Below are positions 1-64,000 of a stretch of 64,000 bases of DNA, piece after piece. Position 1 is the stretch's first letter, and each line of letters opens with the position of its first letter. The translations under genes and the position numbers were made by a program. This DNA comes from Mugil cephalus (Eukaryota > Chordata > Actinopteri > Mugiliformes > Mugilidae), in NCBI RefSeq assembly GCF_022458985.1, contig NC_061775.1:28442319-28506318 (forward strand). Reading direction: 5' to 3'. The notes below the pieces were generated by a model. The model searched no databases. It was not told the DNA's origin and was given only the letters and a program-made list of their open reading frames with translations.

Positions 1-36
1 TTTGCTTTTGATTTCTTTAAATTTATATTTGTACGT

Positions 37-73
<37 letters not shown>

Positions 74-762
74 GATGCTTTATGATAAATTAATCAGTTT
101 TTTCCTTTTAAAATATTTGTGGCCGTATAAAACAGATAATTTCCTGCTTCTCTCGGGAAATATTTAAATTTTAAAATTTTTAAATTTAATGACGACTTTA
201 TTCCATTTTACTTTTCTAATTTGTGATTTAATTTATGTATTAACAGAAACACTGGGTCTATAATGTAGAAGATGCACCAGCTCTAATCATTGCTGCTGTT
301 TTTATCATCGTTATTTTTACTGAATTCTACTCACAGAACTTGTGTTGTGAGTATTAATACTGTGAACTTTCAGTACTTTTACTGCAGTGAAGGCGTTAGT
401 TACTTCTAGAACCGGTTTAAACGCTGGAGACGTTTTCCTGAGCAGCTGCTTCCAGAGCGAATGAACGGAAACAGCTGGAAAACTGTGGCTTGAAACACGG
501 TTCAGAGTTTAAACTGAAGCAGAAGCCTGAGAGGAACCAGGAGGACGGAGGAGACGCTCGGAGGAGACGCTCGGAGACGCTTCCTGCTCGTCTGGAGAAA
601 GAAAATCTGCTTTAAATGAGTCTAAAGAGCCGCCTGCTAAAGGTCAGAGGTCACAGCGCCTGAAACCTGAAGCTCCGCAGAGCGACACCTTATTTATGGA
701 GAACAGTGTGAATGTGATCGCTCCAAGATTTAGATGAACCCGACCGCACGAAACTTTACTGG

Positions 763-962
763 ACAACACGACACAACACAACACAACACAACACAACACA
801 ACACAACACAACACAACACGACACAACACAACACAACACAACAGAACACAACACGACACGACACGACACGACACGACACGACACGACACGACACGACATA
901 AAACACAACACAACACGACACAACACAACACGACACGACACAACACGACACGACACGACACA
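763..962. repeat. Pentanucleotide array (ACACA / ACACG)n
   Basis: About 200 bp of 5-bp units alternate between ACACA-type and ACACG-type versions. Blocks of the two versions are interspersed, suggesting repeated slippage. Cys/Val-rich open frames across it on the minus strand come from the repeat. Confidence 0.95.
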
Positions 963-3013
963 AATGTACTGAGAAAATATCCAGGATTAAAATAGAATAA
1001 ATTCATTAGAGATTAAATCCGTCTTCATGTCATGAAATCTGAAATGATTTATTTTAAACTATTTTCTTCAGTTAGTGAATTTTTTTTTTTTAAATTTCTA
1101 AAATAAATCATTCAGTCGCTGAAGAAACGCACGAGACTGAGTCCAGATTCTAAAACAGACAATTTAAGATTTTAATTTCATGTATAAATTATAGAAAATG
1201 TATTTTAAAAATTACAAATAATTAATTAAATATAAAGATTTATTTAAATATAATGTATTTAATTATAATATAAAGATATGTATCACACACACAATGATTT
1301 ATTTATTTATTTATTATAGTCATAAAATATTACTCATACTAATAAAGTATTTCACTGTTATTAATATTATGGTTGATTATAAATAATCATTTTAAATGAT
1401 TTTAACTCCATTACATTATTGTGTATTCGTATTAAAATGGTTTTACTCTAAAATTTAATGTTACTCAAACTTTAACACACAGTTGTAAATATTAAATTAT
1501 ATAATAAATAAATTTTAAATGAAAATAAAATCCTGTATTTTATTACTTCAATGATAAAATCAGTTTAAAAATCTGCAGTAGAATTATTTAAATGTATTTA
1601 TTAGTATCTGTCCTCATTTAACCTTTAACATTATTTTTCAAATTTAAGTTTAATGTCGTCGCTCAAGATGAAAATCACTGGTTTCACAAAAAAAAACTGT
1701 TAAATTGGCTGAAATATAAAATGAGCTGAATAAAATATTAAATCTAGAATATAAAACTATAAAACTAATAAAAGAGCGGTTTGAGTTGTAGTTGGAAGTC
1801 TGTGGGGGGGGTGAGTCCAGGGGGTGAGGAAGGGGTGGATTAGTTCTACTCGGTCGACCGGTCCCCGCTCCCCCGTCCTCCCCGTCTCCCCCCGTCTCCC
1901 CCCTCCCACCCTGCCCGCTGTCAGTAGACACGCTCCACCATCACACCGCGTCAACAGGACCCATCATTCCCAGATTCCCCTGAGAGAAGAGACCGTTCTC
2001 ACCAATCACACGCTGGCGTCAACAATGGACGCCATCATTCCCAGAATTCCCTGAGAGGAAGAGACCAAGTTCTCACACTCTGGAAAAATCCTGCACCACG
2101 AGGAGACGGAGCAAAACCTACTATTAATATTATTATTATTAATATTATCTATCTGATTATGATTTTAAAAAAATATACAAATAGTTTGAAGGAGTTTGTC
2201 CAATTCTGAGATTCAAAATTAATAAATAATATTTTTATAAATGAATTAAGGACCAAAATTCACTCAGACTTTTTGTTTAAAGAAAAGTTCGCATCCAGTG
2301 CACTGAAATTATTACACTTATTAATAACAATTAAATATAATAATTTAAATAATTCACAGGGTGAAGTGTTGAAAACACAATAATCCAAAATAAATGAAAA
2401 TAAATTCTAATTTAATTTAAATTTAATTTGAATTCTAATGTAAATGACATAAATTCTAACCTAATATATGTACCAGGCTTTAATATTAATAAAAAATAAA
2501 AGAAAATAATAATTACAGTAATAATTATAATTAATTTGCAGGAGCATCATTAACATTAATAATAATAAGTATCATCATTTTAATATTGCACAGGGTTAAA
2601 GACCAAACTGTTTCTGAAAACAACAAAATAACTAAAAATAACTTACAGCTCTAACCTAAAGTCTAATAATGTAAATGTTAATAACTGATTTTAATTAAAG
2701 TTTTAATTAATAATCCAAAGTCAGCAGGAGGAGCTCGGGGTGGATGGAGGGTGAACATCTGAAGCTGAACCTTGTTTCAAAGGAATAAATTCAGATTCAG
2801 ATGAATGAAAATGAAACGTGGTGATGAACATTTTATCTAACACATGTGGAATATGTGGATGTGGAAGCAAACGCCGACTTCAACAAACCTCTTTAAATTA
2901 TCGGACGCTCCGTCCCTTTTTACTTTCGTCTCCAGCTGCAGACGTTTATCTCTCAGGCTCCGCCCCCTCACAGCAGGTGAGACCTTTTATTAACAGGAAG
3001 ATGATTAAGGGAA

Positions 3014-3036
3014 CCCCCCCCCCCCCCCCCCCCCCC
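3014..3036. repeat. Poly(C) tract of 23
   Basis: An uninterrupted run of 23 C. It could form an i-motif on this strand and a G-quadruplex on the other. It is one of several G/C homopolymers longer than 20 in the window. Confidence 0.95.
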
Positions 3037-4227
3037 ATTGAACTACAAGGTCAGAGCGTCTCCACGTTTCTCTGAAGCTGTTCAGGTTGAACTGATCCAG
3101 GATCGAGTCTCATTATCGTCAGTTCTGCTCCGACTCCTCGTCACCGTTTGTTTGTGTCGGATCTGAGGAGGTTTTTCATTTCAGAGTTTTATTAAAACTA
3201 CAAACACTGAGAGATGAGATTAAATGTGCAGCGGATTCAGAAACTTCTGACTCGCATCATTTATTTATTTCACTCTTTTAATTTAACACTAAAACAAAAA
3301 AAAAAAAACCTCTACAACCTTTTAAATAAAACCTTGGAGCAGAATAAATCTGATGCAGCTGTTTTAAATCATGCAGAGCTGATCAGGCCACATGTGCATG
3401 AAAGTTCACTTCAGGAAACTGGTTCAGACGGATCAGCAGTTACTGGAAACCAGGCTCTAAAAGCACTGATGTGTAACAGTGACACAACTTCTTCAATAAG
3501 CAAATACACAACTATAAAATAAATTTAAAAAAGTCTGTTTCTTCTGCCTTTTCGACGTCTAAAATTCTCAGCATGTTTTTGCTACGTGCTACGTGTTAGA
3601 TGCTAACCACATGCTACATGCTACATGCTACACAGTTTACACAAGGAAAATGACTTGGTCACAGGAGCTCAGTGGCAAAAAAAATAAAATAAAATATATT
3701 AATCAAAAAAAAAAGGAAAAAATCAAATATAAGTAAAAATCTAGTAAAACAAGAAAGTATAAAAAACGGGGGAAAAATACAAAATTTACAAAATGTGCAT
3801 CTGAACAAATGTAGAAGAAACAGAGATGGAAGTAAATTAATCAAAGTGTTTGTCTCTCTGCTGATTTAAACTGTTGCTTCCTAACGAGGTCGTGCGCAGA
3901 CTGATTTGATTGGCCGATGGTTCTGTAACGAGAGGGAAAACCAGACACTAATTATCCTGATGAGTGTGAGTCTGTGTCGCGGGATCAGGTTCCTGGTTGA
4001 TTGGTCTCAGAGCAGCTGTTCAGGTGCGTCTACCTGAGACACCTGATGGATCAGGAGGCGGAGTTAGAGGGTCTGGAGGCGGTAACCACGGTAACCTGTA
4101 CCAATCATCATCAGGTCGAGGAGTTTCCAGGAGGGACAGAAACATGGAGGAAGAAGGAGGAGATGGAGGAGGACTCTTCTCCTCCTTCTCCTTCTTTCTT
4201 CTGTCTCATCCTCTTTTCTTCTCTTTC

Positions 4228-4269
4228 TCTTCTCCTCCTCCTCCTCCTCCTCCTCCTCCTCCTCCTCCT
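4228..4269. repeat. (CTC)n trinucleotide repeat
   Basis: About 14 CTC/TCC units within a longer pyrimidine-rich stretch from about 4175. Poly-Glu and poly-Leu frames across it are artefacts. Confidence 0.95.
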
Positions 4270-4549
4270 GCTCCTCTGTTTTACTTCCTGGTCTCCTCTG
4301 TGGAGCTGGAGTCTTATTGGCTGTTGTAGTAACGTGACCTGACGGAGTCTCTGTCCCATCGTGAGGACCGGTCCTCACTAACATGGGAAAACTCACACAC
4401 TCACACACACACACTCTGTCCTGATGATTGACAGCTCTGATGGTTGCCTCGGTGACCGCGTCCCGCTCCGTTAGTCCGTCTCGATTGGCCGGAGCTGCCT
4501 GCCAATCAAACAAACCTCCTCCTCTTCCTCAGTCGAGTGGAGATGAACA

Positions 4550-4732
4550 AACAGAAGGAAGGAAGGAAGGAAGGAAGGAGGGAAGGAAGGAAGGAGGGAG
4601 GAAGGAAGGAAGGAAGGGAGGAAGGAAGGGAGGGAGGAAGTGAGAAAATGTTAAAGAAAGGTTGGAGAACAGGGGGAGTGATGGAGGAACAGAAGAGAAG
4701 AAAGGTGAAAATGAGGAAAGAAAGGGAGGATT
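4550..4732. repeat. (GGAA)n purine-rich tract
   Basis: GGAA/GGGA units, most regular at 4555-4640, then degenerate purine-rich DNA to about 4732. A similar AAGGAA-rich stretch lies at 5158-5250. Confidence 0.9.
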
Positions 4733-5699
4733 AAACAACAAATTTGCTGAAGGTCACCGACATCCCTGTTTGTTTTAACCTCTCCTCCCCGTCCTCCTCC
4801 CCCTTCCTCCCCCGTCCTCCCCCCTTCATACAAAGGTTTATCCCTCACCCCACCTGGCGAGCTTTGAAATGCTAACGAGCTAACCGCTCATCGAGGCGCC
4901 GCGGGGCTGCGTTCAAAGCTGGAATGGAGGAGGTTTATATTTTGGGTTAAAACTTGCTGATGTCAGCCACAGGCCCTCGTTAAGCCTCGTTAGGCCTCGT
5001 TAGGCCTCGTTAGGCCTCGTTAGGGATCACAAGTTGCCCGCAGCCTCACGCTTTGACTACGGTACCCATGAGCCTCGGCTGCCGTGGCTATGGAGACGAA
5101 GGCGGGACATTTTAAACTACTGAAAGTTCATTCAACCTCTGACTGAATGTTCTTCAGAAAAACAAGAAGGAACAAGGAAGGAAAGAAGGAAGAAAGAAGG
5201 GAAATAAGAAGGAAGGAAAGTGGAAATACTCAAAGAAGGAAGGAAGTTGTTTCTCTTTGTTCATCATCATCATCATCATCACTTTCATTCCTGTCGTCTG
5301 TAAATCCCTCGTTCGCATCATGTTGCTGAGATTACAGCAGCCAATCAGCTTCGGCCGTGATGAGCAGCAGGAAGCAGAGGAGAATGTGTGAATGTGGGAG
5401 GAAGAAGTGGTTCATACGTGACCGGAGGCTCATGTATCTCGGTATAAACTCTGTCAAGTGGCTCTAAACTGTCGCCGTCTCTAAGCTGATTTGGGACGAG
5501 GGGCTTTGTGTTTGCAGGGTTTTTCCACGGCAGCATTGTGAAGTGTGAAGCGTGGTTGGCAGCCGGCCGGCCGGGCATCGGGCCAGCGAGCGGCCGGTCG
5601 GACTCGGAGTTAATAGACGTGATAAAGACGCTGCCAGCTGGAAGCAACAACCTCCACATCCTCCAGAGACCGAGAGAGAGGAGGAGCCTCTAACTCCCC

Positions 5700-5830
5700 T
5701 AGAGATCACACACATAGACTGTATATAAACATGGAGCTGCTCCTCTAAAGTGAAGACAAAGCTAGTAGAGCTCCCCCTGGTGGCCGGAGGCTGCAGTGTA
5801 GGTCATATGCTCCACCCCCTCCATGTTAGT
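5700..5830. repeat. Short interspersed repeat, copy 1, with CTCF-like core
   Basis: The segment includes 'gagctccccctggtggccgg' near 5769, then a stretch ending in 'ctccatgttagtgggcggg'. The same words occur in inverse complement at 61680-61790, so this is an interspersed family. The core reads as CCACCAGGGGGAG on the minus strand, close to the CTCF consensus. The family name is not known to me. Confidence 0.55.
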
Positions 5831-6928
5831 GGGCGGGACTTGAATCAAACTAAAACTCATCATCATTTATTATAATTTATTTCAATGGTTTCTGTCATAG
5901 GCAGGTAATGTAATGTTGATGAATGTTTATGTGTCAATTATTTGGATAAGTTTCGTTTTAGTTTGTTATTTGACGCTATAGAAACAGGATGTGACATAGT
6001 GGCGACCACCAGTTGCCATGACAACGGCTCCACAAGAGTTGTAAAACCTAAAAAAAATAATCTAATTAATCAGAAGCTTCGTAGTTAATTAATCTTGATT
6101 AATTGCATTTTAATCACGTAACAATATTTTCCCCAAAATGAGACATTTTTAAATTTAAATGGATTTTCATTGGAACTGAACCAAATAACAGACACAGACA
6201 TGAATGTTGTAAACTCGAGCTCTTTTAAAGTTTGAGAAAAACATTTAATTGAACAGACCTGAAGTTGCATTTTAAGTACTTGTTTGCAGAAATTGTTTTT
6301 ATCGAGAATGACAGAGTCACTGGAGTCTGGTTTCAGTGTTTTAGTTGCAGTAAGGAGCTGATACATGAAGACGGACAGAACGGACGATAGTGACGAAACG
6401 TTCACTTCCATTCATTAGATCCTGTCCTAGGACGGAGCCTCGTTACAGAGACAGACTGTCAACGAGTCCGAGGAGCTGTGGGTTGGATGACTCTTGTTTC
6501 TACTCAGCGTGCTAACAGCTAACGCTAACAGCTTTGTATACAGACCGTAGCGTAGCTCTGAAGTGCTTCAATAATATGTAAACACTTATTTTTTTACAGT
6601 TTGCACAAAAACACACTTTTTATCAAGGCTTCCATCAGGTATTATTTTTAAAGTTTGGCCTGTGAGAGGAAGCGTAGACATGGCATCCATCTTTATATAC
6701 ATGCTATGCACCTTCAATCTCCATCCATCAGCTTAGACCATGAAACCTTTGTACCGTGTATCAGGACGGATCCAGGCCTTTTTAAAATGATCGGACCAGG
6801 TATCAGGCTTCAGATCCTGGAGACGTTGTCAAGGAGAAAAATATTCCAGTTCAGGGGAAGAAGCTTTAGGACATTTAACATCAGATCAGGGTCAAAAAAC
6901 TTGATCAGAACATCCCTGCTCTCCACCT

Positions 6929-6981
6929 CCTCCTCCTCCTCCTCCTCCTCCTCTTCCTCCTCCTCCTCCTCTTCCTCCTCT
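6929..6981. repeat. (CCT)n trinucleotide repeat
   Basis: CCT/TCC units with two CTT interruptions. The poly-Ser frame across it is an artefact. Confidence 0.9.
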
Positions 6982-7865
6982 ACTCTTCATCTTTACCAGC
7001 GTGATTGACAGAGCTGAGGATAATGGGGGGGGGTCCTCGGGGCCGATGGGGGCCCCACCATGGAGGAGGCTTCACCTCTCAGATCAGAATATACAAAGCA
7101 GCAGCCGCCTGGTATTGTTCATATTGTTTCTGACCAGTGGAGGTGGGGGGGGGGGGGTTCAACGATATGGGAGGGGAGGGAAGTTTGAGTGACAGGTGGC
7201 AGATTCCTTTTGGTGGGTGGGTCCTCCCTCATGTTGCTGTCGAACTTTAACCTCACCCTCCCATATTCCCCCACCGACCACCGAGCCTTGGACCACCAGA
7301 GGCATTCTGGGTAATCCTGCAGACCAACGCGTTCCTTCATTTATTTATTTATTTATTTATTATTGACAACAACAAAAAAAAAACATTTCCAGCACAGAGA
7401 CAAATCAGTCTGTGCAGAACATTGAACAACGTAGACGATATTTCTTCAATAAGAAAAAAACAAACAGAAACAAGACAAAGGAAAAGAAAAAGTAGAAATA
7501 AATCTATAAAATGTAGCACAGGTAAACACGGGAGAAAATGACGAGAGTAGTATTAATTATAAAACATACATATAATTACAAAATATTTCAGGCATTGACA
7601 TAAATAAATACTTTACATAATATTACATGATACTAATTTTAGTTTTAAACGAAATAAAACTGATAGAACAATATATTGAGAATATATGTTTTTTTTCATA
7701 TCCGCGGTGAAGTTCATCATGAGTCGCCGTGGTAACTGGAGTCATGTTACTGTGAACATGTGTTCGTAGCGTGATCAGTGAACATGAGCCGACGTTTTCT
7801 GGATTTACAGCCACCAGGAATCTAACAGCAGTGCTACCAAACATTAGCACCTGTCAGTACGAGGA

Positions 7866-8173
7866 ACAGCTACTGTTAGCTAGGAGGCTAGGAAGAGCTA
7901 CTATTAGCTAGGAGGCTAGGAAGAGCTACTATTAGCTAGGAGGCTAAGAAGAACTACTGTTAGCTGGGAGGCTAAGAGGAGCTACTATTAGCTGGGAGGC
8001 TAGGAGGAGCTACTGTTAGCTAGGAGGCTAAGAAGAGCTACTGTTAGCTAGGAGGCTAAGAAGAACTACTGTTAGCTAGGAGGTTAGGAGGAGCTACTAT
8101 TAGCCAGGAGGCTAAAAAGAGCTACTGTTAGCTAGGAGGCTAAGAGGAGCTACTATTAGCTGGGAGGCTAGGA
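7866..8173. repeat. 28-bp minisatellite, GAGCTACTGTTAGCTAGGAGGCTA family
   Basis: About 11 tandem copies of a 28-bp unit built from 'gagctactgttagctaggag' plus 'gctaggaa'. The same unit forms the array at 57.7-58.6 kb, and an inverted relative with a 36-bp period lies at 60.4-61.3 kb. This is therefore a dispersed minisatellite family, not a single local expansion. Confidence 0.9.
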
Positions 8174-8332
8174 TATCAGACTGATTTAGTGTCACAGAGG
8201 AGCAGGTTTGTCTTCATAAGAACAGAAAAGGTGTGTGTGGTCTTTATTTTATTTGTTTGTGGGGCTGTTTGTTTGTTTTTCTTGGTCCTGTAACTCATTG
8301 AGGATTTAAACCCGGTTGAGACGTGGTTGTGG

Positions 8333-8373
8333 GTGAGGGTGGGGGTGAGGGTGAGGGTGAGGGTGAGGGGTTA
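8333..8373. repeat. (GGGTGA)n short array
   Basis: About six units of GGTGAGG. It resembles telomeric repeats superficially but is not TTAGGG. Confidence 0.85.
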
Positions 8374-9277
8374 TGGGAGGCATCATGTCAATGGGAGGCC
8401 CTCAGCATTGAGCCGGGAGGATCAGGTGTTCGGACGACAGATCAGATAGTTTTGTGTCGTAGCTTGTAGCGTCTTGTCTGAACCTGAAGGAAACACTGAG
8501 GCCATTGTGGCCGAGTCTGTCAGGACGGACTCAGGTTACATTAACACACAGGGACACAATGGACTCCAGCGAATCTATATAGAGGGCGTCCATCATGTGA
8601 CTGTGGGAAAACGCTGCTCTGTGATGGACTCCTGGTCCTGTGTTCCTGAAGCTGCTCCTAGTGGACGAACTCTAAGAAAAGTCTGAGAGTCCTGATGAGT
8701 TTCAGAGAATTTCAGAGTCGATGTCGGTAAAGATTAAAGGTTTTAGGAGCTAAACATGAGGATTCTCACAGTCTGTAGGAAGACGGGCCCTGAAAGACTG
8801 ACTCGTCTTTTCGTCCTCTTTTACTTCAGTGTTTTAACTCAATTTATTTTGCAAGTTGTTTTGTTAACGAAGCATCAGGTTAGAGGCTGAATCTTCTTCA
8901 GCGTCGTCTCTGAAGATGCTGACGCTGCCGATGACCCGGCGGAGACGGACAGGGAGCCTCCCTCCATTAGATTGATGAGCGACAGAGTTCAGTGAACGCA
9001 CCGCCTGTTAGCGCCACCCGATCCCTCAGCTAACCGAGTTAGCCTGCACTTTGCTAATGGCGTTAGAGAAGACAAAGAGGGCGAGGACGGAGGAGAGTCG
9101 CTTCCCTGCGTCCTCCCGTCCATCAGGATCCATTTCATCCCACACAAACTCAATCAGGTCCGACGGGAATAATCAGCAATGATTCAGCAGCTGAACCAAC
9201 AACAAACCAGGAAGAGAAACTCAAATCATGATCTAAAGGAAACTCACATCTGCCCCGAAACAGAGGCCGTGACTGAC

Positions 9278-10253
9278 AGCCATAACATTATGACCACTGA
9301 CACTGACCATGTGTTCATCATTTTATGTCGTCTACATGGGTCAAGATTTATTTAAGGTCTGTGATTCTGGAGCCAGATTCACTGTGTGATAATAGAATAG
9401 AATAGAATAGAATAGAATAGAATAGAATAGAATAGAATAGAATAGAACAGAATAAAGTATGTTGACATATGTTCACTGACTCCGGTTATCTGGACGTATC
9501 AGTCCTCAGAGCTGATGTTAGAAACCGAGGAGGAGGAGGAGGAGGAGGAGAACCAGAGTCTTGGTCCTGGACCAAGGATCATTGAGTCTGATCCATGTGG
9601 TTCTGGTTCTGGTTCTGGTAGAAAGGATCTGACCAGTCAGGGGGTCCATGCTGACCTCTGATGGAAGCTCAGAACTGGACCACGGAGACCTGGAGGAAAG
9701 TGGTTCTGGTCCGAAGAACAGCCGGTGGAGGCAGCGTGATGTTGGTCCATGTTTCTGGACCAGAGGACGAGATGACCAGAAAACCAGGACCTGGACCAGA
9801 ACACCAGAGAACCCAGACCGAGACCTGGATCAAAACCATGAACGAGATCGTGACCAGGATGAGTGACTGGAGAACCAGGACCTGGACTACGAATAAGACA
9901 GTAGTCTGGATCTGGACCTTGATGAGGACTTGGATCAATATAAAGACCAGAGGACCAGAGAACCTGGACCAGGACTAGATGACCAGGTCAAGGAGCTGGA
10001 CCAGAGAACTGGAGAACCAGAGAACCAGAGAACCCGGACCTAGACTTGGACAGACCAGGAGAGGACCAGATGACCAGGATAAGGAGCTGGACCGGAGGAC
10101 CTGAGAACCTGGACCTAGAACCAGGATGGCCTCCTTCAGCAGGACCAGGTGGTCCCTGGTTCAGGAATGACTCCAGATCCACCTCTCACCCTGAAGCAGG
10201 ACTTAAAGGACCTGACGAACACCTTCAGGGAGGGTGGTCATAATGTTATGGCT
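9278..10253 (+). mobile_element. Decayed Tc1/mariner-like transposon with intact inverted ends
   Basis: Perfect 20-bp inverted repeats bound the element: AGCCATAACATTATGACCAC at 9278-9297 and its reverse complement at 10234-10253. Inside are remnants of transposase sequence in the expected order: 'gtccatgctgacc' near 9642, 'cagaactggaccacggag' near 9669, 'ggtggaggcagcgtgatg' near 9724, 'ttcagcaggacca' near 10134 and 'cttaaaggacctgac' near 10203. Each of these resembles a teleost Tc1-type transposase gene as I recall it. An (AATAG)n tract and degenerate GACC-rich repeats have expanded between them. No intact frame remains, so it is immobile on its own. Confidence 0.8.
9391..9447. repeat. (GAATA)n pentanucleotide repeat
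   Basis: About 11 AATAG units inside the Tc1 relic, so this expansion is younger than the insertion. Confidence 0.95.
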
Positions 10254-10417
10254 CATCCAGGCTGTGTTTCTGTATTTAAATGCATCTTTGAACAACAACT
10301 GAATTTAAACGTGATTAACGAGCCAATCAGGACGGATCCTGACCACCCAGATCAGTCGCCTCAAACCTCGTTTACAAAATCTAAATTAGCTCAGTTGATT
10401 GGACGGCCCTTTAATTA

Positions 10418-10446
10418 CCCCCCCCCCCCCCCCCCCCCCCCCCCCC
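10418..10446. repeat. Poly(C) tract of 29
   Basis: An uninterrupted run of 29 C, the longest homopolymer of the window. It lies about 165 bp after the right end of the Tc1 relic. Confidence 0.95.
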
Positions 10447-11535
10447 ACCGTCCGTGTTCTTCAGAAGTCATGAATATTCAGAGGAACATGAAGTTTGATT
10501 AGTTTGTTTTGACGAGACGCGTGTTTACTCTAAATTAAATCATGTAAATTACAGCGAGAATCTGACGGAGCAGCTGTGATTCTGAACCAAAACGTTTGAA
10601 CCAAACTCCATTCAAATATCTGTCACTTTTACACCAAGTGTTCAGGAGTCTGTGACATGATGGTCAATGATCGATGTGATCGGAGACGGACTGTTTCCAT
10701 GGAGACCAGACAAATGTGTTCACGTCTAAACATCGACCGCTGTAGAACTTTATCAATGAAGAGGTTTAAATCTGCTGGAAATAGATCAGAGGAAGAGAAG
10801 AAGATGAAGAAAGAGAAGTTTGGGACGAAGAAGTAGAAGGAGGAAGTTTGTGTAGTAGATCTATCTCCTCTTCTATCTCCTCTTCTATCTCCTCTTCTAT
10901 CTCCTCCTCCTCTGTGTCCAGCTTTGGTTCATCTCTGTTTTTCTACCTCCACGTTTCTGTCGCTCCTTATTTATTTATTATTTATTTATTAGGAGGTGAT
11001 TAGTAAAGGTTACCATGGTTACTGCCTCCACAGTCTCTAACTCATCCATCAGGTCTGCTTCTGCCGGTTCTGATTATTAGTGGTCTCCATGGAAACGCAG
11101 ATATCCTCATGTTTATGCAGCCACTCAAACTGTGAGAAAACAAACAAGTCAATGTTTTGAATGAAATGACATCAACGTCCCAGGAGGGAGGGAAACTCTG
11201 GAGGGGAGCGCTCGCTTCCTGTCCCGGCGTCTCCCAGGTGGGTGGGGTGTTGACACCAGCCGCGTCCTCATTAGCTCGGTCTCTCCTGAGTTCAGCAGCT
11301 CGTCCCCGGCGTCGCTTGTTGTTGTTACAGTTAAAATTCAGCTGCAGGAGGTGAGAGACACAACTTCAGGACATTTTCTGGATGCAGACGAATATTTAAC
11401 ACACGTCAGAGCAACATGTTTTAGCTCAGGGCCTTAAATAATGTACGAAGGTTTTCTTTATATTTCTTTATAAAAATAGCCTCAAAACATCAGTGTAATT
11501 CTAAAAGAACCCAACGACACACAAGACGCAGAAAT

Positions 11536-11590
11536 ACAATATAATATAATATAATATAATATAATATAATATAATATAATATAATACAAT
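11536..11590. repeat. (ATAAT)n pentanucleotide repeat
   Basis: About 10 units of ATAAT/ATATA in AT-rich intronic DNA. Confidence 0.95.
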
Positions 11591-12719
11591 ATGATGTTTT
11601 TCTTGATATATACACACTGTGTGTTTGGACGCCCATGCATTTGTGAAATATTGCATTAAGAATCACTGTCCACGATACTAAACAAATCCTAAAAAGACAT
11701 TAAAAACTTAAAATGAGCTGGATCCATAAAAATACTCCAGTGATCCTCTAATGAAAAACATGCTTTTTATTAAAAGACCATTTTCGTTGCTGTGTTTCAC
11801 ATTAATATTATATATTATTACATAAAACCAGCACATTTAAAGTTCTTCAGGGATATAAATGTGTAAAACCAGGAACCTGACGCAGGAAGTGATGGTTTAT
11901 TTATTTTTTGTCCAGTTTTGACACGTTCTCTGTTATTTGTTGACTCAGACACTGACGACTTATTAACTGACAGATTGAAACTGGCAAGAATTTAGTTTTT
12001 CTCATAAACAATAAACCAAAAAATGTCGTTTGTATTTGTCTTGTCACCTTTTGAAACACACAAAAAGTTTTTTCTTCCACAAATATTTCATGAAAACATT
12101 GAGATTGTGTTCCCAAGCTTCTCCACCTCCGTCCTCTTCAGCAGAGACGTGTAGTTTACTGTAGTTTCTCAGACGCAAGTTTTCTGCAGCTGGAATGAAC
12201 AAAGCGCTGGTTCTCGGTCAGAAGTCAGAGCTAGAGTCTGTTCCTACGTCTCTGGGTTAAACGAACATCCAGATGAAAAAGAAAAGAAAGTGAAGTTGGA
12301 GCAGAGAGGACGTGGGTCCAGCTGTGAGTCAGATCTCCATCCCGTAAACATGGCGACGCTTTAATAAACAGTTAGCTTTGATTAATTGGAGCCTCGGGGG
12401 GTTCGTAGTAAAACACACTCAGTCAGTGATGAATCGCTTCCATGTGTTGGAGACGAAGCTGAGAACCAGCGAGTCTGAAACGAATTAAACCTGGAACGCT
12501 GCTGGACTCTTCACTCTAATAACGACGTGCACCTAAATACCAGTGTGGTTTAGTAAAAGCTAACGGCTAGCTAGCAGACTTTATGCTAAGATAAACAAAA
12601 TAAACAAGATCTGAACTGTCAATGGTTCATTTTTTTTAAGAAATTTAGTTTTTTCTTCAATAAGAATTTTAGAGAGTAATATTTGTAACGCTAACACATT
12701 ATCTTTGTTTAATGTATTA

Positions 12720-13290
12720 GCTTCAGTAACTTAGCTTTATACTCAGTTTAGAGTTAGCTTATATGTCATGTTAGCATCAAGAACTTGTTTTAATGTCTTT
12801 AAATTATATATTTAAAAAAACTCTTGTTAGTGTGGATTTAGCCTCAATGTTGTGTTTAGCTTAAATTACTTAGCCTAGAGTTAGCCTCTATGTCCTGTTA
12901 GCATCAAGGATGTTAGCCTTAAAGATATGTTAATGTGGAAAAAGCCTTAAGAGCCTGTTTCTAATGTTCCTGAGCTGAATCCAGATGAATGAATGTCTCA
13001 TATCTGGTTCCTGGTCTCATATCTGGTTCCTGGTCCTTAAACTAATGTAAACATGTATTTGTCACATTAGAACATCATCAACATCATCACATTAGAAACA
13101 TTAGGACACTTGTTCTTCTTCATGGTTCCTAATAAACCAGATCAGAGGGGGGACCTTGTAGACCACATTAGACCCTGATTAGACCTGACAGTGTTTCCTG
13201 GATCTTCTCTGATTGGCTCAATGAAAACCACATGACGATAAACCTCACTGAGAGGAACCAGGAACCACGTTACCAGTTTTGAAAACTAAC
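12720..13290 (+). repeat. Interspersed repeat, left arm of an inverted pair around efna2 exons
   Basis: The stretch from about 13000 ('atctggttcctggtctcat') to 13280 ('gaggaaccaggaaccacgtt') reappears in inverse complement at 17411-18120 with long near-identical blocks, for example 'ggggggaccttgtagaccac' at about 13145. The TTAGC-rich part at 12720-12960 also has inverse counterparts at 17690-18060, though the middle is rearranged. The arm lies just before efna2 exon 2. It carries two copies of an 18-19 bp subrepeat; the right arm has about nine. Confidence 0.85.
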
Positions 13291-13343
13291 CAATCACAAA
13301 CATGGAGTGTTTCTGTAAAATAAAACTTGTTTGTCGTCCTCAG

Positions 13344-16297
13344 GTTTTTCCGGGGCGAGTACACGGTGGAGGTGGCAATCAACGACTACCTGGACATCTA
13401 CTGTCCTCACTACGAGGGGGCGGAGTCAGCCGAGCGCATGGAGCACTACGTGTTGTACATGGTGAACTACGACGGCTACACGACCTGCGACCACCACAGG
13501 AAGGGCTTCAAACGCTGGGAGTGCAACCGGCCGCAGAGTCCCAACGGACCGCTCAAGTTCTCCGAGAAGTTCCAGCTCTTCACGCCCTTCAGCCTGGGCT
13601 TCGAGTTCAGGCCGGGACACGAGTACTACTACATCTGTGAGTACTACCACACACACTCAGTACTACTACATCTGTGAGTACTACCACACACACTCAGTAC
13701 TACTACATCTGTGAGTACTGCTACACACACTCAGTACTACTACATCTGTGAGTACTACTTGAATTCTTGAATGGCCTTTATTATCATTTTTGTAGAAGTC
13801 AGTGCTAAATAAAAAAACCCGTGTAAAATAGTGAGAGAATTAACCTCTTTGTCCAGTCAGCATCAGATCTTCTTTACATCAGTGGTTCTCATCTGGTCTG
13901 GGTTCAGGACCCACCGTCCCCCCTTCATGACTAAAAGCCACGACACAAGTCAAAGAAAATGTTGTTTGAAATATTGAATGAACAGATTGTTCAGTTTGAA
14001 AACACATAAAAATACATGTATTTTTATTGAAACAATAAAAAAGTCCAACTTCTGAGAAGTGATTTCGATAAGAGACAGAATCTGGAGCTATACCACCACC
14101 TAGTGTTGAGGAGGGTGAATTGATTTTTTTTCTTGACATCATTTTTCAGACATTATTACTGGTTGGACACCTGATAGTTTTGGACATGGTCCTAAATAGT
14201 TTTAATGGAAATAGTTGTAAATAACTAAATGTGTTGATCAGCTTTAGAAATGTCCAGGTTAGATTTACATTCTAAGTTCTAGAAATGTTTGGTTCAACAT
14301 GTTTGTGGTTTTCTAACTTGTTCCTCCTGGATCTGATGGTTCTAGTCTGGTTTTAGCTCCAACGTGTTCACACAGTTTGTAAAGTTGAGCTGAAAGAATG
14401 AAACCGAACCAGGACCAAGGTGAAACAGAGTCAGACTCTGGGACACTAGACTCTGGGACACTAGACTCTGGGACACTAGACTCTGGGACCATTAGACTCT
14501 GGGACACTAGACTCTGGGACACTAGACTCTGGGACACTAGACTCTGGACTCCGGAGGGTTTGTGTCCTCTATGTTGTGTTACCTAACTGCTGTTAACAAG
14601 CTGTTTGGTTCGTTTGGTTTTGTCTCGACATAATTTGTCGTCCAACCTGGAAAACATTTGCTAAATTGTGTCTCATGTGGACTGAAAGGCGTCCAGCAGA
14701 GTCGGGGCCGTTACTTTTAAATGACTTTTAAATGAGTGTTGAAAGCTGCAGGAACATGAATGAACGTCCTCTGCAGGTCAAACACAACAAAGACAAAGAG
14801 CTGGAGGTTCGCTGACATTAAAAAATATTTTGTTCAATCTAATTAAGTTCTCAAACTCAAAGCCCTGAACGCAGGTCTGTGATCACGGTGGAGTGACCTC
14901 TCACATGCTCCACAGTTTATATTTTATTTTACTTTTGATTTTAAGCACGAGGCTGTGAACTAACAAACCTCCTCTTCCTCTGCAGCGTCGCCGCATCCAA
15001 ACCTGGCTGGGAAACCGTGTCTGAAGCTCAAAATCTACGTCAAACCAACCAGTGAGATTCTCTTCTTCTCTTCTATCTCAAACAAACTCAGCCAAAACTT
15101 TTCATTATGGGATTTTAAATGAAATCGAGATGAAACAAACGTACAAATCATTTTTACCGACGTTATATTTGATTAAAGTGCTCTCAGCACATCTCACTGC
15201 AGAACCTTCTTTAGGAACCTTTCATCTCTACCTCCATCCAGGAACAACCTCAGGGTTCTAGTTTAGTTTTCTTAGAACTCGTCCTGTAGGAGCAGCTCTT
15301 TGAGGCTTAAGGATGATGGATCCTATCGTCTTTCTTCCTTCGTATAAAACTGTAAATGTCAGAAGCGTCGGTGTGAATCCTGCCAGCTAAGTGTCATTAA
15401 CACCACATTAACAGCAGCACCAGCTGGAGATGTGGAGGTGGGAACCAGTCGAGCTGTGAAACAGAACAACGACGAGATTTAGACGAGGAGGGAAAAAACG
15501 AATTCACATGTTAACACGACTAATCCCTAATTCTCCCACAATAAAATGAAATATTAACAGAATAATAAATCCGTATTAGCTCTCTTCTCTAAAGGAATTA
15601 ATTCTATATTTTCTTTTTAATTCTAAGATTTATTTTCAGCAAACTGAATGAGCTCCACTAACGTCTTAAATGATCACAACACAAACTTAATTCTGAATTA
15701 ATTCATTCATTAAAGATGAAATAAGAAGTAGTTACAGTCAAATAAGACTTAGCGGATTCAACATTATAGCAGATAAATACAGATATATAAATAAATACTG
15801 TGTATAAATGTGGACGCCCTGTCTTTTTATCGGGCGGCGCCATCATGTAAGTTTGATTCCAGAGTCTGATCAGTACGGTCGAAGGGCGGAGCCACAATAT
15901 CGAAGCCCCGCCCACACGTTCTCCAGACTCATTCTCATTTTATTAAATGAATCCTATGCTCTGCTCCACCTCCGCCAGCTACAAGGAAATGATGCATCAT
16001 TCACTGAACTTCATTTTAAAAATAGTTTTTACCACTTAAACGTTTTAAATGACGGGAGGTTAAAATGTTTTTGTTGTTGTAAAGTAGGAGACCTAGAGAC
16101 ATAACTATGGACGGTAACTTAGAGAAAAGCACGTGTCCTCGGTTTCTTTGTGACCTCTGACTTCTCTTTCAGACGACTCGGTGTACGAGTCTCCGGAGCC
16201 TTTCCTGACCGACGACACCACCGGCGGCTGCAGCCTCGCTCTGCCGTCCGCCATGTTGCTCTCGCTCCTGCTCGTCCTCCTCCTCGCCTCCTCATAG
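13344..16297 (+). CDS. efna2: Ephrin-A2 (exons 2-4; exon 1 outside the window)
   Basis: GPI-anchored ligand of EphA receptor tyrosine kinases at the cell surface, acting in axon guidance and tissue boundaries (family knowledge). Exons: 13344-13636, 14986-15051 (66 bp) and 16173-16297. Splice sites are canonical and phases agree throughout. Exon 2 carries most of the receptor-binding domain: [25 protein letters not shown], then FKRWECNRP and [16 protein letters not shown]. The four conserved cysteines are in CPHY, TTCDHH, WECNR and KPCLKL. Exon 3 encodes the [19 protein letters not shown] segment. Exon 4 gives [11 protein letters not shown] and a hydrophobic C-terminus rich in Leu that ends in ASS-stop, as expected for a GPI signal. 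The YESPEP motif and the exon 3 sequence favour ephrin-A2 over A3 or A5. A 37-bp tandem repeat duplicates the exon 2 splice donor. The first codon of exon 2 is split, so the start codon lies upstream of the window. Confidence 0.92.
13622..13758 (+). repeat. 37-bp tandem repeat spanning the efna2 exon 2 splice donor
   Basis: Units start at 13622, 13659, 13696 and 13733 (the last is partial). Each contains the last 15 bases of exon 2 (tactactacatct), the donor gtgagt and then a short CA-rich stretch ending in ctcag. The true junction is after 13636; equivalent junctions lie after 13673, 13710 and 13747. Because 37 is not a multiple of 3, use of a downstream donor would shift the frame. Confidence 0.95.
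14432..14550. repeat. 15-bp minisatellite GACTCTGGGACACTA
   Basis: About eight tandem copies in efna2 intron 2, with one variant unit (GACCATTA) near 14488. A period of 15 leaves long Thr/Leu/Asp-Ser frames open, which are not genes. Confidence 0.95.
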
Positions 16298-16463
16298 CAC
16301 CTCCTCCTCCCTCCAGCTGGGCCGAGCTCCGTCCTCCAGCCGGAGGCAGGAAACAAATCCCACTCCCTCTTCCTGCTGCACCAATCAGAGGTGGCCGAGG
16401 TGGGCGGTGGGAGGAGCCTGGAGCGGCGAATCAGCTCCATGTGGAGTTTCTGCTAAAAAGACA

Positions 16464-16469
16464 AATAAA
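16464..16469 (+). other. Proximal efna2 poly(A) signal
   Basis: AATAAA about 167 bp after the stop codon. A short 3' UTR isoform ending near 16490 is plausible. Confidence 0.5.
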
Positions 16470-17410
16470 ACTGTTCCAGGGGGACGACAGCTGAAAGAGA
16501 AGAAGCTCAATATTGTGCAAATTAAGTGCAAAGTGTTGGTGATAATCTAACAGGTCCACAACAAGCTAACAAGCTAACGAGATGAACCCCTCTGCTGATA
16601 ACATGTTCCTGATACCAGAGGTTTCATGGATTCTGATCTTATGCCAAAACGTTTCCAAAGACATTTTTCTACAGAACCCTTTTCAAATTGACCTGAGACC
16701 TTTGCAGTGGTTTAAAGTTTAGCCACTAACTACAAATCTTTAGATTATTAGATTACACGCATTTGTTTTGTGAACTCACAAATTCAGTTAACGAATCTGA
16801 GATCCAGTCTGGTTGGTTCATTTTACCAACATTTACAAGCAACTTTTCCTAAAACTTCCTCAAATTTAGCTTTAAATTATGAGAATACTTTCAAGAAACG
16901 TCCCGATAAATTACATAGAAATGTTTTACTACAGCAGCTGCTATCGGCTCCGTGTGTTTCAGCCTGAATCAGCTTCATTTGAAAATAAACTGGGTGAATC
17001 CTGGAAATGACAGAACAAGCTAACGCAGCTCAGTGGATGTTGGACATGGAGGGATGTGGCGTCTCAGCCAAATACGACACAAATCAAAGAGTCGGTGTCG
17101 AAACAATCAGAGCGAGAACGGATTTCACTTCCATCTCTGACGGAGGTAAAAGACTTTAGAGATTTATCTCTGAAACACGGTTCAAACAGAGACTGAACTC
17201 ATCCACCACGTCTCGTGATCAGATTTCATCTCAGCGCTGGACGTCATCGACAGAACATCATCATCTTCATCGTGGTCCAGTCTGCATGGACACCAGCACA
17301 GAGGAAACCTTCCCCCCGACGATTACAGCCTCAGAACCCACAAACATCCATCTACAACATGACGTCACATTAGGTCCGATATCTGTGGCTGTTTAACCCT
17401 TTTATAGGAA

Positions 17411-18267
17411 CCAGGAACCATGTGTGGTAACGTGGTTCCTGGTTCCTCTCAGTGAGGTTTAGTGTCATGTGGTTTTCATTGAGCCAATCAGAGAAGATCA
17501 AGGAAACATTGTCAGGTCTAATCAGGGTCTAATGTGGTCTACAAGGTCCCCCCTCTGAACTGGTTTATCAGGAACCATGAAGAAGAACAAGTGTCCTAAT
17601 GTTTCTAATGTGATGATGTTGACAAGTGTCTGATTTCCTATGATAAGAGTATTTCAATGAGAGGCCTAGAAAGGCTTAAGTTACAAACATTAAAATTAGC
17701 CCTTTAAGTCCTCTAAGCTAACACAACATCGAGGTTAACTCCACGCTAACGAGAATCTTTACTTATAACGTTCAAGACATTAAATCCAGTTCTTGATGCT
17801 AATGGGACATAAAGCTAAATCTAAGCTAACAGGCACTTAAGGCTAATTTGAGATTGAGGCTAACTCTAGGCTAAGATGTCCTCTAAGCTAACGCAACACT
17901 GAGGCTAATTCCACCCTAACGAGATGTGTTGTTCATAGCTTAAAGACATTAAAACAAGTTCTTGATGACATAACCATAAAGTTAACGTCCTTGATGCTGA
18001 CAGGACATAGAGGCTAACGCTAGGCTATGGAGTCTAAGTGTCTGAATCAGCTCTGATGTTCTAATGTGACAAATACATGTTTACATTAGTTTAAGGACCA
18101 GGAACCAGATATGAGACCAGGAACCAGATATGAGACCAGAACCAGATATGAGACCAGGAACCAGATATGAGACCAGAACCAGATATGAGACCAGGAACCA
18201 GATATGAGACCAGGAACCAGATATGAGACCAGAACCAGATATGAGACCAGGAACCAGATATGAGACA
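17411..18267 (-). repeat. Interspersed repeat, right arm of the inverted pair, with 18-19 bp minisatellite
   Basis: Inverse complement of the 12.7-13.3 kb copy. It includes a TTAGC-rich core with its own internal duplication of roughly 190 bp (compare 17700-17880 with 17885-18030). At 18099-18265 about nine tandem 'gaccaggaaccagatatga' units have expanded; the left arm has two. The two arms enclose the three 3' exons of efna2. Confidence 0.85.
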
Positions 18268-19911
18268 TTCTGGATGTTATACATGAAAAGTAGAAATTTA
18301 GAAAAATTTCACAAAGTAAAACAGTTTTCTGACGTCCTGCGATCAAACTCTAGGGTTGGATTTGAAAGTTTTCCAATAAGTGCCCTATAAAGGTTTAAGT
18401 TAACTTCACAGATGTACATAAGAACCTAACGTACAGGTGGTGGACGGGATGAGCTAACATAGCTAGCGTAAATAAAACGTACATTATTCGCTATGTCAGC
18501 TTTTACTTCCCATCCACAACTGTCAAACTGTTCAGCTCGAATCAGCCGGTTTCTGTGACTGTAATCGTCGTCTGTTTGTGATAATTAAAAATAGTCTGTT
18601 TCCGCTCTGTGTCTCATCCAGCTCCTCTCAGCCGACGGCCTTTTCTTTCTGTAAATCTGCCAAAGACTCTTCAATTTTTCTATTCGACGCTTCTTTAGAG
18701 GCGGCTAACAGCAGCTAGGGGTCATCTTTGCTCCGCCCACTAAAGATACAGGGGAGGGGACTTTCAAGGGGGAGGAGTCTTTTCTTTTTTGCCGCCTTGT
18801 TGAAAAAAACAAAACAAAAAACAACCGAATGTCAAAAATGGCCTTTTCTTCCCACTGGTGCTGAATTTCTAAGACTGACGAACAGCGACGCCGTGTGGTC
18901 GGGTGAAGCTTTTCATCAGATCCACACTTTGTTCTCTTCATCTCTTCATGCCATCCCTCCATCCCACCGGTGGAGGGCAAGCGTGTCCCTGTGAGTGGAC
19001 GAGCAGGGGCATGCTGGGAAATGCAGTATATCTATATCGTTAGCCTCATAGCATAATGGCCTGAGTCATATTTGAACAGAAAACAAGGAAAAACACATTT
19101 AGCTGGTGTTTTTTATTGATAACGTGACAGAAAGTCACATAATGACTTGGGTAATTATGCTGTTATGCTAAGAATATATCAGCGACCGCACTGTGACCGA
19201 GGACAGACGGACGTGTAGCGCATGGACTCAGCAAAGAGCAACAGATGTAGAACTTGTTCATTTTTATTTGGGTTTTGTGCCATTTTTGTTTGAAATGAGA
19301 AAATTCATATGAGATATGAATCAGTCGGAGGAAGGAAGCGCTCCGATGTTTGTTTGTTGTTGTTATTGTTGTCGTTGTTTTGTTCCTGCTTGCATCACAA
19401 TGCATTCTGGTCTCTGTAGTCCTGTACATTCTGCTTCTGTTGGTGGTTCATGGTTCGGTGGGTTTTCATGTGAACGAAATCGTGTTTTTCTGCAGCGTAA
19501 GAATTAAAGAAGGAAGGAAAATTTACAGAAAATGTTCTGATATTTTTTTTGGTTTTGTTCGTTGTTTTGAGAGGGAGTGAGACGTCCCTGCTGTCTCTGG
19601 TTTACAACGTCTCTGATGTTTTTCTACATCCAAATGTCTGCATATTATATTCTTTGAAAGACAAAAAAATCTGTTTTTTGTATATTTTCTTATTGGATGC
19701 TTATGAAGTCCAGTTGTAAAGAATGCATTTATCTGATTGGCTGAAGAGCCAGTGGGGGTCAGAGGTCACCAGGCCTCTTTACGGACATTTCCTTTCGCCT
19801 GCGCTGCATGAGCAGGAAGAAGCAAAACTGCAGTTTACTGAATCCATTCGAAGAAGAGAGAAAATGTTAAATAAAATAGTGTATGAATCTGTGTTTGATA
19901 AATTCACCACC

Positions 19912-19917
19912 AATAAA
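19912..19917 (+). other. Distal poly(A) signal, probably efna2
   Basis: AATAAATAAATG followed by a run of 11 A. The preceding sequence is T-rich and UTR-like. Confidence 0.5.
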
Positions 19918-21266
19918 TAAATGAAAAAAAAAAAAGTTCCACCAAAGATGTTTCTTCTGCTTCGTTCGTCCACAGAGAAAAAAGACAACAAAAAAACATG
20001 AAAACCCAAAATAATGTGCTGGAAATTCAGAAAATGAACGTGTAATTAATGTCTAGCTTTACAATATAACATTAAAAAATAATAGAAACAGGAAAAAACT
20101 ATGAAAAGATGCTTAAATAATATGTAATCGTTGAAATTGTGAAATTAATCAAATGTCTGAAAAATATGAAATTAGAGAAAATGAATGAGGTGCTGGAAGA
20201 ATGACTGATGTACTTTAGCATTTAAGCAGCTGCTTGAGAATCTCTGTAGAAACGTCTGATATTTATTCATTTATTTGATCCAGGAATCAGAGCTCATGAC
20301 ATTTGTTAAAGGAACAATCCAAATCTGATGCCATCTGCTGCATCTGAAGACTTGTTTCCAGGTTCGTGCTGTTCTGACGCTGCAGGAACCTGAGGACAAG
20401 ATGCTGCGTCTGTGTCCTGACGTCCTCGTCCCTTTGATGCTGTCCTCTCCGTCCCTGCAGCTACAGCGACGGTCAAACACGGCTCAGTTATGAAGCAGGT
20501 AAAGAGCTCACGGCTGAAAGGTCAGATCCTCTCTGACCTGAAACTCCAGTTATGCTCATCCGACATCAAACATCCAACCAGAGCCAGAGAAATCTGGCTC
20601 AGAGAGTTTGTTCTCATACGGATCTGAGCTGAGGAAACAGATTCAGATGGAGAAATGAGTTCAGAGATATTGAAGACATTCGATGCTGTTTTCATCCCAA
20701 ACTGAAGTGAAATGATCAGAATATAAATGTTCAACAACATGTTGATAAACTGTTCAAATTAATCCAGTGAATCTCATCAAATCTCTTCTTTCCACCGGTG
20801 GAAAATCTGATCAAACAAGTTCATTTAGAACCCTGCATGAGGCTAGCATAAAGCTAGGCTAAAGCTAGGCTAAGGCTAGGCTAAAGCTAGGCTAAGGCTA
20901 GGCTAACTTCCCACTTCATTCATGTGTAAAGTGGTGTTGGGTGTTTTTGATGAAGGTTCATTAGTGATGAGTCTCTGTAGCTTTGTTGTTGCTGGAGTTT
21001 TGCACTAATGAATCGATGAAATCAGGTTTAGAGACATTTTGACTCGTGTATGTGAAAGCTCGAGTTTATTATGTGGACACTGTTACTGTCCATCCTACTG
21101 AAAGTAAAACATAGCATCACACAAACACAGGGAGACGAACAATAATGACACAATGAATATAAAAAAGATAAAACAAATGAAATACTGTCTCCTTATCGAG
21201 TCTTTATTTAACTGAAACCTAAACACGGGTCCATTCTCTGTGTCTCTGGTGTTATTACCGGAGTCA

Positions 21267-21290
21267 CGCTGCCCCCTGCTGGTCGGCTCC
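21267..21290 (-). promoter_or_regulatory. CTCF-like motif
   Basis: The plus strand reads gctgccccctgctggtcgg, so the minus strand reads CCGACCAGCAGGGGGCAGC. This matches the CCASYAGRGGGCRC core of the vertebrate CTCF motif well. Binding is not shown by sequence alone. Confidence 0.5.
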
Positions 21291-21519
21291 GGTCAACGCA
21301 GCCAGACTCCGACATTAGTGGTTCATGCAAACATATCAAACACATAAAAGTTGGATAATTTGGGCTGAAAATTTTTCAAGATCCACCAAGTCTAAACTGA
21401 AGATTTGACCTGATGGTGGCGCTAGAGGGGAAGTTAACTCACTGGTTATTTATATTTTCAACGATTGTTTCTGGAGCCAAATATCCCCAAAGGTAAAATG
21501 TGTTGGTGATGTTTGAGGA

Positions 21520-21960
21520 CAATAGGAGACGACGTCTCTCTGAGGACAGAATGTCTCTGCAGACGTTTTATCTGTGTCTGATCTTTATAATCAGCAAACA
21601 GAGAAAGAACCTGACACATAAACTTTTAACTATTTAAGGTTAAAACGTGTAAATCTGAAGGTAACAGGAGGATTTAGTGCAGTTAGTTTCAGTTTTATTC
21701 TCTAAAATAAATGAGCGTCTCTAGAGGAAGAGATGAGATAAGAATCTTTATTGTTTTCAGAGTTGGACAAACGTCTAAATTGCTGGTGATGAATTTGTCC
21801 CATAAACAGAATAAATATGAACGTGGAACAAGAACTGAACATGATGTAATTACTGTTATTATTTATCTTTGTCTTCACCTCATTTTGTGTTTTTAGTCTC
21901 AATAACACTGAAGGTTTCAATCTAAATAAAGATGAAGAGTCGTCTCTTTTTTTTCCAGAA
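21520..21960 (+). repeat. Interspersed repeat of unknown class, copy 1
   Basis: 'agagaaagaacctgacacataaac' at 21601 recurs at 49960. 'gatttagtgcagttagtttc' at 21671 through 'tttgtcccataaacagaata' at 21794 recurs in inverse complement at 61805-61970. Three copies in one window show that it is a dispersed repeat. No coding content was recognised. Confidence 0.7.
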
Positions 21961-22906
21961 ACGTAGAAAATGAGAAACTAAAACCTGACATTTAAATAAC
22001 TTTTTAACAGGTCATTATTTATTTTAAGTGGAATTAAATCTGCATGAAGATGACGTCGTTCATCATGTGTCTTTACTCTGAACAGAAACATTTACTTTAA
22101 AATGTTTTCACAGTTTATCAAATATATTAATTATTTATTAATTTCTGAAAACAAACAAACAAACTGTAGCTGCCACAGTTTCCTCCTTCATCACTAATAA
22201 CTCAGCTCGGACCTGATTTGTCCTTTTCTCACATTCTCGTGCTCAGTATCTGTTCTTCTCTAATTACCTCGTGTCCATGTTCACATTATTCCACAGATTT
22301 ATATTAAATAAAGTAACTTCTTTCAGATTTGATATTTATTTCTTTTATTGTCCCTAATTCTGCTTGAGAAGATAATTTCCCATCTTTTGACTAATTAAAC
22401 GTTTTCTTATGTACAAAACAAGTTAAATGCATTTAACTTGTTTTTATGCAAAGTATTTAATTATTAATAACATAATATTTGTCTTTTTCTCACAGTAACA
22501 GAGTAAATGATCAACACAGTGAAATGAACATTATGTATAAATATAAATAAATATATAAACTCAGTGTTAGTATAACGATCAGATCCTTATTTCACCTCAT
22601 TAACTCTGAGCCTGTAAAATAAAAAATAAAATATCTTTTACTCCGCGCTGAGTTTAACACGATCATTTTATTTAGTTTAGTTTCAGTCTCTGCTCCGGGT
22701 CGTGACGGAGGAGGAGACTCCGGAAAACACGACTCCTGCAGCGGGGGAGGGAGGGAGGGGATGGAGGGATGGAGGGAGGGGGGGAGGGAGGGATGGAGGG
22801 GGTCTCCAGGTCCCTGGGGGGGGGTCGTCTCCTCTGGGACCTGGGTTTAATGGTTTTACTGGAGGGAGGGCGGGGTCTCCATGGAAACGAAGCGTCACGA
22901 CACGCA

Positions 22907-22932
22907 GGGGGGGGGGGGGGGGGGGGGGGGGG
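22907..22932. repeat. Poly(G) tract of 26 in the TAL-like promoter
   Basis: Twenty-six uninterrupted G, 15 bp upstream of the TATA box of the bHLH gene, within a broader G-rich segment (22745-22946). It could form G-quadruplexes, so it could affect promoter activity or assembly quality. Confidence 0.95.
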
Positions 22933-22946
22933 ACGCCGTGGGGGGG

Positions 22947-22954
22947 TATAAAGG
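22947..22954 (+). promoter_or_regulatory. TATA box of the TAL-like bHLH gene
   Basis: TATAAAGG lies 277 bp before the start codon, with a GC-rich leader downstream. A 5' UTR intron is likely: a donor after 23073 (ccacag|gtcaga) and an acceptor before 23219 (gtttcag|gatcc) with an AAGG/GAAA repeat between. Transcription would then begin near 22977. Confidence 0.65.
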
Positions 22955-23112
22955 AGGAGACACCGCTCAGAGGAGAACCGACGCTCCGCAGACCGGACCT
23001 CAGACTGACCGCAGACCCGGAACCGGTGCTCCGAACCCGCATCATCCTCCAGAGAACTCCGCCCATTCCACAGGTCAGAGGAGGTTTAATAAGGAGGGAG
23101 GGAAGGAAGGAA

Positions 23113-23143
<31 letters not shown>

Positions 23144-23147
23144 GAAA

Positions 23148-23185
<38 letters not shown>

Positions 23186-23223
23186 GATGAAGGTCTGAAG
23201 AGTCTGTTTCTGTTTCAGGATCC

Positions 23224-23659
23224 ATGATGAAGCCCAGAGAGACTCAGTGTCAGAGGAACCTCGGTGACGGTGAGTTCATGTTCATCAGAATAAAATAAAT
23301 AAAGTTTTAATTCAATAAACAAACTAAAGTACGACTGGAACTAAACAGAAGAACATATAAATGTTCTCCTCCCTCCAGGTTCTCGGTTCTTCACCAACAG
23401 TCGTGAGCGTTGGAGGCAGCTGAACGTGAACGGTGCGTTCGCTGACCTGAGGCGCCTCCTCCCCACACACCCCCCCGACAGGAGGCTCAGCAAGAACCAG
23501 ATCCTGCGCCTGGCGCTCAGGTACATCTCCTTCCTGGACCGGCTGGTGGAGGAGCAGCAGGAGCAGGAGGAGGAGCAGGAGGTCAGGGCGGCGCCCAGGG
23601 GCCGGTCAGGGAGCCTGGAGGAGGAGGAGGAGGAGGAGGAGGAGGAGGAAGAAGAGTAG
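23224..23659 (+). CDS. TAL/LYL-family bHLH transcription factor, compact and divergent
   Basis: Two coding exons, 23224-23269 and 23379-23659, join in phase to give 108 residues. The bHLH domain begins at about residue 18 and reads [20 protein letters not shown], then [20 protein letters not shown], then [20 protein letters not shown] and LSKN are signatures of the TAL1/TAL2/LYL1 subfamily, nuclear E-box-binding regulators that dimerise with E proteins in blood and neural development (family knowledge). The N-terminus before the domain is only about 17 residues. The C-terminus is a Gln/Glu-rich stretch ending in about 14 glutamates encoded by (GAG)n. Length equals that of human TAL2 from memory, but the wording of the basic region is nearer TAL1/LYL1, and TAL2 has one coding exon. 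Which paralogue it is stays open. TATA box and poly(A) signal bracket a transcript of under 1 kb. Confidence 0.85.
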
Positions 23660-23960
23660 AGGAGGCACCTCCACCTGGACATGAGGAGGAGCCAGGAACT
23701 CCTGTCACCGTGGCAACGGGAGCATCAGCTGATTCCAGCTCAGAGACTCAATAGTGACGAAATGTTTTGTCATAAAAAAATGTAAATATTAGTTAGTGTG
23801 AAGATGATGAAGATGATGAAGATGATGTTGACGTGATATTCACGTCTGATGAAGAACCAGCAGACGTTCTGCCTCCAGCAGAAGAACCCGTGACCAGGTC
23901 CGGTTCCTTCATGTTAAAGGAACCTCTGGTGTTTAAATGTAAACGGATCAAATGTGATTC

Positions 23961-23966
23961 AATAAA
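23961..23966 (+). other. Poly(A) signal of the TAL-like gene
   Basis: AATAAA at 302 bp after the stop, followed by a TG-rich stretch. Confidence 0.75.
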
Positions 23967-24098
23967 AGTTCAACTGTGACTGAAGCTTCTCTGGTTCCTG
24001 TTTGTTAAAGGTTAAAGAAACATGTTCATGTTATTTCACTCTGATTTTAATCTATAAATATTAAAACAGGACCAATTAAAACACATTAAAACCACTAA

Positions 24099-24980
24099 AA
24101 TGAGCCAATATCACAGATTAAACCAGAGTCCATGTGATGAGACTCAGGTCCTGGTTCAGTTTCTATGAATCAGGGATTTGTCTCATGTTTGTGTTGAAGT
24201 GTGTGATGACAACAGATGAAAGGAGCTTTGTGAGGAGCTCAGAGAAAGAGTTGTTGTTGCTCATCAGGCTGGAAAAGGTTCCACAACCATCTGTAAAGAG
24301 TCTGGAAGCCACAAATAATCCACAGAGAGTCAGACAGATTGAAGACGACTGTTCCCCTCCACAGGAGTGGACCACCAACAAACATCACTCCATCATAGTG
24401 GGAGAGGAACCAGAGGAACCCAGGGGAACTTCTAAGCAGCTAAAGGCCTCTCTCACATTGGCTGATGTTCATGTTGATGAATCCACTCAACAACCAAAGA
24501 CACTGCTCTCTGTCCACAAAGAACATGTGGGACAATGTTTAGTGGACAGATGAGACCAGAGTAGAATAGTTTGGTTTAAATGTTTGGAGATGAACCAACA
24601 CTGCATTCCAGCATCAGAACCTCATCCCTCCATGACACATGGGGGCGCTAATGTCCTGGTTTGGGCCTGTTCTGCTGCATCTGCTCATCATTGATGGACC
24701 AATGAACTGTGAATTCTACCAGTGAACTCTGAAAGAAAATGTCAGGACATGAGTCCATGAGCTGAATGTGAAGAGAAACTGGGTCATGGAGGAAGACAAG
24801 GAGCCCAAGAACACCAGTGGTTCTCCAGAAGAACCAGATGAATGTTTAGGAACAAGTCAAAGTCCTGACCTTCATCCAGTAGAAATGTTGGAGCATCAGC
24901 TGATGAGAGGAAACCACCAACATCTCACAACTCAGCTGGTTCTGTTCTGGGATCAGATTAGAACCTGATCAGCTGTTACA
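24099..24980 (+). mobile_element. Tc1-like transposon relic, copy A
   Basis: Shares about 820 bp at very high identity with 51128-51972. Transposase remnants appear in the expected order across several frames: a 'catcaggctggaaaaggttccacaaccatctgtaaagag' block (translating near HQAGKGSTTICKES) at 24261, and 'ggacagatgagaccagagtagaatagtttgg' near 24545 (a WTDETR-like region). Frameshifts and stops interrupt it throughout. A 139-residue open frame at 24134-24553 is in the wrong frame. It lies immediately downstream of the TAL-like gene. Confidence 0.8.
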
Positions 24981-25170
24981 GGAACATTTATTCTGAAAGA
25001 CTCACAGACTCACACACTGGACACAAGGACTCAACACCATCAACACTTTCACATCATCCATCTCTGTGTAATTGGGGGGTAACAAGCCAATGAATAGTGG
25101 GAGTGGAGCTGGAGACTGATAAACATCTCATCCAACCAGACAATAAAACTCAACAGGTCCCTGAGGAACC

Positions 25171-25193
25171 GGGGGGGGGGGGGGGGGGGGGGG
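25171..25193. repeat. Poly(G) tract of 23
   Basis: Uninterrupted G run. A shorter poly(C) of 15 lies at 25833-25847. Confidence 0.95.
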
Positions 25194-26092
25194 TCTGTTC
25201 CCAGGAAACAGGAACACGTTTAAACATTTAAACATTCAAACATTTAAAGATCTTTGTTTTTGTACTACAATTTTGTACATAATGTATATTTTGTTATATT
25301 TTTATTCATTTTAATTTCCTCTAAAGTTGCAGACAATGTTCGGCACCTTTATATATTTTTGTTTCTTTCTATTTAATTTTACATTATACATTTTTCTTTC
25401 CACAGGCTCGTGTCTCAGCTTCCTCCTGCTCAACAACAAACTGTTTTTAATGTTTTTTTTTTTATCTTTAATGTCCAAATAACCAAATCAAATCAGGTGA
25501 TTCTGGATACGTGGGTTTTGGGAGGATCTGAAGAGTGAATGTGACCTGATGTTGTGGAGTTCAGTAAATTATAAATACGTCCCATAGGAAACTTCTCTAT
25601 GCAGATAATTAGTTATATTTATTTACCTGTGAAACCAGATGAAACTAATGAGCTGATTAAACTACAAACACGAAGGAACCAAACATTAAATCCAGCGACT
25701 CACTGTTTATGGGACATGAACTCCGGACCAGACCAGCAGCATCCGTTACCGTGGTGATCTGACTCTGTTACCGTGGTGACTTGGTGATGGGTGACTGGAG
25801 CTGATGAGTTGACCCAGCATCTCTAATTGAATCCCCCCCCCCCCCCCAGCTCCTCAGGGACCTGTTGAGTCTCTGTCGTCCCCTGTGGGACCGTCTGATT
25901 GGTCGAGATGTTTATCAGTCATCATTGGCTTGTTTGTTACCCCCCCCCTCGCCCCGCCCCCCCAGATCGTACTGTGGGAAAACTTCCTGCCGCCGCTCAC
26001 ACAGGAGCTTCCTGTTTAACGAGGAGGCGGCGACGGCCACCACAGAAGAAGAATCAATAAATCAATAGATAATAAATCTTCACCTGTGAGTT

Positions 26093-26164
26093 CAACTAGA
26101 AATTAAATTAAATTAAATTAAATTAAATTAAATTAAATTAAATTAAATTAAATTAAATTAAATA
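26093..26164. repeat. (AAATT)n pentanucleotide repeat
   Basis: About 13 units of AAATT, followed by purine-rich DNA to about 26400. Confidence 0.95.
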
Positions 26165-26699
26165 CTTTTATTTTATTTTTTGAGGGGGAGACCAACAAGG
26201 AATAAGTAAAATGACACTGGAGACAAAGACGCGAGGAAGAGAAGGAAAGGAAGCAGAAAGGCTGGAAGGAGAAGGAGGAGAAAGAGGAGGAGGGAAGGAG
26301 ACGAGAAGAAGGGAACTGAGGGAAGGAGAAACAGAGGAGGGAGGAGGTGAAGGAGGTGATGGAGGAAGAGAGAAGGAATAAAGGAAGAGAATTCTTCTTC
26401 TGACTGAGACTGAAAGATGGATGATATGAAGTAGAACAGCTACACATTTACAACAGAGAAGAAGAACAGAAAATAAATAGATTTTAGATGTAAATGTAAA
26501 ATGATGATGCGAATGCTTCTCACTAAAACTCTAAAACCACAGGAAGGAGAAATAAGGAAAAAGAAAAGGAGGCGGTTGGTTTTAAATCCAAAGACTTTAG
26601 AATAAAATCTCTTGTTGTTGCTTCGTGTGTGAAGGTGCAGAGTTGGTGACACCTGCTGGAGACATGATGGTACTGCACCTCCACCACTCAATAACCAGT

Positions 26700-26948
26700 A
26701 GTTTGGTTCTGGTTTGGTCTGGTCTGGTTTGGTTCTGGTTTGGTTCTGGTTTGGTTCTGGTTTGGTTCTGGTTCTGGTTTGGTTTGGTTCTGGTTTGGTT
26801 CTGGTTTGGTTCTGGTTCTGGTTTGGTCTGGTCTGGTTTGGTTTGGTTTGGTTCTGGTTTGGTTCTGGTTTGGTTCTGGTTTGGTTCTGGTTCTGGTTCT
26901 GGTTTGGTTCTGGTTCTGGTTCTGGTTTGGTTCTGGTTCTGGTTTGGT
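26700..26948. repeat. Minisatellite of GGTTCT and GGTTT words
   Basis: About 250 bp of 'ggttctggttt' with 5, 6 and 11 bp sub-periods. It yields Trp/Phe/Leu/Val frames on one strand and Asn/Gln/Thr/Pro frames on the other, none of which is a gene. It sits at the 5' edge of a Tc1 fragment. Confidence 0.95.
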
Positions 26949-27300
26949 CTGGACACTGGACAAACATTGGGCAAAGCAACACAACAATGTGGAACGTCCT
27001 GAATGAGAAAGAAACTACTGGTGAACTGAGCAACAGACGTGGAACAGGTCGGAAAACAACAGCAGTTAATGACAGAAATATAGTGAGAGCTGAAGAAAAA
27101 CCCAGAACATCCAAACCCAAAACAGTCAAAATATACAAACCAGTCATCAGCAGGAAGAACCAGAGAACAGACTGAAACATGCAAAGAAGAACAGAGATGA
27201 GACACAAACGTTCTTCTGACTGATGAGACCAGATTCATCTCTACCACAGTGATGGAGAAAGGCCAAAGAGCAGAGTGGTGTGAAACAAACAGAGATAAAT
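26949..27300 (+). mobile_element. Fragment of a second Tc1-like transposase family
   Basis: Between 26990 and 27175 the translation contains TGELSNRRGTGRKTTAVNDR, typical of the linker between the two helix-turn-helix parts of Tc1-like transposases. Further on, 'gactgatgagaccagattcatctctacc' near 27219 matches the DETRFIS region. The segment is frameshifted and truncated. It differs from copies A and B. Confidence 0.75.
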
Positions 27301-28460
27301 TATTAAGTTATTTATTTACCAGGAAATAAAAGCTGATGTTCTGAACTCTGGTCTCATCTTTTCATCTTAAACCCAAAAGTCTCCAGTGAAAAACAGAAAC
27401 AACAGAAACAGAAACAACAGAAACAGAAACAGGAGATTTACCTCGTTGTTCTAATACTTTGGAGACTCTACATGTCAGGATTATAATTAAAACATGCATA
27501 CGTTTTAATATTTTAAGATTTATGTATTTTATTTTATTATTATGGATGTTTCACGTGTTTTTATATCATATTTCAAAAGTATTTTGTATATATATATTTT
27601 TTGTGAATGTCTTTGTTAATTTTACTATTATTACAGTTGTTGTTTTTTGCTGATCAATTTACAAATATTTTTCACAAATGTATTTAATTTAATTCGATCA
27701 TTTTATTACAGGTGATTAATGTCACATGTAGTTAATATTAAAGTTAAGACGGTTTCACCAGATAAACTTCAAGTTAAAAGATGAAGCAGAAGGTTTGATA
27801 TTTATATATATTTGACATTTTTTTATTTAGATTTTTTTAGCTATTAATAGACAAAAAATTTATATTTTAGATCATAGAAATTTTCCCAATAATTTGACAT
27901 ATTTTATTTTCATTGCACATTATTTAGTTGGACAATGAACAAATGTTTTCCTGAAATTTACTTTTTTCCCCCATTTTTTTCCGACAGATTTCAACAGAAC
28001 CTCAGAGCAGAAACAGTGACGTTCATTTCGTTTTTTTATTCAAAATTAGACATTCTTGTTAAGTAGTATAAATGTTGTCCTCATGGTGGCGCTAGAGAAA
28101 AAAAAGTCCCAAAACAAAGAGGCTCCGGGTTCATCATGAACATCACACGCCTCCACCAGAAGTTCGGTTTCCTGTGGGACCGAGTGGAGGATCCACGGAC
28201 CCACGAGGGGGAAGCAGCTCAGTAGTTTAAAGCACAAAATGCTCAGAAGGAAAAAAATACCACAAAAGAAACTCTTAGAAAAAAGGAAATAATGATAAAG
28301 AAGAAGGAGACGAGTCCCGTCCTCGTGGATCATCTGGTCTCTGATTATCTGCTCAGCAGCAGCTCAGGTTTCTTTGGTTAGTGACTGATTTTGGTCCTTT
28401 CTTCTTCCTGTAGTCGTCTCCATTGATCCGTGATCAGCTGACGGTCGACCAATCAGAGGA
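27300..28460. other. Intergenic, no gene recognised
   Basis: AT-rich DNA with small direct repeats (AACAGAAACAG at 27395-27432). No exon was recognised. Confidence 0.6.
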
Positions 28461-28471
28461 CTCACCTGAAC

Positions 28472-28735
28472 AGAGACAAACACAGACACAAACACAGACA
28501 CAGACACAGACACAGACACAAACACAGACACAAACACAGACAACACAGACACAAACACAGACACAAACACAGACAACACAGACACAAACACAGACACAAA
28601 CACAGAGACAAACACAGACACAAACACAGAGACAAACACAGAGACAAACACAGACACAAACACAGACACAAACACAGACACAAACACAGACACAAACACA
28701 GACACAAACACAGACACAAACACAGACACAAACAT
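28472..28735. repeat. (ACAGACACAA)n minisatellite
   Basis: About 265 bp of ACAGACACAA and ACAGACAC units. It produces long Thr/Gln or Val/Phe/Ser frames by itself. Confidence 0.95.
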
Positions 28736-29205
28736 TAATCAGCTGATCAAAGGTCCTTCAACAATCAGCTGATGATTTTATCTGACTTCATCCTCACATT
28801 AAAGCGTTTAAACATATGTTTTGTTTTATTTTTATTTTATTAAGTTTTTATTTTATTATTTGTTTGTTTATTTTATTTATTTTTATTTTATTCATTATAT
28901 TTACTTTAGTTTGTTTAACAAAACTTAGATTTTCTTATTTTTTTAATCATTTTATATGTGAAAATATTTATTAATACTAAGTTAAATAAATAAATGATAA
29001 TAAATTGCTGTAAAATATTCTGCAGATTTTATTTGGATATAAAATACTAATGATAGTTTTGTGAGTTTGTTTTGTTCGTCCAACAAAACTTTGATTTAAA
29101 AAAATAAAAATTATATATAATAATATTCATTAATACATTTTAAAATAACTATATTACAGTAACAATAAACAACACAATTATTTTTTATTTACACTGTAAA
29201 ATAAT

Positions 29206-29478
29206 TTATAATAATAATAATATTATCACCATTTTCAACAAATAGATTAAAATACATAAATAACTGAAATGGAAAAGTTTAATGTAATAATATTCATTAA
29301 TCACCTCTGCTTTAAAACAAACGTATTTCAGAGAGAATAATGAATCGAACCTTCGGAGGCTGCGAGCTTCGTACAGAGTGTCGTCCTCATCGCTCTCCAC
29401 CGCCTCCATCTCCACCGTGTCGTCGTAGTTTGACAGGAGCCCGTACTTCTTCCTCTGGGACGGTTTCTTCAACCACGA

Positions 29479-29528
<50 letters not shown>

Positions 29529-29645
29529 CCATCATCATCATCTATCTCATCCATCATCATCATCATTCACTCATCATCATCATCATCATCATCATCTCTC
29601 ATCATCATCATCATCATCACTCATCATCATCATATCTCATCATCA

Positions 29646-29676
<31 letters not shown>

Positions 29677-30165
29677 CCTCATCATCATCATCATCACCAT
29701 CATCACCATCATCACCATCATCATCACCTTCATCATCGTCACCTTCATCATCATCATCATCACCATCATCACCATCATCACCATCATCATCATCATCATC
29801 ATCACCATCACACACACAGAACTATCATTTAAAAACTTCATGCTGAACATTTAAACATCACCAGGGAGAAACTAAGGCTTAAATCAGGCTTTTTGTGAAT
29901 GGAGTTTGGTTTGACCCTTAAAAAAACGACTAAAACAAACTATTTAGAAGAGGAAACATGACGAGTGACGCTGCCTTCACACAAACCTATGACTCCTCAG
30001 TCTACATCAGCTCTACGACTGGAAGCAGACAGAGCCTTAAACTGGCTGGATTTTAAATGGAGTTTGGTGTGAAACTGCAATAATTTAACAGAGAGATTAA
30101 CAAGATTTTAAAAAGAATTATAATTTCCAGGTTAAGGATGTGAAATCCTAGATGGTGCAGTCAGT

Positions 30166-30244
<79 letters not shown>

Positions 30245-32382
30245 ACTGTACTTCTTTCCAGGAAACTACCTAAATGTCCAGATTAAACATTAATTCCAGA
30301 CTTGGTTAAAGAGTCTGAGCTCATGCTGCTTCTGGTTTAAAGGTTGAAATCATCTTTTTTGTGGCTTTAAACTGATGTTTCAGTCGTCGCTATTAAGCAA
30401 GAAGCTTGTTTCATGTGTGTTCGTGTAGAAAAACCAAACTGAAGATTGGTTAAAAAGAAATCACAGAAGAGAATAAATACTGAATATAAACCGTGTTAAA
30501 GTGGGAGAAGCTTCAAAGTGACAGATTTATATGATACATTTATATTTATCTATTTTTATTAAGGATTCATTTTATAATTTAGCAGTTATACTGATACAAT
30601 TCCACTGTTTTGTATCTCAATGAGTGCAAAAACTTTCACAACCTGTTTCTGGACCAAAGTCCATTGAAAAATCCACCGTTTTAACGTGTTTCCTCGTCCC
30701 CGCAGCTGTTTACTTCATAAAACATGAGTCACCGGTTTCCCTGAAGCTGGACGAGGATCCTCTTCCGCTCGGCTTTATCTAAACTAATAACATCTCAAAG
30801 AACTTCCCTCTCTTGTTTTGTAATCATAGTAATGCCGAATTAAAGAGCAGTCATCAAAGTTTAACAAAACTAAAGAAATCAGCTTTAACAGTTTATATAA
30901 CGAGGGTGAAATCGTAAAAGGTTAAAGTTGCGAAAGGAGTTTGGTGTGACGACAGCGAATCTATTTTTATTTAGGGAATAATGAAATAATGAATAGGCTA
31001 TGTTGATATGCTGATAAACTTAATATCTCAATAATGAAATCAGTGTTAGAAATACTAACATTTATTGCAAATAAGCTTATTCCTGCAAAATAACTGTATG
31101 TGGACAAACGCAGCACCAAACTCCATTCAAAAATTCAGTGTTTTAAAGTTTCCTCGCTTCCCAGCAGTTGTTCGCCTGGTAAAACAGGGTGTTTCTGTGT
31201 TGATCTAAAATAATATTAATGACGAATGAAATAGCGGCTACTTAAAAATGTATAAAAAGAAAATAATATAATTTACAGTTTATGTAACAACGGGGAAGTC
31301 TTAAAATGGTAACTTACGAATGAAGTTTGGTGTGACGATGTTAACTCTACAAACATTCATGGATTAATCTCATAATTTATACATTGTATCGATAGACTTA
31401 AGCTGTTTTATGTCTAAATAATCAAGCATTTACTAAAAATGGTCAAACTAACTTCAAATCATTTTATATCTATCAAATAACAGAACATGGACAAACGTTA
31501 CACCAAACCCCATTCAAAAATCCAGCGTTTTAAAGTTATCTCGCCTCCCAGCTGTTGTATACCTGATAAAACTGGGGTTTTATGTCTTGATCTAAAATAA
31601 TATTAATGACGAATTAAAGAGCGGCTATTAAGGATTTACATAAAGAAATTCTTGACTGTTTATAGCTTATATAGGAGAGGGGAACTCTTAAGATGGTAAA
31701 TTACGTATGGAGTTTGGTGTGACGATGTTAAATCTAAAAATATTTATCGATTAATCTTATAATATGTACAGTTTATCGATACAGTTGAACTTTTTGTTTC
31801 TAAATAATCAACCCTGTGCTAAAAATGATAAAACTAATTTTAAGTCAGGTTATATTAGGTCAAACAACAGCACATGGACAAGCGTGAAACCAAAGCCCAT
31901 TAAAAAAAACGGACTTTAAAGTTTCTTCACTTCCAACAACGTGTACATATTTACTACAACAGGACACATGAGTTTTCTGAAGCTTTAGGAATCACTCTTC
32001 ACTTCAGCTTCACTTAGTCTGAGAATTTCTGTAACTATTTCGGATATTTTGGACCCAATCCGAGTTGAAAGTAGGACGGTTCTTACCGCACAGCGCGAAT
32101 GAGGAAGTAGAAGACTCCGATCATGGTGATGCCGATGAGGACGTACAGGGCCCTCTGGATCATCGAGCCGTCCACGCCGATGTTCTTAAACAAGTTTTTA
32201 TAGTTCCCATCGCCGCCGTCGTGAGTGGAGTTCGTCCCGCTGGAGTTGGTCACGGCGGGTCGGGGCGCCGCGGTGCTGCCGGTGCTGCCGGTGCTACCGG
32301 AGCTGCCTCCATCCTCGGCCACGGACACGAACACCCAGCAAACCGAGACCAGAACCGCCGACAGAAATCCGCAAAAAGTCAT
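29206..32382 (-). CDS. fam174c: FAM174C-like small membrane protein
   Basis: Exon 1 (32382-32087) starts MTFCGFLSAVLVSVCWVFVS, a signal peptide. A Gly/Ser/Thr-rich luminal stretch with N-glycosylation sequons (NSS, NST) follows, then RALYVLIGITMIGVFYFLIR as a membrane segment at about residues 77-96. Exon 2 (from 29473) gives LKKPSQRKKYGLLSNYDDTV, then VESDEDDTLYEARSLRR, the cytoplasmic tail typical of FAM174 proteins. LKKP plus KYGLL plus SDED fit FAM174C better than A or B. The molecular role is poorly known. The joint R|LKKP needs an acceptor ending in TG at 29475-29474; no AG is available in the right phase. After SLRR the frame runs 36 more residues, rich in Tyr/Leu/Ile, to a stop at 29208-29206; this tail may be intron read-through, with the true end elsewhere. 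An earlier in-frame ATG at 32562 is less likely because the signal peptide begins at 32382. Confidence 0.82.
29478..29813. repeat. (CAT/ATC)n tract abutting the fam174c exon 2 acceptor
   Basis: About 335 bp of imperfect CAT repeats. On the gene's strand it reads (ATG)n right up to the exon, replacing any normal polypyrimidine tract. Confidence 0.95.
30164..30243. repeat. (TATC)n tetranucleotide repeat
   Basis: About 19 perfect TATC units in fam174c intron 1. Confidence 0.97.
30640..31990. repeat. Tandem array of about 390-bp units with inverted ends
   Basis: Three diverged copies and a partial fourth. Each copy opens with 'caccaaactccattcaaaaa' (near 30650, 31115, 31501, 31888) followed by 'ttttaaagtt'. 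Each closes with 'ggagtttggtgtgacga' (near 30940, 31323, 31710). Opening and closing motifs are inverse complements, so each unit looks like a MITE with ends of about 17 bp. Partial motifs also lie at 29898 and 30055, and a solo opening motif occurs at 10597. The array lies within fam174c intron 1. Confidence 0.75.
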
Positions 32383-32544
32383 TTTAAATCTGAAAAACAG
32401 TCCGCGCAGAAGGAGGAGACGGGATGGGACGGGGACAACTTCTGAACCGGTACCGGAGACTTCCTGGTACACGTCGCTTTGTTGACACAACGTAAAAAGC
32501 GTCATTAACGTCAAACAGAACACGCCCCCCAGTTTGACTGACAG

Positions 32545-32640
32545 GTGGAACCGCCCAACCAATCAGAGCGCACAGAGTCACCTGCAAGTCACTACCCAGG
32601 GTTTAGTGCGCGATGCCGATACTTCTTAACCACAGAGGCG
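32545..32640 (-). promoter_or_regulatory. Probable fam174c promoter
   Basis: Upstream of the fam174c start the strand carries an inverted CCAAT box (ATTGGTTGGGCGG on the minus strand at about 32552-32564) in GC-rich sequence. No TATA box was seen. Confidence 0.45.
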
Positions 32641-33559
32641 GAAGCGTCATGAGTCTGAATCTAAATCTGAATCTACATGAGTTTTCATCACCTTTAACTG
32701 TTTGGTTTTTTTTTTGCCTTTTGAACGATTAATCAGTTAAAATCCAGCAAATTTATCACTTAAGAACAAATGGAAACAAATTCTGTGTGATTGTTTGGAA
32801 ACTACAATACAATTATTAAAATAAATCTCTTCAAAGCACAAAATTATCACTTCGGCAGAGAGAAACTGAAACAGAAGCATCGATCTCATTACGTTGGTAT
32901 CGTCATTATCGACATTTGGAACAACAGTATGAACTAAAACAAAATGATTAAAAATATAAAAATATGTCTCAGATAGAAGCTGAACTTCAGACAGACACAT
33001 CACTGACTCTATAAGATGAAGAAGAGAAATCAATCAGGGAATTTGTGAAAGGAGTTGGTGCAGTTTGTTTTATGAGGGTCCAGTTTATACATGAATAATT
33101 ATACAACTGAAAAATGATTAGATTTATGGAAAGATTATGTGATTATTATAAGTGAGTTGACAACACATCAAAGTCAATTTAAAAAGATTTCAATCCACGA
33201 TGAGTTGAGCAGCTGTTCATCTGATCCTGAGTCTGTTTGGTTGATGCTGTTCCTAATATTGTGGCCACTGTTTGTGCCATTTTTACTGTTTTAATTTGAA
33301 ACTGTCAAAATGACTCTGGTTTATGGTTGAAATAAATCAAAGTCGATTAATGATTCTTTGATTTTATAAAAAGTATATATTTCTTCATCTCTATTTCTTG
33401 TACTTTTGTTCATTTGCTTAGACTATTTTCTATTTTATTTTACTAGATATTACTTATATTTCACTTTGAATTTATTTTATTTTATCTTTCTTTTTAGTTT
33501 TTTTAGTTGTGGTTTTTAATGGTCTTTCTTCTATGTGTAATTAAGGTGCTGTAAGATAA

Positions 33560-33710
33560 AATCTTCCTTTATTCATCCCACAGCGGAGAAATTCTCGTTG
33601 TTAACAGCAGCAGATATTCAACATTCAACATCACAAACAGTGCAAAAAAAATGTGACCACGTTATTTCCCCTGTGGATCATTAAAGTGTATCTAAGTCTA
33701 ATAAATCCAA
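33560..33710 (+). mobile_element. LINE-type 3' tail remnant
   Basis: The closing motif 'cccctgtggatcattaaagt' is like the 'cccc..gggatcaataaagt' ends of fish non-LTR retrotransposons. A closer match occurs at 63076-63098. Confidence 0.5.
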
Positions 33711-34540
33711 CATTTTCCTCCTTTAAGAAGAAAGAGAAGAAGTTTTTATTGTCATTAACTGGTGAAAAACAATAAAATACAGTTTGGCAGCTCTATTTAA
33801 ATAAAAATAGAAAGTATAGCAGCATAAAGATAAAAAGCACAGCTGCTAATGACCTTTAAAGATTCTGTTATTTTATTTCTCTGTAATTTAAATGTTCTGT
33901 CTGTAGCTGTCACATCATATTTCTCAATAAAAACAACATGAATCCACCTCTGAAAAAAAACAATAACCCTCAAAAGTTTCTGTTTCCGGTTCATTTTTAT
34001 TGATAACTTAGAAGCAGTCGAGCTCTTTCTTTTCATATTTGGCAAAAGTGGGATTTTTCTTTTTTATTTCAAACACAAATAAAACAAATAAAACTTATAC
34101 TCCACATTTACATTGTGTAACGTCCTAGAAACAGCATGTTAATATTTTTTTCTACTTTTTTTCCATAAATCTTTTAATTCAATTCAGTCTTAATCATAAA
34201 TACCAAAAGTTTGATTAAATTCACATTTTTAACTCTTTATATGTGTTGGTGATGACATCACAATGTTTTTTTATGAGAAAACAAAACACAAAAATTTGAA
34301 ATATTTTTAATGATCTAAATGCAAAGTGACGTCAGTGATTAGTAGCAGCACTGATTCTGATGTATTTATTTTATTTATTTATTTATTTATTGTAGTGTCA
34401 GATTAAAACAAATAAACAAACAACTCCCATTAAAACCGCTGCACTTTGTGTTTTTTCACACAACCTTTCAACCCACCGGATAAAAGACGTCGCTGAAAAC
34501 CCGTCTCGCGTGTGTTTGCGTGATTCTCGGCCCAGAGAGT

Positions 34541-34559
34541 TGCGGGTTTAATTCCCGCA
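34541..34559 (+). other. tRNA T-arm-like hairpin with B-box
   Basis: TGCGGG TTTAATT CCCGCA forms a perfect 6-bp stem with a 7-nt loop and resembles an RNA polymerase III B box. No acceptor stem or A box was found at tRNA spacing, so this is at most a tRNA-derived SINE remnant. Confidence 0.3.
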
Positions 34560-34619
34560 GTCTCCAGATGTCGTTTCTAATGTACAGTTAAGTATTTAGG
34601 TTATTTCTGTATTTAGCTG

Positions 34620-35285
34620 CGGTGATTGACAGCCCGGCGGACCAATGGGGGCGTGGCTCGGCTGCTCTGCGGGGCTGTGATTGGTTGGTTGGGGCGCGAG
34701 GGGCGGGGCTGAGAGATCTTTCCGCAGATCCAGCGGACATCTGGAGCAGCCCTGCCCGGGAATCAGACCCTCTCTCCCGGCCTGAGCTCCCCCCGCTCCC
34801 CGGTGGTCCAGACGCGGCTCCGCAGGGCGGATCTCCCCCGAGACCGAGGCTTCTGCTCCGGAGGGACGCGCCGAGGAAACACGGAGACCCGGAGCAGGTG
34901 ATGGACGGAGCGGATCCGACAGCCGAGCGTCTCTAGGCCCGTGTCTGGTCCTGGTGCTGCCTCTGGATCCTGGTTCGTGCTCCGGTCTGGATTAAAGAGC
35001 CCAGCCCGTCAGCCCGGTCCTTCTGCTCCAGGTGCTGGTTTCGATAAACGGTCCAGATCCAGAGTTTTTGCATCCTCTCCTCCTCCTCCTCCTCCTCCTC
35101 CTCCTCCTCCTCCTCCTCCTCCTCCTGGTCTGGATTAGAGCCCATCAGGATCATGAATCATCCGGCTCTGCTGCTCTAATCTGGGTTTTACCGAGCCGGA
35201 TTTACATCTCAGATCTGATCTGGGTTACTCTGCTCCTGGTTCCGATCGGGTCCCGGTCCTTCCCGGTGCTGGTCCTGCCGTCGTC
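34620..35285 (+). promoter_or_regulatory. camk4 promoter and 5' UTR, CpG-rich
   Basis: GC-rich, CpG-rich sequence with inverted CCAAT (tgattggttggttgg at 34678) and a GC box (gaggggcggggc at 34698), and no clear TATA box. A (CTC)n tract at 35078-35126 lies in the presumed leader. The main start codon is at 35286. Confidence 0.6.
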
Positions 35286-38200
35286 ATGCCGACGTCCCGG
35301 CCTGGTTCGGAGCCGGTGGAGTTCTGGGTGGACGGGTCGAGACGGGACGGGACGGTGGAGGAGTTCTACACGCTGAGCGCCGAGCTGGGCAGGTCTGGAC
35401 GGAACCAGGGTCCGGGGGGGACCGAGGGGGTGCGAGGGGGACCGAGGGGGACCGAGGGTCCAGAGTCAGACATCTAGAGATTTATCATAATATTAAAGAG
35501 AGAAAGAAGTTTATTAAAGCCGTGATTTACCAGGATAATATTATTATTATTATTTATACATTTTAATCGTTCCAATGGTTTTAATTAGATTCATTTAACA
35601 TATAAAATTTATATTTTTAAAAATACAAATCCGCTCTTTAAAGTATTTATTTATTTTATTTGAAATATACATTTTACGTATTTACTAAAATAATAATTAT
35701 TATTATTGTTATATTTTACTAGTTCAGATGATTTTAATATGATTTATCGAAAATATTATTTAAAATTTATTTTAAAATTTGACAAAGTTAACTCATATGT
35801 GAAACATTATGATGTTATGTAATAAATTCACACATGTTTAAATGGACCGGACGGTTTTATTCCTGATAATAATTGTTCCGTCTTTGTTTCCGTGTCAGAG
35901 GAGCCACGTCCATCGTTTACCGCTGTGAGGAGAAACAGACCCAGAAACCGTTCGCCGTCAAAGTCCTGAAGAAAACGGTGAGTGGTCCAATGAGCCAGAA
36001 CATTATGACCAGGCCCAGCGGGGGTCACGTGCTGTCTTCCGGCCCGGGTTCGGTTCTGATCTCGTTCCGGTGTCTCTCTCTCCTGTTACAGATCGACAAG
36101 AAAATAGTTCGTACGGAAATCGGCGTCCTGCTGCGTCTGTCCCACCCGAACATCGTAAGTATCCGCCGCGTTAGTTTCCGGTTACCGGGAGTAAACGTCC
36201 GTTAACGAAACGTCTCCTCAGATCCAGCTGAAGGAAATCTTCGAGACGGACACGGACATCGCGCTGGTCCTGGAGCTGGTGACCGGAGGAGAACTGTTTG
36301 ACCGGTACCTCAGCCATCTTGCTTTAGTTTCCATGGTTACCGCCATCACTGCTGTCGCCATGGCAACGGTAACCTTGTTTCCGTTTCCGCCTCCAGGATC
36401 GTGGAGCGAGGTTACTACAGCGAGAGGGACGCGGCCCACGTCATCAAGCAGATCCTGGAGGCCGTGGCGGTAAGACCTGGGGACACCGTCCCCCGGGGAC
36501 ACTGTCCCCCAGAGAGAGACAGGGACGACAGGGACACTGTCCCCCAGAGACCCGGGGACACCGTCCCCCAGGGACACTGTCCCCCAGAGAGACAGGGACT
36601 ACAGGGACACTGTCCCCCAGAGACACAGGGACGACGGGGACACTGTCCCCCAGAGAGACAGGGACGATGGGGACACTGTCCCCCAGAGACACAGGGACTA
36701 CAGGGAGACTGTCCCCCAGAGAGAGACTTCATAGACACTGTCCCCCAGAGACACAGGGACTACAGGGACACTGTCCCCCAGAGAGACAGGGACGATGGGG
36801 ACACTGTCCCCCAGAGACACAGGGACTACAGGGACACTGTCCCCCAGAGAAACAGGGACTACAGGGAGACTGTCCCCCAGAGAGAGACTTCATAGACACT
36901 GTCCCCCAGAGAGACAGGGACTACAGGGACACTGTCCCCCAGAGACACAGGGACTACAGGGACACTGTCCCCTGATAATGAGAGTGGAAGTAGATCTTGT
37001 CCAGCTTGTTTGCGCCGTCATCAGAGTTAAACTAGTGTGATTCCTTTGTTTGACCCTGGAACAGAAGGTAAAGCCCGTTGATGAAAACCAGAGGAACCCG
37101 TTGGTTCTTTGAGAACCCGTTGGTTCTTTGAGAACCCGTTGGTTCTTTGAGAACCCGTTGGTTCTTCCTGGTGTGGACGTTGTCATTTTTCATGTCTTTC
37201 AGTATCTGCATGAGAACGGCGTCGTTCATCGTGACCTGAAACCAGAGAACCTGCTGTACGCCGACCTGTCGCTGGACGCCCCCCTGAAGATAGGTAAGAA
37301 CCACCAGGTCCCACTGGACCCCCTTCAGATAGGTAAGAACCACCAGGTCCCACTGGACCCCCTTCAGATAGGTAAGAACCACCAGGACCTAGGACACAGA
37401 CTGTATCAGCTCGATGGGCTAACACAAGCTAACACAAGCTAACACAGAAAAAAATGAGGAGATCATTTTTTAAACAACTTACAACAGATTGTTTATGTTT
37501 TGGTGAAACTTAATTACCTTAATCCTGTGAGTGATTGGCAGGTGTCATGCCACGCCCCCTAAATCCAGTCAGGCCGCTGCTTATTGGTCCAGAGCTGCTG
37601 GTGTCAGAGTGGGAGGAGCCAGGTGTATTACTGGATCTCTGATCCATTTCCTCAATGACTTTGGAGGAAAAGTTGGAAAAACCATGTTCCAATAACTCAA
37701 AGGGACAAACGACAAAATCAGAGGTTTTGTGTTTCTTGAAACGTCTGGTTAACTTTTCTGTTTTCCATGTGTGGCTTTTAGAGGAGACACAGCACGAACC
37801 CACTGAGGAACTGATGTGAAACATTAGTCAGACAGAATTAGAAACTATGGACGCAGAGCAAATCACATCAGAAACATCATTAAGCTGTTGGTGTTGTGAT
37901 TCAGCGCTGGAGGCGTAGGCTGGTGCAGTGACACTGCTTCAAACCACGTCTACGAGGATCCTTCCAGACACCGAGTCTTTCATTCACTCAGTCAATATTC
38001 TCAGCTGAAGCTACAAAATTAGACTTTTTCCATTATTTTGTTAATATTTCTCAGTAGTTGCATCTTTTTATTTAACATGAAAACACAAAATGTGTTAGTG
38101 AGATGTTGTGATTGTCATGTCAGGGTTAGAAGAAGAAGTGACCGAATAGTTTTAATAGAACAACAACAGCAACAACAGCAACAACAACAACACAACTAAA

Positions 38201-41200
38201 GCTTCATATCTTGAGTCTCTTTGAAACCAGTTGGGTTTTTTAGTTTAGTTTGTTCCTCTGAGGATCTGAGTCCGTTAAAAAGGCCGAGTTCTGCCTTTAA
38301 ATGCAGTGACCCAGCATCATTTTCACTTTCTGCTCGTGTTGGTTCATTATTTCATCCTGTCATATTATTCTGTTCTACTGTGTCAGGTTCAAACTGAACC
38401 ATCTGTTCATTCACTAAACCTGAGGCGTCATTACGAGGCGACGGCTGTGACCTCTGGACCGACCGCCTCCTCGTAATGATGTCGACCTGTACCTGATGTA
38501 CCTGATGTACCTGATGTACCTGATGTACCTGTGTCTGATGTAGCCAATGTGTGTTTTACAGCGATAATTAAATATTTGATTATCACACATTCATTACCAA
38601 ACACACACCAGCCGCCACTGGACACAGTAAACAGTAAAAAACAAAGTAAATGATTAATATAATAATGAAACAGAACAGAACTAGCCTCCTCCTCCTCCTC
38701 CTCCTCCTCCTCCTGATCAGACCTCCTTTTCTCCTCCTCCAGCTGACTTTGGTCTTTCTAAGATCGTTGATGACCAGGTCACTATGAAGACCGTCTGTGG
38801 TACTCCCGGATACTGCGGTGAGTACATGATGCAGTACATGATGCAGTACAAGTATTCAGTGGTGCAGATGTAGACAGTGTATTAGTGTAGTGGTATAGTT
38901 GTAGGTAAATATTGTGATAGTAGCAGTTTATACCGAATCATCCAGTCGTATTAAGAACCAGCAGTAGATGGTGTATTACCATTAATATTATAATTGTATT
39001 ATTAGTATTAGTACTAGTAGTATCAGTAGTAATATTATTAGTAGTGGATGTGTTTAATGACCTGTGTTGATGGGATGCTGTGATGCATTCACTGCATCTG
39101 TCGCTCTGTGGGATTTCTCAGTGAGTTCTGCTCTCAGCCATCTGGCCACTAACAGACTCCTCCTCCTCCTCCTCCTCCTCCTCCTCCTCCTCCTCAGCTC
39201 CAGAGATCCTGAGGGGAAACGCCTACGGGCCTGAAGTGGACATGTGGTCAGTGGGCGTCATCCTCTACATCCTGTGAGTCCATTAACGCCTCAGTTCATT
39301 TAAATGTCCCCGGGCTGGTACAGTAAACACAAGTCATGATGGAGGCATCTCTTCACCCTGGACCAGGTCCAGTCTGGACCCATCAGACCTCATGACCTGA
39401 GTCTTTGTGCTGCTCCCTTTCAGACTGGAGCCTTTTTTCCCGGTTGTCCTCCCTGATCAGTGGTTTTCTGTTCAGTCCCTTGAGTTCCCTTCACATTGTC
39501 CATGGTGTGAAATGTTCTTCCTTCCACTATTAAACACAGCCCTGAGTTCTACTGCTGCTTTTCTTCCAAACGTTTCTCCATCAGTCAGGATTTATTTCTT
39601 CCTGGTAGACCATGGTTCTCCACTGTCCTTCCAGTCTGGAATAAAGGTCTTAAGCCAGTTTTAGTAGTTTCTAGATGTTTCTCCACCAGACTAACATCTT
39701 TTGTGTCTTTACACATGGTTGTTGAAGCGTACTGATGTGCTTATTTATGAGCCAACCGTCTCCTTGTGTTTCTAACTGCTTGGTTTCCTGGTGTCCAGAC
39801 TCTGTGGGTTCGAACCATTCTTCGACCCGAGGGGGGATCAGTACATGTACAGTCGCATCCTCAACTGCGACTACGAGTTTGTGTCTCCGTGGTGGGACGA
39901 GGTCTCCCTCAACGCCAAGGACCTGGTGAGTTCTCCCACCTCTGGAAACACGAAGAGGTCCTGAATGTGGATTTAGAATATTTACTGACTTGGTTCTGTC
40001 CTCAGAGTTAGTTTTTGTGTCTGAGACCCGTTTGAACTCGAGTCTGGTCTCTAAAAGACGTCCAGGTTGATCCTGGAGACTCCACCGTAGGGACTCGTCT
40101 CTGACTTGTCTGACCTGGATATGACCAGTTTGACTGGGCTTGATTTTTTGAACAGCTTGAAACATCCTAAAGTATTTTGTCTGTTGGAGACGAGACTAGT
40201 TTGTTATGACGTGAACGTTCCTCTGATCAGAACAGATTTGTCCTAAAAGACTTGAGAGGGGACATTTTACTAGGACTCGTCTCAAATTACATGGATTTAC
40301 TTTGAACTTTGTCTGGAAATGATTTGGACGCATCTTATCTTGACTTAGCTAAAACCTGTTTGAAGTGGGTTGACTTGGACTTGTCTCAGAAAACTTGGGT
40401 TTATTTTTTGTCTAAAACTTAATCTGGACTTTTGAAACGACTTGAGACTTGAGCTTGCTCTAAGTGTCTTTGTTAGAACTTGAGATCAATCACGGATGGA
40501 GTTGGACTTGTATTAAAAGACTTGTGTTGGTTTTGGGACATGTTAAAGTATTTGTTTAGTCTGAGACTGAATCTGGACTTGTCTGGTACGACTTGGCACT
40601 AAATCCTACGACTTGATGAGATCAGAGAACATTTATTCTGGGACGAGTGGACACTCGAAACGTCTAGAATGAACCTGGACTCGCTTCATTACCTGGAGCC
40701 TGAACTCGTTCGTGTCCCGTTGGTCCGTGTCCAGGTCAGTAAGCTGATCGTCCTCGACCCTCATAAGCGCCTGAGTGTCCGGGAGGCCCTGCAGCACCCC
40801 TGGGTTCTGGGTAAGGCGGCCCGGTTCTCCCACATGGACACCACCCAGAGGAAACTGCAAGAGTTCAACGCCCGGCGCAAACTTAAGGTGAGTGACTGGA
40901 TGACGGGACAAAGACGGTCAGAACAAAAACACGAAACGCCAACGAAGAGACATTCACAACAGAAACAGAACGAAAACCAAACGGGATCAAGAGTGAAACA
41001 TCGTGTCATGACACGTCACCTTGACCTGAAACCTGTTAACAGCCCCAGCTCCGCCCTTTAAATGCTAATTATCTGAACCACATGACTCCGAGGTTCTCAA
41101 TCATCCAGGTAAATCCAACAAAACAAGACAAAAACAATCTGGATCAAACTCATCTGGACCTGTTGTGGTTCTAGAAGACGTTTCATCCAAGAGTTCAGCT

Positions 41201-42636
41201 CTAAATGTTTAGTTTATCACCTGGAGGTCACATGACACTAGTCTGCTTATGACCTGATACTCACCTAGACCAGGACCTGGAGGAACCTGTTCTGATCCCA
41301 ACTCCTTTCACTGATTAATGATTCTCTAGTTACGTATCCAATAAACAAGCTGAAACTGGACCAAGTAGAAGCTACGTAGACGAGTGATTAAAAGTCTGGA
41401 AACTCAACCTCTAGGACTAGTGTCAACAGAGACAACATCCAAACCGGTTCCTCCCGTTCCAGGTTCAGGTTTAGTATCTGGTTAATAAACCAGGACATGG
41501 ATGACTGAGAACCAGCGTAACGTCCTGGAATAACCCTTAAAGCAGGTCTTACCTTTCTGGCATTTTCACACTTTTCTTTTCTCGTCCTAAAATGCTCCTA
41601 ATAACTGTATGATAATAAAACTCATCAGGTGTTTACTTCATATATTTCTGATAAAAGTCTGACCAATAGTTTTATTATAATGGTCTGATTAAGTTGCAGA
41701 GTTCCTTCTAGTTAATGCTGCTGTGTCCTGTTTTACTTTGAGATTAGAGAAGAAAATAATGTTGAGGCTAAATGGCTGAAAGGGGCTAAAGTTACAACAG
41801 TCTAAAGCCTGGGACCCAAACAGTTGCAATGGTTCCTAATTTAATGGCTTTATTACAGACCGGTTAATGTAACCGAGGGAAGACGTTGGTCAGACTTTCA
41901 GAATTTTATACCACAGAGAGACCTGCATTTATTCTGTTATTGTTTTCACGCTGCTTCTACCTTCACTTTCCCACCACATGCATTAGGGAACAGGGGAGAA
42001 GTCAGGGAGGGGGTGGTTGAGTTGTTCATGGTTAGATTGGCAGAATGGTGGGAAGTGTTTTAACATGCAGAGACTCTGGTGTGAAGGTGAACGTGGGTGA
42101 AATCATTGTCTCGTGTGCGACAGGCTGCCATGAAGGCCGTCGTGGCCACCAGTCGGATGCACGAGGGCTCACGGCGTCGCACCGACAGCTGTGAGATTCC
42201 AGGTTCAGGGACTTCACGGCAGAGCAGCATGCAACAGGACCCGCCTCCCGAATCTACAGGCCCCGCCCCCACAGACACGAAGGCTCCACCCCCGGACCAG
42301 CAGATGCCACAGGAAGCTGAAACCAAGCCCGCCGTCCAAAGTGCCCTCAGCCCCTCCCCTCCATCCAGCCCCAAACTGCCCATCTGTGATGTCACAGCCA
42401 AAGGCCCCGCCCCCACCAGACCTCCGTTGCGTGCCGATGGGCTGCGACAGATGTCCGTTATTCCCAAAACCATGCTGGTCCAACCCCGGCTGCCTCAGAA
42501 GAGCTGCTCCGTCATAGAGCCCACCACCAAGGACGAGGCCACGCCCCCGCTAGGCACGCCCCCGAATCCGAACAACCTCAGCAACGGCTTCACGTCAGGG
42601 GCGGAGCCTAGCAGTAAGACCGCCCACTGCCAGTAA
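35286..42636 (+). CDS. camk4: Calcium/calmodulin-dependent protein kinase IV
   Basis: Serine/threonine kinase activated by Ca2+/calmodulin and CaMKK, phosphorylating nuclear targets such as CREB (family knowledge). Eleven exons: 35286-35392, 35899-35977, 36092-36154, 36222-36304, 36397-36469, 37203-37293, 38743-38817, 39198-39273, 39799-39925, 40735-40887 and 42124-42636. All phases agree and all sites are GT-AG; 1440 bp give 479 residues (human about 473). Motifs in order: GATSIVY of the Gly loop, FAVKVLKKT with the ATP lysine, [10 protein letters not shown] catalytic loop, [21 protein letters not shown] with the activation-loop Thr, DMWSVG, then [19 protein letters not shown], the autoinhibitory and CaM-binding region. 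The last exon encodes a Pro/Ser-rich tail instead of the acidic tail of mammals. Minisatellites follow the donors of exons 5 and 6, and the exon 6 repeat duplicates the donor itself. Confidence 0.95.
36470..36975 (+). repeat. GGGACACTGTCCCCCAGAGA minisatellite in camk4 intron 5
   Basis: About 15 variant units of roughly 32-34 bp begin within a few bases of the exon 5 donor (gtaagacctggggacaccgtcc). Every unit contains GGGACAcTGTCCC, arms of 6 bp around one base, so the array is a chain of potential small hairpins. There is a higher-order period containing 'agagacttcatagacactg' (36721 and 36883). Confidence 0.95.
37087..37170 (+). repeat. 19-bp minisatellite GGTTCTTTGAGAACCCGTT
   Basis: Four to five copies just before camk4 exon 6. 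The unit has inverted arms GGTTCT and AGAACC around a 3-nt loop. Confidence 0.95.
37281..37386 (+). repeat. 39-bp tandem repeat duplicating the camk4 exon 6 splice donor
   Basis: The word GATAGGTAAGAACCACCAGG starts at 37289, 37328 and 37367, a period of 39. Copy 1 contains the true exon end (ctgaagatag|gtaaga after 37293). Copies 2 and 3 provide the same donor, cttcagatag|gtaaga, after 37332 and 37371. The frame stays open through all three. Use of later donors would add 13 or 26 residues ([13 protein letters not shown] per unit) between LKI and ADFG. Confidence 0.95.
38686..38715. repeat. (CTC)n upstream of camk4 exon 7
   Basis: About nine CTC units about 30 bp before the acceptor of exon 7; part of the pyrimidine-rich 3' intron. 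A 12-bp repeat (ACCTGATGT) lies at 38491-38533. Confidence 0.9.
39160..39197 (+). repeat. (CTC)n forming the polypyrimidine tract of camk4 exon 8
   Basis: The tract runs directly into the acceptor cctcag at 39192-39197, so a microsatellite serves as the polypyrimidine tract. Confidence 0.9.
39330..39700 (-). mobile_element. Tc1-like transposase relic in camk4 intron 8
   Basis: Read on the minus strand, the stretch contains 'tctgatgggtccagactgga' and 'ctggtccagggtgaagagat' (39350-39395), resembling the DESRL/LFQSDGR region of Tc1-like transposases, and many other transposase-like words. Stops and shifts break it. It lies antisense to camk4. Confidence 0.55.
40020..40660. repeat. Degenerate GACTTG/CTGGACTT-rich repeat in camk4 intron 9
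   Basis: Poorly conserved units around 'gacttgtct', 'ggacttgtct' and 'gactcgtctc' recur every 25-60 bp. It looks like an old decayed minisatellite. Confidence 0.6.
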
Positions 42637-44523
42637 TCACCTGACAAACACACAGCTAACGCTCCATCAGCCCTTTACAAACGGGACCAAACTAAACCAA
42701 AAGAATCTTTAACACCGGCTCACATCTAACCAGTATCACCACAACTTCCAGTTTTGTAGCTCAGCAGCCATGCTAACATGCTAATACGCTATCTGACTAA
42801 CTGAGGGTTTGTTTTAAACTTCTGGTTTTCAGCGTGGAGGCTGGAGATTCGTCAAAAAGCAAAGACTAGAGCACGACCCTGGTCCTGCTGCTGTGGTAAG
42901 AAAAACAACATTTAAATACTTTAGACAATAGTAAAAGATATTGTTTAAGTACGAGCGGCCAGGAGGTGTGTTAGCAATGTGCTAGTTAGCAATATGCTAG
43001 TTTTCTGGCTTCCAACTCAACATTATGGTGGATTTGGTTTTTGGTAGATGACTTGTGTGACATTAAAGTTTAATAATAATTGTAATATACAAATTTAGCT
43101 AACTGACCGTTAGCGAGCCGACTAGCTTGGAAGCTGAGACATGCTAGCAGTTAGTTCATCTGTGACAGTTCTTCACCAACTAGCCTTGAATTATTTCCCG
43201 CGCCAACATGCTCATTGTCTTTCTTACCACAGAAATGAACTAAACCTGAACCATTAAATCTGGTCTCAGATAATCTCATTAACGCCTCAGTTTGTCTGAG
43301 CATCTGGTGAAACAGCATTTATTTAAAACACTTGTCATGTAGAAGTTTAAAGAGTCCAAACTAAAGCGGTGGATTAGCTTCAGTAAAATAACGAATGTAG
43401 TCCCTGTCCCAGAGGACGGATTCTTCCTGTTCCTGCTCGATGACATTTAATCTTGTTCCGATGTTGATGTCAGATGGAAAAGGTTCAGTTTAGTTGATGG
43501 ATTCTCTACAATCAGAACAAGTGGATCTGTTTCTGCAGAAGAACCGAGTTCTTCCTTTGAGCTGGAACTGTTCCTCATTCAGTTCATTTAAGGACCAGGA
43601 GAATATTCATTAACGAAACGTTCACATGCAAATCACCGTCGTGTGAGTGCGTTCAGTTTAACTTTGAAAAGACGAAACATCTTTAGTTGTGGGCGGAGGG
43701 ATACGCTGATGTTAGTCAGAAAGTAGTTCCAGATGAACGCACGAACATGAGGCTGAAATCTGAGCTTTTCTGCTCAAAAACAAAATGTTTCCTTTAAGTC
43801 CCGGTCGGGACAAACAGACGTCTTCTTCTTCAGAAGGTGGACTTTTCCTGGGACGCTGAGGACGGAGCTGATTGATTGTATTTTAATAAACACTGGACGG
43901 ACTTCAGACTTTGAGAGGAGAGACGGGAGGTTTTTATCCTTTCTACTCTTTGCCGTGACCCCGCTGACCTGATGGTAGATTAGCGTAGCTCCGCTGTGTA
44001 GCGTTCAGGTGAGTAGTGACTTGTGGTGTTTGTGACCTTCCAGTGAAACGTTGTTTGGTTTACAGCAGCGACGCTCCTGTTTGCACTGTACATACAGTAG
44101 TTTGGTTTTAGACACGTTATTCCACCAGATCCCCCAAAAAAATACAACACCAGATTTAATCTCGTTGAAAATCATCTGATCTGAAACCACACGTTCTACC
44201 TCTTTCTGTACAGGAGCTTCCACATCCAGTCAAACAGAAAGAAAGTAACAAGACGACGACACAACAACAACAACAACACTGACACAACACAGAGAAACAG
44301 TCATTACCCACCGCACTGAATGACCTTTAAGTTAGAGACACATGAAACCTGACAGGTCTGTGCACTTTCTGGTATTTAAAGCTTGTTTTTAGAATTTAAA
44401 GTCTGATTTGATTTTTAATTTAAAAACTAAAAATATGGAAGTAAATTTACCTTTGGTTGAGACGTAAATGAGAAACCAGGGGAAATATCTGTAGACAAAG
44501 AATAATAATAATAATAATAATAA

Positions 44524-44554
<31 letters not shown>

Positions 44555-45052
44555 AAGAAGAGGTTTCCATCAGTCTGTCAAGGTTCTGTCTGTCTTTTAT
44601 TTTGTGATCATGTTTTGTGTTTCCTGTTTTACTTTGTCATGTGTCTTCGTTTCCTGCCTGTGTTTCCTCGTGTTTCTGTCTGTGTCGTGTTTTGTGTTTC
44701 CTGTTTTATTTTGTTAAGTTTCAGGTTTCCTGTCTGTTTCCTCGTGTCCTTTGATTGTTAATTGGTTTCTGTTGGTGTCATTGCTCTGATCTGTTTTGTC
44801 ATTTCTCAGCCCTCGTGTCTTTATGGTCCTGCCTTCCCTTCGTTCCTGGTCTGATCGTTGATGTTACTTTCTCCACGTCACGTTATGATTCTTTTGGATT
44901 TTCTTATTAAATATCCCTTTTTCCTTGGATTCCTTCCTGCCTCATTTGTCCTGCATTCGAGTCCTCACCTCCTACTAACCCAAACCCAAACCCAAACCCC
45001 GACACAGTCAATGATTTCAGATGTTTTCTGTTGGTCTAAACGCAGCAGAGAG

Positions 45053-45729
45053 ACCTGAGGCCTGTATCAGGAAGTAGCTCAACTGATCCAGCTGAGCTGA
45101 TCCAGAACAGTGATGATCTGGATCAGTGGCATCATGACGCTGGTCATCAGCTCAGTAACTGAACCAGGTTTGTGTTGTTGTGGGTTCTAAGGCAGCAGAA
45201 CCATCACAACCGTGAGGCTGATCCACAAACACTGATTCTCCTCAGATATGAAGGAGAAAAGTCAAACACATCAAAGAGACGCCATAAGACAAAGGACTGC
45301 AGATTAAATACCTGTGTAAACTACACATCAGTGTTTCAGTTAGTTTAGATTTAATGAAGCCATGAAGCTGCAGAGATGGATCAGATGTGACCCCTCTGGA
45401 GTAAAAAGATAAACCATCATTCTATCATGTTACCTGGGCGACAATAAAGCTGTGACATCACATCATATATGAATGAAATGATGCTGATTCTGAGCTGTGT
45501 TTGAGCTCAGCGGGGGTTTGTCCCAGCTGATTGGCCGGTGGGCGGAGCCTTTTATTGGATTTAGGTAGATTCTGAAAGTTACCCTGACCTGAAGCAGGTC
45601 AGCTGTTCAGAGTAAGTTACCATGGTAACGTAGCTCCATGAGAATGAATCCAGAAACTCAGAGTTAACCCTGAAGTTTCCTCCATAAGTCTGTGATCCTG
45701 CTCCGTGATACAGGCCTCAGGCCTCAGGT
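45053..45729. mobile_element. MITE-like element with 17-bp inverted ends
   Basis: The left end ACCTGAGGCCTGTATCA (45053-45069) is matched by TGATACAGGCCTCAG plus GCCTCAGGT at the right end (45706-45729), with a 7-bp duplication in the right terminus. The 677-bp body has no coding potential. It contains a perfect 14-bp palindrome, GTTACCATGGTAAC (45617-45630). The superfamily cannot be decided by eye; Harbinger-like is a guess. Confidence 0.65.
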
Positions 45730-46234
45730 CCAGTGTTAAGATACAACATGAAGACTGAGATTAACTTTAAACACAATAAAAGAAAAGTTTGGATTTAAAA
45801 CTAAAAATCTAGCAACAGTTGTTTTTCCTTTGTTTTGTCTGGTTTATAAGCAAACTTGAAATAACCAAAAGATGCACAGACCTGATAAACCCTCTGACCA
45901 ATCAGAGACATTTAAACCAATCAGGTGACGTGAAGCCCCGCCCCCAAACACTCTGATTTCTATGTGGTTGTTCTGAGCTCAGAGGAGCTGAATCTGGTTG
46001 AGGAGACAAACCTAAAGGAGACGGACTGAACAGCTGAACCTCCTCTGGTCGTTTTTAGTCCCTGACTCTGAAAAGCAAAGACGTCCGTTAGCGAAGGGCT
46101 TTTCTGTTTAAAGAGGAATCAAACCTGCAAACTGCTGTTTTAAAGGAGACGAGATTCAAACCACGTGATCTTCCAGGACTAAAGTCGATTCACTCACCGA
46201 AAGTCAGACCACATCAGTGTGACAGCTGATCCAT

Positions 46235-46366
46235 GCAGTATAGCTGATCCTCAGCTGATCCTCCTCCATCAGCTGATCCTCCTCCATCAGCTGATCTTTC
46301 TCCATCAGCTGATCCTCAGCTGATCCTCCTCCATCAGCTGATCCTTTTCCATCAGCTGATCCTCCG
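46235..46366. repeat. 18-bp minisatellite ATCAGCTGATCCTCCTCC
   Basis: About seven copies. The unit contains the palindrome ATCAGCTGAT, which includes an E-box (CAGCTG). Confidence 0.9.
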
Positions 46367-47000
46367 GGATTTTATTTAAATTGTGACATGGCAGAAACAA
46401 TCCCACCGTTGAGAGAATCAATGACTTTATTCGGTGAATCCGTCCGTTTTCTGACGTTGATCAGTTAATTGATTTGAAGACCATCATTAAACCCGCCCCC
46501 CCCTTGTAATTGGTTCAGTCCCGTGTCAGTTTGTGGTTTTCGGTTCCTCTTTAAATCATTGTATCAAACTAACCCCACTGGATAAGCAGCATGGATATTG
46601 TATGTTTTATTTACTTCTATACTCTTCTGTAAAAACATGAGTATTTTCTTCTATTTACTCGTCCCGGCGGAAACCGCGGGGCTAATCTGTAAATGGTGTT
46701 TGTTTTGTGTTTGATGAGTAACTCGTAGCTTTTTTTTTATCTGGGACACATGACATGACGAGTATCTCTGCATGTATTATTTAACTTCCTTTAATCATAT
46801 CAGACATAAGAACGATCTGAGTTCAGCCTCGATGAACCGCAGGATGTTGCATCATCCAGTAAAAGATTAGCTGGTAGAAAAATAAAACTCCTCGCTTCTG
46901 GGTTCCTTTCTTCTTCTTCAGCCTCAGAGTAATTTTTAATCTCAATTTAAGTGTATTTTTGGCAATGTAATTTTAATTTTAACACTAATCTCTGTGTGCA

Positions 47001-47023
47001 GCAGCGCCCCCTGCTGCGTGGAC
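47001..47023 (-). promoter_or_regulatory. CTCF-like motif
   Basis: The plus strand gcagcgccccctgctgcgtgg gives CCACGCAGCAGGGGGCGCTGC on the minus strand, a very good match to the CTCF core. It is isolated in AT-rich DNA. Confidence 0.5.
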
Positions 47024-48041
47024 GTGTAAACAAGCTAATAATTAACAAGAAATTACCAGCAGTTGACGTTTATGCTGCTCTTTTTGTAATTAGTAAAAAT
47101 ATCTTCCTCTTTATTTTTCATAGGGGCACAATGTTTACATTTAAAGGTTCATTCATTTGTTAAAACTACTAAAAGTACTTTTACTAATCAGCCTGAGACT
47201 TGGTCAACGAGAGGATCAGGAACATTCTTATATCAGATTGATATGATAGATGATTGTTAATAAATCATTTATGTTTCGAAAGACACAGATGAATTTTCAG
47301 CTTTAACCAGAGCAGGATTCAAGGCTGCATGAAGTTTAATCTAGAGTTTCTGTTTAATCATACGAGCCTTAAACTTTACCTGTTAAACCTGCAACTACAC
47401 GATATCTGTGACTCTACTGGACTCGTGAGGTCCAGACCAACAATAATCCGACGTGAATATAAATCCTTCGAAATAACGCTTTGTTTCAACATATTTTATT
47501 GAGAATATTAATAAAAATTTAGTGAATCGCGTCAAGATTTCTACTCAAACTATTTCTGATATTTGTCTGAACCCGAGCAAACAGAACGAAGTCACCTGAA
47601 CGCTACAGCAGAAGAAACAAAAACAAGTCTAATTTAATTCAACATGTTGCTGAAAATACTCAAACACTAAGAAAGTAGATCAAACAGTGACAGGATGTAT
47701 TTACATTGGACTCTGGAAAGAGTTTAATTATAAAATGTTTGATTACTAGAATCAGAGAAGGCTTTTAAAGAATCGTGTGATCAGGACGTTAAAATAAAAC
47801 ACAACCAAACCAGAAAACGTATTTCCAACAAACACTGAATCTAAAAGTCCTAAAGGTTTGAACAGTTCAGCAGGTTCATCACTTTTCTGGATCGTCTGTT
47901 GGTGTCAGATTAATCAACATTTTGTTACTTTTCTTTTATCTAGTATCATTATAATTCCCAGCTGGTTTTATCCTCATAATAATAGTTTACTTTAAACATC
48001 AGTCAGAACCACAACTTGAGTTTAAAGTAGGTGCTACAGGA

Positions 48042-48052
48042 GGAATCGAACC
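48042..48052 (-). other. B-box-like motif downstream of the C1 exon
   Basis: The minus strand reads GGTTCGATTCC, the tRNA T-loop/B-box consensus, within GTCACAGGTTCGATTCCTCC. No full tRNA fold was found around it. It is probably a SINE remnant in the 3' UTR. Confidence 0.3.
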
Positions 48053-48072
48053 TGTGACCTTGGTGTCGTCAC

Positions 48073-49651
48073 TCAGTCGTCTTCGCAGAGTTTCTGTCTG
48101 AACTCTCGTCCTTCTTGAATCGTCCCACAAGAATACGAGGACTCGGGCCTCCAGTCGGCTGCCGGCACCTCCCACACTGAGATGGCGCTGTAGCCTCCTG
48201 CAGACTTAGGCCACGGACCGTCGCAAGTCATCGCTGCTGTGTCATCGATCCACCACAGGAGGCGCTGCCGGGCTGAGCTCAGCCCGTCCAAGAGGCAGAC
48301 CAGCAGGTGTGGAGAACCAGGATCCTGGAGAGACTGGGCCGCAGATAAGATCTGAACAGATGGATGGACGGAGGAACCTGAGGGCGAAGGAGGGTTTAGT
48401 GTTTAGTGTTCACTCCAGGCGTCCTCTGTTTTATTTTTAATCTACATGACTCAATTTATCCCCTAAAACATTCACAACATGATTTAAACTGTCCTCAGTT
48501 ACATGAAGTTGAATATTTTGTTATATCCACAAAAAAAAGTTTTTACAAACCTAAAAATCTCAGAGAAACGTTACCACTGTGCTATTTCATTCTCCTCCTC
48601 TATGCAGACGATACTCTAGTCTGTTTTAAGTAATTCTCTTTTAAACTGGCTCTTACAAAACAGCCATTAGTTTCTACAAATGAACTCACAAACAAATTAA
48701 AGAGAATTTAGAGAAACAAAAAAACTGTTTTAGCATCTTTTTACCAGTTAGCAGTTACAGTTCCCATTAGAGAAACTATTTAACCCTGATTTTACAGACC
48801 TAAAAATCTCAGAGAAACGTTACCACTGTGCTACGTCATTCTCCTCCTCTATGCAGACGATACTTGATGATAATTTATTTAACCTCAGTAATTCTCTTTC
48901 TTTTAAACTGACTCTTTCAAAATGGCTGTTCATCTCTGCAAATAAACTCACAGAGGATTATTTAGTTTTTTTAAAAAGCAAACCAAAGAACAAAGCAGCA
49001 CCACAACTGTTTTAGCATTTTGTATCGATTAGGGAGTTAGTTTAAAGAGTGTTCGTAAACTTCAAGGTACTAGGAGGGTTAAAAGTATCTATACTTTTTT
49101 TTCTATATTGTATGTGTCACATTGGACACTACAATTCCCATGAGCCCTTGCAGCTTCCTATCCAGTGATAGTGAATAAAGACCTCAGGGGGCAAGTAACA
49201 GAACAGTATAATGACCTATAAATGTTATTTAAAAACAAGTAAATTAGGGAAATTATTAAATTTAATAAAATATCCTCCAAAACAAATTAGAGATGTAAGT
49301 TATTTCCACTGAAGAATTTCTTTGAGTTCTATGTAATTTTCACACTTTTTAGAGGATCTGTGTTAAACCTGCTGTCTTGTTGTGGTGGTTAAGAAGCTCA
49401 TCATCATCATCATCATCATCACATTCCACCGTCACGTCTCCAGGAGAGATGTTCACCAGGAGTCGAGTGCCGGGACTGAAAACCATGGAGAAGGCGACGG
49501 ACTGTTTGCTGGGCATCGAACCAACGGAGAAACACCTACAGTCGCCGGAGACAGACGCTGGTCAATGAATCTGAAAACTGGGTTTAACTTGATGAACTCA
49601 TTGTGTCGAGACTCACCCCAACAAGATGATGAAGGTCACTGCTGCGAACAT
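48073..49651 (-). CDS. Immunoglobulin C1-set protein, light-chain-constant-like (candidate lambda-5-like gene)
   Basis: The sure part is the exon 48377-48073 on the minus strand, opening after a canonical acceptor (cgccctcag) in phase 1. Its translation has HPSVQILSA, LLVCLLDGL, LLWWIDD, GYSAISVWEVPAADW, SSYSCGTIQEG and the end KLCEDD-stop. This is the plan of an Ig light-chain constant domain: first Cys, Trp 14-15 residues on, YSC at the second Cys, and a Cys near the C-terminus where light chains bond their partner. Upstream on the same strand a leader exon (49651-49617, MFAAVTFIILLG, phase 2 donor gg|gtgagt) and a 35-bp exon (49570-49536, FIDQRLSPATV) join it in compatible phases to give 124 residues. 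The 35-bp exon would end like a J segment (TVG|). Its donor tag|gtgttt is weak, so the 5' model is tentative. No V exon or RSS adjoins. It could instead be a decayed light-chain cluster. Confidence 0.55.
48530..48960 (+). mobile_element. Non-LTR retrotransposon relic with YADD remnant, locally duplicated
   Basis: The translation near 48585-48630 reads LLLYADDTLV, the catalytic YxDD motif region of LINE reverse transcriptases. The block 'acctaaaaatctcagagaaacgttaccactgtgct' at 48550 recurs at 48799 with its own 'tatgcagacgatact'. Two overlapping partial copies or a local duplication are therefore present. Nothing is intact. Confidence 0.7.
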
Positions 49652-49739
49652 CGTGAAGACCCGTTCGACTCTTTCTGTCTAAAACAGCCAAGGAATAAAA
49701 CCTTCCTATTATTTATCTTTGGTCAACTTGACCCCATTC

Positions 49740-50000
49740 AATGTTTAACGTCTCCATATACATGATGGACATTTACTCCATATTTAATGACTTCTCATCA
49801 TTTTATGGGGTCACTGGCCTCGACTCTTGATCATAGTTTTTCATTCCAGGTGTTATAGAAAATAAGAATATGAACTTAGAAATGACATAAAGACACTTAA
49901 ACACGTCTCTAATTTCTCATTTATTAAAAGAGCTGTTTATGTTGTCAACGAACAAAGAGAAAGAACCTGACACATAAACTTGGTCATTTTCTTTTTTAAC
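49740..50000 (+). repeat. Interspersed repeat of unknown class, copy 2
   Basis: 'ataagaatatgaacttagaaatga' at 49863 and 'atatttaatgacttctc' at 49780 recur in inverse complement at 62100-62250. 'aaagagaaagaacctgacacataaac' at 49954 recurs at 21601. Confidence 0.65.
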
Positions 50001-51127
50001 TGGTAATTTTTTGGAGGTTTATATTAGTTGAGTCAAATTGAGAACCAACGATAAAAAGTGTAATAGAAGATTTAAATAAAAAAAACATGCTCATAACAAC
50101 ATAAAACAAATACAATGATCTTTAAATAAATGTCAACAAAATGATTTGTTTTTAACTTTAAATGAAAATCACATTAAGTGTCTTAATTAAAAAATCTCCC
50201 AACCAAGATTTGTACCTTAAATAAAATTTTCTTTGGAAATAATTTCATTTCTAATTTAAAGATCAAAAGCATCATAAATAAATATCAGTTTAATTCAAAG
50301 TAAAATTGGAACGATATCAGGTTTTAAATAAAACTAAATTTTAACTTAATGTAAAGAAAAGTTCAAATAATAACATGTCTGAATAAAACAGATTTTTAAA
50401 CACAACAATAATAATGATGTTGTTTTACTGAAGAATATATGTTTCATATTTTTTAAATAAATGAAGATTATTATAATAATAATCAGTTCAAAGTTGTCAT
50501 ACAGAATATTTTTGTTTAATTTTTTTTCTAAAATTATTGTCCCGATAAAGTCGACGTGTTACCTGACGAGTGCGTCCCTGATGTTTCTGCAGCTAAAAGT
50601 TAAATCAGGAAACTTAAAGAGTCTGGAAAACAGAGAAACTGCTGGAGCAGAACCCAACGTCTCCAGAGGAAGAGCCTGCAGGGATCAGCTGAGACCGTTG
50701 CTGCAGTCAGTTGGTGGACGACAAAAAAACAGGAAATTTTCTGTTTTTGTTGATCAGATTCCTGTTAAACCGTCACATCATGAAACAACGTCTCATATAC
50801 TATTCTGCTCCAAAGCTGGTGAATATAAAAAGTCTAATGAGACTCATTAAATGAGCAGCTTTAGTAGCTTTATTTTTTAAATTATGAACTCGATAATATC
50901 ACCGACAACCAACAAAACACATTCAAGACAAAAAAGAAAACTTTAAAAACTCAAAATAACCTAAATACACAAAGTGCTGCTAAAAAAGATTTTGTGTTCT
51001 TCAAAATTTTCTACATTTCTGCTCAAAACATCAAAAGATTTTCCACAAGTCCTGAAAGTAGACAGAGAGAACCCTTAGAACACAGTAGAACACAATAGAA
51101 CACAACAGAACACAATAGAACATGTTG
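50001..51127. other. AT-rich intergenic DNA, no gene recognised
   Basis: Low-complexity A/T-rich sequence with a run of 'agaacacaatagaacacaa' units at 51078-51120. The 129-residue open frame at 50461-50850 resembles no family I know and has no splice context. Confidence 0.55.
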
Positions 51128-51972
51128 AATGAGCCAATATCACAGATTAAACCAGAGTCCATGTGTTCAGACTCAGGTCCTGGTTCAGTTTCTATGAATC
51201 AGGGATTTGTCTCATGTTTGTGTTGAAGTGTGTGATGACAACAGATCAAAGGAGCTTTGTGAGGAGCTCAGAAAAAGAGTTGTTGTTGCTCATCAGGCTG
51301 GAAAAGGTTCCACAACCATCTGTAAAGAGTCTGGAAGCCACAAATAATCCACAGAGAGTCAGACAGATTGAAGACGACTGTTCCCCTCCACAGGAGTGGT
51401 CCACCAACAAACATCACTCCATCATAGTGGGAGAGGAACCAGAGGAACCCAGGGGAACTTCTAAGCAGCTAAAGGCCTCTCTCACATTGGCTGATGTTCA
51501 TGTTGATGAATCCACTCAACAACCAAAGACACTGCTCTCTGTCCACAAAGAACATGTGGGACAATGTTTAGTGGACAGATGAGACCAGAGTAGAATAGTT
51601 TGGTTTAAATGTTTGGAGATGAACCAACACTGCATTCCAGCATCAGAACCTCATCCCTCCATGAAACATGGGGGCGCTAATGTCCTGGTTTGGGCCTGTT
51701 CTGCTGCATCTGCTCATCATTGATGGACCAATGAACTGTGAATTCTACCAGTGAACTCTGAAAGAAAATGTCAGGACATGAGTCCATGAGCTGAATGTGA
51801 AGAGAAACAGACAAGGAGCCCAAGAACACCAGTGGTTCTCCAGAAGAACCAGATGAATGTTTAGGAACAAGTCAAAGTCCTGACCTTCATCCAGTAGAAA
51901 TGTTGGAGCATCAGCTGATGAGAGGAAACCACCAAATTCCTCCAAGATGCTGTAGACACTGATCAGCTGTTA
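51128..51972 (+). mobile_element. Tc1-like transposon relic, copy B
   Basis: Near-identical to 24099-24980 for about 800 bp, including the same disabling changes. It has a 14-bp deletion after 51809 relative to copy A and a different end, though both finish with tgatcagctgttac. The shared defects mean that both copies derive from an already broken element. Confidence 0.8.
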
Positions 51973-52299
51973 CCTCTCTGATGTGTTATATTGACTCATT
52001 TTACTGAACAACAGTCTAACATTTATGTTTCTTGTGTAGTTGGGTTCCTTTTATAAAGAAATGTAGAAAATTCTGAAGGATCTAAAACCATTTCAGCAGC
52101 TTTCTGAGTATTTAGGTTATTGTGTTGTTTAGTTATTTGTTCATTTTCTGTCATTAAATAATTAAATCAACTTGTAAAGAGTCTTTTTAATAAATGCACT
52201 GACTCAAACACTTTGACAAACTTGAGTTTATTTATTAAACCATGTAGATTCATACAAAGATCAGAAGAAGTAAAGGTGAAGAGCAGTTATGTCTGGACC

Positions 52300-53650
52300 C
52301 TATTTCTTAGTGAGGGTCAGCGGTTTGTTCTCGCTGCCTCTGCTGATCCCACAGTAATAATCAGCCGAGTCGTTCTGATCCAAGTTCCTCAGCGTCAGCG
52401 AACCGTTGGCGGCAGCCGAGATTTTCTCAGGACCGACGCCGTCGCCGTACTTCTGGACAAAACCGGTCATGAACCCGAGGGTGACGAGGAGCTGAGGCCC
52501 ACCTCCAGCTGCCTTCCTGTACCAGCTGAGGGTGGAGGCCCTGGTGGAGGTGGTGGCGGAGGTGGTGGTGGAGGCATCCAGCAGGGGGCACTGCAGCACG
52601 GCGTCCTGTCCGGCTCTCACCTGGACGGTGGAGGCCGGGGAGGCGGTGGCATGAAGCTGAAGACCTGGACAAGGTTAAAGGACCAGAGGGGAGGAGTTAG
52701 TGACATCTAGAGGTGAAGACGCACATTACAGCTTCTCTTTCTGCTCATAACACGATGAAAACTTCTACCAAACTTTATCCAGCTGTACATGTTCATGGAT
52801 GTATTATATATTCTCCCATGCTAATTCTGTACATTGATTTTTTGCTTACACTATTTATATATTATATTGATATATTTTAATTTATTTTAATTGGTCTTTC
52901 TTTTTCTTGTTGTTCTTTTATCTGCAACTGAGTTACTGTGACCAAGCAACTTAGATTTAATTTCTTCAAACAGGTCCCTTAAACTTTATACTTATAACAG
53001 AAAATATGATTAATAAAACAATAAAAAGCAATAACCCAAAAGTCACCTGAATGTGAGAGTTCATATTAGATAAAAAGTCCAGATGGCGATTAAATAAAGA
53101 GATTTATCACAATATTGTTTATTGTAAGTTGAAAGATTAAAGGGCAAGTGTAGAGAATCTAGTGACATCTAGAGGCGAAGATGCAAATTACAGCCTCAAA
53201 CTCTTTTATTTCTGTTCTGATAATGACACAGTGAAAACATAATCATGAAAACTAGATTTAATTTCTGCAAACAGGTCCCTTGAAGTTTATTATAATCACA
53301 GAAAATATGTCTACCAATAAAAAGCCGAAATTACTAAATGTGAGTAAAACTTTAAACAAACATTAGAACGAGAGTTCTTATCAAATAAAAGTCAAGATGA
53401 ATATAAAATAAAAATATTTCTTTTCTTGTGAATTCATGTGTTGATTATTTTTCCCTTTAGACCAAAACAAAAACAGAAAAGATCAAGTTCACTGACAGAA
53501 AACAGTTTTCAGTTCTAATGAATGAGTGAGACCAGGCGGGAATGTCTTATTTTAGGGGGATTTTCAGGTGATTCTTTAAAATGAAATGCTAAAAGCTGAC
53601 TCACCGCTGAGAGCGAGGACCAGCGTCCAAAGCAGAGCAGAATCCATCAT
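52300..53650 (-). CDS. Secreted single V-set immunoglobulin domain protein (VpreB-like)
   Basis: Exon 1 (53650-53605) encodes the leader MMDSALLWTLVLALS with a phase 1 donor g|gtgagt. Exon 2 (52664-52300) follows the acceptor ttgtccag and encodes the whole domain, 136 residues in all. V-set features: QVRAGQDAVLQC (Cys 41), LSWYRK (Trp 63), GGGPQLLV, KYGDGV, an NGS glycosylation site at 102, and LDQNDSADYYC (Cys 120). After GISRGSENKPLTLTKK the frame stops. There is no transmembrane segment, no J motif (FGxG) and no RSS heptamer after the last Cys, so the gene is not a rearranging V segment. It is best described as a germline V-only protein, like VpreB or fish secreted Ig-domain proteins. An in-frame upstream ATG at 53689 is possible. 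AATAAA on this strand near 52230 would serve as poly(A) signal. Confidence 0.78.
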
Positions 53651-53699
53651 CGACTGACGGAGGAAACTCATCCTGCTGCTGTTGTTCATCAAATCAGTC

Positions 53700-55040
53700 G
53701 AGCGTTTCAGTAAAAACATCTCCAACGAACTCTCGATGTGAAAAAAACCTCGTCTGTTCTTCCCTGTTTTTAAACACCTGGTACATTTAGATCCTCGGCT
53801 CTAAGAGGAAACTGGCACAAATAGACCAGTAACGTACCTGCAGAGTATATACGGGAATCTTTAAGTTAATTTCAATAGATTTTTAAGACTTTTTCCAGAC
53901 CTTCTCAGTATTTTTTAATATCTGACGCCATCAGTGACACCTTTAACTTAACAGTTTTAGTTTACAATAAAAGCTATAGACCACTATCATACAACAGAAT
54001 GTGAATAGGAGAATTAATCTAAGACTGAACACATGTTTAGTATATAAACACAAGTATAAAGTCAAAACTAGTTCCATGCATATACAACAGTTTGTCAGTT
54101 ATTCCATCGGTTCACAGAGAAATCAGATTATAAATACTTTCACTTTGTTGAAGCACCTTATCTTCCTATGTATGTTGTGTTTTTTAGGTGTCCTTGTCCT
54201 ATTCTGTGTTTTTATTTTTCTACATCAGTATTTTATTGTCTTCCAATACCAGCCTGCTACGACGACCTCATTTCCCTTCGTGTGCCTCTGAATTTCCGCC
54301 CACATAAGTTCTGGGACAAGTCACATTTTTTCAGTGTTTTTGGATTCAACCTCAAAATATAACTCAAAAAGCCTTCAAATTTTAAGTCATGATAAAACTT
54401 TTTAACCCTTTTTAAGGGTCTTAATTTACCCAACTTCTCAACCTTTAATACTTTTCAAGACTCTGCAGACGCCCTGACTTATACACTTTTAATGCTTCAC
54501 GTAATAATTCACACCAACAACTGAATCATTTGGAATTCATAAAAACTAAATCTGCTTCACTTTGTCTGGTTCTGGTTCTGGTTCTGGGAGGACACAGTTG
54601 ACCTGTCCCAGATGCTTCATAGGGGACTAATGAAACTTAAACTTAAAATAATAGAAAATAATGTGTTATAACTTAATTAATATAACTCATTTATTTAAGG
54701 AAAAAGTCATCATGTCATATTACTTTATTCTTATTGTTACATCACCGTCATCTTCAACGACTAAGCTCAGTGACCTCGTTCTAGACCAATATTACATCTG
54801 GATGCTGCAATATGACATTTAATATTTTACTGTAGCTGAACACGGCTCAACACGTTATATCAAACTGGACCAAGTCTGTCATTAACGTTGTTACGGTGAC
54901 ACTGATGAAAAAGTACCGTCAGCAGCACATTTGTTATGTGGTGGAATATGATCCTACTTCACACAGTTGTTCTTCATTTAAAAGTCTGATCACCCTAAAA
55001 TCTAAAACTTCAATGTTGCCTTTAACTGCGGTGACAAGCT
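53700..55040. other. Intergenic, no gene recognised
   Basis: AT-rich DNA. Open frames such as 54001-54291 are Phe/Leu-rich and without splice context. Confidence 0.55.
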
Positions 55041-55045
55041 TCTGC

Positions 55046-55690
55046 TAGAAGCCATTAGCCTATCACTAGCCTCCTGTTAGCCGCTCGCTAGCCTCCCATT
55101 AGCCTGCAGCAAGTCTCCCTTTAGTCTCCCGTTAGCCTCCGGCTAAATTCCAGCTAGTCTCCCGCTAGCCTCCCGCTAGTCTGCCATTAGCCTATCACTA
55201 GCCTCCTGTTAGCCTCCGCTAACCTCCCATTAGCCTGCAGCAAATCTCCCGTTAGCCTCCCATTAGCCTGCAGCAAGTCTCACTTTAGTCTCCCGTTAGC
55301 CTCCGGCTAAATTCCAGCTAGTCTCCCGCTAGCCTCCTGTTAGCCTCCCGCAAGTCTGCCATTAGCCTATCACTAGCCTCCTGTTAGCCTCCCGCTAGTC
55401 TGCCATTAGCCTATCACTAGCCTCCTGTTAGCCTCCCGCTAACCTCCCATTAGCCTATCACTAGCCTCCTGTTAGCAACCCGCTAGTCTGCCATTAGCCT
55501 ATCACTAGCCTCCTGTTAGCCCCCCGCTAACCTCCCATTAGCCTATCACTAGCCTCCTGTTAGCCTCCTGCTAGTCTGCCATTAGCCTATCACTAGCCTC
55601 CTGTTAGCCTCCAGCTAACCTCCCATTAGCCTAGCGCTAGACTCGCCCGTCCCATTAGCCTCGCGTTTGCCTCCCATTAGCTTGCCTCCA
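55046..55690. repeat. Minisatellite of CTAGCCTCCTGTTAGCCTCC words
   Basis: About 650 bp of units around 'cattagcctatcactagcctcctgttagcctcc', with a common higher period near 60 bp. It is related in sequence to the inverse-orientation GCTAGGAGGCTA family at 7.9, 57.7 and 60.4 kb. Confidence 0.85.
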
Positions 55691-55699
55691 CTTAGACTT

Positions 55700-57720
55700 G
55701 TTAGCATTTAATTTCCTTTAATTTATTTAGCTGTCCATTAGCATTGGCTGAGGCCATTCTTGTGTAGCATCAGATTTCCATTAACACACATGCTGTTCAT
55801 GATGTTTTCCTGCACTGACTCCCATTATAACGACTTCTTTTAAATGCACAGACACACACTAAAAAACAACGCTGTTTTCAGCCATGAACAGCATGAAATG
55901 AGTTTTTTTGAACAGTACACAAGGGTTAACTGATGAAAATGTGCAAAATGAACAGGAAATGGTTAATATAATGATAAACTCTGCACTTTCTACTAAATAA
56001 GTGATAGAAGAGGATGGAGGGACGTTAAAGAAGAGGTTCGCTCTGACCCCTGATTCAATGCGATGAATGAGTATTTTGAAAAATGTCTCATTAAAAGTCC
56101 ACTTGTGATCAGATACATTTTTACAGGAAACAGGAAAAATAAAGTTGCCGTGGATACGAGCCACTGTTTGTTTTGTTGTGTTGGATTCTTAAATGAATGA
56201 AAATAGTTTTTCCTTTTTGTGATTTTCATGATTGAATATGAGAAGAACTAATGATTAACTGTGTCACAGTCCTGACAACAACATTTACAAAAGGGTTTTC
56301 CCTGAGAATTTAACACAAATACATATGTAAAGCTAAACGAGTACGGCAGTAACCAGAAAACAAAAAGGAAAAGCCTGGTAACAGATTCTAATGTCACATG
56401 GTTTAACCCTGTGCTGAGTCTCTCCTTCACTAAAAGAGTCTGATTTTCAGAGCGAGCGCTTTCCTAGAAAACTTACCTTCATCCAGTCCCATGAAAATCT
56501 TCTGGATGGTCCCAAAGGCGCAGTGGAGATTAACAGGGACATACAGGACATACAGGACATAAGGACATACATCAGTCTGAAGACCACGTTAATCAGACCT
56601 CACAGCACCTCGATGCCTTCGAGGACACGTCCTCTGTCCTCTGGTTCATCCTGAAACTTTAGGAACGTAAACTCCAGCAGTGTCTTCAACGGCCTCATCG
56701 ATGGTGACTCCATCCATGTCCTAATGTCCTATACAGACACATAAGACCTAGTAACGGAGACATATCTGTGACATAGATTGTGTCTCTGTCTGTTGTTTTA
56801 AAGTCTTTGTCTGTGTTGTGTAGCTGCCTTGGAACTAGCTCAAAATTAGCATCTGTGCTAAGACTCAGGCATTTACCCTGATGACTGATAACGCATCAAT
56901 GTGATTAATGTGCATTGTCCCAATTCAATAAACTAATAATAATAATAATAATAATAATATCAAATTGGGCAGTAGCTTTATTTTACTAGATAAGTTCAGA
57001 CAAAGAAATAATAGTAATTAAATCATGTTCACTTCAGCTAATAATAATAATAATAATGAACATCAGTTATTTAATAAAAACACTGATTAAAAGATTGATG
57101 AACATATGCAAATCTAGTATCATCTATTTAATTTAAATTAATTTTAATTTAATTTCACCTAATTTAAATTTTCTTTTTCCTGCTGGTTTTCAGGAACCAG
57201 TGATTTCTGTGGACGAATAAAGACTAAAGACTCTTTAACATAATTTAAGAGAATCTTTTATTTATGACGGAGATGAAATGACATTAACATGAAATAAAAT
57301 GGAAAACAGTCTTTGCAGTCTCGTGTTTTCAGAGGTTTACAGTGATTCATTTAAACATTTTATCAAGACATTTAAAAAAAATCAAGTTAAATCCAAGAGG
57401 AAATGTTTGAAGCTGCTCTGAGAACAATGAGAACACATTTAGAATAAAAACAAATAATGAATTCCTGAGTTAAATCTGAAAGCCTGAACTATAACAGAGT
57501 CAGCTGACTGCCATAACATTACGACCACTGACAGGAGACAAACTGGCACAAATCAAACAACCTTAAACTGATGGAAACTCTCCCTGATTTCACTCGTAAA
57601 GCAGCTTCATGAAAACACTCGGCTGCTTGAGACAGACAGAAAGAAAAAGGTCGAGATTCACGAATCGAGTTTAATAAAGAATGATGCTACGAGAACAATG
57701 ATCTCTGATTTACTAGTCGA
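55700..57720. other. Intergenic, no certain gene
   Basis: Mostly AT-rich DNA with (AAT)n at 56934-56960. On the minus strand, 56520-56470 reads like an exon end (KIFMGLDE followed by gtaagt), but no partner was found. 'gccataacattacgaccactgacagg' at 57511 is a solo end of the Tc1-type family seen at 9278. Confidence 0.45.
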
Positions 57721-57725
57721 TCTAG

Positions 57726-58640
57726 AGAGGAACTACTGTTAGCTAGGAGGCTAGTGAGAGCTAATGTTAGCCAGGAGGCTAGTGAGAGCTACTGTTAGCT
57801 AGGAGGCTAGGAAGAGCTACTGTTAGCTAGGAGGCTAGGAAGAGCTACTGTTAGCTGGGAGGCTAGGAAGAGCTACTGTTAGCTAGGAGGCTAGGAAGAG
57901 CTACTGTTAGCTAGGAGGCTAGGAAGAGCTACTGTTAGCTGGGGGGGCTAGTGAGAGCTACTGTTAGCCAGGAGGCTAGTGAGAGCTACTGTTAGCCAGG
58001 AGGCTAGGAAGAGCTACTGTAAGCTGGAGGGCTAAGAGGCTAGTGAGAGCTACTGTTAGCTGGGGCGCTAGGAGGCTAGTGAGAGCTACTGTAAGCTAGG
58101 AGGCTAGTGAGAGCAACTGTTAGCCAGGAGGCTAGTGAGAGCTACTGTTAGCCAGGAGGCTAGTGAGAGCGACTGTTAGCTGCGAGGCGAGGAAGAGCTA
58201 CTGTAAGCTGGGAGGCTAGTGAGAGCTACTGTTAGCTGGGGCGCTAGTGAGAGCTGCTGTTAGCTGGGGTGCTAGGAGGCTAGTGAGAGCTACTGTTAGC
58301 TGCGAGGCGAGGAAGAGCTGCTGTTAGCTGGGGCGCTAGGAGGCTAGTGAGGGCTACTGTTAGCTGGGGTGCTAGGAGGCTAGTGAGGGCTACTGTTAGC
58401 TGCGAGGCGAGGAAGAGCTGCTGTTAGCTGGGGCGCTAGGAGGCTAGTGAGGGCTACTGTTAGCTGGGGTGCTAGGAGGCTAGTGAGGGCTACTGTTAGC
58501 TGCGAGGCGAGGAAGAGCTGCTGTTAGCTGGGGCGCTAGGAGGCTAGTGAGAGCTACTGTTAGCTGCCAGGCGAGGAAGAGCTGCTGTTAGCTGGGGCGC
58601 TAGGAGGCTAGTGAGGGCTACTGTTAGCTGGGGCGCTAGC
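57726..58640. repeat. 28-bp minisatellite with higher-order units
   Basis: About 32 units of the GAGCTACTGTTAGCTAGGAGGCTA family. From about 58200 a higher-order repeat of roughly 110 bp (variants 'gctgcgaggcgaggaagagctgctg' and 'ggggcgctaggaggctagtga') is amplified three to four times. The array stops 6 bp from the stop codon of the ZBED gene. Confidence 0.95.
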
Positions 58641-58645
58641 TCCTT

Positions 58646-60048
58646 TCAGTGCTGTGCGTCTCCAGACCAGTTGCTGTTGAGGAACAGCATCATGTTGAGG
58701 TTCTCCGGCTCGATGGCGCTGCGGCGGGAGCAGAAGTGATCGCCTGCAGCAGAGAAAGCTCTCTCTAAGGGGACGGCGGTGGAAACGACTCCCAGCTGTT
58801 TCAGGGCGAGTTTGCTCAGGTCCCCGAACATGTCCTTCCCTTTGTGTCTCCACCAGGACAGAGGGTTGGACTCCTCGGGGGTGGGGGGGTAATCCATGTA
58901 CGTGTACAGCTGGTTCTGGATCTTGGTGGCTTGTTGAGCTTTGCCATTGCTCAGATCCTTTGTGATTTTATCCAGGGCCAGTTTTCGGTTTCTGTCTCCC
59001 AGCTGGTCTTTGTAGCGGGGGTCCAGGAAGGTGGCGGTGGCCATTTTGTAATTGTTGATGTCTCCAAATTCCTCTTTACACTTGGTCAGTAACTTCTGAG
59101 CCACGTTGTTCTTTTTCCTTTTCTCTTCCTCCAGTTTTTCCATGAGCGTCTTCAGAACCGGCAACATGACTGAGATGGTCTTGAAGCCTTTGCCTTTCAG
59201 CATGGAGATGGATTCTCTCAGAGGCTCCAGGGCAGATATGATCTTCTTGAGGTTCTCCTTCTCTGTTTCATTCAGAATGAGTTCCGTCTTCTTGCTGTTG
59301 TTGAACACCATCACCATGACCTGGTACTGTTGGTCGAGCCGCTGCAGCATGTCCAGCCACGCCAGCCATCGTTCTCCAGAGTACATGATCAGCTCCTCTG
59401 GTTTCACGCCGAGTTTGTTTTGCAGTTTCCTGAGCTCCGTCACGGCTGCAGAGTCGTACTTAAAGAACCGGACGATGTTCTGACACTTCCTGAGAACGCT
59501 GGACAGGTCGTCGTCTCTCATCAGGACCTTAAACACCTCATTCAAGGTGTCGGCAAAGCAAGGTATGTGCGTCCATCTTGCTTTTACTTTCTTCAGCTGT
59601 GGCATGCCGGCTCTGATGACGGCGTGGACCTTTGGTGTCACGCCCCAGTCCTCCATGACGGCCGACAGCTGGATCTGGATGTTGTCTGCAGACTCGTCTC
59701 CAAACAGGCTGGTGGTTTTGAGCATGAAGGACTTGAGACTCCCCAAGTTATCAACAAAATGGCAGCCGATCGTCAGAAAGGAGTCCTCAGGCCTTGAGGA
59801 CCACAGCTCACAGGTCAGGACTATGTCGTCGGCCGAGGCCAAGATGTGTCGCAACTTTTGCTCCTCTTCATTATAAACTTTGGGGAGCAGTGAACGCATC
59901 ACAGGCACCGTAGGAATTGCCACAGAGGAACTTAGAGCTTCGGCAAAACCAAGAAAGTTTGGATCTTCGGGGATTTCCAAAGGCTGAAGGTTTGATACGA
60001 TCATCTTCAGGAGGCGTCTTTTCACCGTTAGGATTCCACTGGGTCCAG
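58646..60048 (-). CDS. ZBED/hAT-transposase-derived protein (3' terminal exon)
   Basis: A long open exon of 467 codons on the minus strand that begins after the acceptor tttctctccacag, in the middle of a codon, so 5' coding exons must exist to the right. The BED zinc finger is not in this exon and was not found in the window. The exon has the RNase H-like core of hAT transposases and, near the end, the dimerisation region VPLERAFSAAGDHFCSRRSA then NLNMMLFLNSNW. LDPRYKD and ERWLAWLDML are also typical. The expected Asp of the first catalytic block reads TCELWSS, and the usual CxxH reads CFADTLN, so catalytic residues seem lost while the frame is fully intact. This favours a domesticated nuclear protein of the ZBED type over an active transposon. 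The initial MNLFLSTA of the longer frame is intron. Confidence 0.75.
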
Positions 60049-60424
60049 CTGTGGAGAGAAACAGATTCAAGGGTCAGGATGTATTTTATAAATAAATAAA
60101 GTAGCTTCTTCACGTCGTAACGTCTGACACAAACTCTACGAGTCTGGTCGCACTTGTTCTTCGGTTCCTGTGAATGACCTGGACGACCGTCATAGACATC
60201 AGCCCCATGTTTGTATCTGTGACACAAGTTTGTTTATCTTGTTTCTCCTGCTCTTCTTTCCTCTCAGTCTTCTCTGGTTTTCTAACGTTAAACTGCAGAT
60301 TCTCCCCCGACCTCCAAACCCAGGGTCCTGGGAGGGCAGCTAGCGCTCAGGCTAACCCTGCGCTTATGCTCAGAATTCCAACCTTGTTTAAATCCAAAGT
60401 AGCTGCTTCCATGTTGTGTGCTCA

Positions 60425-61252
60425 TTCTACATTGTTAGCCTCCCAGCTAACAGTAGCTCCTCCTAGCTTGTTAGCCTCCCAGCTAACAGTAGCTCCTCCT
60501 AGCTTGTTAGCCTCCCAGGTAACAGTAGCTCGTCCTAGCTTGTCAGCCTCCCAGCTAACAGTAGCTCTCCTAGCTTGTTAGCCTTCCAGCTAACAGTAGC
60601 TCGTCCTAGCTTGTTAGCCTTCCAGCTGACAGTAGCTCCTCCTAGCTTGTTAGCCTCCCAGCTAACAGTAGCTCCTCCTAGCTTGTTAGCCTCCCAGCTA
60701 ACAGTAGCTCGTCCTAGCTTGTTAGCCTCCCAGCTAACAGTAGCTCCTCCTAGCTTGTTAGCCTCCCAGCTAACAGTAGCTCGTCCTAGCTTGTTAGCCT
60801 CCCAGCTGACAGTAGCTCCTCCTAGCTTGTTAGCCTCCCAGCTAACAGTGTAAGCTCTCCTCAGACATTGTTTAGCCTTCCAGCTAACAGTAGCTCGTCC
60901 TAGCTTGTTAGCCTTCCAGCTGACAGTAGCTCCTCCTAGCTTGTTAGCCTCCCAGCTAACAGTAGCTCGTCCTAGCTTGTTAGCCTTCCAGCTGACAGTA
61001 GCTCGTCCTAGCTTGTTAGCCTTCCAGCTAACAGTAGCTCGTCCTAGCTTGTTAGCCTCCCAGCTAACAGTAGCTCGTCCTAGCTTGTTAGCCTTCCAGC
61101 TGACAGTAGCTCCTCCTAGCTTGTTAGCCTCCCAGCTGACAGTAGCTCCTCCTAGCTTGTTAGCCTCCCAGCTAACAGTAGCTCCTCCTAGCTTGTTAGC
61201 CTCCCAGCTGACAGTAGCTCCTCCTAGCTTGTTAGCCTCCCAGCTAACAGGA
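60425..61252. repeat. 36-bp minisatellite, inverted relative of the 28-bp family
   Basis: About 23 units of 'gttagcctcccagctaacag' plus 'tagctcctcctagctt'. One interruption (gtgtaagctctcctcagacattg) lies at 60848-60870. Period 36 gives endless 12-residue repeats in several frames (SWEANKLGGATV on the minus strand). Orientation is opposite to the array at 57.7-58.6 kb, so the two flank the ZBED exon as inverted repeats. Confidence 0.95.
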
Positions 61253-61659
61253 GGTTGGTACGTTTCCACTTCCAGAGAAATAAGAAGAAGCCAATACTCG
61301 GATAATGGGGTCAATCATTAGCGAGTGTGATTAAACGAATCATCTTCCTGCAACAAACATTATCGTTGTTGACTCAAGTAAAATCAACAAGTGTGCGTCA
61401 GCCTGAACCTCAGACGTTCCACTTGGTCAGTGAGTACGAAGGAACACAGACGAGCTGCAGCCCAACAATCAGGACCTGGTCTGGACAGAATCCATCACAG
61501 TGATGTCTGCTCTGCAGATTAGACGTCTGTCTGAGTCGCTGTGACGCTGTGCAGATAATAAGCTGATGAGGTAAAGGCCGGTGTCTCTTTACTGTCACGG
61601 CCTCAGCGCATTTTAGGAAACACCTGCTCCAACAACCAACCGCCTATTGGTCTATTTCT

Positions 61660-61800
61660 GAAGGTCTGTTCTGTCCACTGAACTGTTTGGGTCCATTATT
61701 AGCAGAACATGGAGGGGGAGGAGCTTATACTGCAGCCTCCAGCCACCAGGGGGAGCTCTAGTAGCGCCGGCTTCACTTTGGAGGAGCTGTTCCACCGTTC
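61660..61800 (-). repeat. Short interspersed repeat, copy 2, with CTCF-like core
   Basis: Inverse copy of the 5.7-5.8 kb segment: 'gcagcctccagccaccaggggga' then 'gctctagtag'. The CCACCAGGGGGAG core here reads on the plus strand (61742-61754). Confidence 0.55.
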
Positions 61801-62260
61801 ATATTTATTCTGTTTATGGGACAAATCCATCACCAGCAATTTAGACCTTTGTCCAACTCTGAAAACAATAAACCAATGAAAGATGGAAGATTCTTATCTT
61901 ATCTCTTCCTCTACAGACACTCATTGTTTTTAGAGAAATAAAACTGAAACTAACTGCACTAAATCCTAAGATGTGTTCAAGTGTCTTTACATTATATCAC
62001 GATATAACAAAGAGCGATTTTCATATAGCAAATGGTCACATGACTGAAGAGCAACGTAGCTACTGTAATAATAGGGGAAAAAATCAGCATTAGATTATTT
62101 CCCTACTTTATATCATTTCTAAGTTCATATTCTTGTTCTCTAGAACATTTGTTATGAAAACTACCATGAAGAATAATAACAGATATTACGTCTCCCATGT
62201 CTCTGTCTCCATTAAAAGAAGAAAAGTCATTAAATATGAAGCAAAGTTAACGATGTTAAT
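61801..62260 (-). repeat. Interspersed repeat of unknown class, copy 3 (longest)
   Basis: Inverse complement of pieces found at 21671-21810 and 49780-49890, so it joins both parts into one element of at least 460 bp. No coding content was recognised. Confidence 0.7.
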
Positions 62261-63590
62261 GTGAATAAAAGCAGAGAAAGATAAATAACGGGAGGTGAAA
62301 GACGTGTTGAGACAGATGGAGACATGTCCTCTGGGCTCTGTTACCTCCTCTCTGTCTGGTCTGGTCCCGTCTCAGGGGACTGAGGACATGTGGATCACGT
62401 CGTCTCGTCTCCATGTTGGATTTCTGTCGGACTGTTTAAATAAAAAGACTAAATTAGTGGCTGTAACTTTGTGTCTGTGTCTGTGGACGGACGTACTTAC
62501 TTCTTCGTGCTGGACTCATGTCTGGCTGAAGGTCTGAAGTTCTCTGAGTCTGGTTGGATGAGAAGCTGTGACTCTTCAGGTCTCCTCTCTGGTCTTCTCT
62601 CTGGTCTGGTCTCGTCTGACTGCAGGACGTCGTTTTTTATCTTGAAACTTAGACGGAAACGAAAGTTAAACCGAAGCTGGGTGTAAACTTTGCCCCGACT
62701 TGATGATGGTGACTCACACGGGCGTGTTTACACTCATCCTCTTCTCCTGGGAAGCACTGAATGGAAAATGAAAGTCAGGAGCTGGTCTCGGGAGGAGCTA
62801 CCTGTCGGCAGGTACAAACCGATTCTCTGGTTTCTGGGTTTTTCTGGGACATGAAATGATCATTTGATGCTCTGAAATAAAACCACCAGACCGGAGGCTT
62901 TTAGTCTGGAAATGAACACGTTCACTTCTGTTCAGCATCATCTGAACATTAGACGAGTCGTGAAGGAAGGTTTAGATCAGAATGACTTCACTACTGTTCC
63001 TAATATTTTGTCAAGAGATTAAACATATCTACAAACTTTTTCTATCTTCAGTTTGTGAGACTGTAACATGTAAATTTCCCCTCCGGGATCAATAAAGTTT
63101 AAATATTATTTAATGTGATCACGTTCTGGATGAGCAGGTGATTGAGCTCGTAAAGTTTATTTTATTGAACAGCAAATTGATCTGATCTGAGCTGCAAACA
63201 CAATAAACTCGTAACAGAATCTGATAAAGAGGTTTTCTACTTTCATTTCATCCATAAATCACTGAGATTCACAGAAAGAGAACCGGACGTGAGTCTGGAT
63301 GTTTTGACCGGAGACGACCAGCAGGTGTCAGTGTGACTCTGGTTTCATATCTGTTTATTTCTACAAACCTCCACATTTCTGATGGAATAAAGAACCGAGA
63401 GAACGTGACGTTCTCAGTGGATTTAATGTGATGCTTCCTCCTCCTCAGGGACGATGTTTCTGTGTCTGTTCAGTAAATAGTAGATCTGATTTAAAACCAT
63501 TGTTGCTCTTCATCCATGTGGTATTAATTCCCTCTATCAGGTTGGAAATATTCCTGCTCCATTCCACATCATTCTGTTTGGTAAATATCC
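62261..63590. other. Intergenic, no gene recognised
   Basis: No exon was recognised. A LINE-type 3' end 'tttcccctccgggatcaataaagt' lies at 63075-63098. Confidence 0.55.
63040..63100 (+). mobile_element. Non-LTR retrotransposon 3' tail
   Basis: 'gtaaatttcccctccgggatcaataaagttt' is the characteristic end of fish Rex/L2-type elements. No coding part remains beside it. Confidence 0.6.
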
Positions 63591-63620
63591 CCTCCTCCTC
63601 CTCCTCCTCCTCCTCCTCCT
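63590..63620. repeat. (CTC)n trinucleotide repeat
   Basis: About 10 CTC units. Confidence 0.9.
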
Positions 63621-63869
63621 GCTCCCTCTCACCTCAGGAGAACACATGTTTACAGATGTTGTTTGACTGTTTCCAGGACCGTAGCCCCGCCCCTTTGAGC
63701 ATGCTCTGAGCCAATCACGATGCAGGCGGTAATTGTGTGGGCGTGGCCTACCCGTCGGGGGCGGGGCTTGTCTCTGCAGCAGAACAGAAACTCTGAGTGT
63801 TTCTGTTTCGTTTCTGGGTCTGAAACTGATCTTTAGTTTGTTCATCAGCGCCGGGAAACAGAAACACAA

Positions 63870-64000
63870 TCACACACACTTTAACGGACACACACACACA
63901 CACACACACTGCAGCTAATACACACAAACGCACACACACACACACACTTTAACTCATACACACACACAGACGCACACACACACACACACTTTAACTCACA
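63870..64000. repeat. (CA)n-rich tract at the window edge
   Basis: Interrupted CA dinucleotides with a recurring 'ctttaactca' spacer (63948, 63990); it continues beyond the window. Confidence 0.95.

Follow-up and report, generated by a model that had tools for sequence, protein, structure and literature searches.

A V-only immunoglobulin gene beside a J-like/C1 gene in Mugil cephalus, a candidate surrogate-light-chain-like pair

Introduction

In mammals the surrogate light chain is split over two genes, the V-only VpreB1 and the J-like/C gene IGLL1 (lambda-5). Could the two neighboring immunoglobulin genes found in a stretch of 64 kb of the Mugil cephalus genome (here called the window) be such a pair in a fish? 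An initial annotation of the window had proposed this, or else two relics of a light-chain cluster, and knew of no surrogate light chain described in teleosts. The premise that there is none is not correct, as zebrafish sid1 and si:ch211-1a19.2 as well as medaka sid1 have already been proposed.

The two zebrafish genes are reported to be adjacent Ig-domain genes on the same strand, are considered as counterparts of VpreB and lambda-5, which is disputed, and are co-expressed in a module of rag1/2+ B cells in which no light chain was detected. For zebrafish, PMC9365674 proposes that sid1 and si:ch211-1a19.2 belong to a pre-B stage. PMC9614664 argues against such a stage in zebrafish, regards sid1 as VpreB3-like and does not accept si:ch211-1a19.2 as IGLL1; there the surrogate light chain is eutherian-only and dated to eutherian mammals. 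Medaka sid1 is described as adjoining si:ch211-1a19.3, with expression confined to rag1-high B-cell clusters. A check of the heavy chain before the light chain is thus disputed for fish. If the pair in the window matches the zebrafish/medaka pair, it would help to settle whether fish test new heavy chains like mammals do.

Results

The V gene

Both predicted gene models have GT-AG introns and are located on the minus strand within 48073..53650, the range given in the initial annotation, and the V gene lies upstream. Its features are as follows.

53605..53650, minus strand: V gene exon 1, predicted leader (MMDSALLWTLVLALS-), ATG at 53650, phase-1 donor G/GTGAGT
52300..52664, minus strand: V gene exon 2, V-set domain ending in YYCGISRGSENKPLTLTKK and a stop, Pfam V-set E 1.3e-10
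52231..52236, minus strand: AATAAA nearest downstream of the V gene stop

The gene thus consists of two exons (53650-52300) which the predicted splice joins in phase, giving a product of 136 aa with leader; the leader could be longer, with in-frame ATGs upstream at 53671 and 53689. The V domain has a Cys-Trp gap of 21 residues and the protein ends 16 residues past the second Cys. Exon 2 has no GT donor from the V Cys codon to the stop, and a splice fusion of V to C1 was therefore rejected. The top PDB hits by sequence are antibody V domains. Several of these bear the name light chain, and we take them to be of the lambda type. Within its own genome (635 Mb, 24 contigs) the V domain finds itself and distant matches only (best 39%).

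A pattern search for 12/23-RSS from 47500 to 54200 gave no match on either strand, and no RSS heptamer is present in the 60 nt downstream of the V Cys. As a control, the same pattern was found after all three TRAV-like segments of locus L002 and also beside J segments in loci L006, L007 and L035. Furthermore, a heptamer lies at most 60 nt from the Cys in 42 of 44 distinct antigen-receptor-like V frames from loci of this genome. The window V is not among these 44 frames because its Cys-Trp gap is too long for the regular expression used; the selection also skipped seven further IgSF V loci. The initial description of a leader and a V-set domain with a stop and without RSS is borne out.

The J-like/C1 gene

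The second gene has three predicted exons (49651-48073) and a predicted product of 168 aa.

49617..49651, minus strand: C1 gene exon 1, leader MFAAVTFIILLG, donor GG/GTGAGT, phase 2
49369..49535, minus strand: C1 gene exon 2, CFSVGSMPSKQSVAFSMVFSPGTRLLVNISPGDVTVECDDDDDDDELLNHHNKTAG, acceptor TGTAG/, donor CAG/GTTTAA, phase 1
49454..49480, minus strand: J-like motif FSPGTRLLV inside exon 2
48073..48377, minus strand: C1 gene exon 3, C1-set domain ending in FRQKLCEDD and a stop, acceptor CCTCAG/, Pfam C1-set E 5.8e-05
47495..47500, minus strand: AATAAA nearest downstream of the C1 gene stop (ATTAAA is also present downstream, at 47728 and 47638)

The C1-set match scores 23.8 bits against a Pfam cut-off of 21. 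It had been described as a C1-only gene, which is right for the C1-set exon with its C-terminal Cys but not for the gene, since it has its own leader exon and a J-like exon.

The J-like strand (VFSPGTRLLV) is in frame with the C1 exon. Its motif is the sole match to [FW]..GT.[LV].[VI] in the six frames of the 64 kb, where a first-order shuffle model expects 0.32. It agrees with a genuine J of the same genome, FGGGTRLEV, at six of nine positions, lacks the first Gly of FGxG and is part of a longer exon. Every GT of exon 2 from 49520 on was tried, and none is an in-frame donor immediately after the motif. The 3′ end of the exon is uncertain, as three GT donors (49369, 49423 and 49477) preserve the C1 frame. 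The first two retain the motif, the one at 49423 omitting the Asp run, and the poor site at 49477 cuts through it. Close copies of exon 2 were not found in the genome.

As judged by eye, the C1 domain lacks the C..xFYP motif that is usual in C1 domains and that pTalpha also lacks. Its own-genome search likewise returned itself and distant matches only, the nearest being on an IgH-like contig, C20 (29%, E 4.9e-4). Among 11 rows compared with phmmer the best scores were obtained with CH (29.7 bits), CL (23.5 bits) and lambda-5 (21.5 bits); human pTalpha reached 3.9 bits and TCR C was also low. The domain scores with lambda-5 about as with an ordinary CL and is 29% identical to the former over 68 residues.

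These data bear on the idea that the C1 gene encodes a fish pre-T-alpha-like chain, the V gene being a separate innate Ig-domain gene. The missing C..xFYP motif would fit, and an AU test does not reject the C1 domain held with human pTalpha (p 0.314). Against this stand the low phmmer score and the stop, which follows the C1 domain directly in the same exon, so that the protein has no transmembrane part. For these two reasons we rejected pTalpha identity of the C1 gene and regard the whole proposal as very improbable.

Trees

Two trees were calculated from 20 hand-picked rows each, which bear on whether the two domains fall inside a rearranging isotype. Besides the window V and human VPREB1, the V tree comprises 14 rows from 13 loci behind the 44 V frames and four further IgSF V exons. 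The C1 tree comprises four CL, six CH, three TCR C and four MHC/B2M-like rows, the window C1 and two human rows, picked from 30 + 14 + 12 loci listed. The labels (IGLV a/b/c, CL, CH, TRV, NITR-like, IgH-like) were assigned by eye and by contig. Both trees leave the domains unplaced, the V tree with long-branch warnings and the C1 tree with long end branches. Human VPREB1 sits among the IGLV a/c rows (90/91), apart from the window V, and lambda-5 is apart from the window C1 in the best C1 tree, where the latter groups weakly with CH rows (86/86). In AU tests, p is 0.383 for the window V held with VPREB1 and 0.073 for the window C1 held with lambda-5.

A relic of a light-chain cluster?

V, J-like and C follow each other on one strand as they do in a light-chain cluster, and like ordinary teleost IgL genes the pair combines V-set and C1-set domains. 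The pair could then be what remained of an ordinary V-J-C cluster after loss of the RSS, non-functional or marginally expressed. The AU tests rejected neither the C1 domain with all CL rows (p 0.126) nor the V domain with the fish IGLV rows as a whole (p 0.311) or with just IGLVb (p 0.154), but they did reject the V domain with isotype a (p 0.048) and with isotype c (p 0.015). Moreover, both genes have open frames, leaders and usable splice sites, the C1 gene with a leader exon of its own. In contrast to the window genes, nearly all V frames read in the IgL loci of this genome have RSS, with J segments after RSSs. Among the matches listed, the IgL-like genes are on contigs C14, C7 and C17, and the contig of the window (C6) carries no other Ig gene. 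Because the frames are open, RSS and close genome copies were not found and no light-chain gene is listed on C6, we consider the relic reading, which the initial annotation had kept as its alternative, as improbable.

Discussion

In our view the two genes are the counterpart, in another teleost, of sid1 and si:ch211-1a19.x, that is adjacent germline-encoded genes for a light-chain-shaped, non-rearranging heterodimer; we give this reading a probability of about 0.6, with orthology, assembly and function being inferred. The window V, with its leader, its stop after the V domain and no RSS, resembles zebrafish sid1 by published description. The C1-type gene is adjacent in the same orientation; its putative zebrafish counterpart is described there as an Ig domain, not as C1. 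A J-like strand in the partner is not mentioned in those descriptions, whereas the window partner has one. The proposal of a surrogate-light-chain-like pair survives as the best reading with partial support, and it is strengthened by the second gene having a leader, a J-like exon and a C1 exon.

We suggest that such a pair could work in these steps. In rag+ B-cell progenitors, a VpreB-like V protein and a lambda-5-like partner with J-like strand and C1 domain would be brought into the ER. The J-like strand of the partner would fill in the V domain as strand G. Its C1 domain would pair with CH1 of the heavy chain and its C-terminal Cys could form a disulphide to the heavy chain. The new mu chain might thereby be retained, tested or chaperoned ahead of light-chain rearrangement. 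An RSS-less V gene beside a gene with J-like strand, C1 domain and terminal Cys offers a concrete and testable assembly model.

According to the structure model the V domain may lack its own strand G. With the J-like strand in the partner, this would correspond to the way in which VpreB and lambda-5 share a strand. Both models were built from single sequences and are weak (mean pLDDT 62.9 for V and 46.6 for C1, the latter unusable). In the V model the strands end by residue 108 and pLDDT is below 50 at 110-120. Against a donated strand G, the V tail KPLTLTKK might itself be strand G. In a Foldseek search of PDB human VpreB (2h32_A) ranks fifth with E 1.2e-4, behind 6war_B, 8wu1_H, 9uco_B and 7tfn_L (E 9.2e-5 to 1.2e-4), so the scores of VpreB and ordinary antibody V domains are nearly tied. 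More tentatively, a split surrogate light chain might be functional in teleosts, with the C1-gene protein giving the V protein its strand G as in VpreB/lambda-5; we would put this at somewhat under even odds. Such a system would be old within teleosts, being shared by zebrafish, medaka and this fish, and would therefore predate or have converged on the eutherian one.

The split into a V-only and a J-like/C gene and the C-terminal Cys of the partner are shared with the mammalian pair. There are also differences. The partner lacks a GPRC motif as judged by eye, and the contig of the window, among the matches listed, has no IgL gene. The V tail of 16 aa has no acidic run, whereas VpreB1 tails are given as 16-38 aa and mostly acidic in PMC9614664.

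A V domain with a short tail is reminiscent of VpreB3, which we compared by description. The V protein alone could be a VpreB3-like chaperone that binds nascent mu in the ER. In that case the C1 gene would be unrelated or encode a secreted Ig-domain protein that acts on its own, and no pre-BCR would form. We know of no lambda-5-like partner of VpreB3. PMC9614664 groups zebrafish sid1 with VpreB3 and denies IGLL1 orthology of its neighbor. The adjacency and shared orientation, the co-expression reported for zebrafish, and the J-like strand and C-terminal Cys of the neighbor rather fit a two-part light chain. We thus take a lone chaperone to be unlikely, yet worth keeping in mind.

Both genes could also encode secreted innate Ig-domain proteins without a role in receptor assembly, and the phrase 'secreted immunoglobulin domain' does occur in a paper on viral infection of zebrafish (PMC2997011). 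This is hardly to be expected in view of the rag1/2+ B-cell module of the zebrafish pair and the rag1-high clusters to which medaka sid1 is reported to be restricted. No relatives were confirmed on viral contigs among 27 and among 2 pattern matches. ORF reading of the 9.9 kb right of the window revealed no clear gene.

Finally, a stray IgH exon was rejected as the origin of the C1 sequence despite the match on C20 and the weak grouping with CH rows, as the sequence stands alone on another contig and has its own leader. The C1 domain may be distantly derived from a CH domain.

Structure of the two genes

Both immunoglobulin genes are read from the minus strand, the C1 gene about 2.6 kb downstream of the V gene.

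Predicted exons of the immunoglobulin pair
53650-53605, minus: V gene exon 1, leader; donor G|GTGAGT
52664-52300, minus: V gene exon 2, V domain; acceptor CCAG|, Pfam V-set E 1.3e-10
49651-49617, minus: C1 gene exon 1, leader; donor GG|GTGAGT
start 49535, minus: C1 gene exon 2; candidate donors 49369, 49423 and 49477
48377-48073, minus: C1 gene exon 3, C1 exon

Leader and V exon, spliced in silico, give a predicted product of 136 aa, MMDSALLWTLVLALSGLQLHATA...NDSADYYCGISRGSENKPLTLTKK and then a stop. Its first Cys and the Trp are 21 residues apart and 16 residues follow the last Cys. In the single-sequence structure model (mean pLDDT 62.9; five models span 46.0-62.9) the last strand stops at residue 108 and pLDDT is below 50 at residues 1-9 and 110-120, a model weakly suggestive of an absent strand G. 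Human VpreB ranks 5 of 1998 in the Foldseek search of PDB (E up to 10), with an E-value almost the same as those of antibody V domains.

The initial annotation had described the second gene as C1-only. The C1 exon is indeed present, but the gene is not C1-only since a leader exon and a J-like exon 2 precede it in frame. Each GT between 49520 and the point where the open frame ends was tried as the exon 2 donor; three preserve the C1 frame, the remainder being out of frame. Donor 49369 (CAG|GTTTAA) gives a continuous frame and a predicted 168-aa product; 49423 (AAT|GTGATG) would leave out the Asp run, and 49477 (TCA|GTCCCG) would cut the J-like motif. Exon 2 translates to ...SKQSVAFSMVFSPGTRLLVNISPGDVTVECDDDDDDDELLNHHNKTAG. 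A six-frame search of the window for [FW]..GT.[LV].[VI] gives its FSPGTRLLV as the sole match, where 0.32 per 64 kb is expected by chance (first-order Markov model, 60 shuffles). Whereas J segments of the same genome, for example WTFGGGTRLEVG and WTFGGGTKLTVD, are each preceded by an RSS, the window motif lacks the RSS and also the first Gly. Searching the genome with exon 2 gave no second convincing match (next best E 0.22, 39%, one stop). The C1 structure model was unusable (mean pLDDT 46.6).

Rearrangement signals

The pair shows no sign of rearrangement. The proposal that the V gene lacks an RSS held: no 12/23-RSS pattern occurs on either strand of 47500-54200, and no heptamer in the 60 nt after the V Cys. 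The same pattern was found after all three TRAV-like segments of locus L002 and beside the J segments of L006, L007 and L035. Of the 44 distinct V frames read from loci of this genome, some of them near-copies, 42 have a heptamer no more than 60 nt from the Cys, and a suitably spaced nonamer is present in 41; the heptamer is missing from L059 and from the NITR-like L097.

Relatives in the genome and phylogenetic placement

Judged by sequence similarity, the pair has no close kin in its own genome (635 Mb, 24 contigs; the window is C6:28442319-28506318). Besides its own locus, the V domain has a single match at E <= 0.001, a weak one within a TRAV-like cluster of contig C17 (39%, E 6.7e-4, one stop). 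Searching with the C1 domain gives, apart from the domain itself, 11 matches up to E 10, the best on C20 (IgH-like by eye; E 4.9e-4, 29%), followed by CL-like exons on C17. Among the matches listed in the C1-set and V-set profile searches, light-chain-like genes lie on C14, C7 and C17 and none on C6. This placement is a lower bound because only 150 of 395 (C1-set) and 150 of 2536 (V-set) candidates were scored; the window's own domains are also missing from the scored lists. Contig C14 carries two light-chain V families, CRTSQ... and CRSSS.../CKASE..., that alternate at 23.1-23.4 Mb and again at 24.66-24.86 Mb; several loci (e.g. L063, L069, L081) have them about 1.2-1.4 kb apart, and C1-set exons there are mostly in opposite orientation to them.

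PDB sequence matches of the V domain are antibody V domains, several of them named light chains; the C1 domain matches IgA, IgY and IgM as well as light chains, and lambda-5 is among its hits (E 0.0016). Local phmmer scores for V are 18.3 bits (IGLVb), 16.6 (IGLVa), 16.0 (NITR-like), 14.8 (VPREB1) and 13.3 (TRAV), and for C1 29.7 (CH L004), 23.5 (CL L035), 21.5 (lambda-5), 14.1 (CL L046), 5.3 (TCR C) and 3.9 (pTalpha).

The initial annotation had suggested phylogeny as a check on membership of a rearranging light-chain isotype. In our V tree, which carries long-branch warnings, a support of just 50/69 separates the window V from the V rows of light chains, and it groups with two TRAV-like rows plus an IgSF row; human VPREB1 falls away from it, inside the IGLV a/c rows (90/91). 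AU tests holding the window V with named rows gave p = 0.048 (IGLVa), 0.154 (IGLVb), 0.015 (IGLVc), 0.311 (all IGLV), 0.146 (TRV) and 0.383 (VPREB1). The window C1 is placed beside three CH rows (86/86), with AU p = 0.126 (all CL), 0.108 (kappa-like CL), 0.124 (CL L035), 0.134 (CL plus lambda-5), 0.073 (lambda-5) and 0.314 (pTalpha). On these supports and AU values the trees therefore show neither a placement inside a rearranging isotype nor kinship to VpreB/lambda-5.

Counterparts in other fish

The initial annotation knew of no surrogate light chain in teleosts; such genes had already been proposed, namely zebrafish sid1 with its neighbor (PMC9365674) and medaka sid1 (PMC11759298). The zebrafish genes adjoin in the same orientation (accessible text of PMC9614664); that sid1 and si:ch211-1a19.2 play the roles of VpreB and lambda-5 is, in the available part of a zebrafish study, speculation by its authors. 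The same portion of PMC9614664 puts sid1 closer to VpreB3, refuses the neighbor, which has no GPRC motif, an IGLL1 identity and terms SLC genes eutherian. Medaka sid1, unannotated at chr4:24323750-24324064, adjoins si:ch211-1a19.3 as in zebrafish and is confined to clusters with high rag1 (excerpts of PMC11759298). Excerpts of other papers treat igic1s1, in zebrafish pre-B leukaemia, as a predicted homologue of IGLL1 (PMC6365377), list sid1 among lymphoid-progenitor markers (PMC10948150) and raise the possibility that sigma chains of the sterlet act like VpreB/lambda-5 (PMC5985310). The accessible text of PMC6070721 describes no comparable fish gene, and that of the older reviews PMC3570791 and PMC5192425 states that no surrogate light chain was found in fish. 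In the paper listings and passages that our open-access search covered, a J-like strand is nowhere mentioned for si:ch211-1a19 genes, which does not amount to proof that none has been described.

We infer orthology: the window pair most likely adds one more teleost to those with a sid1/si:ch211-1a19 pair. Its two products would most likely assemble and, as a split light chain that does not rearrange, either stand in for the ordinary one or chaperone mu.

Neighborhood of the pair

CaMKIV-like kinase exons adjoin the pair and could possibly serve as a synteny marker for it. A repeat array (~36400-36970) lies within the kinase region.

Other features of the window
13324-13674, plus: Ephrin, E 2.5e-36
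23345-23656, plus: bHLH, TAL/LYL type by eye; HLH E 1.7e-16
24122-24550 and 51151-51579, both plus: near-identical frames, Tc1-like transposon pieces by eye
32086-32562, minus: FAM174-like small membrane protein, E 5.4e-4, under the Pfam cut-off
35873-42633, plus: CaMKIV-like kinase exons, Pfam Pkinase pieces in 4/5 frames tested; gene name by eye
~55060-55500: minisatellite by eye, TTAGCCTCC-type units
58649-60073, minus: hAT-family transposase frame, 475 open codons; Dimer_Tnp_hAT E 5.4e-12
60538-61314: minisatellite by eye, KLGGATVSWEAN-type coding-like repeat

The Tc1-like piece at 51151-51579, which had no match in the Pfam scan, falls in the interval that separates the two genes of the pair.
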